Shown here: positions 1 through 61,308 of the stretch, piece after piece
Layout of the letters: every line of letters begins with the position of its first letter
Position numbering within the stretch: position 1 is the stretch's first letter
Assembly (NCBI GenBank): GCA_009773645.1
Contig: WSYB01000022.1
Location: 55,792 to 117,099, forward strand
Direction: 5' to 3'
Length of the DNA: 61,308 nt
Source of the DNA: Geobacteraceae bacterium
GTDB taxonomy: Bacteria > Desulfobacterota > Desulfuromonadia > Geobacterales > Geobacteraceae
The notes under the pieces: generated by a model
The model's database searches: none
What the model was told of the DNA's origin: nothing
What the model saw: only the letters and a program-made list of their open reading frames with translations
Program-made: the position numbers and the translations under genes

Positions 1-348
1 GCCCTGGCGCTGGATTCGCCCATGATGCTTATGGACGAGCCGTTCGGCGCCCTCGACGCCCTGACGCGCCGCAACCTCCAGGATGAACTCCTCCGTATCT
101 GGACCGAATTCCGGAAAACCATCATCTTCGTTACGCACAGTATCGAGGAATCTATCTATCTGGCCAACCGCGTGGTGGCCATGACCTACCGACCCGGCAC
201 GATCAAGAAGATCGTGCCCGTCCCTTTCGACCACCCCCGGGACATAAGTGCCCAGGAGTTCGTTCTGCTCCAGAGAGAGCTGACGCAGATGGTCATGGAA
301 GAGCAGATGCGGCACCGGAACGCGGAAAGGGCCGTTACCGCAGGTTAG
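1..348 (+). CDS. ABC transporter ATP-binding protein (nitrate/sulfonate/taurine type), 3' end only
   Basis: This is the C-terminal part of an ABC ATPase whose 5' end lies outside the window; the frame is open from base 1. The Walker B segment ([10 protein letters not shown], with the D-loop ALD) and the H-loop histidine (FVTHSIEES) are present. The tail, with YRPGTIKK and many charged residues, fits the SsuB/TauB/NrtD group that powers uptake of nitrate, sulfonates, taurine or similar small anions at the inner membrane. The substrate cannot be told from this fragment. It ends 11 bases before the chemoreceptor frame. Confidence 0.85.
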
Positions 349-359
349 GGTGGAGCCTG

Positions 360-2573
360 ATGTCCGGCAGCACCCCGTCAGAGTTTTGTCACTCAAGGGA
401 GGCGCCCGTGAAGCTTTCTCAAATTGTCACATGTGCAGGAAACATGAGGCTCAGGGCGAAAATGCTCTGTCTCGCCGGCATTGTGTTCGCCGGTTTTTTC
501 CTCTCCGCGTTTTCGGGGCTCTACCTCCTCAATCAAGTGAGGATCGGGAGTCCCATATACACAAAGATCAAGAATAACAACGTCGCCCTCGAGCGTATCG
601 CCATCCTCCGGGCGGCCATCGGCCAAGTCAAAGCCAACGCCGGGTTCCTCATCATGGGAAGGGACCCTTCCGTCATCGGGCGATTACAGGCGGATATCCG
701 GCATGCAACCACCGAAATCGACGACAAGTTTTCGGAGATCCTGAATCTGGCGGACATGATCGGGAGGAAGACCGACCTCATGGAGGCGAAGGAGGCATGG
801 CAGGAGTATGCGCAGAACCTGCAGAACAGCGTGATCCCCGCGGTTCTCGGAGGGAACCCGGACTATGCGAAGAAGTTCGACAATGAAACACAGAAGCCAC
901 TCTACAACAAATGCATCGACAGCATCAACGAAGAGGTCGATCAGATCAAGAACGGGGTCAACGATCTCGAAGCGGGTGCCGTCAACGTCGTCCGTTTGAA
1001 AATAACCTATTCCGCAGCGATCAGTCTCATGATCTTCGTCGTCATCCTTTCCTCCATCCTCGTCTTAACCCGAAGCATTATCCGCCCCATGCAGCAGGGT
1101 GTCGCCTTTGCCCAATCTGTGGCGGAAGGGAATCTTTCTGAACGGCTTGAGAGCATCACCGGTGGGGAAATCGGGGCGCTTACCGAGGCGCTCAATGGGA
1201 TGGCGAAGGGGCTCAGCGTTACCGTCGCACAGATCACCTGCTCGGCCCAGGAACTGACCGTCATTTCCCAGAGTATATACAAGAGCTCCAAGCTCGTGAT
1301 CAACGCCGCCGAACTCCAGGCAGGCGGGATAAGCAAAACCTCGACCGCGGTGGGGGAGATCAACACATCAATAATGAAGGTGTCGGAAGGTGTTGGTATA
1401 CTTTCCGCTTCCGCGTCGGTAAGTGCCTCATCAGTGATGGAAATAGCGGCGAGCCTGGAGGAGACGGCTATGAACGTGGATAAGCTTGCACGCTCGGTCG
1501 AAGAGGTGAGTTCCTCCATCATGCAGATGGCCGCCTCCATCAGCCAGATCGAGAGAGGTACGCAGGCACTCTCGGACGAGGCAGCCACCACCGCCTCGTC
1601 CATCGCCGAGATGGACGCAGCCATCAAACAGATAAAAACGAGCGCCATTGAGACCGCCTCCATCGCCGCGGCGGTGGAGAAGGACGCCCAACTGGGCAAA
1701 TCCTCGGTGGATGCTGCCATCAACGGGATGAGCAGGATCAGGCAATCGTCCCGGATAACCTCCGAAGTGATTCATACCCTTTCGACCAAGGCCGAGAACA
1801 TCGGCGCGATCCTCTCGGTCATCGACGAGGTGGCGGAACAGACCAACCTCCTGGCCCTGAACGCCGCCATCATAGCCTCCCAGGCCGGGGAGCACGGCAA
1901 AGGCTTCGCGGTGGTTGCAGATGAAATAAAGGAACTGGCCGATCGCACGAGCAGTTCCACCAGGGAAATCGTGAACCTGATCAAGGGGGTGCAGGATGAG
2001 ACCCGCCGAGCGGTCGAGGTCATCAGCCAGGCGGAGCAGAGCATTGCCGAAGGGGAGCTCCTGTCGAAGGATTCCGGAGAGGCCCTCAACAAGATCGTTA
2101 CCGGGGCACAGCGAGCCGTCGACTGGGTGAACGGAATCGCACGCGCCACGGTGGAGCAGGCCAACGGAAGCATGGTGATCCGTATGGCAATGGAGCGGGT
2201 CTCCGACATGGTGGGGCAGATCGCCCGCTCCACCAAGGAGCAGACTACCGGCAGCGAGATGATTATTGCGGCGGCGCAGCGGATGCGAGAGCTTACAAAT
2301 CAGGTGAACAAGTCCACCCGTGAGCAGAGCAAGGTTGGCAGCGTCATTGCCCGTTCCACCGAGGAGATCGATGAAATGATCCGGCAGATCAAGGACGCTT
2401 GTGACAAGCAGATGATGGGGAGCGAACATATCGTTCACGCCATGAATGACATTCAGCAGTCGACGAGCGTTAACCTTGAAGCGGCCAGGGTTATGGACGA
2501 GGCGGTTTCAAACCTCTCCGGCCAGATAAAAGTCCTCCAGACCGAGATGGTCGGGTTCACGGTGGAAGGGTAG
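360..2573 (+). CDS. Methyl-accepting chemotaxis protein
   Basis: Transmembrane chemoreceptor that passes ligand signals to a CheA/CheW array. It has a first membrane helix near residues 35-58, a helical periplasmic domain of the 4HB type (roughly 60-215), a second helix near 216-240, a HAMP domain and a long signalling coiled coil. The hairpin tip reads [11 protein letters not shown] followed by [20 protein letters not shown], a variant of the usual [20 protein letters not shown]. The start is uncertain. ATG 360 has GTGGAG upstream. An in-frame GTG at 408 has a better AAGGGAGG site (395-402) and would give a 721-residue protein beginning MKLSQIVT. Confidence 0.93.
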
Positions 2574-2736
2574 CCCGTGAGCTTGAGCGTGCGGAAATAC
2601 CCGACATGATAATCGCGCGAATTCCGCTCCGAATTCCCCCCGAATTCCGCATGAACCTTTTCTTTCTTTGGACCGCAGGGTATCATGGAGAGGCAAAGGA
2701 CCTATATGGTCCTTTTTTGTTTTGGCTTCCGTAAAG

Positions 2737-2998
2737 ATCGGCCAAAATATCGGCCAACAAAATTAAAAAGTGAAAAACGTGTTTATTTATTTGGTAAAAC
2801 AAGGTACAAAAACATCGGCCAAAATATCGGCCAAAACTTCTACATCTTTTACTTGTAATTAATTGCAATAACGCGTTTTGATTTAAATTTTTATATTCCA
2901 CTATCGGCCTAGCAACCGGTCAAGTTTTCGACATGAAGAATAATTCTCGTGTAAAAATGGCCCAATAACTAATTAAAGTCATAGATTTGATATCGGCC
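2737..2998. repeat. Six ATCGGCC repeats upstream of fic
   Basis: The heptamer ATCGGCC occurs at 2737, 2749, 2814, 2826, 2903 and 2992. The first four form two pairs, each with 12-base spacing and the pattern ATCGGCCAAAAT-ATCGGCC, and the pairs lie 77 bases apart. The last copy ends 31 bases before the likely fic start codon. The surrounding 2574-3029 gap is AT-rich and otherwise holds no recognisable gene. A protein-binding array (operator or iteron-like) is inferred, not shown. Confidence 0.6.
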
Positions 2999-3029
2999 AA
3001 AAGAGTGCCCAATGTCTGGGGGAATTAAC

Positions 3030-4244
3030 ATGGCAGGTGGTTATTATACAAAAATTTCGGAAATGGAACCAATGATGCCTACTGATCCTACGGGAGAGTT
3101 GGGTGATTTGGCGATTGAGGTCATTCGTAAATCTGCCGCCATTAGTGCCGCTGTTCATCCAGTCACCCGTAGAGGAATCGTGGAATTAGTAAGAAGAATG
3201 AATAGTTACTATTCCAATTTAATAGAAGGGCATAACACCCATCCTGTAGACATTGATCGCGCTATGCGAGAAGACTTTTCCAAAGACCCCGCAAAAAGAG
3301 CAAGACAATTGGAAAGTAAAGCACATGTAGAAGTGCAGAAACGGATCGAGGCGCGCATCGAGGATATTCCGGAACTAGTCATTACAAGCAAAAATTTTTT
3401 GTGCTGGATACATAAAGAATTTTATGAGCGGATGCCGGAGGAGTATCTTGTCGTACAACGTGCAGATGGAAAAACTGAAAAGGTGATCCCTGGTGAAACA
3501 AGGGAATCAGAGGTTGAGGTTGGGAGGCATTTGCCACCTAAATCAGAATGCCTAAGCACTTTTATGAAAAGATTCGAAGAAGTCTACGACCCTCACAAAC
3601 TGAAAGGTTTAAATAAAGTTATCGCGGCGGCGGCATCTCATCACCGTCTTGCATGGATTCATCCTTTTCTGGATGGCAATGGGCGAGTTACGCGTCTTAT
3701 GACTCATGCCTACCTAAAAAAGGCAAAAATTGATGGCCACGGGTTGTGGACTGTTTCACGAGGTTTTGCAAGAAATCGTGAAGGGTATCTTGCTGCCTTG
3801 GCGGGGGCAGACCAACCTCGTAGAGGAGATCTAGATGGTCGAGGAAATTTGACACAAGCGGGGCTGTTTGGATTTTGTAAGTTTTTCCTCAAAATTGCTA
3901 TTGACCAAATTGACTTTATGTCGGGCCTTTTGGATTTGGACGGAATGCAGAAAAGAATCCAATCGCTGGTTGATCGTCAAGTTTCTTTTGGTGAATTGAA
4001 ACCTGAAGCTGGTCATTTACTGAGAGATGTATTTTTACGTGGGGAAATACCTCGTGGAGAAATCCCGAATATCATCGGAATGCCCGAACGCTCGGCGCGT
4101 AGGGTTGTCAGAACTCTACTGCAAAAAAAGTATTTAGTTTCTGATTCGGAAAAGGGACCTGTAATGCTCGGTTTTCCGGCATCAATGGTTGGGTATTATT
4201 TCCCTCGCCTTTATCCTGAGGGAGTTGAAGCCGACCTTCATTAG
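3030..4244 (+). CDS. Fic family protein (putative AMPylator), class II type
   Basis: Fic enzymes transfer AMP or other phosphate-linked groups to protein hydroxyl groups. The core motif HPFLDGNGRVTR matches HPFx(D/E)GNGRxxR in full, so the catalytic histidine (about residue 211) and the nucleotide-binding loop are intact. An inhibitory helix motif, SNLIEG, matches (S/T)xxxE(G/N) and lies N-terminal to the core, which is the class II, self-inhibited layout. The C-terminus (LLQKKYLVSDSEKGPVML) resembles a winged helix. ATG 3030 is chosen because GGGGGA precedes it by 6 bases; ATG 3012 has no such site. Base composition is clearly lower in GC than the flanking genes, which suggests acquisition. 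No antitoxin-like partner gene is adjacent. Confidence 0.9.
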   Translation: MAGGYYTKISEMEPMMPTDPTGELGDLAIEVIRKSAAISAAVHPVTRRGIVELVRRMNSYYSNLIEGHNTHPVDIDRAMREDFSKDPAKRARQLESKAHVEVQKRIEARIEDIPELVITSKNFLCWIHKEFYERMPEEYLVVQRADGKTEKVIPGETRESEVEVGRHLPPKSECLSTFMKRFEEVYDPHKLKGLNKVIAAAASHHRLAWIHPFLDGNGRVTRLMTHAYLKKAKIDGHGLWTVSRGFARNREGYLAALAGADQPRRGDLDGRGNLTQAGLFGFCKFFLKIAIDQIDFMSGLLDLDGMQKRIQSLVDRQVSFGELKPEAGHLLRDVFLRGEIPRGEIPNIIGMPERSARRVVRTLLQKKYLVSDSEKGPVMLGFPASMVGYYFPRLYPEGVEADLH

Positions 4245-4282
4245 CCGGTTAAGGAAAAACGGCAATCGACGCAATAACACGT

Positions 4283-4450
4283 TTAACGCTGGTCGAGAGA
4301 CTTGGTCCCGTCATCGCCGCTGGCGGCCTTCTTGAAATTCCTTATCCCGCTCCCCAGAGCCTGCCCCAGCTGGGGGAGCTTGGCAGGGCCGACCACGACG
4401 AGCGTCAGGACCAGTATGATGATCATTTCCGGCAAACCGAATCCAAACAT
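4283..4450 (-). CDS. tatA: Sec-independent translocase protein TatA/TatE
   Basis: A 55-residue protein with one N-terminal membrane helix (MFGFGLPEMIIILVLTLVVV), a hinge GPAKLPQLG, an amphipathic helix (LGSGIRNFKKA) and a short polar tail. This is the TatA/E fold, which forms the pore for folded twin-arginine substrates. The start at 4450 has GAAGGAG upstream; a longer upstream frame is not needed. It is the last gene of the formate dehydrogenase operon, whose catalytic subunit carries a Tat signal, so a dedicated or supplementary TatA for that enzyme is a reasonable inference. No tatB or tatC is nearby. Confidence 0.9.
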   Translation of the reverse strand: MFGFGLPEMIIILVLTLVVVGPAKLPQLGQALGSGIRNFKKAASGDDGTKSLDQR

Positions 4451-4511
4451 TGCTGTTCTCCTTCTCTGAAACGATTGAAAGTCGCACCTTTCCCTGGTGC
4501 AGGCACGGACG

Positions 4512-6005
4512 TTACGAGGCCGCCTCGACGGCCGCACATTCCGCCGGCGCCGGCTGCTGTTCCTCTTCCCTTAGTCGGTAATAGTCGGCGGGGGTGTTGA
4601 TGTTGCTGAACGAGCTGAACGACGGATCAAACCGGGCGACATCCGCCTCGGCAAGCACCGCCACCGGGACCTTTGGGAAAAAGGAGACAATCCGCTTTTC
4701 TCCCGCCCGGAGCGCCTCCTCCACGGGCGCACGACACGCCCTGGTGTAGAGGGCATGGAGCGGCTCACCCCCCCGGCCGCTGCTGGGCATGACCACCGCG
4801 TGTCCCCCGGGGCGGCCGACGATGTACCGGATCAGATCGCTCCGCAGATAGGGCATGTCGCAGGCAACGACGAAGACCGCCTCCGTGGCGCTGTGGACGA
4901 GACCGGCATGAATCCCCGCCAGGGCTCCCATGCCGGGGTAGAGGTCGGACACCTTCCGGCACGGCAGGAAGCCGTACTGCTCCGGGGTGTTGGTGACGAC
5001 GATGACCTCGGGGAACAGTTCCGCCAGTTGCCGATGGATCGCCTCGATGAAGCGCCCTCCCCGGTAGGGAAGAAGCGCCTTGTTGCTTCCCATGCGGGAG
5101 GAGGCGCCGCCGGCCAGGATAACGCCTGTGATGCCGGAGATGCAGGTGGGAATCTGATGTAGGGGCGATCTTTGTGATCGCCCGCTGTTATGGGCAAATT
5201 CCTGGGCGAATACAAGATTCACCCCTGCAGGTGGCGCGACCACCAACCGTTGATGATGGGCATAAACCGTGAACTTCCCCCCGCGCACATAGCCGGCGAG
5301 GGTAATACCCGCTTCCTCGCACATCCGGACCGCCTGGTCGGTGGGAGAGGTGCGCGACGCGATCAGGGCGATGCCGAGCCGCGCCGCCTTGGCGGCCATC
5401 TCGGTGGAGACCCGCCCCGAGGTGACGAGGAGTTTCCCCGCGAGATCGATCCCCTTCAGGAGTGCCTCGCCGGCGATCCGGTCGAGGGTGTTGTGCCGGC
5501 CGATGTCCTCGGCGTAGAGGATGATTCTGCCGTCGATATCCCCCACCGCGGCCGAGTGAATCCCTCCATGGCTCCGATAGCTTTCCGCCTTCCGGGCCAG
5601 TTCCTCCATGAGGGCAAAGACGGCTGTAGGGGCGACCCGATGGGTCGCCCGATCAGGGCGAGGCAGTGCCTCGCCCCTACCATCCGCAGCCGGAAGGGTG
5701 AAGGTGATCCCCGTGCCGCATCCGGAGGTGAGGATCGGCTTCAGGCGCTCCGGAAGCTCCCCCTTGATCCTGACATTGGCGATGCCGTAGTCGTCGCAGA
5801 CCGAGAGCATGTGGAAGTCGTCCACCGAGTCGACGAACCCCTGCAGCCGCAGGAACCCGGCCACGAGGAAGCGCAGGTCATGGGGCGAGGCGATGAGCGT
5901 CGCGATCTCGCGGCCGTTCACGTGGAGGACCAGGGGGAACTCGCTGACGATGTCCCCCTGCTGCTCTTCGAGACGGCCGTCGGTGTAAGCATAGATGGTT
6001 TTCAC
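4512..6005 (-). CDS. fdhD-mobA: FdhD-MobA fusion: formate dehydrogenase sulfurtransferase plus Mo-cofactor guanylyltransferase
   Basis: The N-terminal part is FdhD, which passes sulfur to the molybdenum/tungsten cofactor of formate dehydrogenase. It shows the loop TSGCGTG with one cysteine, the SHGGIHSAA and EDIGRHNTLDRI blocks and VTSGRVSTEM. The C-terminal part is MobA, which attaches GMP to molybdopterin: VILAGGASSRMGSNKALLPY, then VVACDMPYL. In most genomes these are separate genes. Two palindromic repeats lie inside the frame: 5625-5680 adds about 19 residues to FdhD, and 5158-5184 sits exactly between the domains. The start is GTG 6005 (AAGGA upstream); the longer frame to 6065 is translated repeat DNA. 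Activity of the interrupted FdhD is untested. Confidence 0.88.
   Translation of the reverse strand: MKTIYAYTDGRLEEQQGDIVSEFPLVLHVNGREIATLIASPHDLRFLVAGFLRLQGFVDSVDDFHMLSVCDDYGIANVRIKGELPERLKPILTSGCGTGITFTLPAADGRGEALPRPDRATHRVAPTAVFALMEELARKAESYRSHGGIHSAAVGDIDGRIILYAEDIGRHNTLDRIAGEALLKGIDLAGKLLVTSGRVSTEMAAKAARLGIALIASRTSPTDQAVRMCEEAGITLAGYVRGGKFTVYAHHQRLVVAPPAGVNLVFAQEFAHNSGRSQRSPLHQIPTCISGITGVILAGGASSRMGSNKALLPYRGGRFIEAIHRQLAELFPEVIVVTNTPEQYGFLPCRKVSDLYPGMGALAGIHAGLVHSATEAVFVVACDMPYLRSDLIRYIVGRPGGHAVVMPSSGRGGEPLHALYTRACRAPVEEALRAGEKRIVSFFPKVPVAVLAEADVARFDPSFSSFSNINTPADYYRLREEEQQPAPAECAAVEAAS
5158..5184. repeat. GTAGGGGCG palindrome at the fdhD-mobA junction
   Basis: TGTAGGGGCGATC is followed by TTTGT and GATCGCCC, giving an 8-base-pair hairpin (GGGCGATC/GATCGCCC). 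It is translated on the minus strand as part of a linker (GRSQRSPLHQ) between the two enzyme domains. The same TGTAGGGGC end is found at 5625, 18082 and 29666. Confidence 0.75.
5625..5680. repeat. GTAGGGGCG double-hairpin repeat inside fdhD
   Basis: The element begins TGTAGGGGCGACCC and ends TCGCCCCTAC. It contains two hairpins, GGGCGACCC/GGGTCGCCC and GGGCGAGGCA/TGCCTCGCCC. It is read in frame as GRGEALPRPDRATHRVAPT within FdhD. Its termini match those of the repeats at 18078-18111 and 29666-29724. Confidence 0.8.
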
Positions 6006-6020
6006 TTCAAAATCCTTTTT

Positions 6021-6110
6021 CACCACGGAGACACGGAGGCACAGAGAAAACCGGAGAAACCCCACCTCATGTAATTCATGTTTTTTCTCCGTGTCTCTGT
6101 GTCTCTGTGG
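6021..6110. repeat. CACAGAGACACGGAG-type inverted repeat between the membrane subunit gene and fdhD
   Basis: The left arm CACCACGGAGACACGGAGGC plus ACAGAGAAAA is mirrored by TTTTTTCTCCGTGTCTCTGT plus GTCTCTGTGG. The arms are about 30 bases long and the loop about 30. This could act as a processing or termination hairpin between the two genes. Similar short-unit repeats are common in intergenic DNA of this group (general knowledge). Confidence 0.75.
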
Positions 6111-6125
6111 CAGATTATCAAATCT

Positions 6126-7334
6126 TTACGCCTCGCTCCCCACCTTGCCGTGCCCGTGCTTCTCGATCTTGTGGAAATGATCGGGAATCGTGTAGTCGGT
6201 GGCCTCGGGATGGTGCTCGAAGACCGGGAAGTACTTGGCGACCAGCACGAAGAAGAGTATGTGGGCCGCGATGATCCCGACGGTCACGACGGACTCGAGA
6301 AACGACGGGGTGTAGATCTGCTGGTTCGCCTGCTCCATCCCGAACATGGAGACGTTGAAGCGGTTCAGCACGAGGCCGAAGATGACCAGGCTCGCCGCCC
6401 GGAGCTGCATCTGCTTGTCGGTGCGGATCTTTCGCGTCAGGAACATGGCGAACGGCAGCAGCACGCCGACGACCACCTCCACCGCGAAGAGGGCAGTCAT
6501 CACCTGCCGGTCGAAAAGTTCCCCGTGCGCAAGGAAGGCCAGGGCGTAAGCCTTTACGGCGATGTAAACCCCCATCACCCAGGGGATGATCTTTGTCAGC
6601 GTCGCCAGGAGCTCGGACTCGTCCGGCTGCCCCATGTACTTGTGGACGAGGCTCGCCTCGAAGATGACGATGGAGAGACCGGTGAAGATCGCCGAAAGCC
6701 AGAACTGGAGCGGCAGCAGCGGGTTGTACCAGAGGTTGTGCAGCTTGTCCACGGCGATGAGGAAGAAGGTCCCCAGGGTCGACTGGTGGAGGGTGGAGAT
6801 CATCGCCGCCAGGATGGCGAAGGGGACCTCCAGGGTGCGCAGGAGCCTCAGCGGGATGTGCCAGCCGAACCTCTCTGAGACCGGGTGGAGGAACTCCAGG
6901 AAGAGAACCGTGGTGTACGCCATGACGCACATGGAGACCTCGAACATCGGGGAGTGGACGTTCCAGTAGAGGAGGACGTTGATCCCCCGCTGAGGCTGGC
7001 CCAGGTCGAGCAGGAGCCCGATGCAGACCAGCGAATAGCCGAGGAAGCCGGTGATGATGGCCGGACGGACCAGCGGCTCCAGCTTCTTGATGTGGAAGAC
7101 GTGGGCCACGATGCCGATGGTGAAGGCGCCGGCCGCCAGCGGCACGGAAGTAACGACGTCGAAGGATATCCAGAGCCCCCAGGGATAGGTGTCGTTCAGG
7201 TTGGTGGTCGCACCCAGGCCGAAGATGAAACGGATGAGGGAAGCAAGCGCTCCCAGGCCCACGAGGACCATCATGAGCTTGATGAAGCGATGGTACCCCT
7301 TTATTTCATTCATTACGATGCGTGCTGCGGTCAT
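6126..7334 (-). CDS. Formate dehydrogenase membrane subunit, NrfD/HybB family
   Basis: A hydrophobic 402-residue protein with about nine to ten predicted membrane helices. It begins with an amphipathic N-terminus, then FIKLMMVLVGLGALASLIRF and the motif NDTYPWGLWISFDV typical of HybB-like NrfD proteins. Members of this family anchor periplasmic oxidoreductases and pass electrons to menaquinone. Here it replaces the cytochrome b subunit (FdnI) of the E. coli enzyme. ATG 7334 follows the fdnH stop directly (TAAATG), with GGAGGAG upstream, so translation is probably coupled. The C-terminus is rich in His and charged residues. Confidence 0.92.
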   Translation of the reverse strand: MTAARIVMNEIKGYHRFIKLMMVLVGLGALASLIRFIFGLGATTNLNDTYPWGLWISFDVVTSVPLAAGAFTIGIVAHVFHIKKLEPLVRPAIITGFLGYSLVCIGLLLDLGQPQRGINVLLYWNVHSPMFEVSMCVMAYTTVLFLEFLHPVSERFGWHIPLRLLRTLEVPFAILAAMISTLHQSTLGTFFLIAVDKLHNLWYNPLLPLQFWLSAIFTGLSIVIFEASLVHKYMGQPDESELLATLTKIIPWVMGVYIAVKAYALAFLAHGELFDRQVMTALFAVEVVVGVLLPFAMFLTRKIRTDKQMQLRAASLVIFGLVLNRFNVSMFGMEQANQQIYTPSFLESVVTVGIIAAHILFFVLVAKYFPVFEHHPEATDYTIPDHFHKIEKHGHGKVGSEA

Positions 7335-8177
7335 TTAGTTCTCCTCCTTCCGCGTCGATTCGGCGGCTTTTTTCTCCGCCTCTTCCGCCCTGATCCGGTC
7401 CTTGCGGTGCTGGAACCACGAGATCATAGAGAGCGATCCTCCCACCGTCAGGAAGATCCCCGGCACGAGCCGCAGGGCCTGCCAGGTGTAGGACGGCAGC
7501 GGCCGCAGGGTCACCTTCTTGAAGCCGAGTTCGTCGAGGGGCTGGTGGGTGAGGTAGAGGACACTGGTACCCCCCGCTTCCTCCTTGCCGTAGATGAACT
7601 TGTAGTAACGGTCGGGCTTGGCGGCGATCCGCTTCTCTGCCTCCCTGACCATCTCGTCGCGGGGACCGTAGGCGATGGCCGTGGGGCAGGCGGTGGCGCA
7701 GGCGGGCTGGAGCCCCTCCTTCACCCTGCTGTAGCAGCCGGTGCACTTCTTCACAAGGGGAAACGCCTTGCTCCACTCGTACTTGGGGACCCCGAAGGGG
7801 CAGGCGACCATGCAGAAGCGGCAGCCGATGCACTTCTTGGCGTCATAGACCACCGGCCCCTCCCCGGTCTTCCGGAAGGCACCGACCGGGCAGACGGAGG
7901 CGCATGCCGGGTCGTTGCAGTGCATGCACATCTCCTTGTAGAAGGCGAACTCGTTCTGCCCGAGCTTCTGGTAGTCCTTGAACTTCACCCGGGTGAAGGT
8001 GTGCTCGGACATACCGGGGGGGTTCTGGTACCCCTCGCCGCTGAAGAACTTCGTGTTCTCGGCCTTCAGCTGGTTCCACTGCTTGCAGGCCACCTGGCAG
8101 CCGCGGCAGCCGGTGCACTTGGTCGTATCGATCAGAAACGTCCTGGTTTTGGTGAAATCAATGGTACCGGAACTCAT
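7335..8177 (-). CDS. fdnH: Formate dehydrogenase iron-sulfur subunit
   Basis: A 280-residue electron-transfer subunit with four [4Fe-4S] cysteine clusters: CTGCRGCQVAC, CMHCNDPACASVC, CIGCRFCMVAC and CTGCYSRVKEGLQPAC, with related cysteines in between. The TKCTGCRGCQVACKQWNQL start is typical of FdnH/FdoH. One membrane helix near the C-terminus (PGIFLTVGGSLSMISW) anchors it on the periplasmic side and connects to the quinone-reducing subunit. The start codon overlaps the fdnG stop (ATGA, 8174-8177), as in tightly coupled operons. It carries electrons from the FdnG clusters to the NrfD-type protein. Confidence 0.94.
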   Translation of the reverse strand: MSSGTIDFTKTRTFLIDTTKCTGCRGCQVACKQWNQLKAENTKFFSGEGYQNPPGMSEHTFTRVKFKDYQKLGQNEFAFYKEMCMHCNDPACASVCPVGAFRKTGEGPVVYDAKKCIGCRFCMVACPFGVPKYEWSKAFPLVKKCTGCYSRVKEGLQPACATACPTAIAYGPRDEMVREAEKRIAAKPDRYYKFIYGKEEAGGTSVLYLTHQPLDELGFKKVTLRPLPSYTWQALRLVPGIFLTVGGSLSMISWFQHRKDRIRAEEAEKKAAESTRKEEN

Positions 8178-11100
8178 GCGCTTTTACCCCCTTTCTCGAT
8201 GTTGCACAGAAACGCCTTGAACTCGGGGATATTCGTGTTCGCGCATCCGACCGACGGCGTCAGGACGTTGCCGCTGTCCCCCTTGGCGATGCCGGCGTAG
8301 CCGAAATGCCACGGCATCCCCACCTGCTCGATCATCTTCCCCCCCACCTTGAACGGCTTGAGGCGCGCGGTCACGAGGGCCGTTGCCTGGATGTTCCCCC
8401 GCTCGGTGGTGATCGACACCTTGTCCCCCTGTTTGATCCCTTTCTGCTTGGCAAGGGTCTCGGAAAGCTCCACGAACATGTCGGGGACCAGTTCCACCAG
8501 CCAGGGGAGGTTGCGGGTCATGGCCCCCGCCTGCCAGTGCTCGGTTACCCGGTAGGTGGTGCCGATGTACGGGAACCGGGCAAGGTCTGAACTGACGTTC
8601 TTGGGAATCTTGACCGCCGGGTTGTTCTGCACCCCGGAAAGGAGGTTTTTCGCCGGGCTCTCCACCGGCTCGTAGTGCTCGGGGAAGGGGCCGTCCTTCA
8701 TGTCCAGGGCGTACAGCCGGGCATGCCCCTCGGGGACCATGATGAACGGGTATTTCCCCTCCTTGTCGTCCTTCATGGGTGGCCACGGCCCGTCCGGCAC
8801 GTCCCCCTTCCACTTCTTCTCCAGCGGGTCCCAGGCAACGACCGGGCGTTTCGGGTTGAACGGCTCTCCGGCCGGATTGACCGAGGCACGGTTGTAGATG
8901 ATACGCCGGTTGACCGGCCAGCACCAGGACCACTTGGGGAAGAGCCCCAGCCCGGTGGGATCTCCGGCGTCCCTGCGGGCCATCTGGTTCCCTTCCTTGG
9001 TAAAAGAGCCGCAGTAGATCCAGCAGCCGCTCACCGTCGAGCCGTCGTCCTGGAGGTACTTGAACATCGGGACCTGGTCCCCCTTCTTGAACTCAAGTAC
9101 CTTGTCCTTGTCGGTGATGGTCATGTCTCTGGTAAAGTAGCCGTTGATCTCCCTGGCCACCAGCTGCACGTCCGGCTCGTGGCCGTTGCCGTAATTCCAG
9201 GCGAGACTGGTGATCGGCTCGGGGAAGGCCCCCTTCTCCTTCCGGTAGAGGGCCGCGACCCGCTTGTAGAACTGGTCGATGATCGCCAGGTCGCTGCGGG
9301 CCTCGCCGACCGGCTCCACCGCCTTGTAGCGCCACTGGGTCCAGCGGCCGGAGTTGGAGATGGAGCCCTCCTTCTCCACCGACGAAGCGGCGGGAAGCAT
9401 GAAGACCTCGGTCTGGATATCCCGCGGGTTCACCCCGGGTCGCTTCCAGAAGATGGAGGTCTCCGTTTCCCACAGGTCGACGGTGACCAGCCATTTAAGC
9501 TTGCCCAGGGCGTCGCGGGCCGTGGTGGAGTCGGGCCCCCCCATGGCGGGGTTCATCCCCATGCAGACGAGCCCCTCCATCTCCCCCTTGGCCATTCGCT
9601 CCAGGAGCTTCAGGTACGAGTAATTGCCGCTGCGCTTGGGGAGGTAGGAAAAGCAGAAGTCGTTCTCCCTGGTCGCATGCTCCCCGTACCAGGCCTTGAG
9701 GAGGCTTACCGTGTACTTCGGGGTGTTCCCCCACCAGTTGGCGCTCTTCTTATCGTTAGTTTTCGGGGTCCACTTCTCCAGGTAGGCCTTCAGGTCCGTG
9801 TTGTTGTACTCGGGAGACTTGAGGTAACCGGGAAGGATGTGGAAGAGCAGGCCGTAGTCGGTGGAACCCTGGACGTTCGACTCGCCGCGCAGGGCGTTGA
9901 TTCCCCCTCCGGCGATCCCGATATTGCCCAAAAGCGTCTGGAGCATGGAGATGGCCCGCACGTTCTGGGTCCCGTGAGTGGACTGGGTGATCCCCATCGC
10001 GTAGAGGACCGTCCCCGCCCTGTCGGGGCGCCCCGTGGCGCAGAAGGTCCTGGCCACCGCCAGGAAGTCCTCCATCCTGGTCCCGGTAATGGAACAGACC
10101 ATCTCCACGTCGTAGCGGGAGAAGTGCTTCTTCATCAGCTGGTAGACCGAGCGGGGGTGCGTGAGGCTCTTGTCGGTCTTGGGATTGCCGGCCGCGTCGG
10201 TCTCGTAGGCCCACGACTTCAGGTCGTAGGTCTTCTCCTGGTCGTCGAAACCGCAGAAAAGGCCGTTCTCGAACTCGTATTTCTCGTTGATGATGAACGA
10301 TGCGTTGGTGTATTCCCGCACGTACTCATGATGGATCAGATCTTTCTGCAGCGCATAGTTGATCATCCCGCCGAGGAAGGCGATGTCGGTCCCCGGGCGG
10401 ATCTGGGCGTACAGGTCCGCCTTGGAGGCGGTCCGGGTGAAACGGGGGTCGACCGTGATCAGCTTGCCGCCGCCGTCCATGGCCGCCTCGATCCATTTCA
10501 TGGAAATCGGGTGGTTTTCGGCCGGATTACAGCCGATGGCGAGGATCGCATCGCTGTTCCTCAGGTCGATCCAGTGGTTGGTCATTGCGCCACGTCCGAA
10601 TGAAGCCGCCAGACCGGCGACTGTCGCGGAGTGTCAGAGTCGGGCCTGGTGTTCCAGGTTGACGACCCCCATGGCGCGGGCGAACTTGGACCAGAGGTAG
10701 CACTCCTCGTTGTCGAGGCCGGCGCCGCCGAGGAAGGTCATCCCCTCGACCCGGTTCACCATGTATTCCTTGTTGTCCTTCTTGTCGATCTCTTTCGTCT
10801 TGAAGGTCCGGTCGCGGGTCTCCTTCATGCGGGCGGCAATCCGGTCGAGCGCCCAGTCCCACGACTTCTCCTCCCAGCGGTCCGACCCGGGCGCCCGGTA
10901 CATCACCTTCTGCAGGCGCCGCTCATTGTTCGCGATCTGAAAGAGCGCCCCCCCCTTGGGGCAGAGCGAACCCTCGTTTATCGGGTGCTGCGGGTCACCC
11001 TCGATATTGACTACCTTGCCGTTCTTGGTGTGGACGACCAGCCCGCACCCCACCGCGCAGAACGGACAGATGGTGGTGGAGCTCTTCAACCCCTTTGTCC

Positions 11101-11206
11101 TCATCTCGGGGGCATCGACGCTCGCTTCCCCCTGCTTGCCGGAGAGGGCCACTCCGGCCGCAGCCAGCGCCCCGCTCTGCAGAAACCGCCTTCTGGAAAT
11201 TGCCAT
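8174..11206 (-). CDS. fdnG: Formate dehydrogenase alpha subunit, selenocysteine-containing, Tat-exported
   Basis: The catalytic molybdopterin subunit oxidises formate to CO2. In standard code it appears as two frames separated by a TGA at 10634-10636, but both halves are in the same frame. The join NLEHQARL-U-HSATVAGLAASFGRGAMTN matches the selenocysteine site of FdnG (NQARVUHGPTVASLAPTFGRGAMTNHW). With Sec at residue 191 the protein has 1010 residues, close to the 1015 of E. coli FdnG. The N-terminus has a twin-arginine signal (SRRRFLQSGALAAAGVA), and the first [4Fe-4S] ligands are C47, C50, C54 and C82. ATG 11206 has AAGGAG upstream. SelB and the other selenocysteine machinery must lie outside the window. 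Confidence 0.95.
10605..10636 (-). promoter_or_regulatory. Bacterial SECIS element and UGA selenocysteine codon in fdnG
   Basis: The UGA codon lies at 10636-10634. Twelve bases after it, the mRNA reads GUCGCC-GGUCU-GGCGGC (10621-10605). The six-pair stem closes a GGUCU loop, the loop sequence recognised by SelB in the E. coli fdhF and fdnG SECIS hairpins. Spacing, stem and loop all fit a functional bacterial SECIS. Confidence 0.93.
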
Positions 11207-11273
11207 AAAAAACTCCTTCTCTTTAATAAGCTTCAGACCGATGTCTGCTGTAAACACAAATCCCGCTGTATAC

Positions 11274-11290
11274 GGCAACTCTCGTACCAA
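11274..11290 (-). promoter_or_regulatory. Sigma-54 type promoter of the formate dehydrogenase operon
   Basis: On the minus strand TTGGTACGAGAGTTGCC fits the sigma-54 consensus TGGYACG-N4-TTGC, with GG and GC separated by exactly ten bases. A transcript would start near 11263, leaving a leader of about 57 bases before the fdnG ATG. Sigma-54 control of formate metabolism is well known in enterics. Use of this site here is inferred from sequence only. Confidence 0.65.
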
Positions 11291-11467
11291 TTGTTTACAA
11301 AACGTAACATTTTATTAACATATTGAAATGATTGATCTGTTTAGAATGGCCGGGCATGGGTGAAAGAAAGCGGGGCGGACAAAAGGAACAATCTGGCGGG
11401 TACTTTTGTCCTAGACTGTATCATTTTGTCCAAAAGGATTGGAAGGGAGCAAAACTTTTCAACTTTT

Positions 11468-11661
11468 GTAACTATTCAGCATAATACAAATTTTGCAATA
11501 AAGTTCCCCCTCCCCTTGCGGGAGGGGTTAGGGGGTGGGGGAGATTGCCACTTTTGACTCAATTGGCAGCTTCACCCACCCCTCAATCCCCTCCCGTCAA
11601 GGGAGGGGAGGCAAAATGCAAGAGATGAGCTGTATGCTAGTTGAATAAGCTGAATAGTTAC
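11468..11661. repeat. Inverted repeat with GGGAGGGG hairpins, fdnG upstream region
   Basis: GTAACTATTCAGC (11468-11480) is perfectly mirrored by GCTGAATAGTTAC (11649-11661). Between them lie two GC-rich runs (about 11506-11541 and 11573-11610) of the CCCCTCCC..GGGAGGGG type, the second roughly the inverse of the first. Apart from the sigma-54 site and the terminator at 11684-11716, I see no gene in the 11207-11728 gap. Confidence 0.6.
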
Positions 11662-11683
11662 CAACTTTTTTACAAAAGACCCA

Positions 11684-11716
11684 ATAAAAAAGGAGGGGGA
11701 TTGTCCCCCTCCTCCG
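11684..11716 (-). terminator. Rho-independent terminator after the GYD-domain gene
   Basis: Read on the minus strand, GGAGGAGGGGGAC-AAT-CCCCCTCC is followed by six T residues. It lies 13 bases beyond the stop codon of the GYD-domain gene. The stem is strong and the U-tract is clear. Confidence 0.85.
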
Positions 11717-11728
11717 TACCGGCTCGAC

Positions 11729-12037
11729 CTACGCGGCCTTCGGCAGCCCGTGCAGCATCTCCTTGTACGCCTTCCACTCGGTGGCGGTCCAGACCTCGGT
11801 CGTGGCATGGCCGTATGTGCGGATGATGGTCGCCACCCTCATGGCAGTTTCCAGGTCGGGGGCGTGGAAGATGTCAAGGTAGTCACAGGGACCGAGTATC
11901 GCTAAGTTATGCAGCCATTCCACCTTCGGGCATTCCCGGCGAACGTGTTCCATCGCCGTCTGCTCCAGCTTCTCCAGCGTTTCGGGGGAGCGGAGCGCAT
12001 CAGGGGAAAGGCGTGTCAGCATGACGAACGTTAACAT
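11729..12037 (-). CDS. GYD domain-containing small protein
   Basis: A 102-residue soluble protein. The run LTFVMLTRLSPDAL and the block LAILGPCDYLDIFHAPDLETAM, with the central GxYD-like segment GPCDYLD, identify the GYD family of small ferredoxin-like alpha/beta barrel proteins. These have no established biochemical role. GGAGG precedes the ATG by eight bases, and the gene stands alone with its own terminator. I cannot assign a function. Confidence 0.85.
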   Translation of the reverse strand: MLTFVMLTRLSPDALRSPETLEKLEQTAMEHVRRECPKVEWLHNLAILGPCDYLDIFHAPDLETAMRVATIIRTYGHATTEVWTATEWKAYKEMLHGLPKAA

Positions 12038-12220
12038 GACGGTATCCTCCTTTTCCTTTGGATGATGTCTCCTTATACAATCATTATAAATCTACGGCTG
12101 GAAAAAGCAATACCGGAAAAACCGGCTCCGGGAGCGGGTCTTGCCCCACGAGTGCAGGCGCCGGACGGGTTTGCATGCTGAAAAAATACGGATTTATAAC
12201 CCAAAAAAGGGTGAAGTTCG

Positions 12221-12256
12221 TTCCCCCCTTTCGCAAAGGGGGGTTAGGGGGGATTT
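12221..12256. repeat. GC-rich dispersed palindrome in the 12.04-12.47 kb gap
   Basis: TTCCCCCCTTTCGCAAAGGG is followed by GGGTTAGGGGGGATTT, a CCCCCC..GGGGGG hairpin repeat akin to those at 11506, 11573 and 46776. I saw no gene or convincing regulatory site in the rest of the 12038-12471 interval. Confidence 0.6.
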
Positions 12257-12471
12257 GTTCTGGCGGCTCTAAATCCAGGCAAAGTCAAGGAGGCTGAGTA
12301 GCCATATTCTAGAAAAGGCAAGTGGAAAGCGGAAAGGTCGCAGGTATTCGGAATCATCCATAAGTATTCCAGCTCTACCCCCTAAGGCGCGCCTCATGCT
12401 CTTCCGCCGGGGAGTTTAGCCGTTATGGCCGGGCGGCATTGCCGCCAGGTGGGAAAAATGCGGGCCCACGC

Positions 12472-13305
12472 TCACAACGGCGGGGTACCGATGATCAGCA
12501 CCCGCGGACCGTAGTCGATCTTATGAAACTTTCCGGGATCGTTATGGGAGCCGATGACCCACTGGTAGAGTGTTTTGGCGGCATCGAGGAACGGTTCTTT
12601 CAGCTCGTGGTAGTACGGTTTGTTCACCTTCCTGTCGTAGGCGCTGTAATAATCCCTCTGCATCTCCTCGTCGTAGAGGCCGATGCAGCCATGGGAGGCA
12701 GGATAGCCGGGGACGTCGCGGCCATGGATCCAGTAGGATGGCCAGCCATCAACGCTCTTGTCGACGTAGAAACGGAGGCCGTAATGCATCGGATAGCGGC
12801 GGCCGATTTCCTCAATGGTGTAAAGGTTCGATTTATGCCGGCGGTCGGCCGCGTCGATCCTGAATTCGCCGTTCGGGACCCGGTGCCCCTTGATGCCGAC
12901 CGCCGCGGGAAAGGAAAACACCAGTCTGCCGTATTCATAGGCCCCCAGGAACGTCTCGGACTGGTCGACCAGAATGAATTTCTCTTCCCCGGCTGCGTCG
13001 GGGTACGTTGCCGGCAGCGGCGTAAAGTTCGTGATCTCCTCGAAACGTTTCGGAACCTTGATAGACCTCCCGCCGAAGAAGTGGCGCCGGTCCATCCGGT
13101 TGAAGCGGAGCACGTCTTGCCAGTGCTCGCCGAAAAGCGCGCCCGGAGTGTCCGTCCACTTCAGTTTCAGGCATTCCCACGCGACGCGGGCATCACTCGG
13201 ATAGCGGACCTCACAGAGCGACTTGATTTTCTTCGCGGCAATGACCGGAGAGACAAACAGCAAAAGCACGAGGAGGGTAACGCTGGCGAGAAGGAACGAT
13301 TTCAT
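12472..13305 (-). CDS. L,D-transpeptidase (YkuD family), secreted
   Basis: A 277-residue protein with a signal peptide (MKSFLLASVTLLVLLLFVSPVIAA). A LysM-like stretch follows (GALFGEHWQDVLRFNRMDRR, then RSIKVPKRFEE). The catalytic domain begins near EEKFILVDQSETFLGAYEYG. The active-site block IHGRDVPGYPASHGCIGLYD contains HGxD and SHGCIxL, so the catalytic cysteine and histidines are intact. Such enzymes make 3-3 peptidoglycan cross-links or link proteins to the wall in the periplasm. No operon partner is adjacent. Confidence 0.9.
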   Translation of the reverse strand: MKSFLLASVTLLVLLLFVSPVIAAKKIKSLCEVRYPSDARVAWECLKLKWTDTPGALFGEHWQDVLRFNRMDRRHFFGGRSIKVPKRFEEITNFTPLPATYPDAAGEEKFILVDQSETFLGAYEYGRLVFSFPAAVGIKGHRVPNGEFRIDAADRRHKSNLYTIEEIGRRYPMHYGLRFYVDKSVDGWPSYWIHGRDVPGYPASHGCIGLYDEEMQRDYYSAYDRKVNKPYYHELKEPFLDAAKTLYQWVIGSHNDPGKFHKIDYGPRVLIIGTPPL

Positions 13306-13332
13306 TTTCTTACGTTATCATAGAATAGAACA

Positions 13333-13456
13333 CAGGGGAACGTCGATTTTTCGTCAGGCCAAGGCGGTCAAGGGATGACGCGGAGGCATAGCAGCGCTAT
13401 GCCGCACAAGGAATCCCGAAGGCCAACACCGGCATGGCGGAAAAGCGGCGTTCCCC
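13333..13456. repeat. Dispersed structured palindrome, family A, copy 1
   Basis: The outer arms AGGGGAACG and CGTTCCCCT enclose a core with GCGGAGGCATAGC-AGC-GCTATGCC. The core matches the reverse complement of 36621-36740 over about 100 bases (TTTTTCGTC, TCAAGGGAT, CGCGGAGGC, GCCGCACAAG), while the tip hairpin differs in sequence but keeps its pairing. Confidence 0.7.
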
Positions 13457-13458
13457 TT

Positions 13459-13578
13459 TCGCAACGCCAGATTTGCGATGATGACGGTGTCGGCGACGAG
13501 GAAGGCCCGCAGGCGTAGCAGCGCTACGGCGAGGAGCCTCCGCAGGAGCCGGCGCCGTCAGGGCGCAAATATGGCGTT
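13459..13578. repeat. Dispersed structured palindrome, family B, copy 1
   Basis: The arms are GCAACGCCAGATTTGCGATG and GCGCAAATATGGCGTTG, with a central hairpin GGCGTAGC-A-GCGCTACG. A diverged copy in the other orientation lies at 15509-15630, upstream of speA. Family B abuts family A here, together filling the 13306-13583 gap. Confidence 0.7.
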
Positions 13579-13583
13579 GTGTC

Positions 13584-15491
13584 CTACTCTCCCAGGTAGG
13601 TGTAGGATACCAGCGCCTTATCCAGCAGCTCCAGGAAGTGACTGGTCTCCTCGATGGAGATCTTCCGCAGCGCGACGCTCTTTTCCAGGGTGTCGCGCAC
13701 ATGCTTCAGGATCTCGGGCCCCTTGTATTGCACGTACTTGAGGCTCTCCCAGATGGCGTCACCGGTGATGACCGTGTCGATCTTGTAGTTGGTCTTCTTG
13801 CTGAAGGAGATGTGGACCGCGTTGGTGTCGCCGAACAGGTTGTGCATGTCCCCCAGGATCTCCTGGTAGGCGCCGATGAGGAAGAAGCCGATGTAGTAGT
13901 CCTCGTCCTTGCGGATTTTGTGCAGGGGGAGGAATTTGGTCCGGCCGTTCTCGCCGACGAAGCTGTTGATCTCGCCGTCCGAATCGCAGGTGATGTCGGC
14001 GATGGACGCCATGACGTCCGGCTTCTGGTTGAGCCGCTGGATGGGGACGATGGGGAAGAGCTGATCGATGGCCCAGGAGTCCGGAATCGACTGAAAGAGG
14101 GAGAAGTTGGCGAAATACGTCTGGCGCAGGCTGAGCTGAAAGTTCTGCAACTCTTCGGGAATCGGTTTGATCTTCTCGACGATGCTGTTGATCTTCTTGA
14201 ATATCCTGGTGCAGAGCCACTCGGCAATGGCCCGGTCGTGGAGGTTCAGGTAGCCGAGGTTGAAGAGGCTTACCGCCTCCTGGATGAGCTGGAGGGTGTC
14301 ATGGTAGTCCTCCCGCAGCGAATAGCGGTCCAGGCTCTTGTAGATGTCCACCAGCTTCTTCACGGTGGGGGAGAGCTTCTCCGCCTGGTCGAGGGTCTCC
14401 TCGAAATCGGGCATCAGGCTCTGGGTGGTGGTGTTGAGGGCGTTGGTCACCAGCACCGAATAGTGGGCGACGACGGCCCGCCCCGATTCGGAGATGATGT
14501 TCGGGCAGGCGACACCGGCCTCGTCGCAGATGTTCTTCACCTGATAGATGACGTCGTTGGCATACTCCTCGATGGAGTAGTTGACGCTGGAGAAGTAGCT
14601 CGACTTGGAGCCGTCGTAATCGACCCCCAGGCCGCCGCCGATGTCCACGTACTCAAGGCCGACCCCCAGCTTTTTCATCTCCACGTATATGCGGGTCCCC
14701 TCGATGAGCGCGTTCTTGATCTTGTCGATCTTGGTGATCTGGCTGCCGATGTGGAAGTGGAGGAGCTTCAGGTTGTCGATCATCCCTTCCTTCTTCAGGA
14801 TGTCGATGGCGGCGATGATCTCGGAGATCCGCAGGCCGAACTTGGCGTCCTCGCCGCCGGAGGTGGCCCACTTGCCGGTCCCCTTGGACGACAGCTTCAC
14901 CCGGATCCCCAGCTTCGGCATGATCCCCGCCTTTTTCGCCAGTCTGATGATCTTCTCCAGCTCGAACATCTTCTCGACGACGATGGTGATGTCGTAGCCG
15001 ATCTTGGAGGCGTAGAGGACCGTCTCGATGAACTCGCTGTCCTTGTAACCGTTGCAGATGATGGGGACGCCGTTGCCGGTGGCGAACGAGATGGCCGCCA
15101 CCAGTTCCGCCTTGGAGCCGACCTCCAGGCCGATGTTGTAGCGTTTGCCGAATTTGGCGATCGCCTCCACCACCTGGCGCTGCTGGTTCACCTTGATGGG
15201 GTAGAAGGTCTGGTACCTGGCCGGGTAGTCGTTCTCATGGATGGCGCTCCTGAAGGCGCGGTTGATAGCGGCGATCCGCCCTTCCAGGATGTCCATGAAG
15301 CGGAGGAGGATGGGGGGCTTGATCTTCCGCTTGATCAGGTCGTCCATCAATGCCCGCAGGTCGATGGAATACTTCGAGGTGGGGGATGGGTGGACGCAGA
15401 TATTCCCCTTCTTGTTGATGGAGAAGAGCTCGGCACCCCAGTTGTCGAGGTTGTAAATCTTGGCGGAATCGTTAATCGACCAGCGTTCCAT
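13584..15491 (-). CDS. speA: Biosynthetic arginine decarboxylase
   Basis: A PLP enzyme of the alanine racemase-fold decarboxylase class, converting arginine to agmatine, the first step of putrescine and spermidine synthesis. The 635-residue length is typical of SpeA. Visible motifs are the PLP-lysine segment FYPIKVNQQRQV, LEVGSKAEL, the HFHIGSQ block, DIGGGLGVDYDG and SESGRAVVAHYS. ATG 15491 (MERWSINDSAKIYN) has GGGAG upstream; a longer frame to 15593 is translated repeat DNA. It is the last gene of the polyamine operon. Agmatine-to-putrescine enzymes are not in the window. Confidence 0.96.
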   Translation of the reverse strand: MERWSINDSAKIYNLDNWGAELFSINKKGNICVHPSPTSKYSIDLRALMDDLIKRKIKPPILLRFMDILEGRIAAINRAFRSAIHENDYPARYQTFYPIKVNQQRQVVEAIAKFGKRYNIGLEVGSKAELVAAISFATGNGVPIICNGYKDSEFIETVLYASKIGYDITIVVEKMFELEKIIRLAKKAGIMPKLGIRVKLSSKGTGKWATSGGEDAKFGLRISEIIAAIDILKKEGMIDNLKLLHFHIGSQITKIDKIKNALIEGTRIYVEMKKLGVGLEYVDIGGGLGVDYDGSKSSYFSSVNYSIEEYANDVIYQVKNICDEAGVACPNIISESGRAVVAHYSVLVTNALNTTTQSLMPDFEETLDQAEKLSPTVKKLVDIYKSLDRYSLREDYHDTLQLIQEAVSLFNLGYLNLHDRAIAEWLCTRIFKKINSIVEKIKPIPEELQNFQLSLRQTYFANFSLFQSIPDSWAIDQLFPIVPIQRLNQKPDVMASIADITCDSDGEINSFVGENGRTKFLPLHKIRKDEDYYIGFFLIGAYQEILGDMHNLFGDTNAVHISFSKKTNYKIDTVITGDAIWESLKYVQYKGPEILKHVRDTLEKSVALRKISIEETSHFLELLDKALVSYTYLGE

Positions 15492-15508
15492 TATTTTCTC
15501 CCGGCGAT

Positions 15509-15630
15509 GCCATATTCGCGCGCTAACGACGTCTGCTCGTCGCCCAGCTCCTCGACGTAGCGCTGCTACGCCTGCGGGCCGAGCTCCTCTCATCCGCCGT
15601 TATCATCACGAATCTGTCATCGCTGCACTG
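15509..15630. repeat. Dispersed structured palindrome, family B, copy 2
   Basis: This contains GCCATATTCGCG, TCCTCG, CGTAGCGCTGCTACG, CCTGCGGGCC, TTATCATC and GAATCTG in the same order as the reverse complement of 13459-13578. It sits in the 161-base gap between nspC and speA, so it is transcribed within the operon. Confidence 0.65.
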
Positions 15631-15652
15631 ACGGTAATTTACTTCAGAAACA

Positions 15653-16807
15653 TCAGGACAATTTGTTTTTAAAATCCTCGTATGTAAATCTTCGAACCAC
15701 CTTGAGCTCGCCGGTTTCCGGCTCGTAAGTGCAGATGTGCGGAAGCTGAATCCCATTAAAGGTGGTGGTCTTGACCATGGTGTAGTGGGCCATATCGAGA
15801 AACGCCAGCCGACGGCCCGGCACGAGCGGCTCGTCGAAGGACCAGTCGCCGATGACGTCTCCCGCCAGGCACGACGGCCCACCGAGGCGGTAGGTATGGG
15901 CCTTGTCGCCGGCATTGAAGCCCCCCTGAATCTCGGGCCGGTAAGGCATCTCCAGCACATCGGGCATGTGGCAGGTGGCCGATACGTCGAGGATGGCAAT
16001 ATCCATCTCGTTACGCACCACGTCCAGGACCTCGCCGACCAGGATGCCGGTACCGATGGCAATGGCCTCGCCGGGCTCCAGGTAGACCTCCAGGCCGTAT
16101 TTCTCCTGGAAATGCTTGATGAGCCCGACCAGAGAGTCGATGTCGTACCCCTCGCGGGTGATGTGGTGCCCGCCCCCCAGGTTCAGCCATCGCATCCCCG
16201 GCAGGAATTCGCCGAATTTTTCCTCGAACACGTGCGCTGTCCGCTCCAGGGGCTCGAAGAGCTGCTCGCAGAGGGTATGGAAGTGAAGTCCCTCCACCCC
16301 GGCCAGCGATTTCCCATCAAACTCCCGCCGCGGGATACCCAACCGCGACTTGGGTGCGCAGGGGTCGTAGATGGCGGTGTGCCCTTCGGTGTGCTCCGGG
16401 TTCACCCTTAAGCCCACCGACACCCGCCCGCGACACTTTTCCCACAGCGGCCGAAAACGCTCCAGCTGATTGAAGGAGTTGAAGACGAGGTGGTTGGAGG
16501 TGGCAAGGAGCTCCTTGACGTCCTCCTCCTTAAAGGCGGCGGCGAAACTGTGCACCTCGCGGCCGAACTCCTCGCGCCCGAGGCGCGCCTCCCATGGGCT
16601 GCTGGCGCAGACGCCGTGCAGCGTCTCCCGAATGACGGGAAAGACGCTCCACATGGCGAACGCCTTGAGCGCCATGAGGATCTTGGCGCCGCTGCGCCGC
16701 TGGACCTCGTCCAGGATGGCGAGATTCGCGCGCAGCCGCCCCAGGTCCACCACGTAGGCGGGTGACGGGGCGAGGGCGAGGATTTTGTCGATGTCGATTC
16801 CGGTCAA
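15653..16807 (-). CDS. nspC: Carboxynorspermidine/carboxyspermidine decarboxylase
   Basis: A PLP decarboxylase that removes CO2 from carboxyspermidine or carboxynorspermidine, the final step of the alternative spermidine pathway. The 384-residue length and the order of motifs fit NspC: SPAYVVDLGRLRANL, the PLP lysine in MALKAFAMW, HFHTLCEQ, WLNLGGGHHITR, LEPGEAIA and the cysteine block SATCHMPDVLEMPYRP. The start is a TTG at 16807 with AGAGG upstream; no ATG lies nearby. It is 45 bases downstream of the dehydrogenase gene and is surely co-transcribed with it. Confidence 0.95.
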   Translation of the reverse strand: MTGIDIDKILALAPSPAYVVDLGRLRANLAILDEVQRRSGAKILMALKAFAMWSVFPVIRETLHGVCASSPWEARLGREEFGREVHSFAAAFKEEDVKELLATSNHLVFNSFNQLERFRPLWEKCRGRVSVGLRVNPEHTEGHTAIYDPCAPKSRLGIPRREFDGKSLAGVEGLHFHTLCEQLFEPLERTAHVFEEKFGEFLPGMRWLNLGGGHHITREGYDIDSLVGLIKHFQEKYGLEVYLEPGEAIAIGTGILVGEVLDVVRNEMDIAILDVSATCHMPDVLEMPYRPEIQGGFNAGDKAHTYRLGGPSCLAGDVIGDWSFDEPLVPGRRLAFLDMAHYTMVKTTTFNGIQLPHICTYEPETGELKVVRRFTYEDFKNKLS

Positions 16808-16852
16808 CCGTGAAATACCTCTTTCAAAAAAACTACCCCCTCTCCCCAGTCT

Positions 16853-18049
16853 TCACAGCTCCGGCCACTCGCCGCCATCGATGACCACCGTCGGCAGTCC
16901 CATCACCGAGAGTATTTCCAGAAACGGCTCCGGATCGAACTGCTCCATGTTGAAGACCCCTTCGCCCCGCCATTTGCCGGTGAGCATCATGATGCCACCC
17001 ACCACCGCCGGCACGCCGGTAGTGTAGCTGATGGCCTGGGACTGGACCTCCCGGTAGCACTCTTCGTGGTCGCAGATGTTGTAGATGTAGACCTGCTTCC
17101 GCTTGCCGTCCTTGACCCCCCTGGCAACCACGCCGATGCAGGTCTTTCCCTTGGTCAGGGGCCCCAGGCTCCCCGGATCGGGGAGGAGCGCCTTGAGGAA
17201 CTGGATCGGCACGATCTTCTGCCCCTGGAACTCCACCTCGTCGATGCGGGTCATCCCCACGTTCTGCAGCACCTCCAGGTGCTTCAGGTAGTTGTCCGAG
17301 AAGGTCATCCAGAACTGCGCCTTCTTGATGGTGGGGATGTGCTTTACCAGCGACTCCATCTCCTCATGGTAGAGGCGATAGATGTTCATCGGCCCGATCC
17401 CCTCGGGGAAGTCGAAGACCCGCTTGGTGGCCAAGGCCGGGCTCTCGACAAAGGTGCCGTTCTCCCAGTGGCGGCAGGTGGCTGTCACCTCGCGGATGTT
17501 TATCTCCGGATTGAAGTTGGTGGCGAAAGGCTGGCCGTGGGAACCGGCGTTGGCGTCGATGATGTCGATCTCCTCGATCACGTCCAGGTACTTCTTCGCC
17601 GCCAGGGCGGTATAGACGTTGGTCACGCCGGGGTCGAAGCCGGAGCCGAGAAGGGCCATGATCCCGGCCTGTTTGAAGCGCTCCTGGTAGGCCCACTGCC
17701 AGGAGTACTCGAACTTGGCGGTGTCGAGGGGTTCGTAGTTGGCGGTGTCGAGGTAGTCGACCCCGGTCTCCAGGCAGGCATCCATGATGTGCAGGTCCTG
17801 GTACGGCAGGGCGACGTTGATCACCAGTTTGGGCTGCACCTGTTTGATCAGCGCCACCAGTTCGGGGACGTTGTCGGCATCGACCCGGGCAGTCTTGATG
17901 CTCCCCCCCAGCTGCGCGGCGATGGCGTCGCACTTGCTCTTGGTGCGCGAAGCGAGGGTGATCTCGGAAAAGATATCGCGCCGCTGGGCGCATTTGTGGG
18001 CGACGACCTGGCCAACGCCGCCGGCACCGATTATCAGCACTTTGCTCAT
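16853..18049 (-). CDS. Carboxynorspermidine/carboxyspermidine dehydrogenase (saccharopine dehydrogenase-like)
   Basis: A 398-residue NADPH enzyme that condenses putrescine or diaminopropane with aspartate semialdehyde to form carboxyspermidine or carboxynorspermidine. The N-terminal Rossmann motif KVLIIGAGGVGQVVAHKCAQ, the VINVALPYQDLHIMDACLETG segment and GSGFDPGVTNVYTALAAKK are characteristic of this group rather than of lysine-pathway saccharopine dehydrogenases. Its position just before nspC supports the polyamine assignment. A palindromic repeat separates it from the regulator gene upstream. Confidence 0.93.
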   Translation of the reverse strand: MSKVLIIGAGGVGQVVAHKCAQRRDIFSEITLASRTKSKCDAIAAQLGGSIKTARVDADNVPELVALIKQVQPKLVINVALPYQDLHIMDACLETGVDYLDTANYEPLDTAKFEYSWQWAYQERFKQAGIMALLGSGFDPGVTNVYTALAAKKYLDVIEEIDIIDANAGSHGQPFATNFNPEINIREVTATCRHWENGTFVESPALATKRVFDFPEGIGPMNIYRLYHEEMESLVKHIPTIKKAQFWMTFSDNYLKHLEVLQNVGMTRIDEVEFQGQKIVPIQFLKALLPDPGSLGPLTKGKTCIGVVARGVKDGKRKQVYIYNICDHEECYREVQSQAISYTTGVPAVVGGIMMLTGKWRGEGVFNMEQFDPEPFLEILSVMGLPTVVIDGGEWPEL

Positions 18050-18077
18050 GAACGATCTCCTTCTTTATATGCTGCGC

Positions 18078-18111
18078 ACCGTAGGGGCGACGCATGCCTC
18101 GCCCCTACGGT
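18078..18111. repeat. GTAGGGGCG palindrome between the regulator and the dehydrogenase gene
   Basis: ACCGTAGGGGCGA and TCGCCCCTACGGT form perfect 13-base arms around CGCATGCC. It is the simplest member of the TGTAGGGGC-type family also seen inside fdhD. It may weaken or stabilise the polycistronic message at this point. Confidence 0.8.
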
Positions 18112-18120
18112 ACAACCGAA

Positions 18121-18690
18121 TCAATAGTAGAAGGTGGGCGGCGTCACCACCCATAGAATACGTGCCGCCCCTTTGCCGATATTCTTCACAGAATGCTTCT
18201 TGTCAGAGGAAAAATAGAAGCATTCATCCTTCTTCACCGTGTAGAGCCGGTCATCAAGTCGGAGTTGAACCTTGCCCAACAGAACAAAGCCGAATTCCTC
18301 CCCATCGTGAAACGGCTGCTCGTCCATTTCCTCTCCGGGCTCAAGCGTTACGAGCACCGGGTCCATTTCCCGGTTCTGCGCCCCCGGCACGAGGAGTTCG
18401 ACCCGAATCTTCTCGTCATCGTCGGTGGCCTGAACGCGGGCATCCTTGCCGTAGACTATATCCTCATCGGAGGTCTCGCTGAAAAACTCCTGCATGCTGA
18501 CGCCGAACACGTCGAGGATATCCTTCAACGTTGCTATGGATGGCGACGTGGTGTCGTTTTCCAGCTGGGATATGAACCCCTTGGTAAGGTCTGCGCGGCT
18601 TGCCAACTCTTCCTGGGTAAGGGAGTTGATCATTCTGAGCCGTTTCAATCGCTCACCGATCTTCAAGCAATCCTCCGGGTTTAGAGACAC
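18121..18690 (-). CDS. XRE-family regulator with C-terminal cupin domain
   Basis: A 189-residue regulator. Residues 8-65 form a helix-turn-helix (IGERLKRLRMINSLTQEELA, then GFISQLENDTTSPSIATL). Residues about 110-185 form a small cupin (GEEMDEQPFHDGEEFGFVLLG, then KKHSVKNIG) that would bind a small ligand. PuuR-like members of this class sense polyamines, and the gene leads the polyamine operon, so spermidine or putrescine is a likely ligand (inference). The start is GTG 18690. The upstream region carries three 17-base palindromes, so self-regulation is likely. Confidence 0.9.
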   Translation of the reverse strand: MSLNPEDCLKIGERLKRLRMINSLTQEELASRADLTKGFISQLENDTTSPSIATLKDILDVFGVSMQEFFSETSDEDIVYGKDARVQATDDDEKIRVELLVPGAQNREMDPVLVTLEPGEEMDEQPFHDGEEFGFVLLGKVQLRLDDRLYTVKKDECFYFSSDKKHSVKNIGKGAARILWVVTPPTFYY

Positions 18691-18718
18691 AACGCCGTAT
18701 TTAAGAATCTGAGGTTGT

Positions 18719-18816
18719 GTTTAGTAATGGTAAACTTTTTGTTTGAATGCTAGTTTAGCATTTCTAAACTTTTTGTCAAGAGACTGGTTTAGCATTTGTA
18801 AACTTTCTGTTTAAAC
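18719..18816. promoter_or_regulatory. Triple palindromic operator between the XRE-cupin gene and proC
   Basis: Three 17-base inverted repeats lie at 18719-18735 (GTTTAGTAATGGTAAAC), 18753-18769 (GTTTAGCATTTCTAAAC) and 18787-18803 (GTTTAGCATTTGTAAAC). They are spaced exactly 34 bases apart. A compact GTTTAAAC follows at 18809. All have GTTTA/TAAAC arms. This is the expected location for autoregulation by the adjacent XRE-cupin protein. Confidence 0.78.
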
Positions 18817-18942
18817 CCCTGCAAACAAGGTGTGGTTTATAATACACTTGCTTTCCTGTGTCAATAATTTTTTGCCCCACGGAACATTTTTGGGAAACCG
18901 GCTCCCGACTGGAATTTGCCCGCAACAAATGTATGAATTTTA

Positions 18943-18970
18943 TTGACTTTCGAGCAGAGATAACTATAAA
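18943..18970 (+). promoter_or_regulatory. Sigma-70 type promoter of proC
   Basis: TTGACT and TATAAA are separated by 16 bases. They lie upstream of a well-placed ribosome site (GGAAGGAG) and the proC ATG at 19007. Confidence 0.6.
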
Positions 18971-19006
18971 AGAAATACCGAAACAGACACCGGAAGGAGA
19001 GCATCA

Positions 19007-19819
19007 ATGCTTACAGATAAGAAGATCGGCTTCATCGGCGGGGGAAACATGGCGGAGGCCCTGATAAGAGGGCTGTTGACGGGAGGGGTTCCGGCAGCCG
19101 ACGTGACCGTCGCAGAACCTTTGACGGAGCGGCGGGAGTTCCTGGCCGACCGCTACGGGGTCCAAGTCACTGCGGACAACAACGCCGTTGTCGCCGGTTG
19201 CGATGTCATAATCCTGGCCGTTAAGCCTCAGATCTCCGGTCAGGTTCTGAAAGTGATCGGCGGCACCCTCTCAGCGGAAAAGCCGCTCATCTCCATCATG
19301 GCGGGAATAACGACGGAAACCATCGAGGCAGCGTTTCCGGGAGCCGTGCGGGTGGTGCGGGTCATGCCCAACACGCCGGCGCTGGTGATGGAAGCCGCCT
19401 CCGCAGTCGCCCCCGGTGCGCATGCGACGTCGGAGGATATCTCCCTTACTCGCCGTATCTTTGAACTGGTGGGAAAGGCCTATCTGGTGGAAGAGAAACT
19501 CCTGGACGCTGTGACCGGGCTCTCCGGCAGCGGGCCGGCTTATGTCCTGACCTTCATCGAGGCCCTCTCCGACGCCGGGGTGAAGAACGGCCTCCCCCGC
19601 GACATCGCTACCGGTCTTGCCGCACAGACGGTCTTCGGCACGGCGAAACTGCTCCTCGCAACCCATGAGCACCCGGCTCTGCTCCGGGACAAGGTGACCT
19701 CCCCCGGCGGCACTACCATCGCCGGGCTCCACGCCCTGGAACAGGTAGGGTTCCGCGGCACGGTCATCGACGCGGTGGATGCCGCCACCGCCCGGTCGAA
19801 AGAGCTTGGGACAAAGTAA
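19007..19819 (+). CDS. proC: Pyrroline-5-carboxylate reductase
   Basis: This enzyme catalyses the last step of proline synthesis, NAD(P)H-dependent reduction of pyrroline-5-carboxylate. The 270-residue protein has the N-terminal Rossmann motif IGFIGGGNMAEALIRG, the segment VVRVMPNTPALVMEAASA and the C-terminal signature LSGSGPAYVLTFIEALSDAG followed by VTSPGGTTIAGLHALE. These are the family's conserved cofactor and substrate blocks. GGAAGGAG lies ten bases before the ATG. It is divergent from the polyamine operon, so the operator array lies between the two. Confidence 0.96.
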   Translation: MLTDKKIGFIGGGNMAEALIRGLLTGGVPAADVTVAEPLTERREFLADRYGVQVTADNNAVVAGCDVIILAVKPQISGQVLKVIGGTLSAEKPLISIMAGITTETIEAAFPGAVRVVRVMPNTPALVMEAASAVAPGAHATSEDISLTRRIFELVGKAYLVEEKLLDAVTGLSGSGPAYVLTFIEALSDAGVKNGLPRDIATGLAAQTVFGTAKLLLATHEHPALLRDKVTSPGGTTIAGLHALEQVGFRGTVIDAVDAATARSKELGTK

Positions 19820-20086
19820 TCGCCCGCTGGTTTTCACCTCAGGCCAAGAGATGCTTGAGGGGGCGAGTAAACCTCTCTCTACGGCTACCCCCCTGACATC
19901 CGGAGTCTAACCTACCCACCGCTGCCCACCCTGACCCCGCTGCTCATCCCTCACATTGACCGTATTCAAGCACGTGTCCTCCTTTTGGTTTAGAAAAAAA
20001 TTTACTTTTTTGCATAGATAGACTTGCCAAGCCAGAATAAATGTGTAAAATGCACATTTATAGAATTCATTTATTTCGGAACGACT

Positions 20087-21010
20087 ATGGTGCCACCTCT
20101 CACAACCACAACGACGCAGGCAGACGCCGCGGACATCACACGGCCGGAAGAAGTGCTGATGGGGACGCTGAGCCGCCTGTTGGCCCCCCTGGCGCGCCTT
20201 TGCCTGGCGAACGGCGTGACGTTCGCGGCAGTCGAAGATATTTTGAAACGGGCCTTCGTTCAAGAGGCGGACTCACTCCAACCCGGCTCACCCAGCCACG
20301 GCACGGTGAGCCGTATCAGTACCGCAACCGGCATCAGCCGCCGTGAGGTAACGCGCCTGACCAGATCCGACGCACCGGCACAGTCGACCAAATCACCGCT
20401 GGCCACCGAGGTGTTCGCCCGATGGACAACAGACCCTGCATTTCGGGATCAGAACGGCGCGCCGTGTGCGCTCAAGCGGCAGGGCCCCGCGCCGAGCTTT
20501 GACACGCTCGCCCAGTCGATCACCCGTGATGTCCATCCGCGCAGCATGCTCAAGGAGCTTGTCCGGCTGGGCCTTGCGCACCATGATGAAGAGAGCGACA
20601 GCGTGAGCTTGGTACGCGGCGATTTCGTACCGTGCGGCGATTCACGGCAAATGTTCGGCTTGCTGGGCGACAATGTCGGCGACCATCTGGATGGCGCCGT
20701 GGCCAACGTTCTGAGCGATGGCCGCCGACACTTCGAGCAGGCCGTCTTTGCCGATGAGCTGTCCGCCGAGTCGGTCGATACATTGCGCCCGCTGGTTACG
20801 GCACACTGGCAGGCGCTTCGTGATGCCATGGTGCCCGCAATCACGGCGCTCATCGAGGCCGATGCCCTCGCCGGGCGCAGGCAGGACCAGCGCGTGCGTA
20901 TCGGGCTTTACACCTTTACCGAATCCACGCCGGATACCGAGGCCCCAGCCACCGAATCCACGGCGCGCCACAGCCGGAAATCCACGAAACGGAAGGAGTG
21001 CCCCACATGA
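20087..21010 (+). CDS. DUF6502 family protein
   Basis: A 307-residue soluble protein of a family with no known function. It has a helical N-terminal region (LSRLLAPLARLCLANGVTFA, then VEDILKRAF) and a winged-helix-like segment (HGTVSRISTATGISRREVTR). A central block follows (VFARWTTDPAFRDQNGAPC), and the C-terminus is polar and low in complexity. The HTH-like segment suggests a DNA-binding or regulatory role, but this is inference. ATG 20087 is preferred over the open frame from 20024 because GGA precedes it and the family begins near there. It overlaps the serpin gene by four bases (ATGA), so the two are coupled. Confidence 0.75.
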   Translation: MVPPLTTTTTQADAADITRPEEVLMGTLSRLLAPLARLCLANGVTFAAVEDILKRAFVQEADSLQPGSPSHGTVSRISTATGISRREVTRLTRSDAPAQSTKSPLATEVFARWTTDPAFRDQNGAPCALKRQGPAPSFDTLAQSITRDVHPRSMLKELVRLGLAHHDEESDSVSLVRGDFVPCGDSRQMFGLLGDNVGDHLDGAVANVLSDGRRHFEQAVFADELSAESVDTLRPLVTAHWQALRDAMVPAITALIEADALAGRRQDQRVRIGLYTFTESTPDTEAPATESTARHSRKSTKRKECPT

Positions 21011-22329
21011 ACAACTCCTCTTCACCTCAAGGTTGGTATTTTTCGCGAGTAATTGCGGCGATTATTGTTGGTGCCGCCATCATCACGGGATGTGGCGGTG
21101 GTGTCGGCACAGGGGGGACGGGGAGCTTCAGCGTTGCCAAGTCCAACCTTGCCCGTGACACGAGTCCGCAGGTCACCGATGCGGATCTCGCAGCAGTGAC
21201 TGACGGAACCGCGGAATTTGCCCTGAAGGTTTTTCCACTGCTCGACACGAACCCAGGCGATAACACTTTCTTCTCCCCTTACAGCATCAGCCAGGCATTT
21301 GCGCTGCTGGCGCCCGGGGCCCGCGGGACGACCCTGAGCCAGATCGAGCAGACGATCTCCTTTCCCCTGCCGCAGGATCGATTCAATCCGGCGTTCAACA
21401 AGCTCAATCTTAACCTTGCCGGTAAAACCACGGGGACTGTTCTCCAAAACGGCCTGCAGACGCCAAAGCTAAATAATGCCAACGCAGTGTGGGGGCAACA
21501 GGGATTTTCCATCCTGCCGGCTTACCTGGACCCCCTTGCGGTCAATTACGGCGCCGGTCTCAACCTCGTTGACTTTATGAGCGCCCCAGAGACTGCACGG
21601 CAAACCATCAACAAATGGGTGGAGGATCAGACAAACAACAGGATTCAGAATCTGATCCCACCGGATGGTGTGACCTCAGATACCCGCCTTGTTCTGACAA
21701 ACGCCATGTGGTTCAAGGCGAACTGGGCTTCGCAGTTCCCGAAAACCGGCACGGCGAACGGCTCTTTTACCAACCGTGACGGTTCGTCGTCATCAGTTCC
21801 GTTCATGAGTCAGGTATTCACTGCGCCGTATGCGCAGGTGGCCGGATGCCAGGCCGTTGACATCCCCTATGCCGGAGGGGAACTGTCGATGCTGGTGATC
21901 ATGCCCACCCCCGGTAGCTTCGACGCATTTCTCTCCACGCTCTCCCCGACCGTGATTGGTGATATAACCAGCCATCTGGCCCATACGGGCATGGATTTTT
22001 CAATGCCGAAATATACCTTCACCAGAGAATCACCCATGGGGGCAATCCTGCAATCCCTCGGCATGACCGATGCCTTCGCCCCGGGCCGGGCCGATTTCTC
22101 AGGAATTGACGGCAACCGCGACCTCTTCGTCGCGGCTGTTTTCCATAAGGCTTTTATCGCTGTGGACGAAGAGGGAACGGAGGCCGCCGCCGCGACGGCA
22201 ATTAACGTTGGCGTTACGGCGGCTCCTTCCGCCAATCAGACAGTAAAAATCGATCATCCCTTCCTCTTCCTGATCCGCGACCGCCAGACCGGCCTGATCC
22301 TCTTCATGGGGAAGGTGGTCACCTTGTAG
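21007..22329 (+). CDS. Serpin family serine protease inhibitor, lipoprotein
   Basis: A bacterial serpin of 440 residues with a lipobox (VGAAIITGC) and a Gly-rich spacer, so probably anchored in a membrane and facing the periplasm or surface. Serpin blocks include NTFFSPYSISQAFALLAPGA, LVLTNAMWFKANWASQF, and FHKAFIAVDEEGTEAAAATA, with KIDHPFLFLIRDRQTGLILF near the end. The hinge EEGTEAAAAT keeps small residues at P12-P9, the hallmark of inhibitory serpins that trap proteases. By register with alpha-1-antitrypsin the P1 residue would be Thr or its neighbour Val, pointing to an elastase-like target (inference). ATG 21007 overlaps the upstream stop and has GGAAGGAG. Confidence 0.93.
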   Translation: MNNSSSPQGWYFSRVIAAIIVGAAIITGCGGGVGTGGTGSFSVAKSNLARDTSPQVTDADLAAVTDGTAEFALKVFPLLDTNPGDNTFFSPYSISQAFALLAPGARGTTLSQIEQTISFPLPQDRFNPAFNKLNLNLAGKTTGTVLQNGLQTPKLNNANAVWGQQGFSILPAYLDPLAVNYGAGLNLVDFMSAPETARQTINKWVEDQTNNRIQNLIPPDGVTSDTRLVLTNAMWFKANWASQFPKTGTANGSFTNRDGSSSSVPFMSQVFTAPYAQVAGCQAVDIPYAGGELSMLVIMPTPGSFDAFLSTLSPTVIGDITSHLAHTGMDFSMPKYTFTRESPMGAILQSLGMTDAFAPGRADFSGIDGNRDLFVAAVFHKAFIAVDEEGTEAAAATAINVGVTAAPSANQTVKIDHPFLFLIRDRQTGLILFMGKVVTL

Positions 22330-22388
22330 AAATAGTCGTGCAACAAACCGGAAGGAAGCGTTCAACGAGGAACCTCAAGGAGGAAACC

Positions 22389-24911
22389 ATGGAAACCAAG
22401 CGAAGAAACTTTTCTCAGTCGATTGTTTGCTTGTGTGCATTCCTTCTCTTAACCCTTGCCGGGTGCAGCGGAGGGGGGGGCTCCGCGCAGGACCCCGGTC
22501 TGAAGACCGGCATTTTCGTGGATAGCCCCGTGGATGGGCTGGAATACAGGGCGCTCTCCCCGTCGGGCGAGGTCTTGAGGACCGGCGTCACCGAGGGGGG
22601 TGGCACGTTTCTGTACAAGGATGGAGAGATCGTCTCGTTTCATATCGGTGACATCACACTGGGAGAGACGTTCGCAAATGCGCAGATCACCCCGGTGGAC
22701 CTTGTGCCCGGCGCGTTCAACGAAACGAGCTACAAGGTCGCCAATATCGCCCGTCTTCTCCAGTCGCTGGACCACGACGGCCAGCCTGGGAACGGCATCA
22801 CCATTTCGGAACAGGTACGCGGCGGTTGCCGGGGGAAAACCCTGCACATGATTCTCGATTCCGCGGATTCCGTGGAGAAGAGTCTTGAGGGGGTGATGCA
22901 GGACCTGAGCAGCCGCGGGCTCTTTCCGGAATCGGGTGCCCGCACCCTGCGCACCAGCGAGCAGGCCCAGGCCCATATGCGGGAGACCCTGGCTAAGCGC
23001 GATAACGAGGTGAGGCGCGGCGCACTGGCGACCTTCCGCGACCGGCAGGAGCTGGAGACCTATTTCAGGGAACAGTTCGCCTCCCGTCTGATACCCGGCA
23101 CCGTTTACGGAGAAAATGAAAAAGGGGGTAGTACAACGATTGCCACGGCAGCACCCGCTGCTTCCGGCTCTTCCGCCGATAGCCCGGTCTTTTCGACCAC
23201 CAACCTGCAGGAGGCAGGGGTGGACGAATCCGACCTGGTCAAAAACGACGGGCAGTACCTGTATGTGGCGGGAAGCCGCAAGGTGACCATATCGAAGATA
23301 TATCCGGCGGATGGCATGCAGGTGACCGGCAGTGTCGACGTGAAAGGGACTGTGAATTCCCTCTACCTGTACAAGCAGACCCTGGTTGTCCTGTACGGGC
23401 CGGATGGAAGCCCGCAAGCCTCTTCCCCATCCGCGATGCCGGTGGTGGTCGGGTATCCCTGGTGGATTCCGGCGAAGGCCAGGACCGGCGTGCTGATGGT
23501 GAACGTGTCGGACCCCTCCCGGCCGGAAAAGGTCCTGGAATTCGTTGCCGACGGGTATCAGGTTTCATCCCGGATCACGGGAGGGAGACTGCATCTGGTC
23601 CAGCAGTACCTTCCCGAGCTGCCTGTCGTTATCAACCGCTGGTACGACGGAACGGAAGCGGACCAAAAAAAGGTCGTCGAGTCCAACCGCAAGACCGTTG
23701 CCGCTTTGACCATCAAGGATTTTATCCCTTCCTACACCATCTATGATGCAACGGGACAGGCAACCAAGAGCGGCAACCTCATCGAGCCGGAAAACTTCTA
23801 CCGGCCTCTGGAGCCGGCAGGCGGTAGCATTGTCGCGATTACGACCTTCCAGCTCGACGACCCCTCCCCGGCGTTCACCTCGATGGGAATGGTGGCCGAT
23901 GCCGGGACGGTGTACGCCTCTCCCCGCTCTCTTTACCTCGCCGCCACCCGTTGGGGCGTGACGCAGGGTTCACCGCAGGGATTCGAGGAGACGCTGATCC
24001 ACAAGTTCGACCTGAGCGGAGAGAAGGTGACCGCCGACGGCAGCGCAACGGTCAAGGGGCGGCCGCTCAACCAGTTCTCCCTGGGGGAATACGACGGCGT
24101 GCTGCGGATTGCCACTACCACCGAACCATGGTGGGGTACCAATCCCGACAGCGCCAATCATGTATACTGCCTGCGGGCCAAGGACGGCGCCCTCGAAGTA
24201 ATCGGAAAGCTCGAAAACCTTGCCGTCACTGAGCGGATATACGCGGCGCGTTTCATCGGCCCGCGCGGGTTCCTGGTGACCTTCAAGAAGATAGACCCCC
24301 TCTACACGCTCGACCTCTCCGACCCCACCGGCCCGAAGGTGGCCGGAGAATTGAAGGTGCCGGGATATTCCGAGTACCTACATCTGCTGGACGCGAACCA
24401 TCTCCTGGCCGTGGGCAAGGACGCGAAGCAGGATACTCCGGATTCGCCGTTCGCCTGGTACCAGGGGATGCAGTTGTCGATCTTCGACATCAGCGACTTC
24501 TCGAATCCCAAGCTCCTGCACAAACAGCTCATCGGCGTCCGCGGGACCGACTCCGAGGCCCTCAGCAATCCCAAGGCGTTTACCTTCCTCCCGGAAAAGA
24601 ATCTGCTCGCGTTTCCGGTAACCGTCGCTGAGTTCACGAACGGAGCGCCGCAGGCACTGTCCGACTACGGAAATGTCGTCTTCAACGGCCTCTATGTCTA
24701 TCGGGCAACCCCAGAGCAGGGATTCGAGTTCCTCGGTAAGATTGCTACCGGCTCACAAAACAACTTTACCAATTGGCTGTTGATCAACCAGAAACAAGAC
24801 TGGACCAGGGGGGTATTCATCGACCGGAATGTGTATGCGGTGCAGCAGAACTCCGTCATTTCGGCGAGTACGGAAAACATGGGCGCGCCGGGCTTTTCGC
24901 TCGGATGGTAA
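22389..24911 (+). CDS. Beta-propeller domain lipoprotein
   Basis: A large exported protein of 840 residues. It starts with a lipoprotein signal (LCAFLLLTLAGCSGGGG). The next 100 residues match the repeat-like adhesin segment type IFVDSPVDGLEYRALSPSGE. A helical linker (RRGALATFRDRQELETYFRE) leads to a secreted beta-propeller domain (PF09826-like) from about residue 260: STTNLQEAGVDESDLVKNDG, YLYVAGSRKVTISKIYP, then several sheet-forming repeats up to the end. Function of this family is unknown. AAGGAGG precedes the ATG at 22389. It follows the serpin by 59 bases and precedes a strong terminator, so the two probably form one operon. Confidence 0.88.
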   Translation: METKRRNFSQSIVCLCAFLLLTLAGCSGGGGSAQDPGLKTGIFVDSPVDGLEYRALSPSGEVLRTGVTEGGGTFLYKDGEIVSFHIGDITLGETFANAQITPVDLVPGAFNETSYKVANIARLLQSLDHDGQPGNGITISEQVRGGCRGKTLHMILDSADSVEKSLEGVMQDLSSRGLFPESGARTLRTSEQAQAHMRETLAKRDNEVRRGALATFRDRQELETYFREQFASRLIPGTVYGENEKGGSTTIATAAPAASGSSADSPVFSTTNLQEAGVDESDLVKNDGQYLYVAGSRKVTISKIYPADGMQVTGSVDVKGTVNSLYLYKQTLVVLYGPDGSPQASSPSAMPVVVGYPWWIPAKARTGVLMVNVSDPSRPEKVLEFVADGYQVSSRITGGRLHLVQQYLPELPVVINRWYDGTEADQKKVVESNRKTVAALTIKDFIPSYTIYDATGQATKSGNLIEPENFYRPLEPAGGSIVAITTFQLDDPSPAFTSMGMVADAGTVYASPRSLYLAATRWGVTQGSPQGFEETLIHKFDLSGEKVTADGSATVKGRPLNQFSLGEYDGVLRIATTTEPWWGTNPDSANHVYCLRAKDGALEVIGKLENLAVTERIYAARFIGPRGFLVTFKKIDPLYTLDLSDPTGPKVAGELKVPGYSEYLHLLDANHLLAVGKDAKQDTPDSPFAWYQGMQLSIFDISDFSNPKLLHKQLIGVRGTDSEALSNPKAFTFLPEKNLLAFPVTVAEFTNGAPQALSDYGNVVFNGLYVYRATPEQGFEFLGKIATGSQNNFTNWLLINQKQDWTRGVFIDRNVYAVQQNSVISASTENMGAPGFSLGW

Positions 24912-25034
24912 CACAAAGGCAGGAAAAATGGCTTACCATGCTGCGCATCACATGTGCACATCGTGGTCAAGCAGTGCTCGATCCCCCGGCGCCCATGAGC
25001 GCATCGACCGGATAAGTACGACGAGATCAAAATA

Positions 25035-25067
25035 AAAAGGCGGGGGTCGCATCCACCGCCTTTTTTT
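25035..25067. terminator. Bidirectional rho-independent terminator
   Basis: AAAAAGGCGGGGGTCGCATC is followed by CACCGCC and seven T residues. The stem GGCGG/CCGCC has A/T tracts on both sides. It can serve the beta-propeller gene on the plus strand and the small cysteine-rich gene on the minus strand. Confidence 0.8.
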
Positions 25068-25095
25068 CGCGTCCGGCATTTCCTGGTACTTAACG

Positions 25096-25281
25096 TCAGC
25101 CGGATGTATCAGACCCGTCTTTCCCGCCGCAGTTCAATGCCTCATAAAGCGCTATCTGCTCTGCCAGTGAGAGCTTCTTTCTGCCCGCACACCCTAGACA
25201 CAGACGACAACGGTCGTCGCTACACCATTGGCAGAATGTACAGTCCGGGCATGGGTGCTTTTTCTCCCCCTCACTCCTCAC
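25096..25281 (-). CDS. Small cysteine-rich protein with seven regularly spaced cysteines
   Basis: A frame of about 61 residues with the motif CPDCTFCQWC-SDDR-CRLCLGC, that is three C-x2 steps, a x4 gap and two more C-x2 steps. The spacing suggests a metal or Fe-S site. The C-terminal half (LSLAEQIALYEALNCGG) looks helical. I recognise no named family. The 5' end runs into the heptamer repeat, so the start is unclear: GTG codons recur in the repeat, each close to GAGGAG. It lies downstream of the polysaccharide deacetylase gene on the same strand and ends just before a terminator. Confidence 0.55.
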   Translation of the reverse strand: MRSEGEKKHPCPDCTFCQWCSDDRCRLCLGCAGRKKLSLAEQIALYEALNCGGKDGSDTSG

Positions 25282-25344
25282 TCCTCACTCCTCACTCCTC
25301 ACTCCTCACTCCTCACTCCTCACTCCTCACTCCTCACTCCTCAC
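25270..25344. repeat. Heptanucleotide tandem repeat (CTCACTC), about 10.7 copies
   Basis: The seven-base unit CTCACTC is repeated without interruption for about 75 bases. On the minus strand it reads AGTGAGG/GAGGAGTG, so every unit offers a Shine-Dalgarno-like GAGG and a GTG. It begins one base after the deacetylase stop codon (25346) and runs into the cysteine-rich reading frame. Confidence 0.9.
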
Positions 25345-25345
25345 G

Positions 25346-26170
25346 TCAGTAGACCACATCCCGCTTCGGCGCCGACCCCGCCAGTATCTGCTCAAACGCC
25401 TTTCCCTGGTCCGCATTGATCAAAAGATAGCGGGGGAGCTTCATAACGTTGTCTCCCGCACCGGCGTGATGGCGCTCGATGGTAAATGTCGCGGCATATC
25501 CGGACGACGCGGCCTTTTTCAGAAGGTAATCGTCATAGATGCCGAACGGCCAGGCGAGCATATCCACCTTCACACCCAGCTCCTTCTCGATCCTTGCCTT
25601 CGACTTCGTGAGCTGCGTATCCACCGATTTTTCGAACTCCGCAGGCTTCATCTTCTTTCGGTCCCTCTTGAAATTCGGGTGCCAGAAGGTGTGGGACTGG
25701 AAATCGAACAGCCCGGTCTTCTTCAGCTCACGGATCTGGTCCCAGGTCATGGCGTACTTGGCGTTGGAGATGGCGGACGGGTAGATGAAGACCGTCACCG
25801 GCACGCCGTACTTCTTAACGAGGGGAGCCATGTCGCTGTATACCGTCTTGTGGGCGTCGTCCTCCACGATCACCACCGACCTTGGAGGAGGGGGAGGTCC
25901 CTTCTTCAGATAGTAATCGACCAGCCGACGCAGCGGTATCACCTTGTAACCGTTATCCCTCAGGTATTTCAGGTGGGACTCGAAAACCAGCGTCTTGACG
26001 GTCATGCCGTCGGCAACCGTGGGGCCGAAGCGGTGGTAAAGGAGGATGGGGACGTTCACCCCCTGGCTCATCACCGGGAGATTCTTCTTCAATTCAGGCG
26101 AAACGGCATGGGACGGGATAGCGAACAAAGAAAACAACAGAAGGATCAACAGGAACGGGCGGGACTTCAT
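25346..26170 (-). CDS. Polysaccharide deacetylase family protein, exported
   Basis: A 274-residue protein with a signal peptide (MKSRPFLLILLLFSLFAIPSHA). The NodB-type fold is recognised from PILLYHRFG, the first motif SVVIVEDDAHKTVYS (in place of the common TFDDG), the metal motif FQSHTFWHPNF (SHxxxHP) and LAWPFGIYDDY. Such enzymes remove acetyl groups from N-acetylglucosamine polymers or peptidoglycan. The first motif keeps an Asp pair but is atypical, so the substrate is uncertain. GGAGG lies ten bases before the ATG and is part of a perfect inverted repeat. Confidence 0.87.
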   Translation of the reverse strand: MKSRPFLLILLLFSLFAIPSHAVSPELKKNLPVMSQGVNVPILLYHRFGPTVADGMTVKTLVFESHLKYLRDNGYKVIPLRRLVDYYLKKGPPPPPRSVVIVEDDAHKTVYSDMAPLVKKYGVPVTVFIYPSAISNAKYAMTWDQIRELKKTGLFDFQSHTFWHPNFKRDRKKMKPAEFEKSVDTQLTKSKARIEKELGVKVDMLAWPFGIYDDYLLKKAASSGYAATFTIERHHAGAGDNVMKLPRYLLINADQGKAFEQILAGSAPKRDVVY

Positions 26171-26176
26171 AACAAC

Positions 26177-26206
26177 ATAACCTCCGGAATAATTTCTGGA
26201 GGTTAT
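26177..26206 (-). promoter_or_regulatory. Hairpin that masks the ribosome site of the deacetylase gene
   Basis: ATAACCTCC (26177-26185) and GGAGGTTAT (26198-26206) are perfect nine-base complements. In the minus-strand mRNA the 3' arm carries the GGAGG Shine-Dalgarno site. Folding would hide it, so translation may be conditional. Function is inferred. Confidence 0.55.
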
Positions 26207-26261
26207 TTATAGCAGATATGCAGCCGCCTGGAAACTGATAATCTCCCATCAGGAAAAAGCT

Positions 26262-26288
26262 TAAAGATTTACCTGATAATGTCGATAA
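26262..26288 (+). promoter_or_regulatory. Sigma-28 (FliA) type promoter of the chemoreceptor gene
   Basis: TAAA, exactly 15 bases, then GTCGATAA. The consensus is TAAA-N15-GCCGATAA, so there is one mismatch. It ends 62 bases before the chemoreceptor ATG, fitting the motility regulon. Confidence 0.7.
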
Positions 26289-26350
26289 TTCACTAAACCT
26301 TCCAAGTATATTCGAAGCAAGCAATCAAGACAGGAGTCAAGGGACAAATC

Positions 26351-27562
26351 ATGAAATTCAGAACTAGAGTTATATTTAACGCGGCCTTGGGAGCATTAAT
26401 TGTCATTTTTATGTTAGGAACCACCTACTTCCAAGCCGTCCATCTTGCCCAACCAAATGAAGGGAACAGGGTTCAGGAAATCATCGGGCGCATTATTGCA
26501 GTGAATTCTGTCTTGGGGAGTGCCAGTATTTTGCTAATCATTCTTATGGCGATCTGGATCATACGCGGTATCACAAGACCGCTGGAGAGCGTAACCAAGG
26601 TCATCGAAGAGGCTTCAAAAGGGGACTTCACAGCAAGCGTTGTCATCAGTTCCAAAGATGAATTCGGAGTTCTGGCGGCTTCCGTCAACAGGATGCTTGA
26701 GAATATCAAAGGGGCAATGGCCGGGGTTGCCACTACTGCAAGCCTGCTGGCCATGACGGCCGAGGATCTTGATACCTCATCCGCGCAAATAGCGGGCAAC
26801 ACAATCGAACTGGCAGCCCAGGCGGGAACAGTATCCTCAGCAAGCGAGGAGATGTCTGCCACCAGCCATGATATTGCCAGGAACTGCAGCACGGTTTCGG
26901 AAAGCGCCGGCAATACAAACGGTTCGGCGATTACAGGTGCGACAGTGGTGCAGGAAACCGTGGCTGGTATGAACCGGATTGCCGAACGGGTCAAGGTGTC
27001 GGCCCAAACCGTGGGGAGTCTTGGAAACAGGTCCGACCAGATCGGGGAGATAATCGCCACTATTGAGGATATCGCCGACCAGACCAACCTTCTGGCGCTG
27101 AATGCAGCCATAGAAGCCGCACGGGCCGGGGAACAGGGGCGGGGCTTTGCTGTGGTCGCCGATGAAGTTCGTGCCCTTGCCGAACGTACCACCAGGGCCA
27201 CAAAAGAAATAGGAGAGATGATCAAGTCAATCCAGCAAGAGACACGGGAAGCGGTGAAATCCATGGAGGAAGGGGTCCAGGAGGTGGAAAAGGGAACGGC
27301 GGATGCGGCCAGATCGGGTAAGGCCCTGCAAGACATCCAGGACCAGATAGGTCATGTAACCATGCAAATAAACCAGATCGCAACAGCTGCGGAAGAACAG
27401 ACTGCTACCACCAGGGAGATAACCGGCAACGTTCAGCAGATTAGCGATATTGTATGCGAAACAAGCAAAAAGGTACAGGAATCTGCTGGCGCCGCTTCCA
27501 TGCTGGCGCAGATGGCAAAGGAACTTGAGCAACTAGTTGGGAGATTCAAGCTTGTCGCTTAG
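26351..27562 (+). CDS. Methyl-accepting chemotaxis protein with a very short periplasmic loop
   Basis: A 403-residue receptor. Two membrane helices ([19 protein letters not shown] and [20 protein letters not shown]) are separated by only about 26 residues, so there is almost no extracytoplasmic sensor domain. A HAMP domain ([18 protein letters not shown]) and a signalling domain with the classical tip [20 protein letters not shown] follow. It may sense membrane state or signals relayed by partner proteins rather than periplasmic ligands. A sigma-28-like promoter precedes it and a two-CW protein gene follows after 28 bases. Confidence 0.94.
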
Positions 27563-27590
27563 ACAGGAACAAACCATGGAGGTCCAAACC

Positions 27591-27860
27591 ATGAAAAAGA
27601 ATTGCTGGGAAGTGAAAATTTGCGGACGACAAGCCGGTGGGCCCAAAGCAGGAGAGCTTGGGGTATGCCCTGCTGCAACCGACGCATCCTGTAACGGCAA
27701 AAACGAAGGTAAAAACGGTGGCCGCTACTGCTGGAAGGTTGCCGGCACCCTCTGTGGAGGCAAGGTCCAAGGTACCGCAGCCCAAAAGACAATGAACTGT
27801 GCTGCCTGCGAATTTTTCAAGCAGGTCAAACAGGAGGAAGGGGTAAGCTTCAAGCTGTAA
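27591..27860 (+). CDS. Two-CW domain small protein
   Basis: An 89-residue soluble protein with nine cysteines. The two CW motifs that name the family are visible: MKKNCWEVKICGRQ and GRYCWKVAGTLCGG, followed by NCAACEFFKQVKQEEG. The cysteine pattern suggests a metal or redox centre, but no function is established. The ATG at 27591 is chosen because GGAGG lies seven bases before it; an in-frame ATG at 27576 is weaker. It follows the chemoreceptor gene closely and ends at a strong terminator, so the pair is probably co-transcribed. Confidence 0.85.
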   Translation: MKKNCWEVKICGRQAGGPKAGELGVCPAATDASCNGKNEGKNGGRYCWKVAGTLCGGKVQGTAAQKTMNCAACEFFKQVKQEEGVSFKL

Positions 27861-27890
27861 AGCTCTCTCAGCAGGTCCCTTCACAAAAGC

Positions 27891-27923
27891 AGGGGCAGAC
27901 CGTTTCAGGTCTGCCCCTTTCTT
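27891..27923 (+). terminator. Rho-independent terminator after the two-CW gene
   Basis: AGGGGCAGAC-CGTTTCAG-GTCTGCCCCT is followed by TTCTTT. The ten-pair stem with a T-rich tail closes the chemoreceptor/two-CW unit. Confidence 0.9.
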
Positions 27924-27938
27924 TCCCTTTGAACAAGT

Positions 27939-28631
27939 CTATCCGTAGTACCTGTCCCCGAAAATGGCCGACCCGATCCGCACCAGCGTCGCCCCCTCCT
28001 CGACGGCCACCTCGAAATCCCCGGACATCCCCATGGAAAGCTCCGCCATCTCCATACGGGGGATATTCAAGGCAGAGATTTCCCCGGCGAGCCGCGCAAG
28101 CTCCCGGAAATAGGGTCGCGCCCCCTCGGGATCGTCGAAGAAGGGGGGCATGGTCATGAGCCCCCGGATGCGCAGATGGGGGAGTCTGGCCGCCTCGCGC
28201 ACAAGTTCAAACAGGTCGGTCATGGAAGTGCCGCACTTGGTCGCCTCACAGGCGATATTGACCTGGATCAGGACATCGCAGGCCTTTCCGAGCTTCCCCC
28301 ACTGCCTGTCTATCTCCTGGGCGAGGGACAGGCGGTCCACGGAATGGATCATCGCAACGAGTCCGGCGATCTGCCGCACCTTGTTGCTCTGCAGGTGGCC
28401 TATGAAGTGCCATTCGACCGGCTCCGTCACCAGCTCGGCCTTGGCAACGAGTTCCTGAACGTAGTTCTCGCCGAAGACCCGCTGCCCGGCACGCGCCGCC
28501 TCGTCAAGGGCGGAGGAGGAGACGGTCTTGGAGACTGCCACCAGGCGCACGGATGAAGGATCTCGGCCGGCCCGCAGGGCAGCAGTGCGTACCCTGTCAT
28601 GGATAATTTTCAAATTACCAGCTATGGACAT
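27939..28631 (-). CDS. yggS: PLP homeostasis protein, YggS/PROSC family
   Basis: A 230-residue PLP-binding protein of the alanine racemase fold that buffers free pyridoxal phosphate in the cytoplasm. The PLP lysine segment is SVRLVAVSKTVSSSALDEA. Other family blocks are RVFGENYVQELVAKAE, EWHFIGHLQSNKVRQIAG, VNIACEATKCGTS and AELSMGMSGDFEVAVEEGAT. ATG 28631 (MSIAGNLKIIHDRV) is preferred over a TTG three codons upstream. It is the last gene of the minus-strand housekeeping block, separated from maf by an inverted repeat. Confidence 0.95.
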   Translation of the reverse strand: MSIAGNLKIIHDRVRTAALRAGRDPSSVRLVAVSKTVSSSALDEAARAGQRVFGENYVQELVAKAELVTEPVEWHFIGHLQSNKVRQIAGLVAMIHSVDRLSLAQEIDRQWGKLGKACDVLIQVNIACEATKCGTSMTDLFELVREAARLPHLRIRGLMTMPPFFDDPEGARPYFRELARLAGEISALNIPRMEMAELSMGMSGDFEVAVEEGATLVRIGSAIFGDRYYG

Positions 28632-28648
28632 AAACTTCAAAACCGTTA

Positions 28649-28749
28649 ATTAACAGGATGGACAGGATGAACAGGATTAAAGTCTTTTGGTTTTAAACCC
28701 GAAAAAGATCCTCGGTTTTATCCTGCCAATCCTGTTCATCCTGTCAATT
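28649..28749. repeat. ACAGGATGGACAGGATG inverted repeat between maf and yggS
   Basis: AACAGGATGGACAGGATGAA with CAGGATTAAA is mirrored by TTTATCCTGCCAATCCTG plus TTCATCCTGTCAATT. The unit ACAGGATG(A) is repeated three times in each arm. The loop is about 40 bases. Such repeats occur in many deltaproteobacterial intergenic regions (general knowledge). Confidence 0.75.
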
Positions 28750-28804
28750 CGCTTTTAGGCTTTCTCCTTGCTTCGGTGTCCCGGTGGCAATACGATTTCA
28801 GTCT

Positions 28805-29386
28805 TTATCCAATTGCCCCCATCCGCCGCAGCGCCTCCACCACCTCGCACAGCGGCAGCCCCACCACATTGGTGTAGGAGCCGTCGATCTTCTCCACCAT
28901 GTGGGCCGCCCCTCCCTGGATGGCGTAAGCCCCCGCCTTGTCGAAGGGGCAGCCGGTGGCGATGTAGGCCTCGATCTCCTCGTCTCTCAGGTGCTTGAAA
29001 TAGACCCGGGTCGTGACCGCATCAACGATGAGGCCGTCCCGTTCCTTGTCATACAGCGCATAACCGGTTATCACGGAATGCGCAATAGCGGAAAGCTTCT
29101 TCAGCATCCGTTCCGCATCCGCCCCATCCTTCGGCTTACCCATGATCTCGCCGTCGCAGACGACCACCGTGTCGGCGCCGATGAAAAAACGTCCCTCCAC
29201 CCGTGCCGCCACGTCCAGCGCCTTTTCCCTGGCCAGCCGCTTTACATGGTCCTCCGGGGTCTCCTCTCCCTGAACCTCCTCCGGTATCAGGCTTGCAAAC
29301 ACCTCAAAATCGACCCCGGCTGAAACCAGCAACTCAAGGCGACGGGGCGAAGCCGAGGCGAGAACTATCTTCCCCTTTGGCGTCAT
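28805..29386 (-). CDS. maf: Maf-like nucleoside triphosphate pyrophosphatase
   Basis: A 193-residue house-cleaning enzyme that hydrolyses non-canonical or modified nucleoside triphosphates (dTTP/UTP class in YhdE-type members). Motifs: IVLASASPRRLELL, FIGADTVVVCDGEIMGKPKD, DHVKRLAREKALDVA and GAYAIQGGAAHMVEKIDGSY. These are the substrate and metal-binding loops and are complete. Its start overlaps the stop of the small membrane protein gene by four bases (ATGA), so the two are translationally coupled. Confidence 0.95.
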   Translation of the reverse strand: MTPKGKIVLASASPRRLELLVSAGVDFEVFASLIPEEVQGEETPEDHVKRLAREKALDVAARVEGRFFIGADTVVVCDGEIMGKPKDGADAERMLKKLSAIAHSVITGYALYDKERDGLIVDAVTTRVYFKHLRDEEIEAYIATGCPFDKAGAYAIQGGAAHMVEKIDGSYTNVVGLPLCEVVEALRRMGAIG

Positions 29387-29655
29387 TTCCCTTTTTCCTC
29401 GTCCCGTTTCCGTTTTTCGAGGAATTCCTGCCGCATCTGTTCCTGCTCCTCCCAGTGTTTTTTCCAGTCTTTTTTCCTGACAAAATACAGGATCACGGAT
29501 CCGCCTATGATTACGACCCCCCAGAATATCTGGATTGTTGCAGCGTTAACGATGCCGGAAACCAGCGAGAAGAGCCCCATGACGATCAGGAGCGCCTCCA
29601 TCGAAAAAAGCCGGCCTATTAACGAAATCTCCTGTCTTTCCTTGTCTTTGTCCAT
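29383..29655 (-). CDS. Small membrane protein of unknown function
   Basis: A 90-residue protein with a polar N-terminus (MDKDKERQEISLIGRLFS), two membrane helices (MEALLIVMGLFSLVSGIV and IQIFWGVVIIGGSVILYFVR) and a strongly charged C-terminal helix (KKDWKKHWEEQEQMRQEFLE) that may be a coiled coil. I do not recognise the family. ATG 29655 has AGGAG seven bases upstream; that site directly abuts the palindrome at 29666. It overlaps maf by four bases. Confidence 0.75.
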   Translation of the reverse strand: MDKDKERQEISLIGRLFSMEALLIVMGLFSLVSGIVNAATIQIFWGVVIIGGSVILYFVRKKDWKKHWEEQEQMRQEFLEKRKRDEEKGK

Positions 29656-29665
29656 ATAACGCTCC

Positions 29666-29724
29666 TGTAGGGGCACCCCTTGCGGGTGCCCGAAACCAGG
29701 ATACCCGCAAGGGGTATCCCTACA
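29666..29724. repeat. GTAGGGGC palindrome overlapping the 3' end of trmFO
   Basis: TGTAGGGGCACCCCTTGCGG begins the element and GGGGTATCCCTACA ends it, with two internal hairpins (GGGCACCC/GGGTGCCC and GGATACCC/GGGTATCC). The trmFO stop codon (TAG, 29722-29720) is formed by the terminal CCCTACA arm. Same family as 5158, 5625 and 18078. Confidence 0.75.
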
Positions 29725-31033
29725 AAATCCTCATCCACTCTTCCAGTGCTTCAAGTGCCCGTTCGGCAAGCCTCGCCCTTCGCTCCTTCTTTTTCACCCT
29801 GCCGGGGAGTTCGGGGAAGAGGCCGTAATTCACATTCATCGGCTGGAAATGCCGCTGGTCGGCGCCGGTGATATGCCCTACCAGCGCCCCCATGGCGGTG
29901 GCAGGGGGCGGGACGGTAATGCCTTCGCCACGAACAAGAGCAGCGCCGTTCACCCCCGCCAGAAAACCGCTCGCCGCCGACTCCACATACCCTTCAACAC
30001 CTGTAATCTGTCCGGAAAAGAGGATGCGCGGCTCTTTTCCCAACTGTAAAGTCGGCAGCAGGAGTTGCGGCGCGTTGACGAAGGTGTTGCGATGCATGGA
30101 GCCGAGCCGTACAAATTCGGCACGCTCCAACCCCGGTATCATGCCGAAGATGCGCCGCTGTTCATGATAGGTAAGCTTGGTCTGGAACCCGACCAGGTTG
30201 TACATGGTCCCTTCCCGGTTTTCCAGACGCAGTTGCACCACGGCATGGGGCTCTTTGCCGGTCCTGGGGTCCATGAGCCCCACCGGTTTCATGGGGCCGA
30301 AACGGAGGGTCTCAACCCCTCGCTCCGCCATCTCCTCGACCGGCATGCACCCTTCAAAGTGTACCACTTTTTCGAAGAATCTGGCAGGAACCTTTTCCGC
30401 CGCCAGGAGTTCGGCAACAAAGGCGTTATACTGCGCCTCATCCAGGGGGCAGTTCAGGTAGTCGGCCCCCTCCCCCTTGCCGTAACGGGAGGCGCGAAAG
30501 GCCTTTTCGAGATCAATGGAATCGGCCGCGACAATGGGAGCGATGGCGTCGTAAAAGTAGAGGTAGGGGCCGGTAAGCTCACTTATCCTTCCAGCAAGGG
30601 AATCGCTGGTCAGCGGCCCGGAGGCGATGATCACCACCCCCTCCTCGGGAATCTCGCACACCTCGCCGCGCACCACTTCGATCAGAGGGCTTGCCTCGAC
30701 TCTTTCAGTTATATATCGGGAGAAGAGCCCCCTGTCAACGGCCAGCGCCCCACCGGCCGGGACGCGGGTGGCAATGGCGGCCTCCATGAAGAGCGACCCC
30801 GCGCGGCGCAGCTCTTCCTTCAGAAGGCCGACGGCATTTTCCAGCGATTCGCCCCGCAGCGAATTGGAACAGACCAGCTCCGAAAGACCTTCGAGGTGAT
30901 GGGCGGGGGAGAATTTCAGCGGCTTCATCTCGTGGAGGACGACGTTAACGCCCCGTTTGGCAGCCTGCCAGGCGGCCTCGCATCCCGCCAGGCCGCCGCC
31001 GATGATGGTCAATTGTTTGTCTTGATTTTTCAT
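29720..31033 (-). CDS. trmFO: tRNA (uracil-54-C5)-methyltransferase, folate and FAD dependent
   Basis: This enzyme methylates U54 of tRNA using methylenetetrahydrofolate and FADH2. The 437-residue protein starts with the FAD-binding loop [20 protein letters not shown]. Next come [33 protein letters not shown] and [14 protein letters not shown]. Later blocks are [20 protein letters not shown] and [20 protein letters not shown]. All are typical of TrmFO and exclude MnmG. The stop codon lies in a palindromic repeat, but the protein is full length. Confidence 0.96.
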
Positions 31034-31110
31034 ACCTGCAAAAACAGCGGGATGAGAGAATCCCGCTGCTCCATATAACCTCTCATTTTTTTAACAAGAA
31101 AGCCTTGCCC

Positions 31111-33381
31111 CTACTTCTCTTTCCCGCCTTCCCTGTAATCGCACCCCTCCTTGGGGCATTTCAGGAATTCTCCCTCCCGCTTGTAGACCTTTTTCACCAG
31201 AAGCGGAAAACCGCATTTGGGACACGGCTTAACCACCGGCAGGTCCCACAGGGCGAATTTGCACTGGGGATAACGGTTGCAGGAATAGAACATCTTGCCA
31301 TATCGGGATTTCTTTTCGATCAGTTCTCCCTCTTTGCATTCCGGACAGGTGACGCCGGTCCCTTTGGGTTTTACCAGCGGCTGTATGTTCTTGCAGGCGG
31401 GGTAGCCTGAACAGGCAAGATACTTGCCGAAACGACCATCCTTGATAAGCATTTTGCTCCCGCACTTTTCACACGTTTCCTCGGAAAAGACCGGCTCCGC
31501 AGGCTCCCCTTTCTCCTTGTCCAGCGGTCGGATGTACTTGCACTCCGGGTAGCCCGAGCAGGCGTAAAACCTGCCGAACTTGCCGAGCTTCACCACCAGA
31601 GGCCTGCTGCATTCGGGACAGATCTCATTGGTGGCCTCCGTCGTCAGATCGGACTTGTTGACCTCCCCTTCTTTCTGCTTCAACAGAGAGCTGAACGGCC
31701 CCCAGAATTCATGAAGGAGCGGTTTCCACCGTTTTTCCCCCCGTGAGACCTGGTCCAGCTCCTCTTCCAGATAAGCGGTGAAATTGTAGTCCACGTACTT
31801 GGTAAAATGCCCGGTCAAGAGGTCGTTCACCACCATCCCCACATCTTCGGGGATGAAGCGCTTCTTGTCAAGCCTGGCATATTTCCGCTCCAGAAGCGTA
31901 TTCATGATGCTGGCATACGTGGACGGCCTCCCGATGCCGTATTCCTCCAGGGTCTTGACCAGCGTCGCCTCTGTATAGCGCGGCGGCGGCTGGGTAAAGT
32001 GCTGCTCCGGCAGGAGTTTCTGGAGGGTCAGATTGTCCCCCTCGCTGAGCGGCGGCAGCATCCCTTCCTTCTCCTCAGTCTCGTCGTCGAGCCCCTCTAT
32101 GTAGAGCTTCATGAAGCCGGGAAACCGGATGACCGTCCCGGCGGCCCTCAGTTTATAGCCGGCGCCGGCGCTGACCTCCACCGACGTCTGATCCAGAAGC
32201 GCATCGGCCATCTGGCAGGCCACGGTACGCTTCCAGATGAGGTCGTAGAGCTTGAACTGGTCCGAAGAAAGGAACTTTTTCAATTCAGCCGGGGTCTTGG
32301 CTATATACGTGGGCCGGATCGCCTCATGGGCCTCCTGGGCGTTTTTCGCCTTGTTCTTGAAGAACCTGGGCTTGGCGAGGGCGTACTCCTTGCCGTAAAG
32401 AGCAGTTATCACATCATGGGCCTCGGTAAGGGCCAGGTTGGAAAGAACCACACTGTCGGTACGCATGTAGGTGATGAGACCGACCGACCCTTCGCCGATG
32501 TCTATTCCTTCGTAGAGCTTCTGGGCGGTTGACATGGTCTTCTTTGCGGAAAAACCGAGCTTGCGCGCCGCCTCCTGCTGGAGGGTGGACGTGGTAAAGG
32601 GGGGAGCCGGTGAGCGCTTCCGCTCGCTACGGGTAACCTTCTCCACCCGGTAAGCACCTTTGGCGAGGATTTCCACCAGGCGGTCGGCAGTCGCCTTTTC
32701 GGGAATATCGAACTTGCCGAGTTTTTTGCCGTCCGCCTCCACCAAGTTGGCGCTGAAGGTTTGCTGTACCTTGTTTGAGAGCTGGGCAGCGATGGTCCAG
32801 TATTCCTGCTCCTTGAAAGCCTGGATTTCCTTCTCCCTCTCACAGACCAGGCGCAAGGCCACCGACTGTACCCGTCCGGCGGAAAGACCGTAACGGATCT
32901 TTTTCCAGAGGAACGGCGAAAGGTTGAAGCCGACCAGGTAGTCAAGGACGGAACGGGCCTGCTGGGCGTCAACGAGCTCAAGAGAGATGTCGCGGGGATG
33001 CTCTACCGCATCGATAATGGCATCACGGGTAATTTCGTGGAAAACAACCCGACGGATGGGGATATTCTGTTTCTTTTTATCGAGCCCGAGTGCCGCTAAG
33101 AGATGCCAGGAAATCGCCTCTCCTTCACGGTCCGGGTCAGTGGCCAGCAGGAGTGAATCGGCGTTTTTCAGCTCTTTCTTGATGGCGTCGATATGCTTTT
33201 TGCTCTCGGGGAGCACGGCATACTTCGGCTCAAAATCATGCTCGATATCCACCGACCCCTGCTTGCTGGGGAGCGCACGGACATGTCCGAAGGAAGCAAG
33301 AACCCGGTAATCCTTCCCCAGGAACTTTTCAATGGTCTTGGCCTTGGCCGGAGATTCAACTATGACGAGATGTTGTGACAT
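31111..33381 (-). CDS. topA: DNA topoisomerase I
   Basis: Relaxes negative supercoils. The TOPRIM domain is at the N-terminus (HLVIVESPAKAKTIEKFLG, then LATDPDREGEAISWHL). The active-site tyrosine is in GLITYMRTDS. Four C-terminal zinc-ribbon modules follow, starting at CPECSRPLVVKLGKFG, CEKCGSKMLIKDGRFG, CPECKEGELIEKKSRYG and CPKCGFPLLVKKVYKREG. ATG 33381 (MSQHLVIVES) has GGTGA upstream and fits the family better than the start at 33405. At 756 residues it is of usual length for a TopA with several zinc fingers. Confidence 0.97.
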   Translation of the reverse strand: MSQHLVIVESPAKAKTIEKFLGKDYRVLASFGHVRALPSKQGSVDIEHDFEPKYAVLPESKKHIDAIKKELKNADSLLLATDPDREGEAISWHLLAALGLDKKKQNIPIRRVVFHEITRDAIIDAVEHPRDISLELVDAQQARSVLDYLVGFNLSPFLWKKIRYGLSAGRVQSVALRLVCEREKEIQAFKEQEYWTIAAQLSNKVQQTFSANLVEADGKKLGKFDIPEKATADRLVEILAKGAYRVEKVTRSERKRSPAPPFTTSTLQQEAARKLGFSAKKTMSTAQKLYEGIDIGEGSVGLITYMRTDSVVLSNLALTEAHDVITALYGKEYALAKPRFFKNKAKNAQEAHEAIRPTYIAKTPAELKKFLSSDQFKLYDLIWKRTVACQMADALLDQTSVEVSAGAGYKLRAAGTVIRFPGFMKLYIEGLDDETEEKEGMLPPLSEGDNLTLQKLLPEQHFTQPPPRYTEATLVKTLEEYGIGRPSTYASIMNTLLERKYARLDKKRFIPEDVGMVVNDLLTGHFTKYVDYNFTAYLEEELDQVSRGEKRWKPLLHEFWGPFSSLLKQKEGEVNKSDLTTEATNEICPECSRPLVVKLGKFGRFYACSGYPECKYIRPLDKEKGEPAEPVFSEETCEKCGSKMLIKDGRFGKYLACSGYPACKNIQPLVKPKGTGVTCPECKEGELIEKKSRYGKMFYSCNRYPQCKFALWDLPVVKPCPKCGFPLLVKKVYKREGEFLKCPKEGCDYREGGKEK

Positions 33382-33468
33382 ATGTTCACCGTAATGATCC
33401 GGCAAAGGGCTAAAGGTTAAGGGCTTAAGGATTTCACCTTTTGCCTTTCGCCATTAGCCATCAGCCTG

Positions 33469-34548
33469 TTATGTTATGGCAAAGTGCTTGCCCGGCAGCT
33501 GTGTTATAGCCCCCTTAAGTTCCAGGCGGAGTAAAATAGCGGAAACCTCCCCCACTGTCAATGCGCATTTTACTATGATGTCGTCGATGTGGAGCGGAGC
33601 GTCGGCCAAAATGGTATAAACGGCGACCTCCTGCGCAGTCAAGCTGAAGCCGGGAGTGGAGTCGATGCCGCCGGGCTTCTTCCCCCTTTGCGGCAGCTCA
33701 TCCAGAATATCCTCCACGCACTCCACCAGCTTCGCCCCCTGCTTGATAAGACGGTTGGTGCCGCGGCTGCTTTGATAGTTGATATTGCCCGGAACGGCAA
33801 AGACCTCTCGTCCCTGTTCCAGCGCATACTCTGCAGTGATGAGCGACCCGCTCTTTTCCGCCGCCTCCACCACCAGCACCCCGCGGGAAATGCCGCTGAT
33901 AATCCGGTTCCTGCGGGGGAAATTCTCGGCAAGCGGGATGGTCCCCATGGGAAATTCCGAAATCAGTGCCCCACTGGAAGCCATCTCCTCGAAAAGCCCG
34001 CGGTTTTCCGGAGGATACACAACGTCGATGCCGCACCCCAGGACCCCGATGCTCCGCCCCCCCCTTTTCAATGCTCCCCGGTGGGCTGCCGTGTCAACCC
34101 CCCTGGCCATGCCGGAAACCACGGTAACTCCATGATCCGCCAGTTCACCGGCCAGCCGTGCCGTGTTCATAAGGCCGTAGGCTGAGGCGCGCCTCGACCC
34201 GACTATGGCAATGGCCGGCTCCGCTTCTTGCAGCTCACCCTTCACATAGAGATAAGGCGGTGGATCGGGGATCTCCAGGAGCACCTTCGGGTAATCCCCG
34301 GAGAGAAAATTGACTACCCTGCACCCGTTCCGCTCAACGGACTCACATTCTTGCTCTGCAAAGTTCCGGTAATCATGGTTTTTAATGGAAGCGACGACAG
34401 TCGCGTTCACCCCTTTGACCGTTGCCAGTTCTTCTGCCGAGGCCAGCAATGCACGTTCCGGCGTATCAAAGTGCTCCAGAAGACGGCGAAAGGTCACATT
34501 CCCCACCAGCGGGACGGATTTCAGGGCAAACCAGAAGTAGTGTTCCAT
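33469..34548 (-). CDS. dprA: DNA-processing protein DprA
   Basis: Loads RecA on incoming single-stranded DNA in natural transformation and is widespread even in species not known to be competent. The Rossmann-like core shows IAIVGSRRASAYGLMNTARL, VTVVSGMARGVDTAAHRGAL, GVLGCGIDVVYPPENRGLF and SEFPMGTIPLAENFPRRNRI. The N-terminus holds a helix-hairpin-helix-like region and the C-terminus a winged helix (SLTAQEVAVYTILADAPLH). The order topA-dprA-LysM-cpoB seems to be one transcription unit. Confidence 0.95.
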   Translation of the reverse strand: MEHYFWFALKSVPLVGNVTFRRLLEHFDTPERALLASAEELATVKGVNATVVASIKNHDYRNFAEQECESVERNGCRVVNFLSGDYPKVLLEIPDPPPYLYVKGELQEAEPAIAIVGSRRASAYGLMNTARLAGELADHGVTVVSGMARGVDTAAHRGALKRGGRSIGVLGCGIDVVYPPENRGLFEEMASSGALISEFPMGTIPLAENFPRRNRIISGISRGVLVVEAAEKSGSLITAEYALEQGREVFAVPGNINYQSSRGTNRLIKQGAKLVECVEDILDELPQRGKKPGGIDSTPGFSLTAQEVAVYTILADAPLHIDDIIVKCALTVGEVSAILLRLELKGAITQLPGKHFAIT

Positions 34549-34559
34549 TAAAAACTCGG

Positions 34560-34632
34560 TTCTACGTTCTATGTTCTATGTTCTACGTTCTATGTCAATA
34601 ACTTAGAACTTAGAACCTTGAACCCAGAACAT
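34560..34632. repeat. TTCTACGTTCTATG simple repeats with mirrored arm
   Basis: GTTCTACGTTCTATGTTCTA and TGTTCTACGTTCTATG are followed by the complementary AACTTAGAACTTAGAACC, giving a long imperfect hairpin between the LysM gene and dprA. Similar units recur at 57310. Confidence 0.65.
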
Positions 34633-34634
34633 AT

Positions 34635-34670
34635 TTTAAAAAAGGGACCGGTCCATTGACCAATCCCTTT
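34635..34670 (-). terminator. Rho-independent terminator after the LysM gene
   Basis: On the minus strand AAAGGGATTGGTC-AATG-GACCGGTCCCTTT is followed by further T residues. The stem has 13 pairs including G-U. It would partly separate dprA-topA transcription from the LysM gene. Confidence 0.7.
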
Positions 34671-34680
34671 CAAAAAAGTA

Positions 34681-35715
34681 TTACTTGCTCTTTTTAAGCT
34701 CTACCCGATCCCCTCGATAGATGGTGTCTATGCTTTTTATCACCAGGGCCGTGGAAGTGTATTCACCTGTTTCCACAATCACCACCGCACCGATCAGCTC
34801 TGACGGCAGTTTATCCACAGGCACCTCCAGGAACTTCTGGTCGGGAACCACATCCCGCACGACGTAGAGCATGTTGCCGGCGCAAATCCCCTGGGAACGG
34901 CCGATATCCAGGTAAGCAACGTCCCCTGCGGCTATTGCCTTATTTCCGGTCTGGGTTTCCACGATATATCCGGTCAAATCCTTGTCGGACGACTTTAAGG
35001 CGACTTCCCGTTTCCGTTCAGTGTAAGGCATGAGATACTCACCGGCGCCGATCTCCATGAACGACTTCGTTATGATCGCCTTGGAAACCTTCTCCTCCGT
35101 CTCAGAGACCTGCAAGGACCCGAGGGGAATCACCTTGTACCCCAGAATGACATTGGTTACCGGATGGCTGATGGCGCCCAGTTTCTTATAGATGGAGAAG
35201 CGATCTCCGACCTTCACGCCATGCGCCTTGCCGAAGTCGGTATAAACGATATCATCTTCCCCGACTATTTGTCTGTTCTGGTTGGTAGAGATAATAAAAC
35301 CGGCCGGTATCAAGCCGTTTTCCAGCAAAAACCCTTCACTCCCGCTTACCATATAGGTCTTTTCCTGGACAACCTCCTCTGCGGCAGGCGTTGTCGAGAT
35401 AGGCGCCGCCGGTACCGCCTTTCCGCCCTGAGCAAGGGGGAGCGGCGGGGGAGAAGGTTCCACCACTTCTATCCTATCGGGGTAAATCCTGAGTTTCTGG
35501 CCGGGAAATATGAAATGCGGATTGGTTAACCTTTGATTGCGCGACCAAAGGTCCGGCCAGAAATAGGGGTCTTTCAGAAATCGTTCCGATAATCCCCACA
35601 GGGTATCCCCCTTTTGGATCACGTAAATGGCAGGCTCTTCTCCTTGGGCAAAAACCTCCCGGGAGCCGGCAGTCAGCATCAGCAACAACAACGTGGCAAA
35701 AAGCATCCTTTTCAT
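34681..35715 (-). CDS. Exported LysM domain protein
   Basis: A 344-residue protein with a signal peptide (MKRMLFATLLLLMLTAGSREVFA). A LysM domain follows at once: YVIQKGDTLWGLSERFLKDP with PYFWPDLWSRNQRLTNPHFI and PGQKLRIYP, a peptidoglycan-binding module. The rest is beta-rich without a catalytic motif (KVGDRFSIYKKLG, GNMLYVVRDVVPDQ). A periplasmic structural or adaptor role is likely. ATG 35715 has GAGG upstream. It lies between cpoB and dprA on the same strand. Confidence 0.87.
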   Translation of the reverse strand: MKRMLFATLLLLMLTAGSREVFAQGEEPAIYVIQKGDTLWGLSERFLKDPYFWPDLWSRNQRLTNPHFIFPGQKLRIYPDRIEVVEPSPPPLPLAQGGKAVPAAPISTTPAAEEVVQEKTYMVSGSEGFLLENGLIPAGFIISTNQNRQIVGEDDIVYTDFGKAHGVKVGDRFSIYKKLGAISHPVTNVILGYKVIPLGSLQVSETEEKVSKAIITKSFMEIGAGEYLMPYTERKREVALKSSDKDLTGYIVETQTGNKAIAAGDVAYLDIGRSQGICAGNMLYVVRDVVPDQKFLEVPVDKLPSELIGAVVIVETGEYTSTALVIKSIDTIYRGDRVELKKSK

Positions 35716-35857
35716 AAGCACCTCGCAGGAATGTACTCCGGCTTGCACTAAGGCCAAGAAGCCCCGGAAGATGGCACAGGCGGACAGCCGTCCTTATTAG
35801 TTTCGGCATTACAAGGTAAAACCTTAACCTCAAAAATCCGAAACTCGAAACTTGAAG

Positions 35858-36574
35858 TCAGAGGCGACCCAGCTTCTCTCTGGCTTTGACGGCAGCGTGG
35901 CTCTTGGGGTACTTTTCTATCAGCGACTGCAACGTGACCTTCGCTTTCGCCTGTTCGTTCATGCCGATCAAGGTGTAGCCGAATTTCAGCATGGCATCGG
36001 GGACCTTTTTCCCTTTCGGATAATTGGCAATAACCTTATCGAAAGCATCCAGTGCCTGGGGGTAGTTACGCTGGGTGTAATGACATTCTCCAATCCAGTA
36101 TTGGGCATTCCCTGCATATTCACTGTCCGGATAGGTCCTGATGAAAGACTCGAACGCTTCAACGGCCTGGACGTAATTATTGGCGCTGAACAGCCCGAAT
36201 GCCTTCATATAGGCGTCCTGTGGAGCGGCATCCTTATCGGCGGCAGGAGCTTCCCTGTTCACGACCTCGATTTTGGGAGTAAGAAGCGGGGGAGGGTCGG
36301 CAGTCTTTTGTGCGATCGCTTCAAGGGATGACTTCAGTTCTATATATCCCGGTTTTAATTCTTCGATAGACGCAGCATGGTTCCTGACCTGATTCTGCAC
36401 CTCTTTCAGGTCACCGGACAACTCGGTCAACCGTGCATTGGCAGCAACATTCCCTTGCACCAGTTGCTCCAGTCTTGCCTCCATCTCCATCTGCTTTTTT
36501 ACAATGACGTCATTGCCACCGCATCCGGAAATCGCCAGGCAAACCGCAACCAACAACCCGTATTCAAGACGCAT
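35858..36574 (-). CDS. cpoB: Tol-Pal system / cell division coordinator CpoB (YbgF), lipoprotein form
   Basis: A 238-residue protein with a lipobox (LVAVCLAISGCGG), a trimerising coiled coil (VIVKKQMEMEARLEQLVQGN, then LSGDLKEVQNQVRNH) and a C-terminal TPR region (YMKAFGLFSANNYVQAVEAF, AQYWIGECHYTQRNYPQALD, YPKGKKVPDAMLKFGYTLIG). CpoB links peptidoglycan synthesis with Tol-Pal at the division site in the periplasm. The usual tol and pal genes are not in the window. Its lipid anchor is less common than the simple signal peptide of E. coli CpoB. Confidence 0.88.
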   Translation of the reverse strand: MRLEYGLLVAVCLAISGCGGNDVIVKKQMEMEARLEQLVQGNVAANARLTELSGDLKEVQNQVRNHAASIEELKPGYIELKSSLEAIAQKTADPPPLLTPKIEVVNREAPAADKDAAPQDAYMKAFGLFSANNYVQAVEAFESFIRTYPDSEYAGNAQYWIGECHYTQRNYPQALDAFDKVIANYPKGKKVPDAMLKFGYTLIGMNEQAKAKVTLQSLIEKYPKSHAAVKAREKLGRL

Positions 36575-36605
36575 TGCCCCTCCTTTAATAAATACATCGA
36601 ATTTT

Positions 36606-36791
36606 AATTAGTTTCCATCCGGAAACGGTCTTTTTCCGCCCTGGCGGTGTCAATCTGCGGTCTTGCTTGTGCGGCGTACCGATGTACGCCTCCGCGCAAT
36701 CCCTTGATTTCCTTGCCAGGACGAAAAAATCCTCGTTTCCAAATTGGAAACCAATAGTTTCTCATCCGGGGTTTCCGGATGGAAACTAATT
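36606..36791. mobile_element. MITE-like element with 21-base terminal inverted repeats, containing a family A palindrome
   Basis: AATTAGTTTCCATCCGGAAA (C) at 36606-36626 and its exact complement at 36771-36791 bound a 186-base element without any reading frame. Nested inside (36621-36740) is a core homologous to 13333-13456 with tip hairpin GGCGTACC-GAT-GTACGCC. No clear target duplication is visible. It fills most of the 36575-36927 gap; the rest shows only short GTGAAAGGTGAA direct repeats before the U32 gene. Confidence 0.65.
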
Positions 36792-36927
36792 ACGACAATT
36801 AAAGCCATTTCCCTCTTTTGTCAAGGAGAATACGTCGGAAGAAAGCCACAGTGGGGGGGTTTCTTTAACATGGGGAATGTGATAACATCCGAAAAATCGT
36901 GAAGGGTGAAATGTGAAAGGTGAAGGG

Positions 36928-38148
36928 ATGCATATCATGAAGAAGCCCGAACTTCTCGCTCCTGCCGGAAATATGGAAAAACTGCGGATCGCGATCCATT
37001 ACGGAGCCGACGCCGTCTATCTGGGGGGAAAGGCGTTCGGCCTGAGAAATCTGGCCGACAATTTCACCGCTGCAGAGCTGGCGGAGGCTGTTGATTACGC
37101 CCATGACCGGGGAGTACGGGTATACCTTACGGTCAATGTGTATCCGGACAACCGGGATGTTGCGGAACTCTGCCGCTACCTGGAAGAAATGGACAAAATC
37201 CCGTTTGACGCCTATATAGCCGCCGATCCCGGCGTTATCGAAATGATTGCCGAGGTTTCGCCCGGACGCCATATCCACCTCTCGACCCAGGCCAACACCA
37301 CCAACTGGAAAAGCGCCCTTTTCTGGCAAAAACAAGGGATAAAGAGGATCAACCTGGCGCGGGAGATGTCGCTGGAAGGGATCCGCGAAGTAAAGGAACG
37401 GGTGGCTGCCGAACTGGAGGTCTTTGTTCACGGCGCCATGTGCATCTCGTACTCAGGCCGCTGCCTTCTCTCCAGCGTCATGGCCGGGAGGCCGGCCAAT
37501 AAAGGGGAATGCGCCCATCCCTGCCGCTGGGGCTATTCACTGGTGGAGGAGACGCGTCCCGGCGAATACTTTCCGATACTGGAAGACGCCAGCGGCACGT
37601 TCATCTTCAATTCCAAGGATCTCTGCCTGTTGCAGTACCTGCCGGAACTGGTCGGAAGCGGAGTGGACGCCCTGAAAATAGAAGGGAGAATGAAGGGGAT
37701 ACACTATGTCGCCGCGGTGATCAGGGTCTATCGGGAGGCGCTCGACCGCTTCTGCGACGACCCGCAAAGTTACCGTTTCCAACAGGGGTGGCTGGAAGAG
37801 TTGTGCAAAATAAGTCACCGCGGGTACACTACCGGCTTTTTCCTTGGCCCGCCAAAAGACATTGACCACGAATATCATTCCCGCTATATAAGAAGCCACG
37901 ATTTTGTGGGGATCGTGGAAGAAGGACTTTCGGACGGCACGACCATGATCGGGGTAAGAAACCGGCTGGCGACGGGCGATACGCTGGAGTTCATCGGCCC
38001 GGGAATGGCTTCCTTTCAGCACATTCTCCGGGAAATGACCGACGAACAGGGGGAGGCGCTGCCGGCCGCCAATCCGAACCAGCGAATAAAGCTCCGGCTC
38101 CCGTTTCCGGTCCGACAGTACGACATCATTCGGCGGGAAAAGAAATGA
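36928..38148 (+). CDS. Peptidase U32 family protein (TrhP/RlhA type)
   Basis: A 406-residue protein. The N-terminus ELLAPAGNMEKLRIAIHYGA, then DAVYLGGKAFGLRN, is the family signature. The cysteine set CISYSGRCLLSS and KGECAHPCRWGYS probably binds an Fe-S cluster. U32 proteins of this size take part in tRNA or rRNA hydroxylation (TrhP, RlhA) rather than proteolysis in well-studied bacteria. Which RNA is modified here cannot be told. The start is taken at ATG 36928 (AGGTGAAGGG upstream); ATG 36937 is an alternative. Confidence 0.9.
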   Translation: MHIMKKPELLAPAGNMEKLRIAIHYGADAVYLGGKAFGLRNLADNFTAAELAEAVDYAHDRGVRVYLTVNVYPDNRDVAELCRYLEEMDKIPFDAYIAADPGVIEMIAEVSPGRHIHLSTQANTTNWKSALFWQKQGIKRINLAREMSLEGIREVKERVAAELEVFVHGAMCISYSGRCLLSSVMAGRPANKGECAHPCRWGYSLVEETRPGEYFPILEDASGTFIFNSKDLCLLQYLPELVGSGVDALKIEGRMKGIHYVAAVIRVYREALDRFCDDPQSYRFQQGWLEELCKISHRGYTTGFFLGPPKDIDHEYHSRYIRSHDFVGIVEEGLSDGTTMIGVRNRLATGDTLEFIGPGMASFQHILREMTDEQGEALPAANPNQRIKLRLPFPVRQYDIIRREKK

Positions 38149-38214
38149 TCTGGCAGAGCACCCCCGGCCGGGCTCCGGAAGCACCTCCAATAACCGCAAA
38201 AGGAAACACCACCC

Positions 38215-39876
38215 ATGAAATTCATCACCAGCTTCCTTACCGAGAAACAAGTTTCTGCCAGGAAAGACCTATCCCTGCTCCTGCTTTTTTTCGGCGTCTC
38301 ATTTTTTCAGTTCCTGGGGAAAATTCCCCTCCTTGAGCCTGACGAGGGGCGCTATGCGGAGATCCCGCGCGAGATGCTGGAACGGGGAGACTTTATCACC
38401 CCGCTCCTCAATTATGTTAAATATTTTGAAAAACCCCCTCTCCACTATTGGCTGAACGCGCTTTCTTTTACCATCTTCGGCGAGAACGAATTTGCCGCGC
38501 GTTTCGCCGGGACGTTGTGCGGCCTGCTGGGTGTTTTGCTTACCTATCACATCGGCCGTAAACTCTTTGACCGGCGGGTCGGGCTTCTTTCCGCCCTGAT
38601 CCTCGGCACATCCGTCGGCTACCTGGCGCAGTCAAGAATCAACTTTACCGATATGACCCTCACCTTTTGCCTCTCCGCGGCCCTTGGCTGCTTTATCCTC
38701 GCGACACGGGATGAAGAACCCGGAAAGGGCCTCTACTACCATCTTTTTTATATCTTCGCTGCCCTGGCTCTTCTGGCCAAGGGGTTGATCGGCATCGTCC
38801 TCCCCGGGGCGATCATCTTTCTTTATCTCCTCCTGACTAAACGCTGGATGCTCCTTAAGGAGATGCGGCTTTTGACCGGCATCCCGCTATTCCTGCTGAT
38901 CTGCGCACCCTGGTTCATTCTGGTCTCCATGAGAAATCCGGAATTCGCACGCTTTTTCTTTATCCACGAGCATTTCGAGCGCTTCCTGACCCGCGTCCAC
39001 GGCCGTTATCAGCCCTTCTGGTATTTTCTTCCGGTACTGGCAGGCTGCATGCTCCCCTGGTCTATTTTCATCCCGGCAGCGGTCAAACGGGTATGGAAAG
39101 AACGAAGAACCGAAGGATGGGACCACCGGCTCTTTCTCCTCCTCTGGGCCGCCATTATTTTTCTCTTTTTCTCCAAATCCAATTCCAAGCTGATCCCTTA
39201 CATTCTGCCGGTTTTTCCTGCACTGTCGATCCTCATAGGTGACACCTTCTCAGCTGTTTTCGACGGGAAGTTCAAGCCCCTCAAGATTCAGGCCTATGTA
39301 GTTGCCGGATTTCTCGCCATCCTCGGCGCCGGTCTCATTCTCTACCCCTACGTTGCCCCCAAACCGGCCATCAGCACCGCAGGGGGAGCGGTAATGGGAA
39401 TGATTTTTCTCTGCGGGGGGGTATTCGCCCTTCGCAGCACCTTCAAGGCTTCTGCCGTAGCCCTATTTGCCTCTCTCGCTCTCTTTTCGTTTACCTTCGG
39501 CATTATCGGCCCTCCGTTCATCCTTTCCGGCATCGCCGAAAGGAAATCCTTGAAAGAACTGGGGAGTCTGGCCGGAGAAAAGGCCGGAAGCGACACGATG
39601 CTGGTCAGCTTCGGCTTTAACCAGGGGCTCTCATTTTACGCCAAAAGGCGGGTAATCATTGTTGAGAACAGGGGGGAACTGGAATTCGGCAGTAAACAGG
39701 GGGATCAATCCGCCTGGTTTATCGACAGACCGCAGTTCGGCCGGCAGTGGGATTCATCGGCCCCTGTCGTCGCCCTGCTCAAGGAAGCGGAACTGAACGA
39801 GCTGAAGGGTTTTGTAAAAGCCCCCATTAAGGTTCTCGGCAAGCAAGGGAAGAAAATTCTCATCACCAACCGCTGA
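38215..39876 (+). CDS. arnT: Aminoarabinose-lipid A transferase (ArnT/PMT family)
   Basis: An integral membrane GT83 glycosyltransferase of 553 residues that moves 4-amino-4-deoxy-L-arabinose from undecaprenyl phosphate to lipid A on the periplasmic face, lowering affinity for cationic peptides. The catalytic loop LLEPDEGRYAEIPREMLERG and YFEKPPLHYWLNALSFTIFG are typical. About eleven to twelve membrane helices follow, and a soluble C-terminal domain begins near residue 440. Neighbouring arnB, C, A and D genes support the substrate. Plain PMT-family proteins look alike, so context carries part of the call. Confidence 0.9.
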   Translation: MKFITSFLTEKQVSARKDLSLLLLFFGVSFFQFLGKIPLLEPDEGRYAEIPREMLERGDFITPLLNYVKYFEKPPLHYWLNALSFTIFGENEFAARFAGTLCGLLGVLLTYHIGRKLFDRRVGLLSALILGTSVGYLAQSRINFTDMTLTFCLSAALGCFILATRDEEPGKGLYYHLFYIFAALALLAKGLIGIVLPGAIIFLYLLLTKRWMLLKEMRLLTGIPLFLLICAPWFILVSMRNPEFARFFFIHEHFERFLTRVHGRYQPFWYFLPVLAGCMLPWSIFIPAAVKRVWKERRTEGWDHRLFLLLWAAIIFLFFSKSNSKLIPYILPVFPALSILIGDTFSAVFDGKFKPLKIQAYVVAGFLAILGAGLILYPYVAPKPAISTAGGAVMGMIFLCGGVFALRSTFKASAVALFASLALFSFTFGIIGPPFILSGIAERKSLKELGSLAGEKAGSDTMLVSFGFNQGLSFYAKRRVIIVENRGELEFGSKQGDQSAWFIDRPQFGRQWDSSAPVVALLKEAELNELKGFVKAPIKVLGKQGKKILITNR

Positions 39877-39958
39877 CACGCAAAACGCGAAAATAGTTTG
39901 CACCCTCCCCCGTTTTGTGCAATATATACACGATTATTTCATCTGTTGGAGGGTGCCG

Positions 39959-41122
39959 TTGCGCAAAGAATTTCTCCCCTTTTCCATTCCCACCATTGAG
40001 GATGACGAGATCAACGAGGTCGTAGATTCTCTCCGTTCCGGGTGGATCACAACCGGCCCGAAGGTGAAACGTTTCGAAGAGGCATTCAAAGCCTACGTGG
40101 GAGCCCCTTACGCCGTCCCCTTAAGTTCCGCCACCGCCGGACTTCATCTGGCCATGCTGGCAATCGGTCTTGGCGCCGGCGATGAGGTCATCACCACCCC
40201 CATGACCTTCGCCGCCACCGTCAGCATGATCGTGCAAACCGGTGCACGGCCCGTCCTGGCCGACATCGACCCGGACACCCTGAACATAAATACAGACGCA
40301 ATCCGTGAAAAGATAACCGGCAAGACAAAGGCCCTCGTCCCGGTTCACTTTGCCGGTCAGCCGTGCGATATGGACGTTATCTTTGCCCTGGCAAAGGAGT
40401 TCGGCCTCGCTGTCATCGAAGACGCAGCCCACGCAATCGGCACTGAATACAAGGGGCAGCGGATCGGGTCGCTGGAGAGTATCTCCGTATTTTCCTTTCA
40501 CCCCATCAAAAACATCACTACCGGAGAAGGAGGGATGGTCGCCACTCGCAACGAGAGCCAGGCCGAGGAGATATCCCTCATGAAGTTTCACGGCATGAGC
40601 CGCGAGGCGTGGAAACGCTATGAATCGAGCGGAACCCCCAATTACGACATCATGCTCCCCGGCTTCAAATACAACATGATGGACATCCAGGCGGCTCTCG
40701 GCATTCACCAGCTGGGGAAGCTGGACGGCTTCATCGCCAAAAGAACCGAGATAGCGGAGTTTTACAACACCGCCTTTGCCGAAGTTGATGAAATCAAGAC
40801 ACCGGCCCATGTTCCCTATGATCATCGCCATGCCTGGCACCTCTATACGCCGCTCATAAGGATAGAAAAACTCGCCATTGACCGCGACCGGTTCATGGAG
40901 GAGCTGAAAAAAGAGAATATCGGCACCGGGCTCCACTTCAAGGCGGTCCACCACCATCCCTACTACAGGAAAACATTGAACATCCCCCCAGGCGAGCTGC
41001 CGAACGCCGATTACGCCTCAGACCGGATACTGTCTCTTCCCCTCTTCCCGAAAATGTCCATGGGAGATGCGATGGACGTGGTGGAGTCAGTGAAGAACGT
41101 GATCGCACGGAACAGGAAATAA
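39959..41122 (+). CDS. arnB: UDP-4-amino-4-deoxy-L-arabinose aminotransferase (DegT/DnrJ/EryC1 family)
   Basis: A PLP aminotransferase that converts UDP-4-keto-arabinose to UDP-Ara4N. The PLP lysine is K184 in FSFHPIKNITTGEGGMVATR. Other motifs are RSGWITTGPKVKRFEEAF, PLSSATAGLHLAMLAIGLGA, VIEDAAHAIGTEYKG and LPGFKYNMMDIQAALGIHQL. The start is a TTG at 39959 with GGAGGG five bases upstream; the longer frame to 39917 lacks a ribosome site. Its place between arnT and arnC supports ArnB rather than another sugar aminotransferase. Confidence 0.92.
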   Translation: MRKEFLPFSIPTIEDDEINEVVDSLRSGWITTGPKVKRFEEAFKAYVGAPYAVPLSSATAGLHLAMLAIGLGAGDEVITTPMTFAATVSMIVQTGARPVLADIDPDTLNINTDAIREKITGKTKALVPVHFAGQPCDMDVIFALAKEFGLAVIEDAAHAIGTEYKGQRIGSLESISVFSFHPIKNITTGEGGMVATRNESQAEEISLMKFHGMSREAWKRYESSGTPNYDIMLPGFKYNMMDIQAALGIHQLGKLDGFIAKRTEIAEFYNTAFAEVDEIKTPAHVPYDHRHAWHLYTPLIRIEKLAIDRDRFMEELKKENIGTGLHFKAVHHHPYYRKTLNIPPGELPNADYASDRILSLPLFPKMSMGDAMDVVESVKNVIARNRK

Positions 41123-41125
41123 TCT

Positions 41126-41185
41126 CCCCTCACCCCCAGCCCCTCTCCCATTGGGAGAGGGTGGCCGAAGGCCGGGTGAGGGTAA
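41126..41185. repeat. CCCTCACCC/TCTCCC hairpin repeat between arnB and arnC
   Basis: CCCCTCACCC, CCTCTCCCA-TTGGGAGAGG and GGGTGAGGG form a nested palindrome with an inner GGCCGAAGGCC. This sequence type is widespread in bacterial intergenic DNA (general knowledge). Confidence 0.8.
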
Positions 41186-41201
41186 TAAATGAGAATACCG
41201 T

Positions 41202-42140
41202 ATGCCCGGAAAACCCTACATCTCCATCATCATCCCGGTTTACAACGAGGAGGGAAATCTTCAGCCCCTCTTTGACCGTCTCTATCCGGTGATGCAAAAG
41301 ATCGGCAAGCCTTTCGAGATTATCTTCACCGACGACGGCTCCCGCGACCGGTCGCTTGACATCCTGAAAAGGCTGGCAGAAGCGTATCCGGAGATAAAGG
41401 TCGTGGAGTTCAACGGCAACTTCGGCCAGCACATGGCGATCCTCGCCGCCTTCGAAATGAGCGGCGGCGATATCGTCATCACCCTGGACGCCGACCTGCA
41501 GAACCCGCCGGAGGAGATTCCGAAGCTGGTGAGTGAGGTGGAAAAGGGGCACGACGTGGTGGGGACCGTCCGCCAGAACCGCCAGGACACTCTTTTCCGC
41601 AGACTCGCCTCCCGCATCGTCAACATCACCACCAACAAGATGACCGGAATGCGCATGAGCGACTACGGCTGCATGCTGCGCGCCTACCACCGCGACGTCA
41701 TCGACAACATCAATTGCTGCCAGGAAACGACCACCTTCATCCCCGCCCTGGCCCAGACGTTTGCCTCGAACCCGAGCGAGGTGGAGGTGGCCCACGCCGA
41801 GCGGGCCGAAGGGGAGAGCAAGTATTCCCTCTACAGACTGGTCAGGCTCAACTTCGATCTGATGACCGGCTTTTCCGTGGTGCCGCTCCAACTCTTCGCC
41901 CTCATGGGTATAGTGACTTCCCTTTTCTCCGTCCTCTTCGCCCTCCTCCTCCTGGTCAGGCGCTTCATCATCGGCGCCGAGGTGGAAGGGGTCTTCACCC
42001 TCTTCGCCATACTCTTTTTCTTCATCGGCATCATTATTTTCGGCATCGGGCTGGTGGGGGAATACGTGGGAAGGATCTATCAGGAAGTGCGCAGGAGGCC
42101 GCGGTACGTGGTGCGGAGGACGCACGGCTTCGGGGAATAA
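41202..42140 (+). CDS. arnC: Undecaprenyl-phosphate 4-deoxy-4-formamido-L-arabinose transferase
   Basis: A GT2 family enzyme of 312 residues. The N-terminal cytoplasmic domain shows ISIIIPVYNEEGNLQPLFDR, IIFTDDGSRDRSLDILKRLA and IVITLDADLQNPPEEIPKLV. Then comes VAHAERAEGESKYSLYRLVR, the family's catalytic loop region. Two C-terminal membrane helices are seen (LFALMGIVTSLFSVLFALLL and FTLFAILFFFIGIIIFGIGL). It attaches Ara4FN to the lipid carrier. It could be mistaken for a dolichol-phosphate mannose synthase-like enzyme, but the arn context decides. Confidence 0.93.
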   Translation: MPGKPYISIIIPVYNEEGNLQPLFDRLYPVMQKIGKPFEIIFTDDGSRDRSLDILKRLAEAYPEIKVVEFNGNFGQHMAILAAFEMSGGDIVITLDADLQNPPEEIPKLVSEVEKGHDVVGTVRQNRQDTLFRRLASRIVNITTNKMTGMRMSDYGCMLRAYHRDVIDNINCCQETTTFIPALAQTFASNPSEVEVAHAERAEGESKYSLYRLVRLNFDLMTGFSVVPLQLFALMGIVTSLFSVLFALLLLVRRFIIGAEVEGVFTLFAILFFFIGIIIFGIGLVGEYVGRIYQEVRRRPRYVVRRTHGFGE

Positions 42141-42157
42141 GAAAAATTCAAAAACAC

Positions 42158-42256
42158 GGGATTCGGGATCCGGGATCCGGAATTCGTAAAAAGCTTTAAG
42201 GTTCACGGTTCCCGATTCCCGATTCCCGGTTCCCGAGTCCCGGTTCACAAGTCCCA
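42158..42256. repeat. GATTCGGGATCCGGGATCC / GGTTCCCGATTCCCGATTCCC hairpin between arnC and the formyltransferase
   Basis: Units ATTCGGGATCCGGGATCCGG and GGTTCCCGATTCCCGATTCC are near complements across about 40 bases. Seven- and eight-base units are repeated within each arm. Confidence 0.7.
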
Positions 42257-42275
42257 AAATCGAGGGTTATTACGA

Positions 42276-43187
42276 TTGGCTGCACATACTAAAATAGTCG
42301 TCTGCGCTTACCATAACGTCGGCTACAGATGCCTGGAGGAACTGCTGGGCCAGGGGGCCGAGGTGGTGCTGCTCTTCACCCACGAGGACTCCCCCACAGA
42401 GGAGATATGGTTCGCCTCCGTGCGGGAGCTGGCCGAGAAAAACGGCATCCCGTACCTGACCAGCGATATCAATGAACCGGCCAACGTGGCCCGCCTCCGG
42501 GAGATCGCCCCCGATTTCATCTTCTCCTTCTACTACCGGAACATGATAAAAAGGGAGGTCCTTGACCTCCCCCGGCTGGGTGCGCTGAACCTGCACGGTT
42601 CCTATCTTCCCCGCTATCGGGGCCGGGTGCCGGTCAACTGGGCGGTCATAAACGGCGAATCGGAAACCGGCGCCACCCTCCATTATATGGTGGAAAAACC
42701 CGATGCCGGCGACATCGTCGATCAGGAAAAGGTGACCATCGCATTCACCGATACCGCCCTGAATGTGTTCAACAAGGTTACCGCCGCGGCGGCAAGGATC
42801 ATCTCCCGTTCTTATCCTCTGCTGGTTTCCGGAGAAGCGGCACGCATCCCCATGGACCTTTCAGCCGGCAGCTACTTCGGAGGCAGGAAGCCGGCCGACG
42901 GCCTGATCGACTGGAGAAAGAGCTCCCTGGCCATCTACAACCTCATCCGCGGCGTCACCCACCCCTACCCGGGAGCGTTCACCTACCTGGACGGGAAAAA
43001 GGTCATCATCTGGCAGGCCTGGCCGTTGGAGGGGGAAGGAGAAACAGGGCGGGTAATCTCCACGGAACCGCTGCTGGTCGGAACCGGCGAAGGCCTCTTG
43101 GAGATCAGATCGCTGCAACTGGAAGGGGAAGCGGAGACCACCGCCGCCGCTTTTGTTGAAAAGAAACCGCCGACGAAGTTCGAATAA
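42276..43187 (+). CDS. arnA: UDP-Ara4N N-formyltransferase (ArnA N-terminal domain as a separate gene)
   Basis: A 303-residue formyltransferase using 10-formyl-tetrahydrofolate. It shows VVCAYHNVGYRCLEELLGQG, FSFYYRNMIKREVLDLPRLG, ALNLHGSYLPRYRGRVPVNW with the catalytic Asn/His, and MVEKPDAGDIVDQEKVTIAF. In E. coli this domain is fused to the decarboxylase in ArnA; here it is free-standing. The start is a TTG at 42276 with GAGGG ten bases upstream; no better codon is in frame. It acts before ArnC. Confidence 0.9.
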   Translation: MAAHTKIVVCAYHNVGYRCLEELLGQGAEVVLLFTHEDSPTEEIWFASVRELAEKNGIPYLTSDINEPANVARLREIAPDFIFSFYYRNMIKREVLDLPRLGALNLHGSYLPRYRGRVPVNWAVINGESETGATLHYMVEKPDAGDIVDQEKVTIAFTDTALNVFNKVTAAAARIISRSYPLLVSGEAARIPMDLSAGSYFGGRKPADGLIDWRKSSLAIYNLIRGVTHPYPGAFTYLDGKKVIIWQAWPLEGEGETGRVISTEPLLVGTGEGLLEIRSLQLEGEAETTAAAFVEKKPPTKFE

Positions 43188-43209
43188 AAAACCAACCGGC
43201 TTCGAGAAA

Positions 43210-43290
43210 GGTCCAGCATGAGGAACGAGGAACGAGGTCCGAGGATTTGATTCTCGATCCTCGATCCTTTAACCTCGGACCTCCGTGCGC
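43210..43290. repeat. GAGGAACGAGGAACGAGG hairpin between the two arnA halves
   Basis: GAGGAACGAGGAACGAGGTC with CGAGGATTTGA is partly mirrored by CTCGATCCTCGATCC and CCTCGGACCTC. This gap lies exactly where the fused ArnA of enterics has its domain linker. Confidence 0.7.
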
Positions 43291-43330
43291 AGACGGCCCT
43301 TTATCGAAGCCGCACCAAGGAGAACGTTGA

Positions 43331-44371
43331 ATGAAAGTACTCATCTTAGGCGTCAACGGTTTTATTGGTAACGCCTTGACCCGCCGCATCCTCGACACCA
43401 CCGACTGGGAGGTGTACGGGCTCGACATGAGCGACAACAAGCTGGAGCACTCCATCGGCAATCCCCGTTTTCATTTCCTGGAAGGGGACATCACCATCAA
43501 CAAGGAGTGGATCGAATACAACATCAAGAAGTGCGACGTGGTGCTGCCGCTGGTGGCTATCGCCACGCCGGTCACCTATGTGAAGGACCCGCTCCGGGTA
43601 TTCGAGCTCGATTTCGAGGAGAACCTGAAGATTATCCGCCAGTGCGTGAAGTACAGCAAACGGGTCATCTTCCCTTCCACTTCCGAGGTGTACGGCATGA
43701 GCCCTGACCGGGAGTTCGACGAAGAGAGTTCACCACTCATGCTGGGTCCCATCAACAAAGAACGCTGGATATACTCCTGCGCCAAGCAGATGCTCGACCG
43801 TGTCATCTATGCATACGGCGAGCATGAAGGGCTGCAGTACACCCTGATTCGCCCCTTCAACTGGATCGGTCCCAAGCTGGACAGCATAAGCACCGCCAAA
43901 GAAGGAAGCTCCCGGGTCCTCACCCAGTTCCTTTACAACATCCTGGCGGGTGAGCCGATAAATCTCGTAGACGGCGGGAACCAGCGCCGCTCCTTCACCT
44001 ACGTTGAGGACGGAATTGACTGTCTTATGCGCATCATTGAAAATAAAAACGGCTGCGCGAACTCCGGTATCTTTAATATCGGCAACCCCGCCAACGATCT
44101 GTCGGTCAAGGAGTTGGCCCTTAAACTGAAGGGACTGATGAAGGAGTATCCCGCCTATCGCGAAAGGGCCGAGCAGTGCAACATAGTGGAAATATCATCG
44201 GACGAGTTTTACGGCAAAGGTTACCAGGACATGCTTAACCGCGTCCCTTCGATTAATAATGCCGAGAAAAAACTGGGGTGGCGGCCGGTCACCGACATTG
44301 ACGTTGCCCTCAGAAAAACCCTTGATTTCTATCTGGTGGAAGAGCGGGAAAAGATCGAACATCTGCTGTGA
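43331..44371 (+). CDS. arnA: UDP-glucuronate oxidative decarboxylase (ArnA C-terminal domain as a separate gene)
   Basis: A 346-residue short-chain dehydrogenase-like enzyme that oxidises and decarboxylates UDP-glucuronate to UDP-4-keto-pentose using NAD. It shows the Rossmann motif VLILGVNGFIGNALTRRILD, PLVAIATPVTYVKDPLRVFE, PSTSEVYGMSPDREFDEESS, and the catalytic YxxxK in RWIYSCAKQMLDRVIYAYGE. RPFNWIGPKLDSISTAKEGS and QRRSFTYVEDGIDCLMRII match the ArnA C-terminal domain closely. It starts the Ara4N pathway and is encoded apart from the formyltransferase. Confidence 0.93.
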   Translation: MKVLILGVNGFIGNALTRRILDTTDWEVYGLDMSDNKLEHSIGNPRFHFLEGDITINKEWIEYNIKKCDVVLPLVAIATPVTYVKDPLRVFELDFEENLKIIRQCVKYSKRVIFPSTSEVYGMSPDREFDEESSPLMLGPINKERWIYSCAKQMLDRVIYAYGEHEGLQYTLIRPFNWIGPKLDSISTAKEGSSRVLTQFLYNILAGEPINLVDGGNQRRSFTYVEDGIDCLMRIIENKNGCANSGIFNIGNPANDLSVKELALKLKGLMKEYPAYRERAEQCNIVEISSDEFYGKGYQDMLNRVPSINNAEKKLGWRPVTDIDVALRKTLDFYLVEEREKIEHLL

Positions 44372-44460
44372 GGAACGAGAAAAGAGGAACGGGGAGCGAG
44401 GTTAAAGGATCGAGGTTAAAGCCTCGAACCTCGAACCTCGAACCTCGAACCTCGGACCAT
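44372..44460. repeat. CGAACCTCGAACCTCGAACCT repeats between arnA (C-terminal) and arnD
   Basis: The unit CGAACCT is repeated four times in tandem after GGAACGGGGAGCGAGGTTAA and GGATCGAGGTTAAAGC, which are partly complementary. Variants of the same unit are at 43210 and 57350. Confidence 0.75.
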
Positions 44461-44461
44461 T

Positions 44462-45349
44462 ATGCCCCCCATCATCGCCATAAAAGTGGACGTGGACACC
44501 TACATCGGCACCCGTGAAGGGGTGCCGATGCTGCTGGAGATCCTCGACCGCTTCGGCATACATGCCACCTTTTACTTTTCCATGGGGCCCGACAACTCCG
44601 GCAAGGCGATCCGCCGCATCTTCCGCAAGGGTTTTCTGAAAAAGATGCTCAGAACCCGTGCTCCCTCCATTTACGGAGGTCGGACCCTCTTGTACGGCAC
44701 CATCCTCCCTCCCCCAATGATAGCGTCGTCATTCCCGGAGACTCTCAAGAAGACCGAACAAATGGGGCATGAGGTCGGCATTCACTGCTGGGACCATGTC
44801 AAATGGCATGACCTGCTTCCCTGGATGCCGAAAAAGACCGTGGCCATGGAGTTGGGGCGGGCCTGCGCCCTGTTCGAAGATATTCTCGGGCACCGGACGA
44901 AAACCACCGCAGCGCCGGGATGGACGGTCTCCGCCGATTCCCTGGAGATCCAGGACGCCATGTTCCTATCCTACTGCAGCGATTCCAGAGGCCACTCCCC
45001 CTTCTTCCCGGTATTTGACGGCAGACGCTTCAATACCCTGCAGATCCCTACCACACTACCCACCATGGACGAGCTTCTTGGCGAGAACGGCATCACCTCT
45101 GAGACCATCAACGACCACTATCTCTCCCTGATAAGGCCCGGCCTGAACGTCCACACTATCCACGCCGAACTGGAAGGAAGGGTGATGGCGCCGGTGTTCA
45201 TCGACCTTTTGCAACGCCTGCAGAAACAGGGGGCAAGCTTCATAACCCTGGCGGAAGCGGCGGCTGAGACCGGCAAGCATGCATCCGACTTCCCCCTTGC
45301 CATGGGGGAAATAGCCGGGCGCGCCGGGCTGGTGGCCACTCAGGGTTAA
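44462..45349 (+). CDS. arnD: 4-deoxy-4-formamido-L-arabinose-phosphoundecaprenol deformylase
   Basis: A 295-residue NodB-fold hydrolase that removes the formyl group from lipid-linked Ara4FN. Metal and catalytic motifs: IAIKVDVDTYIGTREGVPML, the metal pair in HEVGIHCWDHVKWHDLL, TTAAPGWTVSADSLEIQDAM, and SYCSDSRGHSPFFPVFDG. These match ArnD better than general polysaccharide deacetylases. It closes the arn cluster; no arnE/arnF flippase genes follow. A 345-base non-coding stretch with three palindromes separates it from the next gene. Confidence 0.93.
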   Translation: MPPIIAIKVDVDTYIGTREGVPMLLEILDRFGIHATFYFSMGPDNSGKAIRRIFRKGFLKKMLRTRAPSIYGGRTLLYGTILPPPMIASSFPETLKKTEQMGHEVGIHCWDHVKWHDLLPWMPKKTVAMELGRACALFEDILGHRTKTTAAPGWTVSADSLEIQDAMFLSYCSDSRGHSPFFPVFDGRRFNTLQIPTTLPTMDELLGENGITSETINDHYLSLIRPGLNVHTIHAELEGRVMAPVFIDLLQRLQKQGASFITLAEAAAETGKHASDFPLAMGEIAGRAGLVATQG

Positions 45350-45429
45350 TACCAGCTTTCACTGCCGCTCAGCACAACTCCAATTCCTCCCACAGTGAAA
45401 ATCATTAACGTATTACCTGCCGGTTTTAC

Positions 45430-45533
45430 GTAAACTTTGTTTACAAATGTAAACTTTGTTTACATAAGCCGTATCCTCCCACCCAGCCTTATTCTGCGCC
45501 GCTTTCGGCATCATTTTCGTAAACTTTGTTTAC
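45430..45533. promoter_or_regulatory. Three GTAAACTTTGTTTAC palindromes downstream of arnD
   Basis: Perfect 15-base palindromes lie at 45430-45444, 45449-45463 and 45519-45533. Offsets are 19 and 70 bases. The half-site GTAAAC resembles that of the operator array at 18719-18816. They lie 163 bases or more before the small helical gene at 45696 and are likely protein-binding sites. The rest of the 45350-45695 gap shows no gene. Confidence 0.65.
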
Positions 45534-45695
45534 ATTGCCCATCTTGCCCAAAAATCTCCTGGTGATAACTATCCGATATTATTCAATAAATTTGGCTCTG
45601 ATGTCTGGCATGTATCGTGTAATACAATATAGTGATGAATACATAAAAGTCCGACTGGCATTCGGCCGGGTTGTCGGGGCAAGGTGACAATATTT

Positions 45696-45998
45696 ATGGT
45701 AACCGAACAGATTTATACCCTAACAAATCAATGCCTGAAAGAAATTAAAAATGCCGGCATCGACCACATTGCGCAACTGCGCCTGGAATGTCTTTTCATC
45801 AGGCTGAAAAGGCATATCATTTCTTTATCCTTGGATTATCCGACCAATCGTGCTGCTGTAAACCAGAAAGATATTCGCAAACTTAAAACCCTCACTCAGC
45901 AGATAACTCACGCCGCTAACAAGGACGAAGCGGTAGCCGAATTAGAGAAACATGTTACGACCACAATAAAGGCGCTGGGGACGGTAGTGCCCCCTTGA
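45696..45998 (+). CDS. Small helical protein of unknown function
   Basis: A 100-residue soluble, mostly helical protein (IYTLTNQCLKEIKNAGIDHI, LRLECLFIRLKRHIISLSLD, KDIRKLKTLTQQITHAANKD). No membrane segment, cysteine cluster or known motif is visible. ATG 45696 is chosen because AAGGTGA precedes it; GTG 45684 is possible. It precedes the DUF2726 gene by about 55 bases on the same strand. Confidence 0.55.
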   Translation: MVTEQIYTLTNQCLKEIKNAGIDHIAQLRLECLFIRLKRHIISLSLDYPTNRAAVNQKDIRKLKTLTQQITHAANKDEAVAELEKHVTTTIKALGTVVPP

Positions 45999-46052
45999 AC
46001 AAGCTTATTCCGTGACCCTGATGACTATAACTCAATCCTGCGGATTATTTTC

Positions 46053-46775
46053 ATGATCCTGACCCTTGTTGCCAGATTTCTAAAAAGGAAGCAGACATTG
46101 CCCTACTTAAGCATCAAGCCTCCGTTTACACCTGCCGAGCGCTCTTTTCTGGAAATACTCGACCGGATTGTGGGTGAGGAGTACAGGATATTCGGCAAAA
46201 TGCGGCTCAGTGACATTATAAAGCCTGTGGGAGAGAGCTCCGGGAACACCCACACGATTGCAGACGACAAAGTTGAGCAAAAGAGTCTGGACTTCGTCAT
46301 CTGCCGTGCCGATGACCTCTCCCCGGTTGCGGTAGTTGAACTGACGGACATATCAGCCAGCCGGCGATTCCTTATGAAACGCGATGATTTTCTTGCCGAG
46401 GTTTTGTCAGCCGCGGGAATCCGCCTGATCCGCTTTGCGTCCCCCGCGAGCCGTTCTTTTCAGAGAGTCAGAGACATCCTTGCCGAAAACCTTTCCCTTG
46501 TCCCCCCCGTTTCAAAACCGCACTTACAGACATCCTCAGTTCGTAAATACGGGTCGGATATCCTGGAGAGGGCTCCTGTGGTTACTTTCCGGGTCTCCAG
46601 CGAAGAGCCCGCTTTTATGTGCCCTTTGTGCGGGGGAAAACTTGTCATGCTGAAGTCGACGAAAGGAATAAACAGCGGAAAACGTTTTTGGGCGTGTACG
46701 GCGTTTCCAAAGTGTACGACGGTGATCCCAATCTGCCAGACTGACAGTTCGGATTTTTCCCGGCGGGAATTCTAA
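46053..46775 (+). CDS. DUF2726 domain protein with C-terminal topoisomerase-type zinc finger
   Basis: A 240-residue protein. The DUF2726 part, a restriction-endonuclease-like fold, spans about residues 22-150: FTPAERSFLEILDRIVGEEY, LDFVICRADDLSPVAVVELT with the expected acidic and hydrophobic pattern, and FLAEVLSAAGIRLIRFASPA. The C-terminal zinc finger is CPLCGGKLVMLKSTKG followed by FWACTAFPKCTTVIP, akin to those of TopA. Such proteins are thought to act on DNA, but no activity is proven. Codon use is like that of the neighbours. Confidence 0.8.
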   Translation: MILTLVARFLKRKQTLPYLSIKPPFTPAERSFLEILDRIVGEEYRIFGKMRLSDIIKPVGESSGNTHTIADDKVEQKSLDFVICRADDLSPVAVVELTDISASRRFLMKRDDFLAEVLSAAGIRLIRFASPASRSFQRVRDILAENLSLVPPVSKPHLQTSSVRKYGSDILERAPVVTFRVSSEEPAFMCPLCGGKLVMLKSTKGINSGKRFWACTAFPKCTTVIPICQTDSSDFSRREF

Positions 46776-46858
46776 AACCCCCTCCCCATCCCTCTCCATC
46801 CTGGGGAGGGAGAAACCACTCCTCCCCCAAGCGGGGGGAGGTCGGGAGGGGGGTCTGG
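46776..46858. repeat. CCCCTCCCC/GGGGAGGG hairpin repeats before the NarL-type regulator
   Basis: CCCCCTCCCCATCCCTCTCC with TGGGGAGGGAG and CTCCCCCAAGCGGGGGGAGG form two adjacent hairpins. They are of the same sequence type as the elements at 11506 and 12221. Confidence 0.7.
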
Positions 46859-46932
46859 AATCGTGAAATATAAAGTGGTACAGCGTACTAGGAACACCAC
46901 CGTTACAAACCGAAAAAAACTGGAGGATTACC

Positions 46933-47586
46933 ATGAGTATCAGGGTTTTGCTTGCCGACGACCACAAGATAATTCGACAGGGCATACGCTCCATTCTGGA
47001 AAAGGAGTCCGGCTTCGAAGTCGTTGCCGAGGCGGAAACCGGCAGGATGGCAGTCCAGCTCGCGGGAAAGCTCCTTCCTGACGTGGTACTCATGGAGATA
47101 TCCATGCCGGAAATGAACGGCATCGAGGCTACCAGGAGGATCATAGCAGAAATTTCGGGGGTTCGGGTTCTCGCCCTCTCGATGCAGTATGACAGACAAT
47201 TTGTAGTTGAAGAGTTGAACGCGGGGGCAAGGGGGTATCTTATGAAAGACTGTACCTCGGAAGAGCTTGTGGAAGCGGTCCGAACCGTAGCCACTGACGA
47301 AATGTACCTCAGCTCAAAGATATCCAGGCTCATCGTCAAGGATTACATGCAAAACGTACCGGACTCTTTTTCCCCAAAGCCCTCGATCCTTACATTCCGC
47401 GAACTGGAGGTCCTCAAGCTCATCGGCGACGGGAAAAACACAAAAGAAATAGCCTCAGCCCTGGCTATCAGTATAAAGACCGTAGAGTCCCATCGACAGA
47501 AGATCATGCAAAAGCTCAAACTTTACAGTATCGCAGAATTGACCAAGTATGCCGTACGCGAAGGGTTGACCCCGCTTCAACAGTGA
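46933..47586 (+). CDS. NarL/FixJ-type response regulator with Glu at the phosphorylation site
   Basis: A 217-residue regulator. The receiver domain has the acidic pocket (LLADDHKIIRQGI, D9 and D10), the conserved Ser in VLALSMQYDR and the Lys in GYLMKDCTSEE. At the phosphoacceptor position the usual Asp is Glu55: DVVLMEISMPEMNG where relatives read LMDISMPxMNG. The C-terminal LuxR-type helix-turn-helix is intact (LTFRELEVLKLIGDGKNTKE, IKTVESHRQKIMQKL). The protein cannot take an aspartyl phosphate at this position; Glu may mimic the active state (inference). No kinase gene is adjacent. It converges with the maturase gene, four bases apart. Confidence 0.93.
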   Translation: MSIRVLLADDHKIIRQGIRSILEKESGFEVVAEAETGRMAVQLAGKLLPDVVLMEISMPEMNGIEATRRIIAEISGVRVLALSMQYDRQFVVEELNAGARGYLMKDCTSEELVEAVRTVATDEMYLSSKISRLIVKDYMQNVPDSFSPKPSILTFRELEVLKLIGDGKNTKEIASALAISIKTVESHRQKIMQKLKLYSIAELTKYAVREGLTPLQQ

Positions 47587-47590
47587 CCGG

Positions 47591-48858
47591 TCATCCTTTT
47601 TTCGGTCGAAGCCGCAGATCCTGCCGGATGAACTCCCCGAGCGTTGCGTCGAAATACGCCTTGCGGCAGTCCACATCGTCGATCCTGCCGTCGCGCAGCA
47701 GCTTGAGAAACCTGCAGCCGCCGAAGCAGAAGGGGAGATAGGCGCAGTCGAGGCATTCCTCCTTCTTCCAGACGTCCAGGTTGTGGGATGACCGGTAGTC
47801 GCCCAAGCCGCTTTTCAGGTCGCCGACAACGAGCCCCTCCCACCCGATAAAGGCGGGGCATTTCCAGATGGAGCCGTCATAGTTTATGACCGTGTCGTCC
47901 AGGAACTCCACCATGCAGGCGGCTGGAGCCGGTCTTGGGGTGTTGTACCCCCGTTTCAGAATCTCTTCGCGCAGAAACAGGCTCGCTTCATGGAGCCACG
48001 GCTCGCTGGAGCAATCGCACCCCGATTTGAAGTCGGGAATGCCTGCGCCACCAGCGAAAGCCTCGCCGGCGTGAGTCCCTCGGCAAGGAGGGAGTCGAGG
48101 AGGCGCGGGAACTCCCGGTAGTTGTCACGGGTGTAGTTACCCCCCACCTGGACTTTGATCACGTCGCAGACCGACTTGAGATTGTCGATGATCGCGGCAA
48201 ACGAGCCTTTACCCGAGACAAAGGGCCTGAAGCTGTCGTGGATATCCCGAGGCCCGTCGAGGGTGAACTTGGCCCCCTGCATGCCGAGCACCGCCAGTTC
48301 CTGCGCCACGGGGCGGGTAAGGAGGGTGCCGTTGGTGACGATGTTGAAGGAATAGTCGAGCCCCTCTGCCTGCGCCGACTTTTGCAGCCTTCCCGAGATG
48401 GATTTGATGAGGCCGGTGCTCAGAAGGGCCTCGCCGCCGTAAAAATCGAGTGCGACCTTTTTTCCGCGGGCGAGATGGTCCCGTTCGATCACCTCCACCA
48501 GGAGGTCGGCGGTCTCGGCGGACATGTAGCGCTTCCCCCTGATGGACCCTTCGTAGCAGTAGGTGCAGGCCAGGTTGCAGTCCAGATTCAGGACCACCAC
48601 GGCGCTGAATTTCCTCCGCCGCCGGTTGGCCTCGTCGAACCGGAGGCGCATCTCCTCTTTCTCCAGGGCAGGATCGGGGACCAGCATCCCCAGGCGGGCA
48701 AGGGTCTCCCGATCGGCGGCGGAGAGGGTCCCCGCCTCGATTGCATGGAGGGTGGATGCGGGGACGAGGATGAGCGAAGCCCGCCGGGTGGAGTAGAGGA
48801 GGAAGCCACCGGGCTTTTCAGGGTAAGGATAGATTTTGAGGTAACTGGATAGAAACAT
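47591..48858 (-). pseudogene. Radical SAM/SPASM peptide maturase (geopeptide type), frameshifted
   Basis: Two frames together make one enzyme of about 420 residues. The first (48858-47956) has a short N-terminal region and the radical SAM motif CNLACTYCYEG (CxxxCxxC), DFYGGEALLSTG and FNIVTNGTLLT. The SPASM part is in another frame: read from about 48050 it gives GIPDFKSGCDCSSEPWLHEA and LREEILKRGYNTPRPAPAAC, running on into CPAFIGWEGLVVGDL and ECLDCAYLPFCFGGCRF. The frame changes near 48035-48075, equivalent to a one-base loss. It may be a real mutation, programmed slippage or a sequencing error. The 36-residue precursor gene lies just upstream. No good ribosome site precedes ATG 48858. Confidence 0.85.
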
Positions 48859-48867
48859 GGGAGGACC

Positions 48868-48893
48868 AAAAAAAGGGGAGATGTGATCTCCCC
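48868..48893 (-). terminator. Terminator/attenuator between precursor peptide and maturase
   Basis: On the minus strand GGGGAGAT-CAC-ATCTCCCC is followed by seven T residues, a perfect eight-pair stem. It lies 30 bases after the precursor stop and ends ten bases before the maturase ATG. This would give much precursor mRNA and limited read-through to the enzyme. Confidence 0.88.
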
Positions 48894-48923
48894 ATGCATC
48901 GGAAAAAGCCGATTCAGAATCTG

Positions 48924-49034
48924 TCAGTAACTAAAGATGAATATAAGACTTGCAAAGCAGCAGGAGGCCATTTCATCGAGGGATTCTTCCATACCGTTAT
49001 CCAGGATGACCATCTCTTCTCTCACAACGTCCAT
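48924..49034 (-). CDS. Geopeptide-like RiPP precursor, 36 residues
   Basis: An ORF of 36 codons with a strong GAGGAGGT site eight bases before the ATG. The leader is acidic (MDVVREEMVILDNGMEESLD) and the C-terminal core is EMASCCFASLIFIFSY, with a Cys-Cys pair and an aromatic/aliphatic tail. It sits directly upstream of the radical SAM/SPASM gene and before a terminator, the layout expected for a ribosomally made, modified peptide. From memory, Geobacter genomes encode such short 'geopeptides' beside dedicated maturases; the product is unknown. The Cys pair is the likely site for sulfur-to-carbon linkage (inference). Confidence 0.82.
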   Translation of the reverse strand: MDVVREEMVILDNGMEESLDEMASCCFASLIFIFSY

Positions 49035-49060
49035 TGCACTTACCTCCTCGGGTGTGATTT

Positions 49061-49078
49061 ACATCCCCTGGGGGATGT
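49061..49078. promoter_or_regulatory. Perfect 18-base palindrome upstream of the precursor gene
   Basis: ACATCCCCTGGGGGATGT is an eight-base-pair inverted repeat with a two-base centre. It lies 26 bases before the precursor ATG, in the leader or promoter region. It could be an operator or an mRNA hairpin beside the ribosome site. Confidence 0.5.
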
Positions 49079-49094
49079 TTGTTCGGAAACAACT

Positions 49095-49242
49095 CACATA
49101 TGGACAAACCTTGCATTTTTTGATACGGTCATTTGCCCCTTCGCCTGCGTCCTTAGACGGTTTTTTCGCCTTGCCCGCGTGGAGCGGGGGACGCAAGAAG
49201 CGCAAACTAAGGCGTTTGCCCGGAAACGGGAGAACCGTTTGG
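49095..49242. other. Structured leader between precursor gene and TonB receptor gene
   Basis: The region can fold through CCCGC-GTGGA-GCGGG, GCCCG-GAAA-CGGGA (GNRA-type loop), GCGTCC/GGACGC and CCTTAG/CTAAGG pairs. It would be in the 5' leader of the minus-strand precursor transcript and upstream of the plus-strand receptor gene. I could not match it to a known riboswitch; the conserved blocks of c-di-GMP-I and cobalamin riboswitches are missing. Confidence 0.4.
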
Positions 49243-49252
49243 AAACTTATAT

Positions 49253-49268
49253 AGCAGAACCTGTGCCA
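49253..49268 (-). promoter_or_regulatory. Sigma-54-like promoter facing the precursor gene
   Basis: On the minus strand TGGCACAGGTTCTGCT has GG and GC ten bases apart and matches TGGCACG-N4-TTGCW except at two positions. Transcription would start near 49242, giving a leader of about 200 bases before the peptide. A sigma-54 activator gene is encoded nearby at 54125. Confidence 0.5.
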
Positions 49269-49319
49269 TGTCGAGAAAAAAATTTTAATATAGGCTCAGG
49301 GCTTTCATCGGTTGACCTT

Positions 49320-51158
49320 ATGCGGATACATTTCCTGAAAATCGCCATAACCCTCCTCGCTGCGCTCCTCCTCTATCCCTGCCCCCCGGCCCGGGCGGAG
49401 TCGGAGGAGGAGATGCAGACCCTCGACATGTTCTACGAGGCGAAGGACCTGGTGGTAGCCGCCACGAGAAACCCGAAACCCCTCTCCCAGGTGGCGGAGA
49501 ACCTCACCGTTATTTCCGCCGGCGAGATCGAGGCGATGAACGCCCACACCCTCACCGACGTCCTCGTTACCGTCACCGGCGTCCAGGTGGACAGACGCGG
49601 CGGTCCCGGCAGTTTATCAGGGTTCAATATCCAGGGTGCCCCGTTCAACCATATCCTGGTCCTGATCGACGGCGTCCCCTTCAACAACCTCTCCGACAAC
49701 TTCGCCGATATCGGCGTCATCCCGGTCCGGCAGATCGAGCGGATCGAGATCATCAAGGGGCCCGCCACCTCCTCGTGGGGACAGGCCCTGGGGGGGGTGA
49801 TCAATATCGTCACCAAATCCCCCCCGGAAGAAGGGAAACTCGGCGGGGCACTGTCGGCCTCCATCGGAGAGAGAACGACCGGGGATTACCTCGGCGAGGC
49901 CGCAGGGGCCCTCGGCAGGTTCGGTTATTACCTCTTTGCCGGGAAACTCGCCTCCGACGGCCTCCTCCCCAACAACGACGCAGACGAAACCAACGTCTAC
50001 ACAAAGCTGCGCTGGGACATGCCGGAACGGGGCAACCTTCTCCTCGCCCTCAGCTACCACGAGGGGGAACGGGGAGAGTTTGCCTCCCCGGTTTTCGACC
50101 TCTCTTCCCGTTTTGATTACCGCTATCTCCTGCTCACCCCCACCCTCACCTGCGCCCTGACCGACCGGCTCACTCTGGAGCTGGCGGCGAGGTTATCGCA
50201 GAAGGATACCGAAATAACCCGCACCCTGTTGAGCACAGGCGCGGAGCTGATGAGGGTCAAAGCCGACGAGTCGGTCCTGGGGGGGAGCGCCAAGCTCACC
50301 TGGCGGCAGGAGATGAACAACCTGGCGCTCGGCGCCGACTTCGACCACGGCGACACGAAACTGAACAACAGTCTCGTGCCGCTTGGGGGATTGACGCGCA
50401 GGATCGACAAAGTGGGGATCTTTGTCAACGACACGCTGACAATAAAGGGGTTGGCCGTCACCCCCGGCATCAGGTACGACCGTTCCAACACCCACGGCGA
50501 CTTCCTGAGCCCGAGCCTCGGCGCGACCTACACCCTGACCGACCGCACCCTTCTGCGCGCCTATGCGGCCAGGGGGTACAGTCTTCCCTCTCTCCTCCTC
50601 GAACGCGGCACGGAAAAAGTCTGGACATACCAGGCCGGCATCGAATCGACCGAGATCGGGTATCTCTGGATGAAGGCCACCCTGTTCAGAAATGACACCT
50701 GGGACATCCCCTCCGTGGATTTCGCCACCGGCGCGGTGAAAAACGAAAAACACCGCAAGCAGGGGGTGGAAGTGGAGATAAAGACCGTCCCCTTCCATAA
50801 CACCTCCCTTGCCGCCGGCTTTGCCTATGTTGACGCCGGGAACCGGGACACCGGAGAGAGACTGACCGGTATCGCCCGCAACACCTTCGATCTCGGGCTT
50901 CATTACGACGACGGGCGCTCCCTCCGGGGCGCATTGACGGGACATTATATCCGGTGGGTTGCCGATCCGGGCTCAAACGGCAAATTCAGCGCGGTCATAT
51001 GGGACCTCAACCTGGCAAAGAAAATCTTCGGCGCCGAAAGCACGGCCGTCGAGCTGTTCCTTACCGCCCACAACATCTTCAACGGCGCACAGTATCAGAA
51101 TGAAACGTTCAAGAACCCCCGAAGGTGGTTTGAGGGGGGGATCAGATTCAAATTCTGA
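49320..51158 (+). CDS. TonB-dependent outer membrane receptor
   Basis: A 612-residue protein with a signal peptide (MRIHFLKIAITLLAALLLYP). The plug domain follows: NPKPLSQVAENLTVISAGEI, TGVQVDRRGGPGSLSGFNIQ, ILVLIDGVPFNNLS and IERIEIIKGPATSSWGQALG. The 22-stranded barrel runs to the terminal aromatic strand RRWFEGGIRFKF. It imports a scarce ligand with energy from TonB-ExbBD. The ligand is unknown; no cobalamin riboswitch or Fur box is obvious. ATG 49320 begins the signal peptide; the longer frame back to 48894 is antisense to the precursor peptide. It is followed by a periplasmic binding protein and a two-component system. Confidence 0.9.
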   Translation: MRIHFLKIAITLLAALLLYPCPPARAESEEEMQTLDMFYEAKDLVVAATRNPKPLSQVAENLTVISAGEIEAMNAHTLTDVLVTVTGVQVDRRGGPGSLSGFNIQGAPFNHILVLIDGVPFNNLSDNFADIGVIPVRQIERIEIIKGPATSSWGQALGGVINIVTKSPPEEGKLGGALSASIGERTTGDYLGEAAGALGRFGYYLFAGKLASDGLLPNNDADETNVYTKLRWDMPERGNLLLALSYHEGERGEFASPVFDLSSRFDYRYLLLTPTLTCALTDRLTLELAARLSQKDTEITRTLLSTGAELMRVKADESVLGGSAKLTWRQEMNNLALGADFDHGDTKLNNSLVPLGGLTRRIDKVGIFVNDTLTIKGLAVTPGIRYDRSNTHGDFLSPSLGATYTLTDRTLLRAYAARGYSLPSLLLERGTEKVWTYQAGIESTEIGYLWMKATLFRNDTWDIPSVDFATGAVKNEKHRKQGVEVEIKTVPFHNTSLAAGFAYVDAGNRDTGERLTGIARNTFDLGLHYDDGRSLRGALTGHYIRWVADPGSNGKFSAVIWDLNLAKKIFGAESTAVELFLTAHNIFNGAQYQNETFKNPRRWFEGGIRFKF

Positions 51159-51174
51159 CCAATAAAGTTAATTG

Positions 51175-52044
51175 ATGATTAATCTCTTTATCACCATACT
51201 GACCATCTGCGTCTCTCTTGGCTCAACGGCACACGGCCATGAAATCCTGGTTCTCCAGAGTTTGCAGGTCAAGCCGTATGAAGAGGCGTTGCGCGGCTTT
51301 AAAAGCGCCTGCAGCGCCGATATGAGGCGGCTGACAGTCTCCGACATGGAAGGGGCCGACCTCACCAGAACGATCCATGAGGAAAGGCCCGGCCTGATAC
51401 TTGCCATTGGCGCGGACGCCCTCAAAAAGATAAAGCGCATCAAGGATATCCCCATAATTTACCTCATGGTGCTGAATCCCCAGCAGATCGCAGGGGGGGG
51501 GAAAAATATCACCGGCGTCAGCATGAATATCCCGCCGGAGAAGTACCTTGCCCTGCTGAGAAAGATCCTCGCTCCCCCCAAAATGGTCGGCCTCCTCTAT
51601 GACCCCGTCAAAACCGGTTCTTTAGTAAAAAAAGCGCAACAGGCAGCCGGAATGATGGGGATTGAACTGCTGGCAAAGGAGGTGCGCAGGTCCAAGGACG
51701 TGCCGGAACTGCTGAACGGCATGAAAGGGGCGATAAACGCCTTCTGGATGCTCCCCGACACGACCGTCGTGACTCCCGAGACCGTGGAGTTTTTCCTCCT
51801 CTTCTCCCAGGAACACAAGATACCCATACTCACTTTTGCCAATAAATACGTGGAGATGGGGGCGCTCATCTCCCTGGACATCGATGCGTTCGACCTGGGG
51901 AGACAGGCTGGAGAAATGGCAAAAAAGGCGCTGGAAGGAACACCCGTGCGAGACCTGCCGAGGTCGGACGCAAGACGCTCGGTGTTGAAAATCAACCGTA
52001 ATGTGGCAAGGAAACTGGGCATAAACCCCGATACTATCGAATGA
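51175..52044 (+). CDS. ABC_sub_bind family periplasmic binding protein
   Basis: A 289-residue protein with a signal peptide (MINLFITILTICVSLGSTAHG). The family (PF04392) is recognised by VLQSLQVKPYEEALRGFKSA, GLILAIGADALKKIKRIKDI, PIIYLMVLNPQQIAGGGKNI, TGVSMNIPPEKYLALLRKIL and DAFDLGRQAGEMAKKALEGT. It lies 16 bases after the TonB receptor gene and 25 bases before a sensor kinase gene, with no permease or ATPase gene. It may therefore serve as a ligand-binding partner of the kinase rather than a transporter subunit (inference). Confidence 0.88.
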   Translation: MINLFITILTICVSLGSTAHGHEILVLQSLQVKPYEEALRGFKSACSADMRRLTVSDMEGADLTRTIHEERPGLILAIGADALKKIKRIKDIPIIYLMVLNPQQIAGGGKNITGVSMNIPPEKYLALLRKILAPPKMVGLLYDPVKTGSLVKKAQQAAGMMGIELLAKEVRRSKDVPELLNGMKGAINAFWMLPDTTVVTPETVEFFLLFSQEHKIPILTFANKYVEMGALISLDIDAFDLGRQAGEMAKKALEGTPVRDLPRSDARRSVLKINRNVARKLGINPDTIE

Positions 52045-52069
52045 ATAGCGATCAACAGGGATCGAACGG

Positions 52070-54112
52070 ATGAGATTTTCATATCCCCTGCACAGTTTGA
52101 GGGAAAGTTTCCAGGCCAAGGTCTTTTTCATATCGACGCTTTTCGTTGTGGCCGTCTCTTTTTCTTTCGTTATATTCTTCACCCAGCACGATAAAAAATC
52201 CCAGACCGATCAACTTGTCAGGCAGGGGGAATTGCTCGCAAGCCTCCTTGCCCACAACAGCAGGCTCGGAGTCTTTGCGGCAAACGGTGCGATGCTGAAT
52301 GAAGCGGCTGACGGCATCATGCAACATAAGGACGTCCTTTCCGTCGTTATTTTCAACGCATCCGGGCAACTGCTTGCCCATAAGACCAGACCCGGCTATG
52401 AAAAACGTACAGGGGCTCTCTTAAAGGATACCGGGAGCGCGGGAAAAATCGCTTCCCTCGCGCAGAAGCTTCAACTCTCTGCTCACTTTCACGGCACGGA
52501 CACAATCGAAATCTTTGCCCCGGTCTTGTCCAGAGCCGGTTACACGTCGGCGGAAGCCCTCTTTTTCCGTGAACAGCCAACCCATGCGAAAGATAACGTC
52601 ATCGGCCTGGTAGGAATCATTCTGGACAAGGAGGGCCTGAATAAAAGGCTCCACAGTCTGGTATTATTCGCCGTTCTGATTATGGCTGTCTTTTTGCTGA
52701 TCGGTTCCCTGGTTGCCTATCTGATGGCCAGGGGGATCACCAAGCCGCTTAACAATCTGATGGAAGGGGTTAACGCCCTCGGTTCGAAAGGCATTTTCAG
52801 GAAGGTTTCCATTGAAACAGGGGATGAGATAGGAAAAGTCGCCATGGCCTTCAATAAAATGATCGACTCCCTGGAACGCAGAGAAGTTGAAAAACGGCAG
52901 CTGGAAGAGCAACTGAGGCATGCCCAGAAAATGGAGGCCAAGGAGGAATGGGAGCGGACCTTCGACACCGTGCCCGACCTTGTAGCCATCCTTGACAGGG
53001 AATATCGCATTGTGCGCATTAATAAGGCCATGGCGGACCGTCTGGTGATTTCCAAGGAAGATGCGATCGGTCTGAAGTGTCATGAACTCTTCCACGGCTC
53101 CGCATCGCCTCACGAACTCTGTCTTTGCGCCGAAAACCGTGCCGGCGGCGAGACGTACGAGGCGGAAATCCACGAAGAAAAACTCGACTGTTATTTCTGG
53201 ATAACGGTTTCCCCTTTAAAGAGGAATGACGGAGAAGTTATCGGCTCCGTCCATATGGCGCGTGACATAACCCAGCGCAAGCGAGCCGAAGCGGAGAAGA
53301 AAGCGATTCAGGCCAAGCTGATCCAGACCAACAAAATGACGTCGCTCGGCCTCCTCGTATCGGGCCTTGCCCACGAAGTCAACAACCCCAACAACAATAT
53401 CATGTTCACCGCCCATCTCCTTGCCAAGTCCTGGAAAGACGCCGAACCGATCCTCGACAGATACTACCGTGAAGAAGGGGACTTCCGAATCGGAGGACAC
53501 CTGTTTTCCCAAGTGCGGGATACTCTGCCCCACCACATTACAGGAATAACGGAAAATTCCCGCCGCATCGAAGGGATCATCAAAAACCTGAAGAACTTCG
53601 TGCGCAAGGGGAAAGCCGACCTTAATTCACCCATGGATGTCAACCGTACCGTATCCGTCGCCGCTTCCATTCTCAACAACCAGATAAGGAAATATACCGG
53701 GCATTTCAAGCTTTGTTTGACCGAAGGCCTGCCGACAACCAGGGGGAATCCGCAGCAAATAGAACAGGTTGTCATCAACCTTATCATGAACGCGCTCCAG
53801 GCGCTCCCGGACAAAGAGCGGGCGGTCCGGGTCTCCACGTCGCTTGACAGTCATGGGGGGTTTGTCATCGTGGAAGTCCATGATGAAGGGTGCGGCATGC
53901 CCAGGGAGGTCAGGGAGAGAATTTTCGAACCCTTTTTCTCCACGAAGCTGGAGAGCGGAGGGACCGGCCTCGGGCTCGCCATTTCCAACTTTATCATCAC
54001 GGAACACAAAGGCCTGTTGGAGTTTGATTCCGAACCCGGAAAAGGAACGACCGCAGTTATCAAGTTGCCGCTGGGAGAGGGACCAAAAGGTTCGAGGTTC
54101 GAACAATATTAA
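52070..54112 (+). CDS. Membrane sensor histidine kinase
   Basis: A 680-residue kinase. A first membrane helix (FFISTLFVVAVSFSFVIFF) leads to a periplasmic domain of about 160 residues, then a second helix (LVLFAVLIMAVFLLIGSLVA). The cytoplasmic part has HAMP (ARGITKPLNNLMEGVNALGS), a PAS domain (DTVPDLVAILDREYRIVRIN) with cysteines in CHELFHGSASPHELCLCAEN, the H-box GLAHEVNNPNNN with the phosphohistidine H435, and the ATPase boxes INLIMNALQALP, DEGCGMP and GGTGLGLAIS. It probably phosphorylates the sigma-54 activator encoded 12 bases downstream and may sense the ligand bound by the preceding periplasmic protein. Confidence 0.93.
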   Translation: MRFSYPLHSLRESFQAKVFFISTLFVVAVSFSFVIFFTQHDKKSQTDQLVRQGELLASLLAHNSRLGVFAANGAMLNEAADGIMQHKDVLSVVIFNASGQLLAHKTRPGYEKRTGALLKDTGSAGKIASLAQKLQLSAHFHGTDTIEIFAPVLSRAGYTSAEALFFREQPTHAKDNVIGLVGIILDKEGLNKRLHSLVLFAVLIMAVFLLIGSLVAYLMARGITKPLNNLMEGVNALGSKGIFRKVSIETGDEIGKVAMAFNKMIDSLERREVEKRQLEEQLRHAQKMEAKEEWERTFDTVPDLVAILDREYRIVRINKAMADRLVISKEDAIGLKCHELFHGSASPHELCLCAENRAGGETYEAEIHEEKLDCYFWITVSPLKRNDGEVIGSVHMARDITQRKRAEAEKKAIQAKLIQTNKMTSLGLLVSGLAHEVNNPNNNIMFTAHLLAKSWKDAEPILDRYYREEGDFRIGGHLFSQVRDTLPHHITGITENSRRIEGIIKNLKNFVRKGKADLNSPMDVNRTVSVAASILNNQIRKYTGHFKLCLTEGLPTTRGNPQQIEQVVINLIMNALQALPDKERAVRVSTSLDSHGGFVIVEVHDEGCGMPREVRERIFEPFFSTKLESGGTGLGLAISNFIITEHKGLLEFDSEPGKGTTAVIKLPLGEGPKGSRFEQY

Positions 54113-54124
54113 AGAGGATAGCGC

Positions 54125-55570
54125 ATGAACCATGCAAGCAATTCGCACCTTCCGGTCCTCCTTGTTGACGACGAGCCGGAGATTCTTGTTCTCACCAAAA
54201 TGACCCTCGGCAGCGAAGGGATATACAACGTCCTGACGATTGACGACAGCCGCAAGGTCATCCCGCTTCTGGAAAAAGAGAAGGTATCGGCAATCATCCT
54301 CGACCTCATGATGCCGTATCTATCCGGGACCGAACTCCTGGCAAGCATTGCCGGCAACTTTCCCGACATTCCGGTTATCGTCATGACCGCCGCTGACGAA
54401 GTGGAAACAGCCGTAGAGTGTTTGAAAACAGGGGCATTTGATTACCTCCTTAAACCTGTGGACCCGAACCGTCTCGTATCGGCTGTGCAAAAAGCCATCA
54501 AGCTGAATTCCCTCGAGAATGAAGTATCCTCCCTCAAGGAGTATCTCCTCACGGGCCGTCTTGAACACGCAGAGGCGTTTGCGGAGATCATAACCTGCAG
54601 CAGGAAGATGCGGGCAATTTTTCAGTATGCCGAGGTGATATCAAAGTCCCTGCATCCGATTTTAATAACCGGCGAAACCGGTGTGGGCAAGGACCTGATG
54701 GCCAACGCCATATACAAACTGAGCGGCGTGAAAGGCCCCTTCATAACCGTTAACGTAGCCGGCCTCGATGATGTCGTATTTTCCGATACCCTCTTCGGGC
54801 ACAAAAGGGGGGCGTTTACCGGAGCAAATTCGCCACGGGAGGGTCTCATCAGTAAAGCCGCCGGCGGCACCCTGTTTCTCGACGAAATCGGCGATCTCAA
54901 TCCCCTGTCCCAGGTCAAACTTCTGCGCCTTTTGCAGGGACAGGATTACTATCCCCTGGGATCGGATGTTCTGAAATCGAGCGATGCACGCATTATCGTC
55001 GCCACAAACCACGACCTCCCGCGATTGATTGCCGCGGGGGAATTCCGCAAGGATCTCTACTACCGCCTCTGCGCCTACCAGATTCATATCCCGCCCCTCA
55101 GCGAACGGCCGGAGGATTTGCCTCTGCTTCTCCATCATTTTATTGAGAAAGCGGCAACATCTCTCAACAAAGCAAAACCGGTCCCCTCTCCCCGCTTGCT
55201 GACGCACCTTGAAGCCAGTCTGTTTCCGGGCAACGTCCGGGAACTCCAGGCCATGGTTTATGATGCCGTTGCCCGTCACCGGACCGGCATGCTCTCCCTT
55301 GAAAGTTTCCCCGGCATGAGAAAAACCGCTGCTGCAAGAGCCGTCACCGCGGTTTCTGCCGCGGCCAAAGATGCTGATGAGCTCTGGAAGCTTTTCGGCA
55401 GGTTTCCAACGATCGAGGAGATGGAAGAATATATGGTCACAACGGCAATGAAACTTGCCGACGGCAAACAGGGCTTTGCCGCTTCACTTTTGGGCATCAC
55501 TCGACAGGGTCTTTACAAACGGATAAAACATTCGAAAATATCAAATTCCCCAAAGATAAACGGCAAGTAG
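54125..55570 (+). CDS. Sigma-54-dependent response regulator (NtrC family)
   Basis: A 481-residue enhancer-binding protein. The receiver has the phosphoacceptor D60 in IILDLMMPYLSG and the acidic pocket VDDEPEI. The AAA+ domain shows Walker A (ITGETGVGKDLMANAI), the sigma-54 contact GAFTGA (KRGAFTGANSPREG), Walker B (GGTLFLDEIGDL) and the arginine finger region FRKDLYYRLCAYQI. The C-terminal Fis-type helix-turn-helix is ASLLGITRQGLYKRIKH. With the preceding kinase it forms a two-component system whose targets would need a sigma-54 promoter, such as the one at 49253-49268 (inference). Confidence 0.95.
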   Translation: MNHASNSHLPVLLVDDEPEILVLTKMTLGSEGIYNVLTIDDSRKVIPLLEKEKVSAIILDLMMPYLSGTELLASIAGNFPDIPVIVMTAADEVETAVECLKTGAFDYLLKPVDPNRLVSAVQKAIKLNSLENEVSSLKEYLLTGRLEHAEAFAEIITCSRKMRAIFQYAEVISKSLHPILITGETGVGKDLMANAIYKLSGVKGPFITVNVAGLDDVVFSDTLFGHKRGAFTGANSPREGLISKAAGGTLFLDEIGDLNPLSQVKLLRLLQGQDYYPLGSDVLKSSDARIIVATNHDLPRLIAAGEFRKDLYYRLCAYQIHIPPLSERPEDLPLLLHHFIEKAATSLNKAKPVPSPRLLTHLEASLFPGNVRELQAMVYDAVARHRTGMLSLESFPGMRKTAAARAVTAVSAAAKDADELWKLFGRFPTIEEMEEYMVTTAMKLADGKQGFAASLLGITRQGLYKRIKHSKISNSPKINGK

Positions 55571-55669
55571 CAGCTCATCCACCTGTGCCCGTCCATGGTT
55601 TTGTGATATTTTTTCTTGTTTTTTCAATACTTGCCTGATATTTTAGCAGACTTCACACAGGAATGACCG

Positions 55670-55891
55670 GTGACCTGTAAACGATATTTTCACATCACGG
55701 GCCGCGATCTGGTTTACCTCAAATTCATCATGGAAGCCTACGAAGGGGTTGCAACCTTGAGCACGGCGGACAAAAGGAACGGGGTCGTCGTGATCGCATA
55801 CAGCGATTTTTTTGCAGAAACGGTGAACGATTTGCTGGCAACATTACGGGAGGAAATATCCCTGGTTGAAGTTGAAGAGCCATCGAAATAA
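55670..55891 (+). CDS. DUF4911 domain protein
   Basis: A 73-residue protein: YFHITGRDLVYLKFIMEAYE, GVATLSTADKRNGVVVIAYS and FFAETVNDLLATLREEISLV. It fits the DUF4911 family of small single-domain proteins with no known function. The start is GTG 55670 with AGGA upstream. It ends 30 bases before tldD on the same strand, and I recall this pairing in related genomes, so a role linked to TldD is possible. Confidence 0.78.
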   Translation: MTCKRYFHITGRDLVYLKFIMEAYEGVATLSTADKRNGVVVIAYSDFFAETVNDLLATLREEISLVEVEEPSK

Positions 55892-55921
55892 AAAATCTGT
55901 CATCCAGAGGGACCGTTTACC

Positions 55922-57304
55922 ATGCTTGAAAACTTTGATATTTCCAGAATTTTGCGCAAGGCTTTGGGTAATGGCGGTGAATTTGCCGACATTTATTTTG
56001 AAGAGGGTTCTTCCTCCGCCATAGTCTGCGAAGACGGCAAAATCGAAAAGGTACTGGCCGCCACCGACCGGGGGGTCGGCATCAGGGTCATCTCCGATCT
56101 GCGAACCGCTTACGCCTTTACCAACGAGGTCACGGAAGTCGCCATTCTCTCCCTGGCGGAGACGGTAAGCAAGGCGGTAAAGGGGAATCAATTCGCCGGG
56201 GAGATCGACCTGCGGCAGAAGCAGGTGGGAGCCGGTTTTCCCATCAAACTTCCCCCGTCCCGCGTCCCCCTGCAAGAAAAGGTTGCCCTGGTATACCGGG
56301 CTGAACGGACCGCCCGCGGAGCCGACGAAAGAATCCGGCAGGTGTTGGCGGTTTATCGGGACGGCAACGTCAGGACACAGACAGCCAACTCGCTGGGGGA
56401 ATTTATCGAAACCGGCCGCACCGGCACGGTATTCATGGTGCAGGTGGTAGCCGCACAGGGGGACGTCATCCAGACAGGATACGAGCCGATCGGAGGCTTC
56501 CGGGGCTTCGAAATCTTTCAGGAGAAAAGCCCCGAAGAGATCGCCTTAAATGCGGCGCGGCGGGCGGTCATGATGCTCACGGCCCGCAAAGCCCCGGCAG
56601 GACTGATGCCGGTGGTTCTTTCGTCTGAGGCTGGAGGCACCATGGTCCACGAAGCCATCGGGCACGGACTGGAAGCCGATCTGGCCCAGTCCGGGATGTC
56701 GGTCTATACCGGGAAAGCCGGGACGCAGGTCGCTTCCCCTCTGGTCTCCGTCATTGACGACGCCACCATTCCCAACGCCCGCGGCTCTTTCTCCTTCGAC
56801 GATGAAGGCACTGCGGGGCAAAGGACCGTCCTGGTGGAAAAAGGCATTCTGAAGGGGTACATGTACGACCGGCTTACCGCCATGAAAGACGGCTGCGCCT
56901 CCACCGGCAACGGCAGGCGGGAATCGTACCAGACAAAACCGATCGTGCGGATGTCCAACACCCTTATCTCGCCGGGCGACACAGACCCTGCGTCGATAAT
57001 CCGCGGCGTGGAGCAGGGCCTTTTTGTCAGGAAGATGGGAGGAGGTCAGGTCAACACGGTCAATGGTGACTTTGTGTTTGAAGTATCCGAAGGATACTTG
57101 ATCGAAAAGGGAACCATCGGCGAACCGGTTCGTGGAGCCACCCTCACCGGCAACGGACCGGATGTGCTGAAAAGGGTGGAAAAAGTCGGCAACGACTTGG
57201 GCTTCGGCATCGGAACCTGCGGCAAGGACGGACAAGGGGTGCCGGTTTCAGACGCCCAGCCGACCATGCTTATCTCTGAAATCACCGTAGGCGGAGCGGC
57301 CTGA
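55922..57304 (+). CDS. tldD: Metalloprotease TldD
   Basis: A 460-residue protein of the TldD/PmbA family, which cleaves unfolded or modified small peptides (CcdA, microcin B17 in E. coli). It has the zinc motif HEAIGHG (H243, E244, H248) in GTMVHEAIGHGLEADL, the C-terminal IGTCGKDGQGVPVSDAQPTM, and the N-terminal EFADIYFEEGSSSAIVCEDG. The usual partner TldE/PmbA is not in the window. The proximity to a RiPP-like locus, about 7 kb away, is notable, because TldD/E proteins trim modified peptides, but nothing shows a direct link. Confidence 0.94.
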   Translation: MLENFDISRILRKALGNGGEFADIYFEEGSSSAIVCEDGKIEKVLAATDRGVGIRVISDLRTAYAFTNEVTEVAILSLAETVSKAVKGNQFAGEIDLRQKQVGAGFPIKLPPSRVPLQEKVALVYRAERTARGADERIRQVLAVYRDGNVRTQTANSLGEFIETGRTGTVFMVQVVAAQGDVIQTGYEPIGGFRGFEIFQEKSPEEIALNAARRAVMMLTARKAPAGLMPVVLSSEAGGTMVHEAIGHGLEADLAQSGMSVYTGKAGTQVASPLVSVIDDATIPNARGSFSFDDEGTAGQRTVLVEKGILKGYMYDRLTAMKDGCASTGNGRRESYQTKPIVRMSNTLISPGDTDPASIIRGVEQGLFVRKMGGGQVNTVNGDFVFEVSEGYLIEKGTIGEPVRGATLTGNGPDVLKRVEKVGNDLGFGIGTCGKDGQGVPVSDAQPTMLISEITVGGAA

Positions 57305-57309
57305 CGGCG

Positions 57310-57384
57310 GTTCAACGTTCTAAGTTCTATGTTCGACGTTCGAAGTTTGAAGCCTAGGACCTCGCACCCCGAACCTCGAACCTG
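57310..57384. repeat. GTTCTAAGTTCTATGTTC and CGAACCTCGAACCT repeats before the GGDEF gene
   Basis: ACGTTCTAAGTTCTATGTTC with GACGTTCGAAG is followed by CCTCGCACCCCGAACCTCGA. Units match those at 34560 and 44372. Confidence 0.65.
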
Positions 57385-57400
57385 TTTTTTTAGCCAGGGA

Positions 57401-59470
57401 ATGACCGTGTTTAATGATACATCATCAAAATCTCACCATGCAGAGCTTCTGGAAACCCTCAAAAGGTACAGCTTCCTGTCCGGTTACAACCTGGCGTTTT
57501 ATTGCCGTCATGGTGGGGGAGAAGCACCCCTCCCCCGAGACTGGCAATTGTGCAGGGTGGATGAAGGGCCCCCGCTCTGCAGCAGGCTATGCCCCTCCGT
57601 CATCGACAAAATCGTCAATACCGCCGTCAGCAGCAACAAGCCGAAGGTCTTCCGGTGCCCTGCGGGGCTTGTCGGTTTTGCCGTCCCGATGCGCTCCTCT
57701 GCCGGACAATTCCATTGCCTGATCGGCGGCGGAGTGAGGGAGAAGTCCCTCGACCTGTATCGGATTGAAGCGCTGGCAAAGACCGAAAACATCAACCCCT
57801 TCACCCTGCTGGAACAACTGCAGAACCTTCCCATCACCACAGAAAAGGCCGTTGAGGAGACGGCTGACCGTGTGAGCGGAGTGGTCGCCTCTCTGCTGTC
57901 CGCCGGGGCGGATACCCCCCCCGCAGATAAACTGACGGAAAAGCTCCATGCCGTCGTGGCAATCTCCGCCGGGATCGACAAGGCAAAGACAGCGGCCGAA
58001 ACGATTTCCCTTTTGTGCGAGACCATCGGGCTCCTTTTCGACATCCCGGGGATCGCCGCGGCGCTGCCTGACGATGGGAATGAAGGGTTTTCTCTGCAAG
58101 GAGCCTGGGGGTTCCCCATAGCACATGAACGGCTCACGACTGCCACGTTGCACAGATTCGTTCCCGGGAACCCGACCGGCAAGTCGGTCCTGTCAGGGGA
58201 AGAGATCAATGAACTCTTCCCGGGAACAGATGCCCAAAGTGCCCTATGCTTCCCGCTCGCAGCTCATGGAGAACCCGTCGGATTAGTGGTCCTGTTCAAC
58301 AGCGATCTCAAGGCCGGCGATGATCTTCTGGTGGAACTCCTGACCGGCAGGGCAGCAACCAGACTCACCGTGTTGAAGCGGGAAGAAGAGTTCACTCGGG
58401 AGAGCGCACTTTCCGGCAGGCTTTTGACCATGGTTAATTCCCTGACGCTTGCCGAGGGAAAAGAAGAGCTCTGTCACCGCATTCTGGAGATGGGAACCGA
58501 GCTGGTCTACGCCTCCTGCGGCTCCCTGATGCTCATCGATGAAAGCGGAGAGACCCTGCGCATCGAATCGGCCATCGGGATGAACCGGCAGCTGGCCAGG
58601 ATCATGAACGTTAGAAAAGGGAACGGCATTGCCGGCAGAGTGGCCGCCGGCGGTCACCCCATGGTGGTAAACGATATTGAAAAAGATGAACGGATTGCGG
58701 CTCCCAACCGTCCCCGGTTCAAGACCAAATCCTTTATCAGCATGCCGCTGACGTTCAAGGGAGAAACGCTGGGGGTCCTGAACCTTTCCGACAAGAAAAA
58801 CCAGGGGATATTCACCGAAGCCGATCTGGATATCCTTTCACCCCTTGTCAGCCACGCCGCGTCAATGATCCAGCGAGCCAGTTCCCATGAAAGCATTGAG
58901 CTTCTGGAACGGCTCTCCATAACAGACCCTTTGACCGAGCTTTACAACCGCCGATTCCTCGAAAAGCGGATGGAAGAAGAGTTAAGCCGCAGTCTGCGCA
59001 ACGGGCTCCACCTTACCGTCATGCTCATGGACCTCGACAACTTTAAGACCTACAACGATCTCTGCGGCCATATTGCCGGGGACAAGGCCCTGAAAAAGGT
59101 AGCGAAGATACTGCGCGGCTCGGTGAGGGATATGGACGTGGTGACCCGTTACGGCGGAGAAGAGTTCTGTATCCTGCTCCCCGGCGCCTCGAAAAAGGAA
59201 TCGATTTTTGTGGCGGAAAGGATCAGACGCACCATTGAAAACGAGGTCTTTGCCGGGGAGGAGGATTTGCCGCAGGGGCGCCTGACCACGAGCATAGGGA
59301 TATCGTCCTTCCCGGAAGACGGCAGTTCAGCCAACGCCCTGATTGACGCATCCGACATCGCACTCTACCGGGCAAAGTCCGAAGGACGCAACCGCATTGT
59401 AATCTCCAATAGCGCTGCAGACCCGGAAACCAGGGGATTCCCCTCCCCGCTGGTCCAGCGGAAACAGTAA
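57401..59470 (+). CDS. Diguanylate cyclase with GAF-type sensor domains
   Basis: A cytoplasmic 689-residue protein. The N-terminus resembles a PocR-type sensor with a cysteine cluster (LCRVDEGPPLCSRLCPSVID). One or two GAF domains follow (about 180-340 and 350-500: RLLTMVNSLTLAEGKEELCH, MNVRKGNGIAGRVAAGGHPM). The GGDEF domain at about 520-680 has the active site RYGGEEF and an RxxD inhibitory site (RDMD) five residues before it, so it should make c-di-GMP with product inhibition. ATG 57401 is used; GTG 57407 has better spacing to AGGGA. Confidence 0.92.
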   Translation: MTVFNDTSSKSHHAELLETLKRYSFLSGYNLAFYCRHGGGEAPLPRDWQLCRVDEGPPLCSRLCPSVIDKIVNTAVSSNKPKVFRCPAGLVGFAVPMRSSAGQFHCLIGGGVREKSLDLYRIEALAKTENINPFTLLEQLQNLPITTEKAVEETADRVSGVVASLLSAGADTPPADKLTEKLHAVVAISAGIDKAKTAAETISLLCETIGLLFDIPGIAAALPDDGNEGFSLQGAWGFPIAHERLTTATLHRFVPGNPTGKSVLSGEEINELFPGTDAQSALCFPLAAHGEPVGLVVLFNSDLKAGDDLLVELLTGRAATRLTVLKREEEFTRESALSGRLLTMVNSLTLAEGKEELCHRILEMGTELVYASCGSLMLIDESGETLRIESAIGMNRQLARIMNVRKGNGIAGRVAAGGHPMVVNDIEKDERIAAPNRPRFKTKSFISMPLTFKGETLGVLNLSDKKNQGIFTEADLDILSPLVSHAASMIQRASSHESIELLERLSITDPLTELYNRRFLEKRMEEELSRSLRNGLHLTVMLMDLDNFKTYNDLCGHIAGDKALKKVAKILRGSVRDMDVVTRYGGEEFCILLPGASKKESIFVAERIRRTIENEVFAGEEDLPQGRLTTSIGISSFPEDGSSANALIDASDIALYRAKSEGRNRIVISNSAADPETRGFPSPLVQRKQ

Positions 59471-59525
59471 CCCAGCATTTCAAAGAGGACACCAACACAA
59501 TCGACGGAAAAAGGAGAAAGAAGCA

Positions 59526-60098
59526 ATGGGGTTAAAAGGTTCACAGACAGAAAAAAACATTGCAACCGCGTTTGCCGGTGAGAGCCAGGCGAGAAACCGT
59601 TACACTTACTTCGCCGCCAAGGCAAAGGCCGAGGGATACGTGCAGATGGCGGATATTTTCGAGGAAACCGCCAACCAGGAAAGAGAGCACGCCAAGCGCC
59701 TCTTCAAGTTTCTCGAAGGGGGAGAAGTGGAGATCACCGCCTCCTTTCCCGCCGGGGTGATCGGCCCCACCACGGAAAACCTCAAGGCTGCCGCGGCCGG
59801 CGAGCACCATGAGCATACCGAAATGTACCCCGGTTTTGCCGCCGTAGCCCGCGAGGAAGGGTTCGAGGAGATCGCCAGGGTGTTTCTCGCCATCGCCGTC
59901 GCCGAAAAACAGCATGAAAAGCGCTATCTGGACCTCCTGTCCAACATCGAAAACAACCGGGTTTTTCAGAGGGGAGAGCCGACGGTCTGGCGCTGCCGCA
60001 ACTGCGGCTACCTGCACGCCAGTGATGGGGCGCCGGATGTCTGCCCCGCCTGCGCCCATGCGAAAGCCCATTTCGAGATTCTGGGAGAGAATTATTAA
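59526..60098 (+). CDS. rbr: Rubrerythrin
   Basis: A 190-residue peroxide-reducing protein that protects anaerobes from oxidative stress. The ferritin-like di-iron domain has the Glu/His ligands in FAGESQARNRYTYFA, ANQEREHAKRLFKFL and the later VAEKQHEKRYLDLL. The C-terminal rubredoxin domain has WRCRNCGYLHAS and CPACAHAKAHFEIL, two CxxC pairs for one iron. GGAGAAAG precedes the ATG. It is probably a monocistronic unit between the GGDEF gene and a GC-rich hairpin. Confidence 0.95.
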   Translation: MGLKGSQTEKNIATAFAGESQARNRYTYFAAKAKAEGYVQMADIFEETANQEREHAKRLFKFLEGGEVEITASFPAGVIGPTTENLKAAAAGEHHEHTEMYPGFAAVAREEGFEEIARVFLAIAVAEKQHEKRYLDLLSNIENNRVFQRGEPTVWRCRNCGYLHASDGAPDVCPACAHAKAHFEILGENY

Positions 60099-60107
60099 AA
60101 AGTCGAC

Positions 60108-60136
60108 GGCAGGGGCGAGGACTCTACGCCCCTGCC
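60108..60136 (+). terminator. GC-rich hairpin after rubrerythrin
   Basis: GGCAGGGGCG-AGGACTCTA-CGCCCCTGCC is a perfect ten-pair stem nine bases after the stop codon. No T-run follows, so it may act in RNA protection or as a weak terminator. Confidence 0.55.
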
Positions 60137-60159
60137 GGTCATACCACTCTCATCGTCCG

Positions 60160-60312
60160 GCCCGATACTCCTCAATTTCTTCTGCAATCATAACCTCGGA
60201 CATTACCTGAGCCTGCGGCAGTGCCGGGTTTTCTTGAAGAGCACCCGCAACGCCTCAATCCGCTCGTCCCGCCCCTCGTCCTCGGCTATCATCACGATCT
60301 CCACCCGTTGGC
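60160..60312 (-). pseudogene. Possible gene remnant
   Basis: On the minus strand a frame open from at least 60310 reads VEIVMIAEDEGRDERIEALR and VLFKKTRHCRRLR, then stops. An overlapping TAATG begins a 17-codon frame (MSEVMIAEEIEEYRAGR). Both are rich in Glu and Arg with helical character and high GC, unlike the AT-rich DNA to the right. I do not recognise a family. The rest of the 60099-60558 gap is AT-rich, with inverted repeat arms TAACTATCT (60414) and AGATAGTTA (60462). Confidence 0.35.
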
Positions 60313-60558
60313 CTGAACAAGGAGAACCCTTTGACTTAATTCATGAGAAATTGTATATTTCACCAGGCCCTGGAATCGAAAAAATCCGCGATTGGGATAT
60401 TAGTCTGAAAAGATAACTATCTAATATAGTATATTATACTTGGATATAATCTATATTTTTAAGATAGTTACGTCATCATGAAATTCTTGCCCATTATTTT
60501 GTGAAAAATGGGTAGTTGAGCAGGGGTTATTTAATAAGTAGTTGTCATGGAGAAATAG

Positions 60559-61221
60559 ATGAGAGTAGAAGATTACCCAAATTTGATGATACTAAAGACG
60601 CTTACTGCGCCAATAGTGACCTCTGAAAAAAGGCTGCAAGAGATTGCGACCCACATTGCAGACTCGAAAATCGAAGTGGTTGGTCACGGCTTATTTGTCT
60701 TAGCTGTGTCATCAGTAGAGGTTATGATCTCTGATGTTCTTAATTATTTCCTCAGGAGCTTCCCTCAGAAGCTACCAAGCAATGAGTTTAAATTTGATAA
60801 AGACACCTTTTTTGAAAATTATTTTTTGTTACTGAACAAGGCAGTTGATTCACATATAAATGGACTTTCATACAAGTCATTCGAAGACTTCTTTAGGAAG
60901 TGCTTAGAGTATTTAGCTATTGACTGGCCAGACTTCTTCAAAACTTTTGGCAATCAAATAAAGGAAATAAAAGCGACACGAAACCTACTACTACATAATA
61001 ACCTAGTAGTAAACGACCAGTACCTTGATTCAGCTGGACCTTCAAAAAGAGAATCAACCAGTGGGCGACATTTATCAGTCAATATGGACTATCTCAAAAG
61101 ATCACTTGATGTACTACTGCGATTCGAAGATCAATTCAAGGGAAGGCTCAACGATAAATATCGAGATTACTCCAAAATAAATGCAAACAAGACACTGTGG
61201 AACTTCCTTTTTACTAAGTAG
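60559..61221 (+). CDS. HEPN-like domain protein of unknown function
   Basis: A 220-residue, mostly helical protein. The segment EIKATRNLLLHNNLVV has R141-x4-H146, the RNase-type HEPN motif, placed after long helices as expected. HEPN proteins often act as RNases in toxin, abortive-infection or other defence systems, but some are inactive, so function is open. Codon use and GC content are far lower than in the main part of the window, suggesting horizontal transfer. It is followed by a probable transposase start. The ATG at 60559 has GGAGA upstream. Confidence 0.7.
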   Translation: MRVEDYPNLMILKTLTAPIVTSEKRLQEIATHIADSKIEVVGHGLFVLAVSSVEVMISDVLNYFLRSFPQKLPSNEFKFDKDTFFENYFLLLNKAVDSHINGLSYKSFEDFFRKCLEYLAIDWPDFFKTFGNQIKEIKATRNLLLHNNLVVNDQYLDSAGPSKRESTSGRHLSVNMDYLKRSLDVLLRFEDQFKGRLNDKYRDYSKINANKTLWNFLFTK

Positions 61222-61256
61222 TACAAAAGTAACTCGACATGTGCTATACTGCCACC

Positions 61257-61308
61257 ATGGAAAAAACAGACGGCAGGAAAATAGATCGCAAGAGCCGCGA
61301 GGCAATAC
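61257..61308 (+). CDS. Transposase N-terminus (probably IS630 family), cut by the window end
   Basis: The 17 visible codons read MEKTDGRKIDRKSREAI. From memory, this start (KTDGRK-x-D followed by charged residues) resembles that of IS630-type transposases. Only the first few percent of the gene is present, so the call is tentative. The preceding 35 bases should contain the left end of the element. Confidence 0.5.
   Translation, partial: MEKTDGRKIDRKSREAI

Follow-up and report, generated by a model that had tools for sequence, protein, structure and literature searches.

The window, i.e. the whole stretch of 61,308 nucleotides that was analysed, carries a short precursor gene, an intrinsic-terminator-like hairpin and a radical SAM/SPASM maturase on its minus strand. 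Genes for a TonB-dependent receptor, a PF04392 substrate-binding protein, a sensor histidine kinase and an NtrC-type response regulator run divergently from the precursor (Table 1). It is regarded as practically certain that the locus encodes a geopeptide-type precursor and a maturase. The first-pass annotation of this DNA had described the peptide, the hairpin and the maturase, and had overlooked the rest of the module (receptor, binding protein and kinase) as well as the break in the maturase.

Table 1. Features of the geopeptide-type locus, in window coordinates.
Feature	Position	Strand	Basis and remarks
Maturase, second frame (SPASM half)	47591-48055	minus	TIGR04280, 244.1 bits, model positions 282-427
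Radical SAM/SPASM maturase, first frame (N-terminal domain and radical SAM core)	47956-48858	minus	TIGR04280, 414.5 bits, model positions 1-274
Intrinsic-terminator-like hairpin in the precursor/maturase gap	48868-48893 (stem-loop 48893-48875)	minus	Hairpin scan; GGGGAGATCACATCTCCCC followed by T7
Geopeptide-type precursor, 36 codons	48924-49034	minus	Profile HMM scores; MDVVREEMVILDNGMEESLDEMASCCFASLIFIFSY
Shine-Dalgarno sequence of the precursor	49042-49048	minus	Sequence; AGGAGGT
Candidate sigma-54-like site	49253-49268	minus	TGGCACAGGTTCTGCT, 11/12 positions; 220 nt upstream of the precursor
TonB-dependent receptor	49320-51158	plus	Pfam (plug PF07715, barrel PF00593), AlphaFold2
PF04392 substrate-binding protein	51172-52044	plus	Pfam; signal-peptide-like start (TTG 51172 or ATG 51175)
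Sensor histidine kinase	52070-54112	plus	Two hydrophobic segments flanking an sCache_4-like region; HAMP, PAS, HisKA (below cut-off), HATPase
NtrC-type sigma-54-dependent response regulator	54125-55570	plus	Domain matches

Precursor, hairpin and maturase

The features originally ascribed to the peptide, a 36-codon ORF behind a strong ribosome site with an acidic leader and a Cys-Cys core ending in a hydrophobic tail, are all present. The leader contains the motif MVILDNG and the Cys-Cys pair is followed by a ten-residue hydrophobic tail, the C-terminal stretch being ...ASCCFASLIFIFSY. Its proposed likeness to the geopeptides was borne out by a leave-one-out profile HMM of 103 precursor sequences, built with the window ORF excluded, in which this ORF scored 33.2 bits (E 2.7e-9) and the runner-up among the 1438 stop-to-stop segments of the window 8.5 bits. 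The search against the TIGRFAM geopeptide models, recommended at that time, gave a TIGR04280 score above the cut-off of 400 for the first maturase frame alone, and a weak TIGR04229 match for the peptide (22.7 bits, E 5.9e-5), below the curated cut-off of 30. In a TIGR04229 search of the whole genome (G000) the window ORF was not recovered, and the best match lay elsewhere (13.4 bits). This cut-off is strict, as it is reached in 14 of 141 genomes of the order, compared to 118 of 132 maturases having a precursor-like ORF; the window peptide is therefore termed geopeptide-type and not a TIGR04229 member. The term reflects its context, i.e. a short ORF with leader motif and Cys-Cys directly upstream of a TIGR04280 maturase.

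TIGR04280 was found above cut-off in 101 of the 141 genomes of the order. From the order, 132 stretches yielded 132 maturases with a 5' end at 128 loci, that of the window among these, after exclusion of 8 of 140 maturase ORFs lacking a 5' end. A lack of conservation of the short ORF beside orthologous maturases had been named as an argument against a precursor; instead, a precursor-like ORF sharing the leader motif (above 8 bits, at most 700 nt upstream) was present at the 118 maturases mentioned, including the window's, five of them scoring just 11-17 bits. Fourteen maturases were left without such an ORF, two of which have less than 200 nt of upstream sequence. For the 116 distinct precursor ORFs of at least 20 bits, Cys-Cys was found in 113 and C-X-C in two, the remaining one being a spurious ORF. 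Since the search seed contained the leader motif, conservation of this motif is partly built in; that of Cys-Cys is not, as a Cys was demanded merely somewhere in the last 18 residues. The tails are variable, either hydrophobic or with Arg/Lys at the end, and no conserved second ligand residue follows the Cys-Cys in the 116 distinct precursors. Folding of the whole precursor transcript was no better than that of shuffles (z 1.23).

The hairpin starts thirty bases past the precursor stop and has a perfect 8 bp stem with a loop of 3. The maturase ATG at 48858 lies nine bases beyond the T-run, with no Shine-Dalgarno sequence ahead of it. A scan of positions 46000-51500 alone revealed 9 terminator-like sites against a shuffle mean of 6.3, which is not significant. 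Among homologous precursor-maturase gaps of 15-260 nt, to which the survey was confined, a perfect terminator-like hairpin with T-run occurred in 66 of 114, where 4.3 were expected from dinucleotide shuffles. The Shine-Dalgarno match averaged 5.7 nt for 122 precursors versus 3.7 nt for 118 maturases. Both the perfect terminator hairpin and the unequal ribosome sites of the first-pass annotation were thus confirmed, and as they recur among relatives, the layout of high peptide and low enzyme that had been read from them is a trait of the family. A partial terminator suffices for this layout, without regulated read-through.

Sigma-54-like sites matching at least 10 of 12 positions and directed at the peptide were counted in 16 of 116 upstream regions (window included), with 3.6 expected and several of the sites coming from near relatives; on the opposite strand the enrichment was smaller (8 versus 3.4 expected). 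This enrichment is suggestive and would fit the NtrC-type regulator predicted at many loci. Rfam gave no match above gathering score in window positions 40000-60000, hence no cobalamin riboswitch, and none of the latter in 10 relatives, where one molybdenum and one c-di-GMP-I riboswitch were detected, both more than 3 kb from the peptide. The stretch 49105-49260 occurs only once in the genome. Elsewhere in the window, a long GC-rich imperfect intergenic palindrome (46777-46854) looks like a repeat element, its best Rfam match being a microRNA family far under cut-off.

The two maturase frames together match nearly the whole TIGR04280 model, and no intact full-length frame spans the radical SAM and SPASM parts. 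Homology of the first frame ends near 48037 and the frame shift falls ahead of the SPASM domain. Between two conserved residues, relatives have 42 nt (14 residues) and the window 11 nt, a net loss of 31 nt, which is too large for a one-base sequencing slip and may still be accounted for by wrong assembly. Read by eye, both halves keep their invariant cysteines: CNLACTYC (CxxxCxYC) is located in the first frame and the later ones in the second. Together with an RRE-like N-terminus these are the features of radical SAM/SPASM RiPP maturases. In the model of a relative's maturase (L230) the N-terminus is formed by three strands followed by helices, which we take to be RRE-like. The radical SAM/SPASM partner proposed for the peptide was therefore correctly identified (TIGR04280), while a working enzyme could not be upheld for this strain.

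Six maturases of relatives are likewise interrupted or truncated, away from contig ends. In G115 (L211:8901-9130) an internal deletion has left a precursor leader and, behind it in another frame, the last 33 maturase residues (E 5.6e-9), beside a receptor, binding protein and kinase that are still open. A bias towards loss of the maturase with the receptor kept was considered and is not claimed, since at four other loci (L092, L093, L132 and L139) the receptor is split instead.

Because the maturase is frameshifted, peptide production in the window strain is doubtful. With the receptor, binding protein, kinase and regulator open, the strain may be able to respond while making no peptide itself; alternatively, the locus may be in decay. 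That the window copy is a decaying remnant and no longer has a function is possible, though somewhat doubtful. This reading is supported by the frameshift in the sole TIGR04280 maturase among the matches listed for this genome (down to 127.8 bits), and by G115 with just its maturase 3' end. Against it, the precursor, its ribosome site, the terminator and all four divergent genes are intact, and misassembly of the draft (78 contigs) could have produced the frameshift.

The adjacent receptor module and its distribution

The AlphaFold2 model of the receptor (pLDDT 87.1) shows a plug and a barrel of 22 strands, and the receptor is the sole PF07715 match in its genome. Its best fold matches are BtuB, and the structure of Cir with microcin V is also found among the fold matches. 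Linkage of the receptor module was assessed by similarity to the window's genes at those 103 maturases, from 99 loci including the window, that are flanked by 4 kb or more on either side. A receptor was present within 4.5 kb of 101 maturases, a binding protein within 5.5 kb of 100, and a kinase and an NtrC-type regulator within 6 kb of 90 and 59, respectively. Receptor and PF04392 protein occurred together at 100 of the 103, the exceptions being one L074 maturase and those in L187 and L191. Locus L074 carries two maturases and three near-identical tandem precursors with one receptor module. A hand count of the plug domains in 13 genomes gave 38, of which 16 are located next to a geopeptide maturase. 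Four genomes (G000, G020, G026 and G047) have exactly one plug domain each, located at the geopeptide locus, and all four contain ExbD and TonB.

The module also exists without a maturase. Twenty loci were hand-picked among the matches listed for a PF04392 protein away from a detected maturase, and all 20 had a receptor and 17 a kinase; the module can thus serve other ligands. In four cases (L212, L214, L215 and L216) the contig ends 0.2-0.9 kb from the start side of the receptor, so that a peptide or maturase could sit beyond. A search for other CC peptides at the 20 loci returned chance-like ORFs only, with filters that also missed the known precursor of L203. This orphan precursor (L203:8751-8870, MREEHDDLLVLEEGSDTEMPMTCICTTSVTKIK) has a C-I-C core and lies beside a receptor, binding protein and kinase; no maturase was detected in the 12.8 kb, and the genome has at least two other maturases. 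A Cys-Cys precursor was also seen close to the contig end in L212, at a maturase-free receptor locus. In nine genomes of one genus (L197-L200, L204-L208) there is a second receptor/binding-protein cassette without maturase and with a divergent large kinase.

PF04392 proteins usually have a PF06541 permease as partner. No PF06541 permease was found in the 13 genomes examined, that of the window included, which favours sensing over import. PF04392 proteins elsewhere in the same genomes are equally without PF06541, so a permease of another kind is possible. No exporter or protease was recognised in the widespread neighbour families, as judged by Pfam on 10 representatives of recurrent clusters (seven without match). 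The other recurrent clusters mostly look like frames opposite module genes or like neighbours shared by close relatives.

Outside the order, a scan of genome contigs revealed relatives in Nitrospirota and Desulfobacteraceae, of which 23 of the 79 loci found were inspected; no relative was found in viral contigs by a search sensitive to close relatives only. Nine Nitrospirota loci have a receptor in eight cases, a binding protein in seven and a kinase in seven, with the absences located at contig ends. All nine show a short ORF with near-terminal Cys-Cys upstream of the maturase, although five of these peptides (L232, L234, L237, L240 and L249) score only 3.5-6.2 bits in the HMM and were chosen by position and Cys-Cys. 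These five candidate precursors have Lys/Ala-rich, partly histone-like leaders and a short Cys-Cys core at the end. Gene order mostly differs from that in the window: at five of the nine loci receptor, peptide, maturase, binding protein and kinase follow on one strand, and at four of these an NtrC-type regulator comes next. Neither a receptor nor a binding protein lies close to the more distant enzymes L250, L252 and L253 (29-31% identity), though an NtrC-type regulator is present at L250. A Methanosaeta bin (L253:1-7840) contains a row of six radical SAM homologues.

Covariation and possible function

Covariation was analysed by partial Mantel tests on identity matrices of 94 complete loci (499 permutations, p floor 0.002). 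From the 132, 28 had been dropped for having no CC precursor of at least 20 bits or a maturase shorter than 400 aa, the window among these, and 10 more for too short a receptor or binding protein. Given the maturase, the core was correlated with the receptor (partial r 0.285, p 0.002), a value in which such tests leave some shared-ancestry effect; the leader gave 0.056 (p 0.07) with quadratic and 0.116 with linear correction. Given the receptor, the leader was linked to the maturase (0.357, p 0.002) and the core showed a small link (0.099). Dereplication to 60 and 42 loci gave core-receptor values of 0.261 and 0.147 (p 0.002 and 0.008) and leader-receptor values of -0.006 and -0.036, and for 78 divergent loci these were 0.264 and 0.023, respectively. 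The core-receptor pattern also survived permutation inside maturase clusters. Such a division would be expected from recognition of the leader by the maturase and of the core by the receptor.

Between core and kinase, given the maturase, the value was -0.013 for 79 loci, compared to 0.239 for core and receptor on the same set. For core and binding protein it was 0.176 (p 0.002), and 0.054 when the receptor was also controlled for (p 0.038; p 0.002 when permuting within maturase clusters). With the receptor positions sorted on the AlphaFold2 model, extracellular loops gave 0.311 and periplasmic turns 0.260, the loops being not clearly higher than matched barrel positions (p about 0.07). When the receptor was examined by sliding windows and by loop sets, the strongest segments fell in extracellular loops 3, 4 and 11 and part of the plug.

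These results can be combined into a model for the relatives with a working maturase. The RRE-like N-terminus of the enzyme would bind the leader, and the core would be modified around the near-invariant Cys-Cys, probably by a thioether or related crosslink by analogy with the nearest solved relatives. The partial terminator and unequal ribosome sites would provide plenty of peptide and little enzyme. The mature core would leave the cell by a route without a recognised exporter, bind the adjoining TonB-dependent receptor as its ligand and reach the periplasm through it; there, the core or its cargo may be presented by the PF04392 protein to the histidine kinase in the membrane and its sigma-54 response regulator. 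From this chain of receptor uptake, binding protein and kinase, we infer that the locus works as a peptide uptake-and-sensing module. On the covariation of the sequences, the core is rather probably the ligand of the adjacent receptor. For relay of the signal via binding protein and kinase the chances are judged to be even, and the full reading, an exported modified peptide that is received by the adjacent receptor and feeds a periplasmic two-component sensor, is held to be about as probable as its opposite.

The same genes could also belong to a metallophore system, in which the modified Cys-Cys peptide would capture metal outside the cell and return with it through the receptor, while the kinase reports the status of the metal or complex. 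A RiPP with a TonB receptor is the methanobactin layout (PMC3621798), and the near-invariant Cys-Cys would agree with such a role. The tails offer no conserved second ligand residue, however, crosslinks could use up all Cys, and the widespread neighbour families include no recognisable metal transporter or metal enzyme, which makes a metallophore rather unlikely. Slightly lower still is our estimate for import of another compound, e.g. a corrinoid, with the peptide as a regulator or accessory and not the ligand. The 20 maturase-free loci and the B12 receptors leading both fold matches and NCBIfam score could indicate this, but the latter score is far below cut-off (TIGR01779, 118.8 versus 599.7), no cobalamin riboswitch was detected in the regions searched, and the receptor covaries with the core and not with the leader; this explanation is considered unlikely. 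Peptide antibiotics and bacteriocins entering via TonB receptors exist, and the variable tails, hydrophobic or Arg/Lys-ended, might suit a secreted antimicrobial or kin-recognition RiPP with the receptor as entry port, but no immunity or export gene was recognised in the widespread neighbour families and such a system would not usually come with a conserved binding protein and kinase, so that this is very improbable.

Should the uptake-and-sensing model hold, with the peptide as receptor ligand, the only TonB-dependent receptor of some of these bacteria would have a modified peptide as its cargo. This would represent a new peptide-sensing route across the Gram-negative envelope, testable in Geomonas paludis or Geomonas anaerohicana. 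In a broader and speculative version, which we think improbable, geopeptides, as radical-SAM-modified Cys-Cys peptides with variable tails, would be peptide autoinducers or messengers of Gram-negative anaerobes, acting via a dedicated TonB receptor, binding protein, kinase and sigma-54 regulator; that such signalling spans Geobacter-like genomes and Nitrospirota is put forward with equal reserve. Receptor-only genomes, perhaps including that of the window, would then be listeners or cheaters.

Comparison with known systems

The geopeptide family has a database name and is little studied; nothing on it (TIGR04280, TIGR04229) was found in a literature search whose coverage left out most subscription journals. 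The combination of a RiPP, TonB receptor, PF04392 protein and histidine kinase was not described in the literature searched, nor in the available parts of PMC4289311, PMC3403914 and PMC3621798. The window locus resembles the geopeptide system, widespread in the order, in its maturase, in the leader motif and in the Cys-Cys of its precursor. It differs by the TIGR04229 score under cut-off, the hydrophobic tail and the frameshifted maturase.

The best PDB sequence match of the first maturase frame, and the best fold match of the maturase model of a relative, is 5why/5wgg, which we take to be CteB, a thioether-forming radical SAM RiPP maturase. Both enzymes have an RRE-like N-terminus, a radical SAM core and SPASM, but the identity of CteB to the window-type maturase is about 20%, and its precursor sequence is quite unlike the geopeptide-type precursor.

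Copper-loaded methanobactin is re-imported by the TonB-dependent MbnT. Methanobactin operons likewise encode a RiPP together with a TonB-dependent transporter, and some also carry a regulatory pair (PMC3621798). They differ from the window locus by MbnB/MbnC chemistry, a MATE exporter and, in some, FecIR-type regulation, where the window has a radical SAM enzyme, no recognised exporter, and a PF04392 protein with a histidine kinase.

PqqU (9c4o) is also a TonB-dependent receptor for a RiPP product, in this case PQQ, whose synthesis involves a radical SAM/SPASM enzyme. PqqU is distant from the window's receptor (17% identity in the fold match), and we know of no kinase linked to it. In LuxP-LuxQ, a periplasmic binding protein hands a signal to a membrane histidine kinase, as is proposed here for the PF04392 protein; that signal is a small non-peptide molecule and no outer-membrane receptor takes part.
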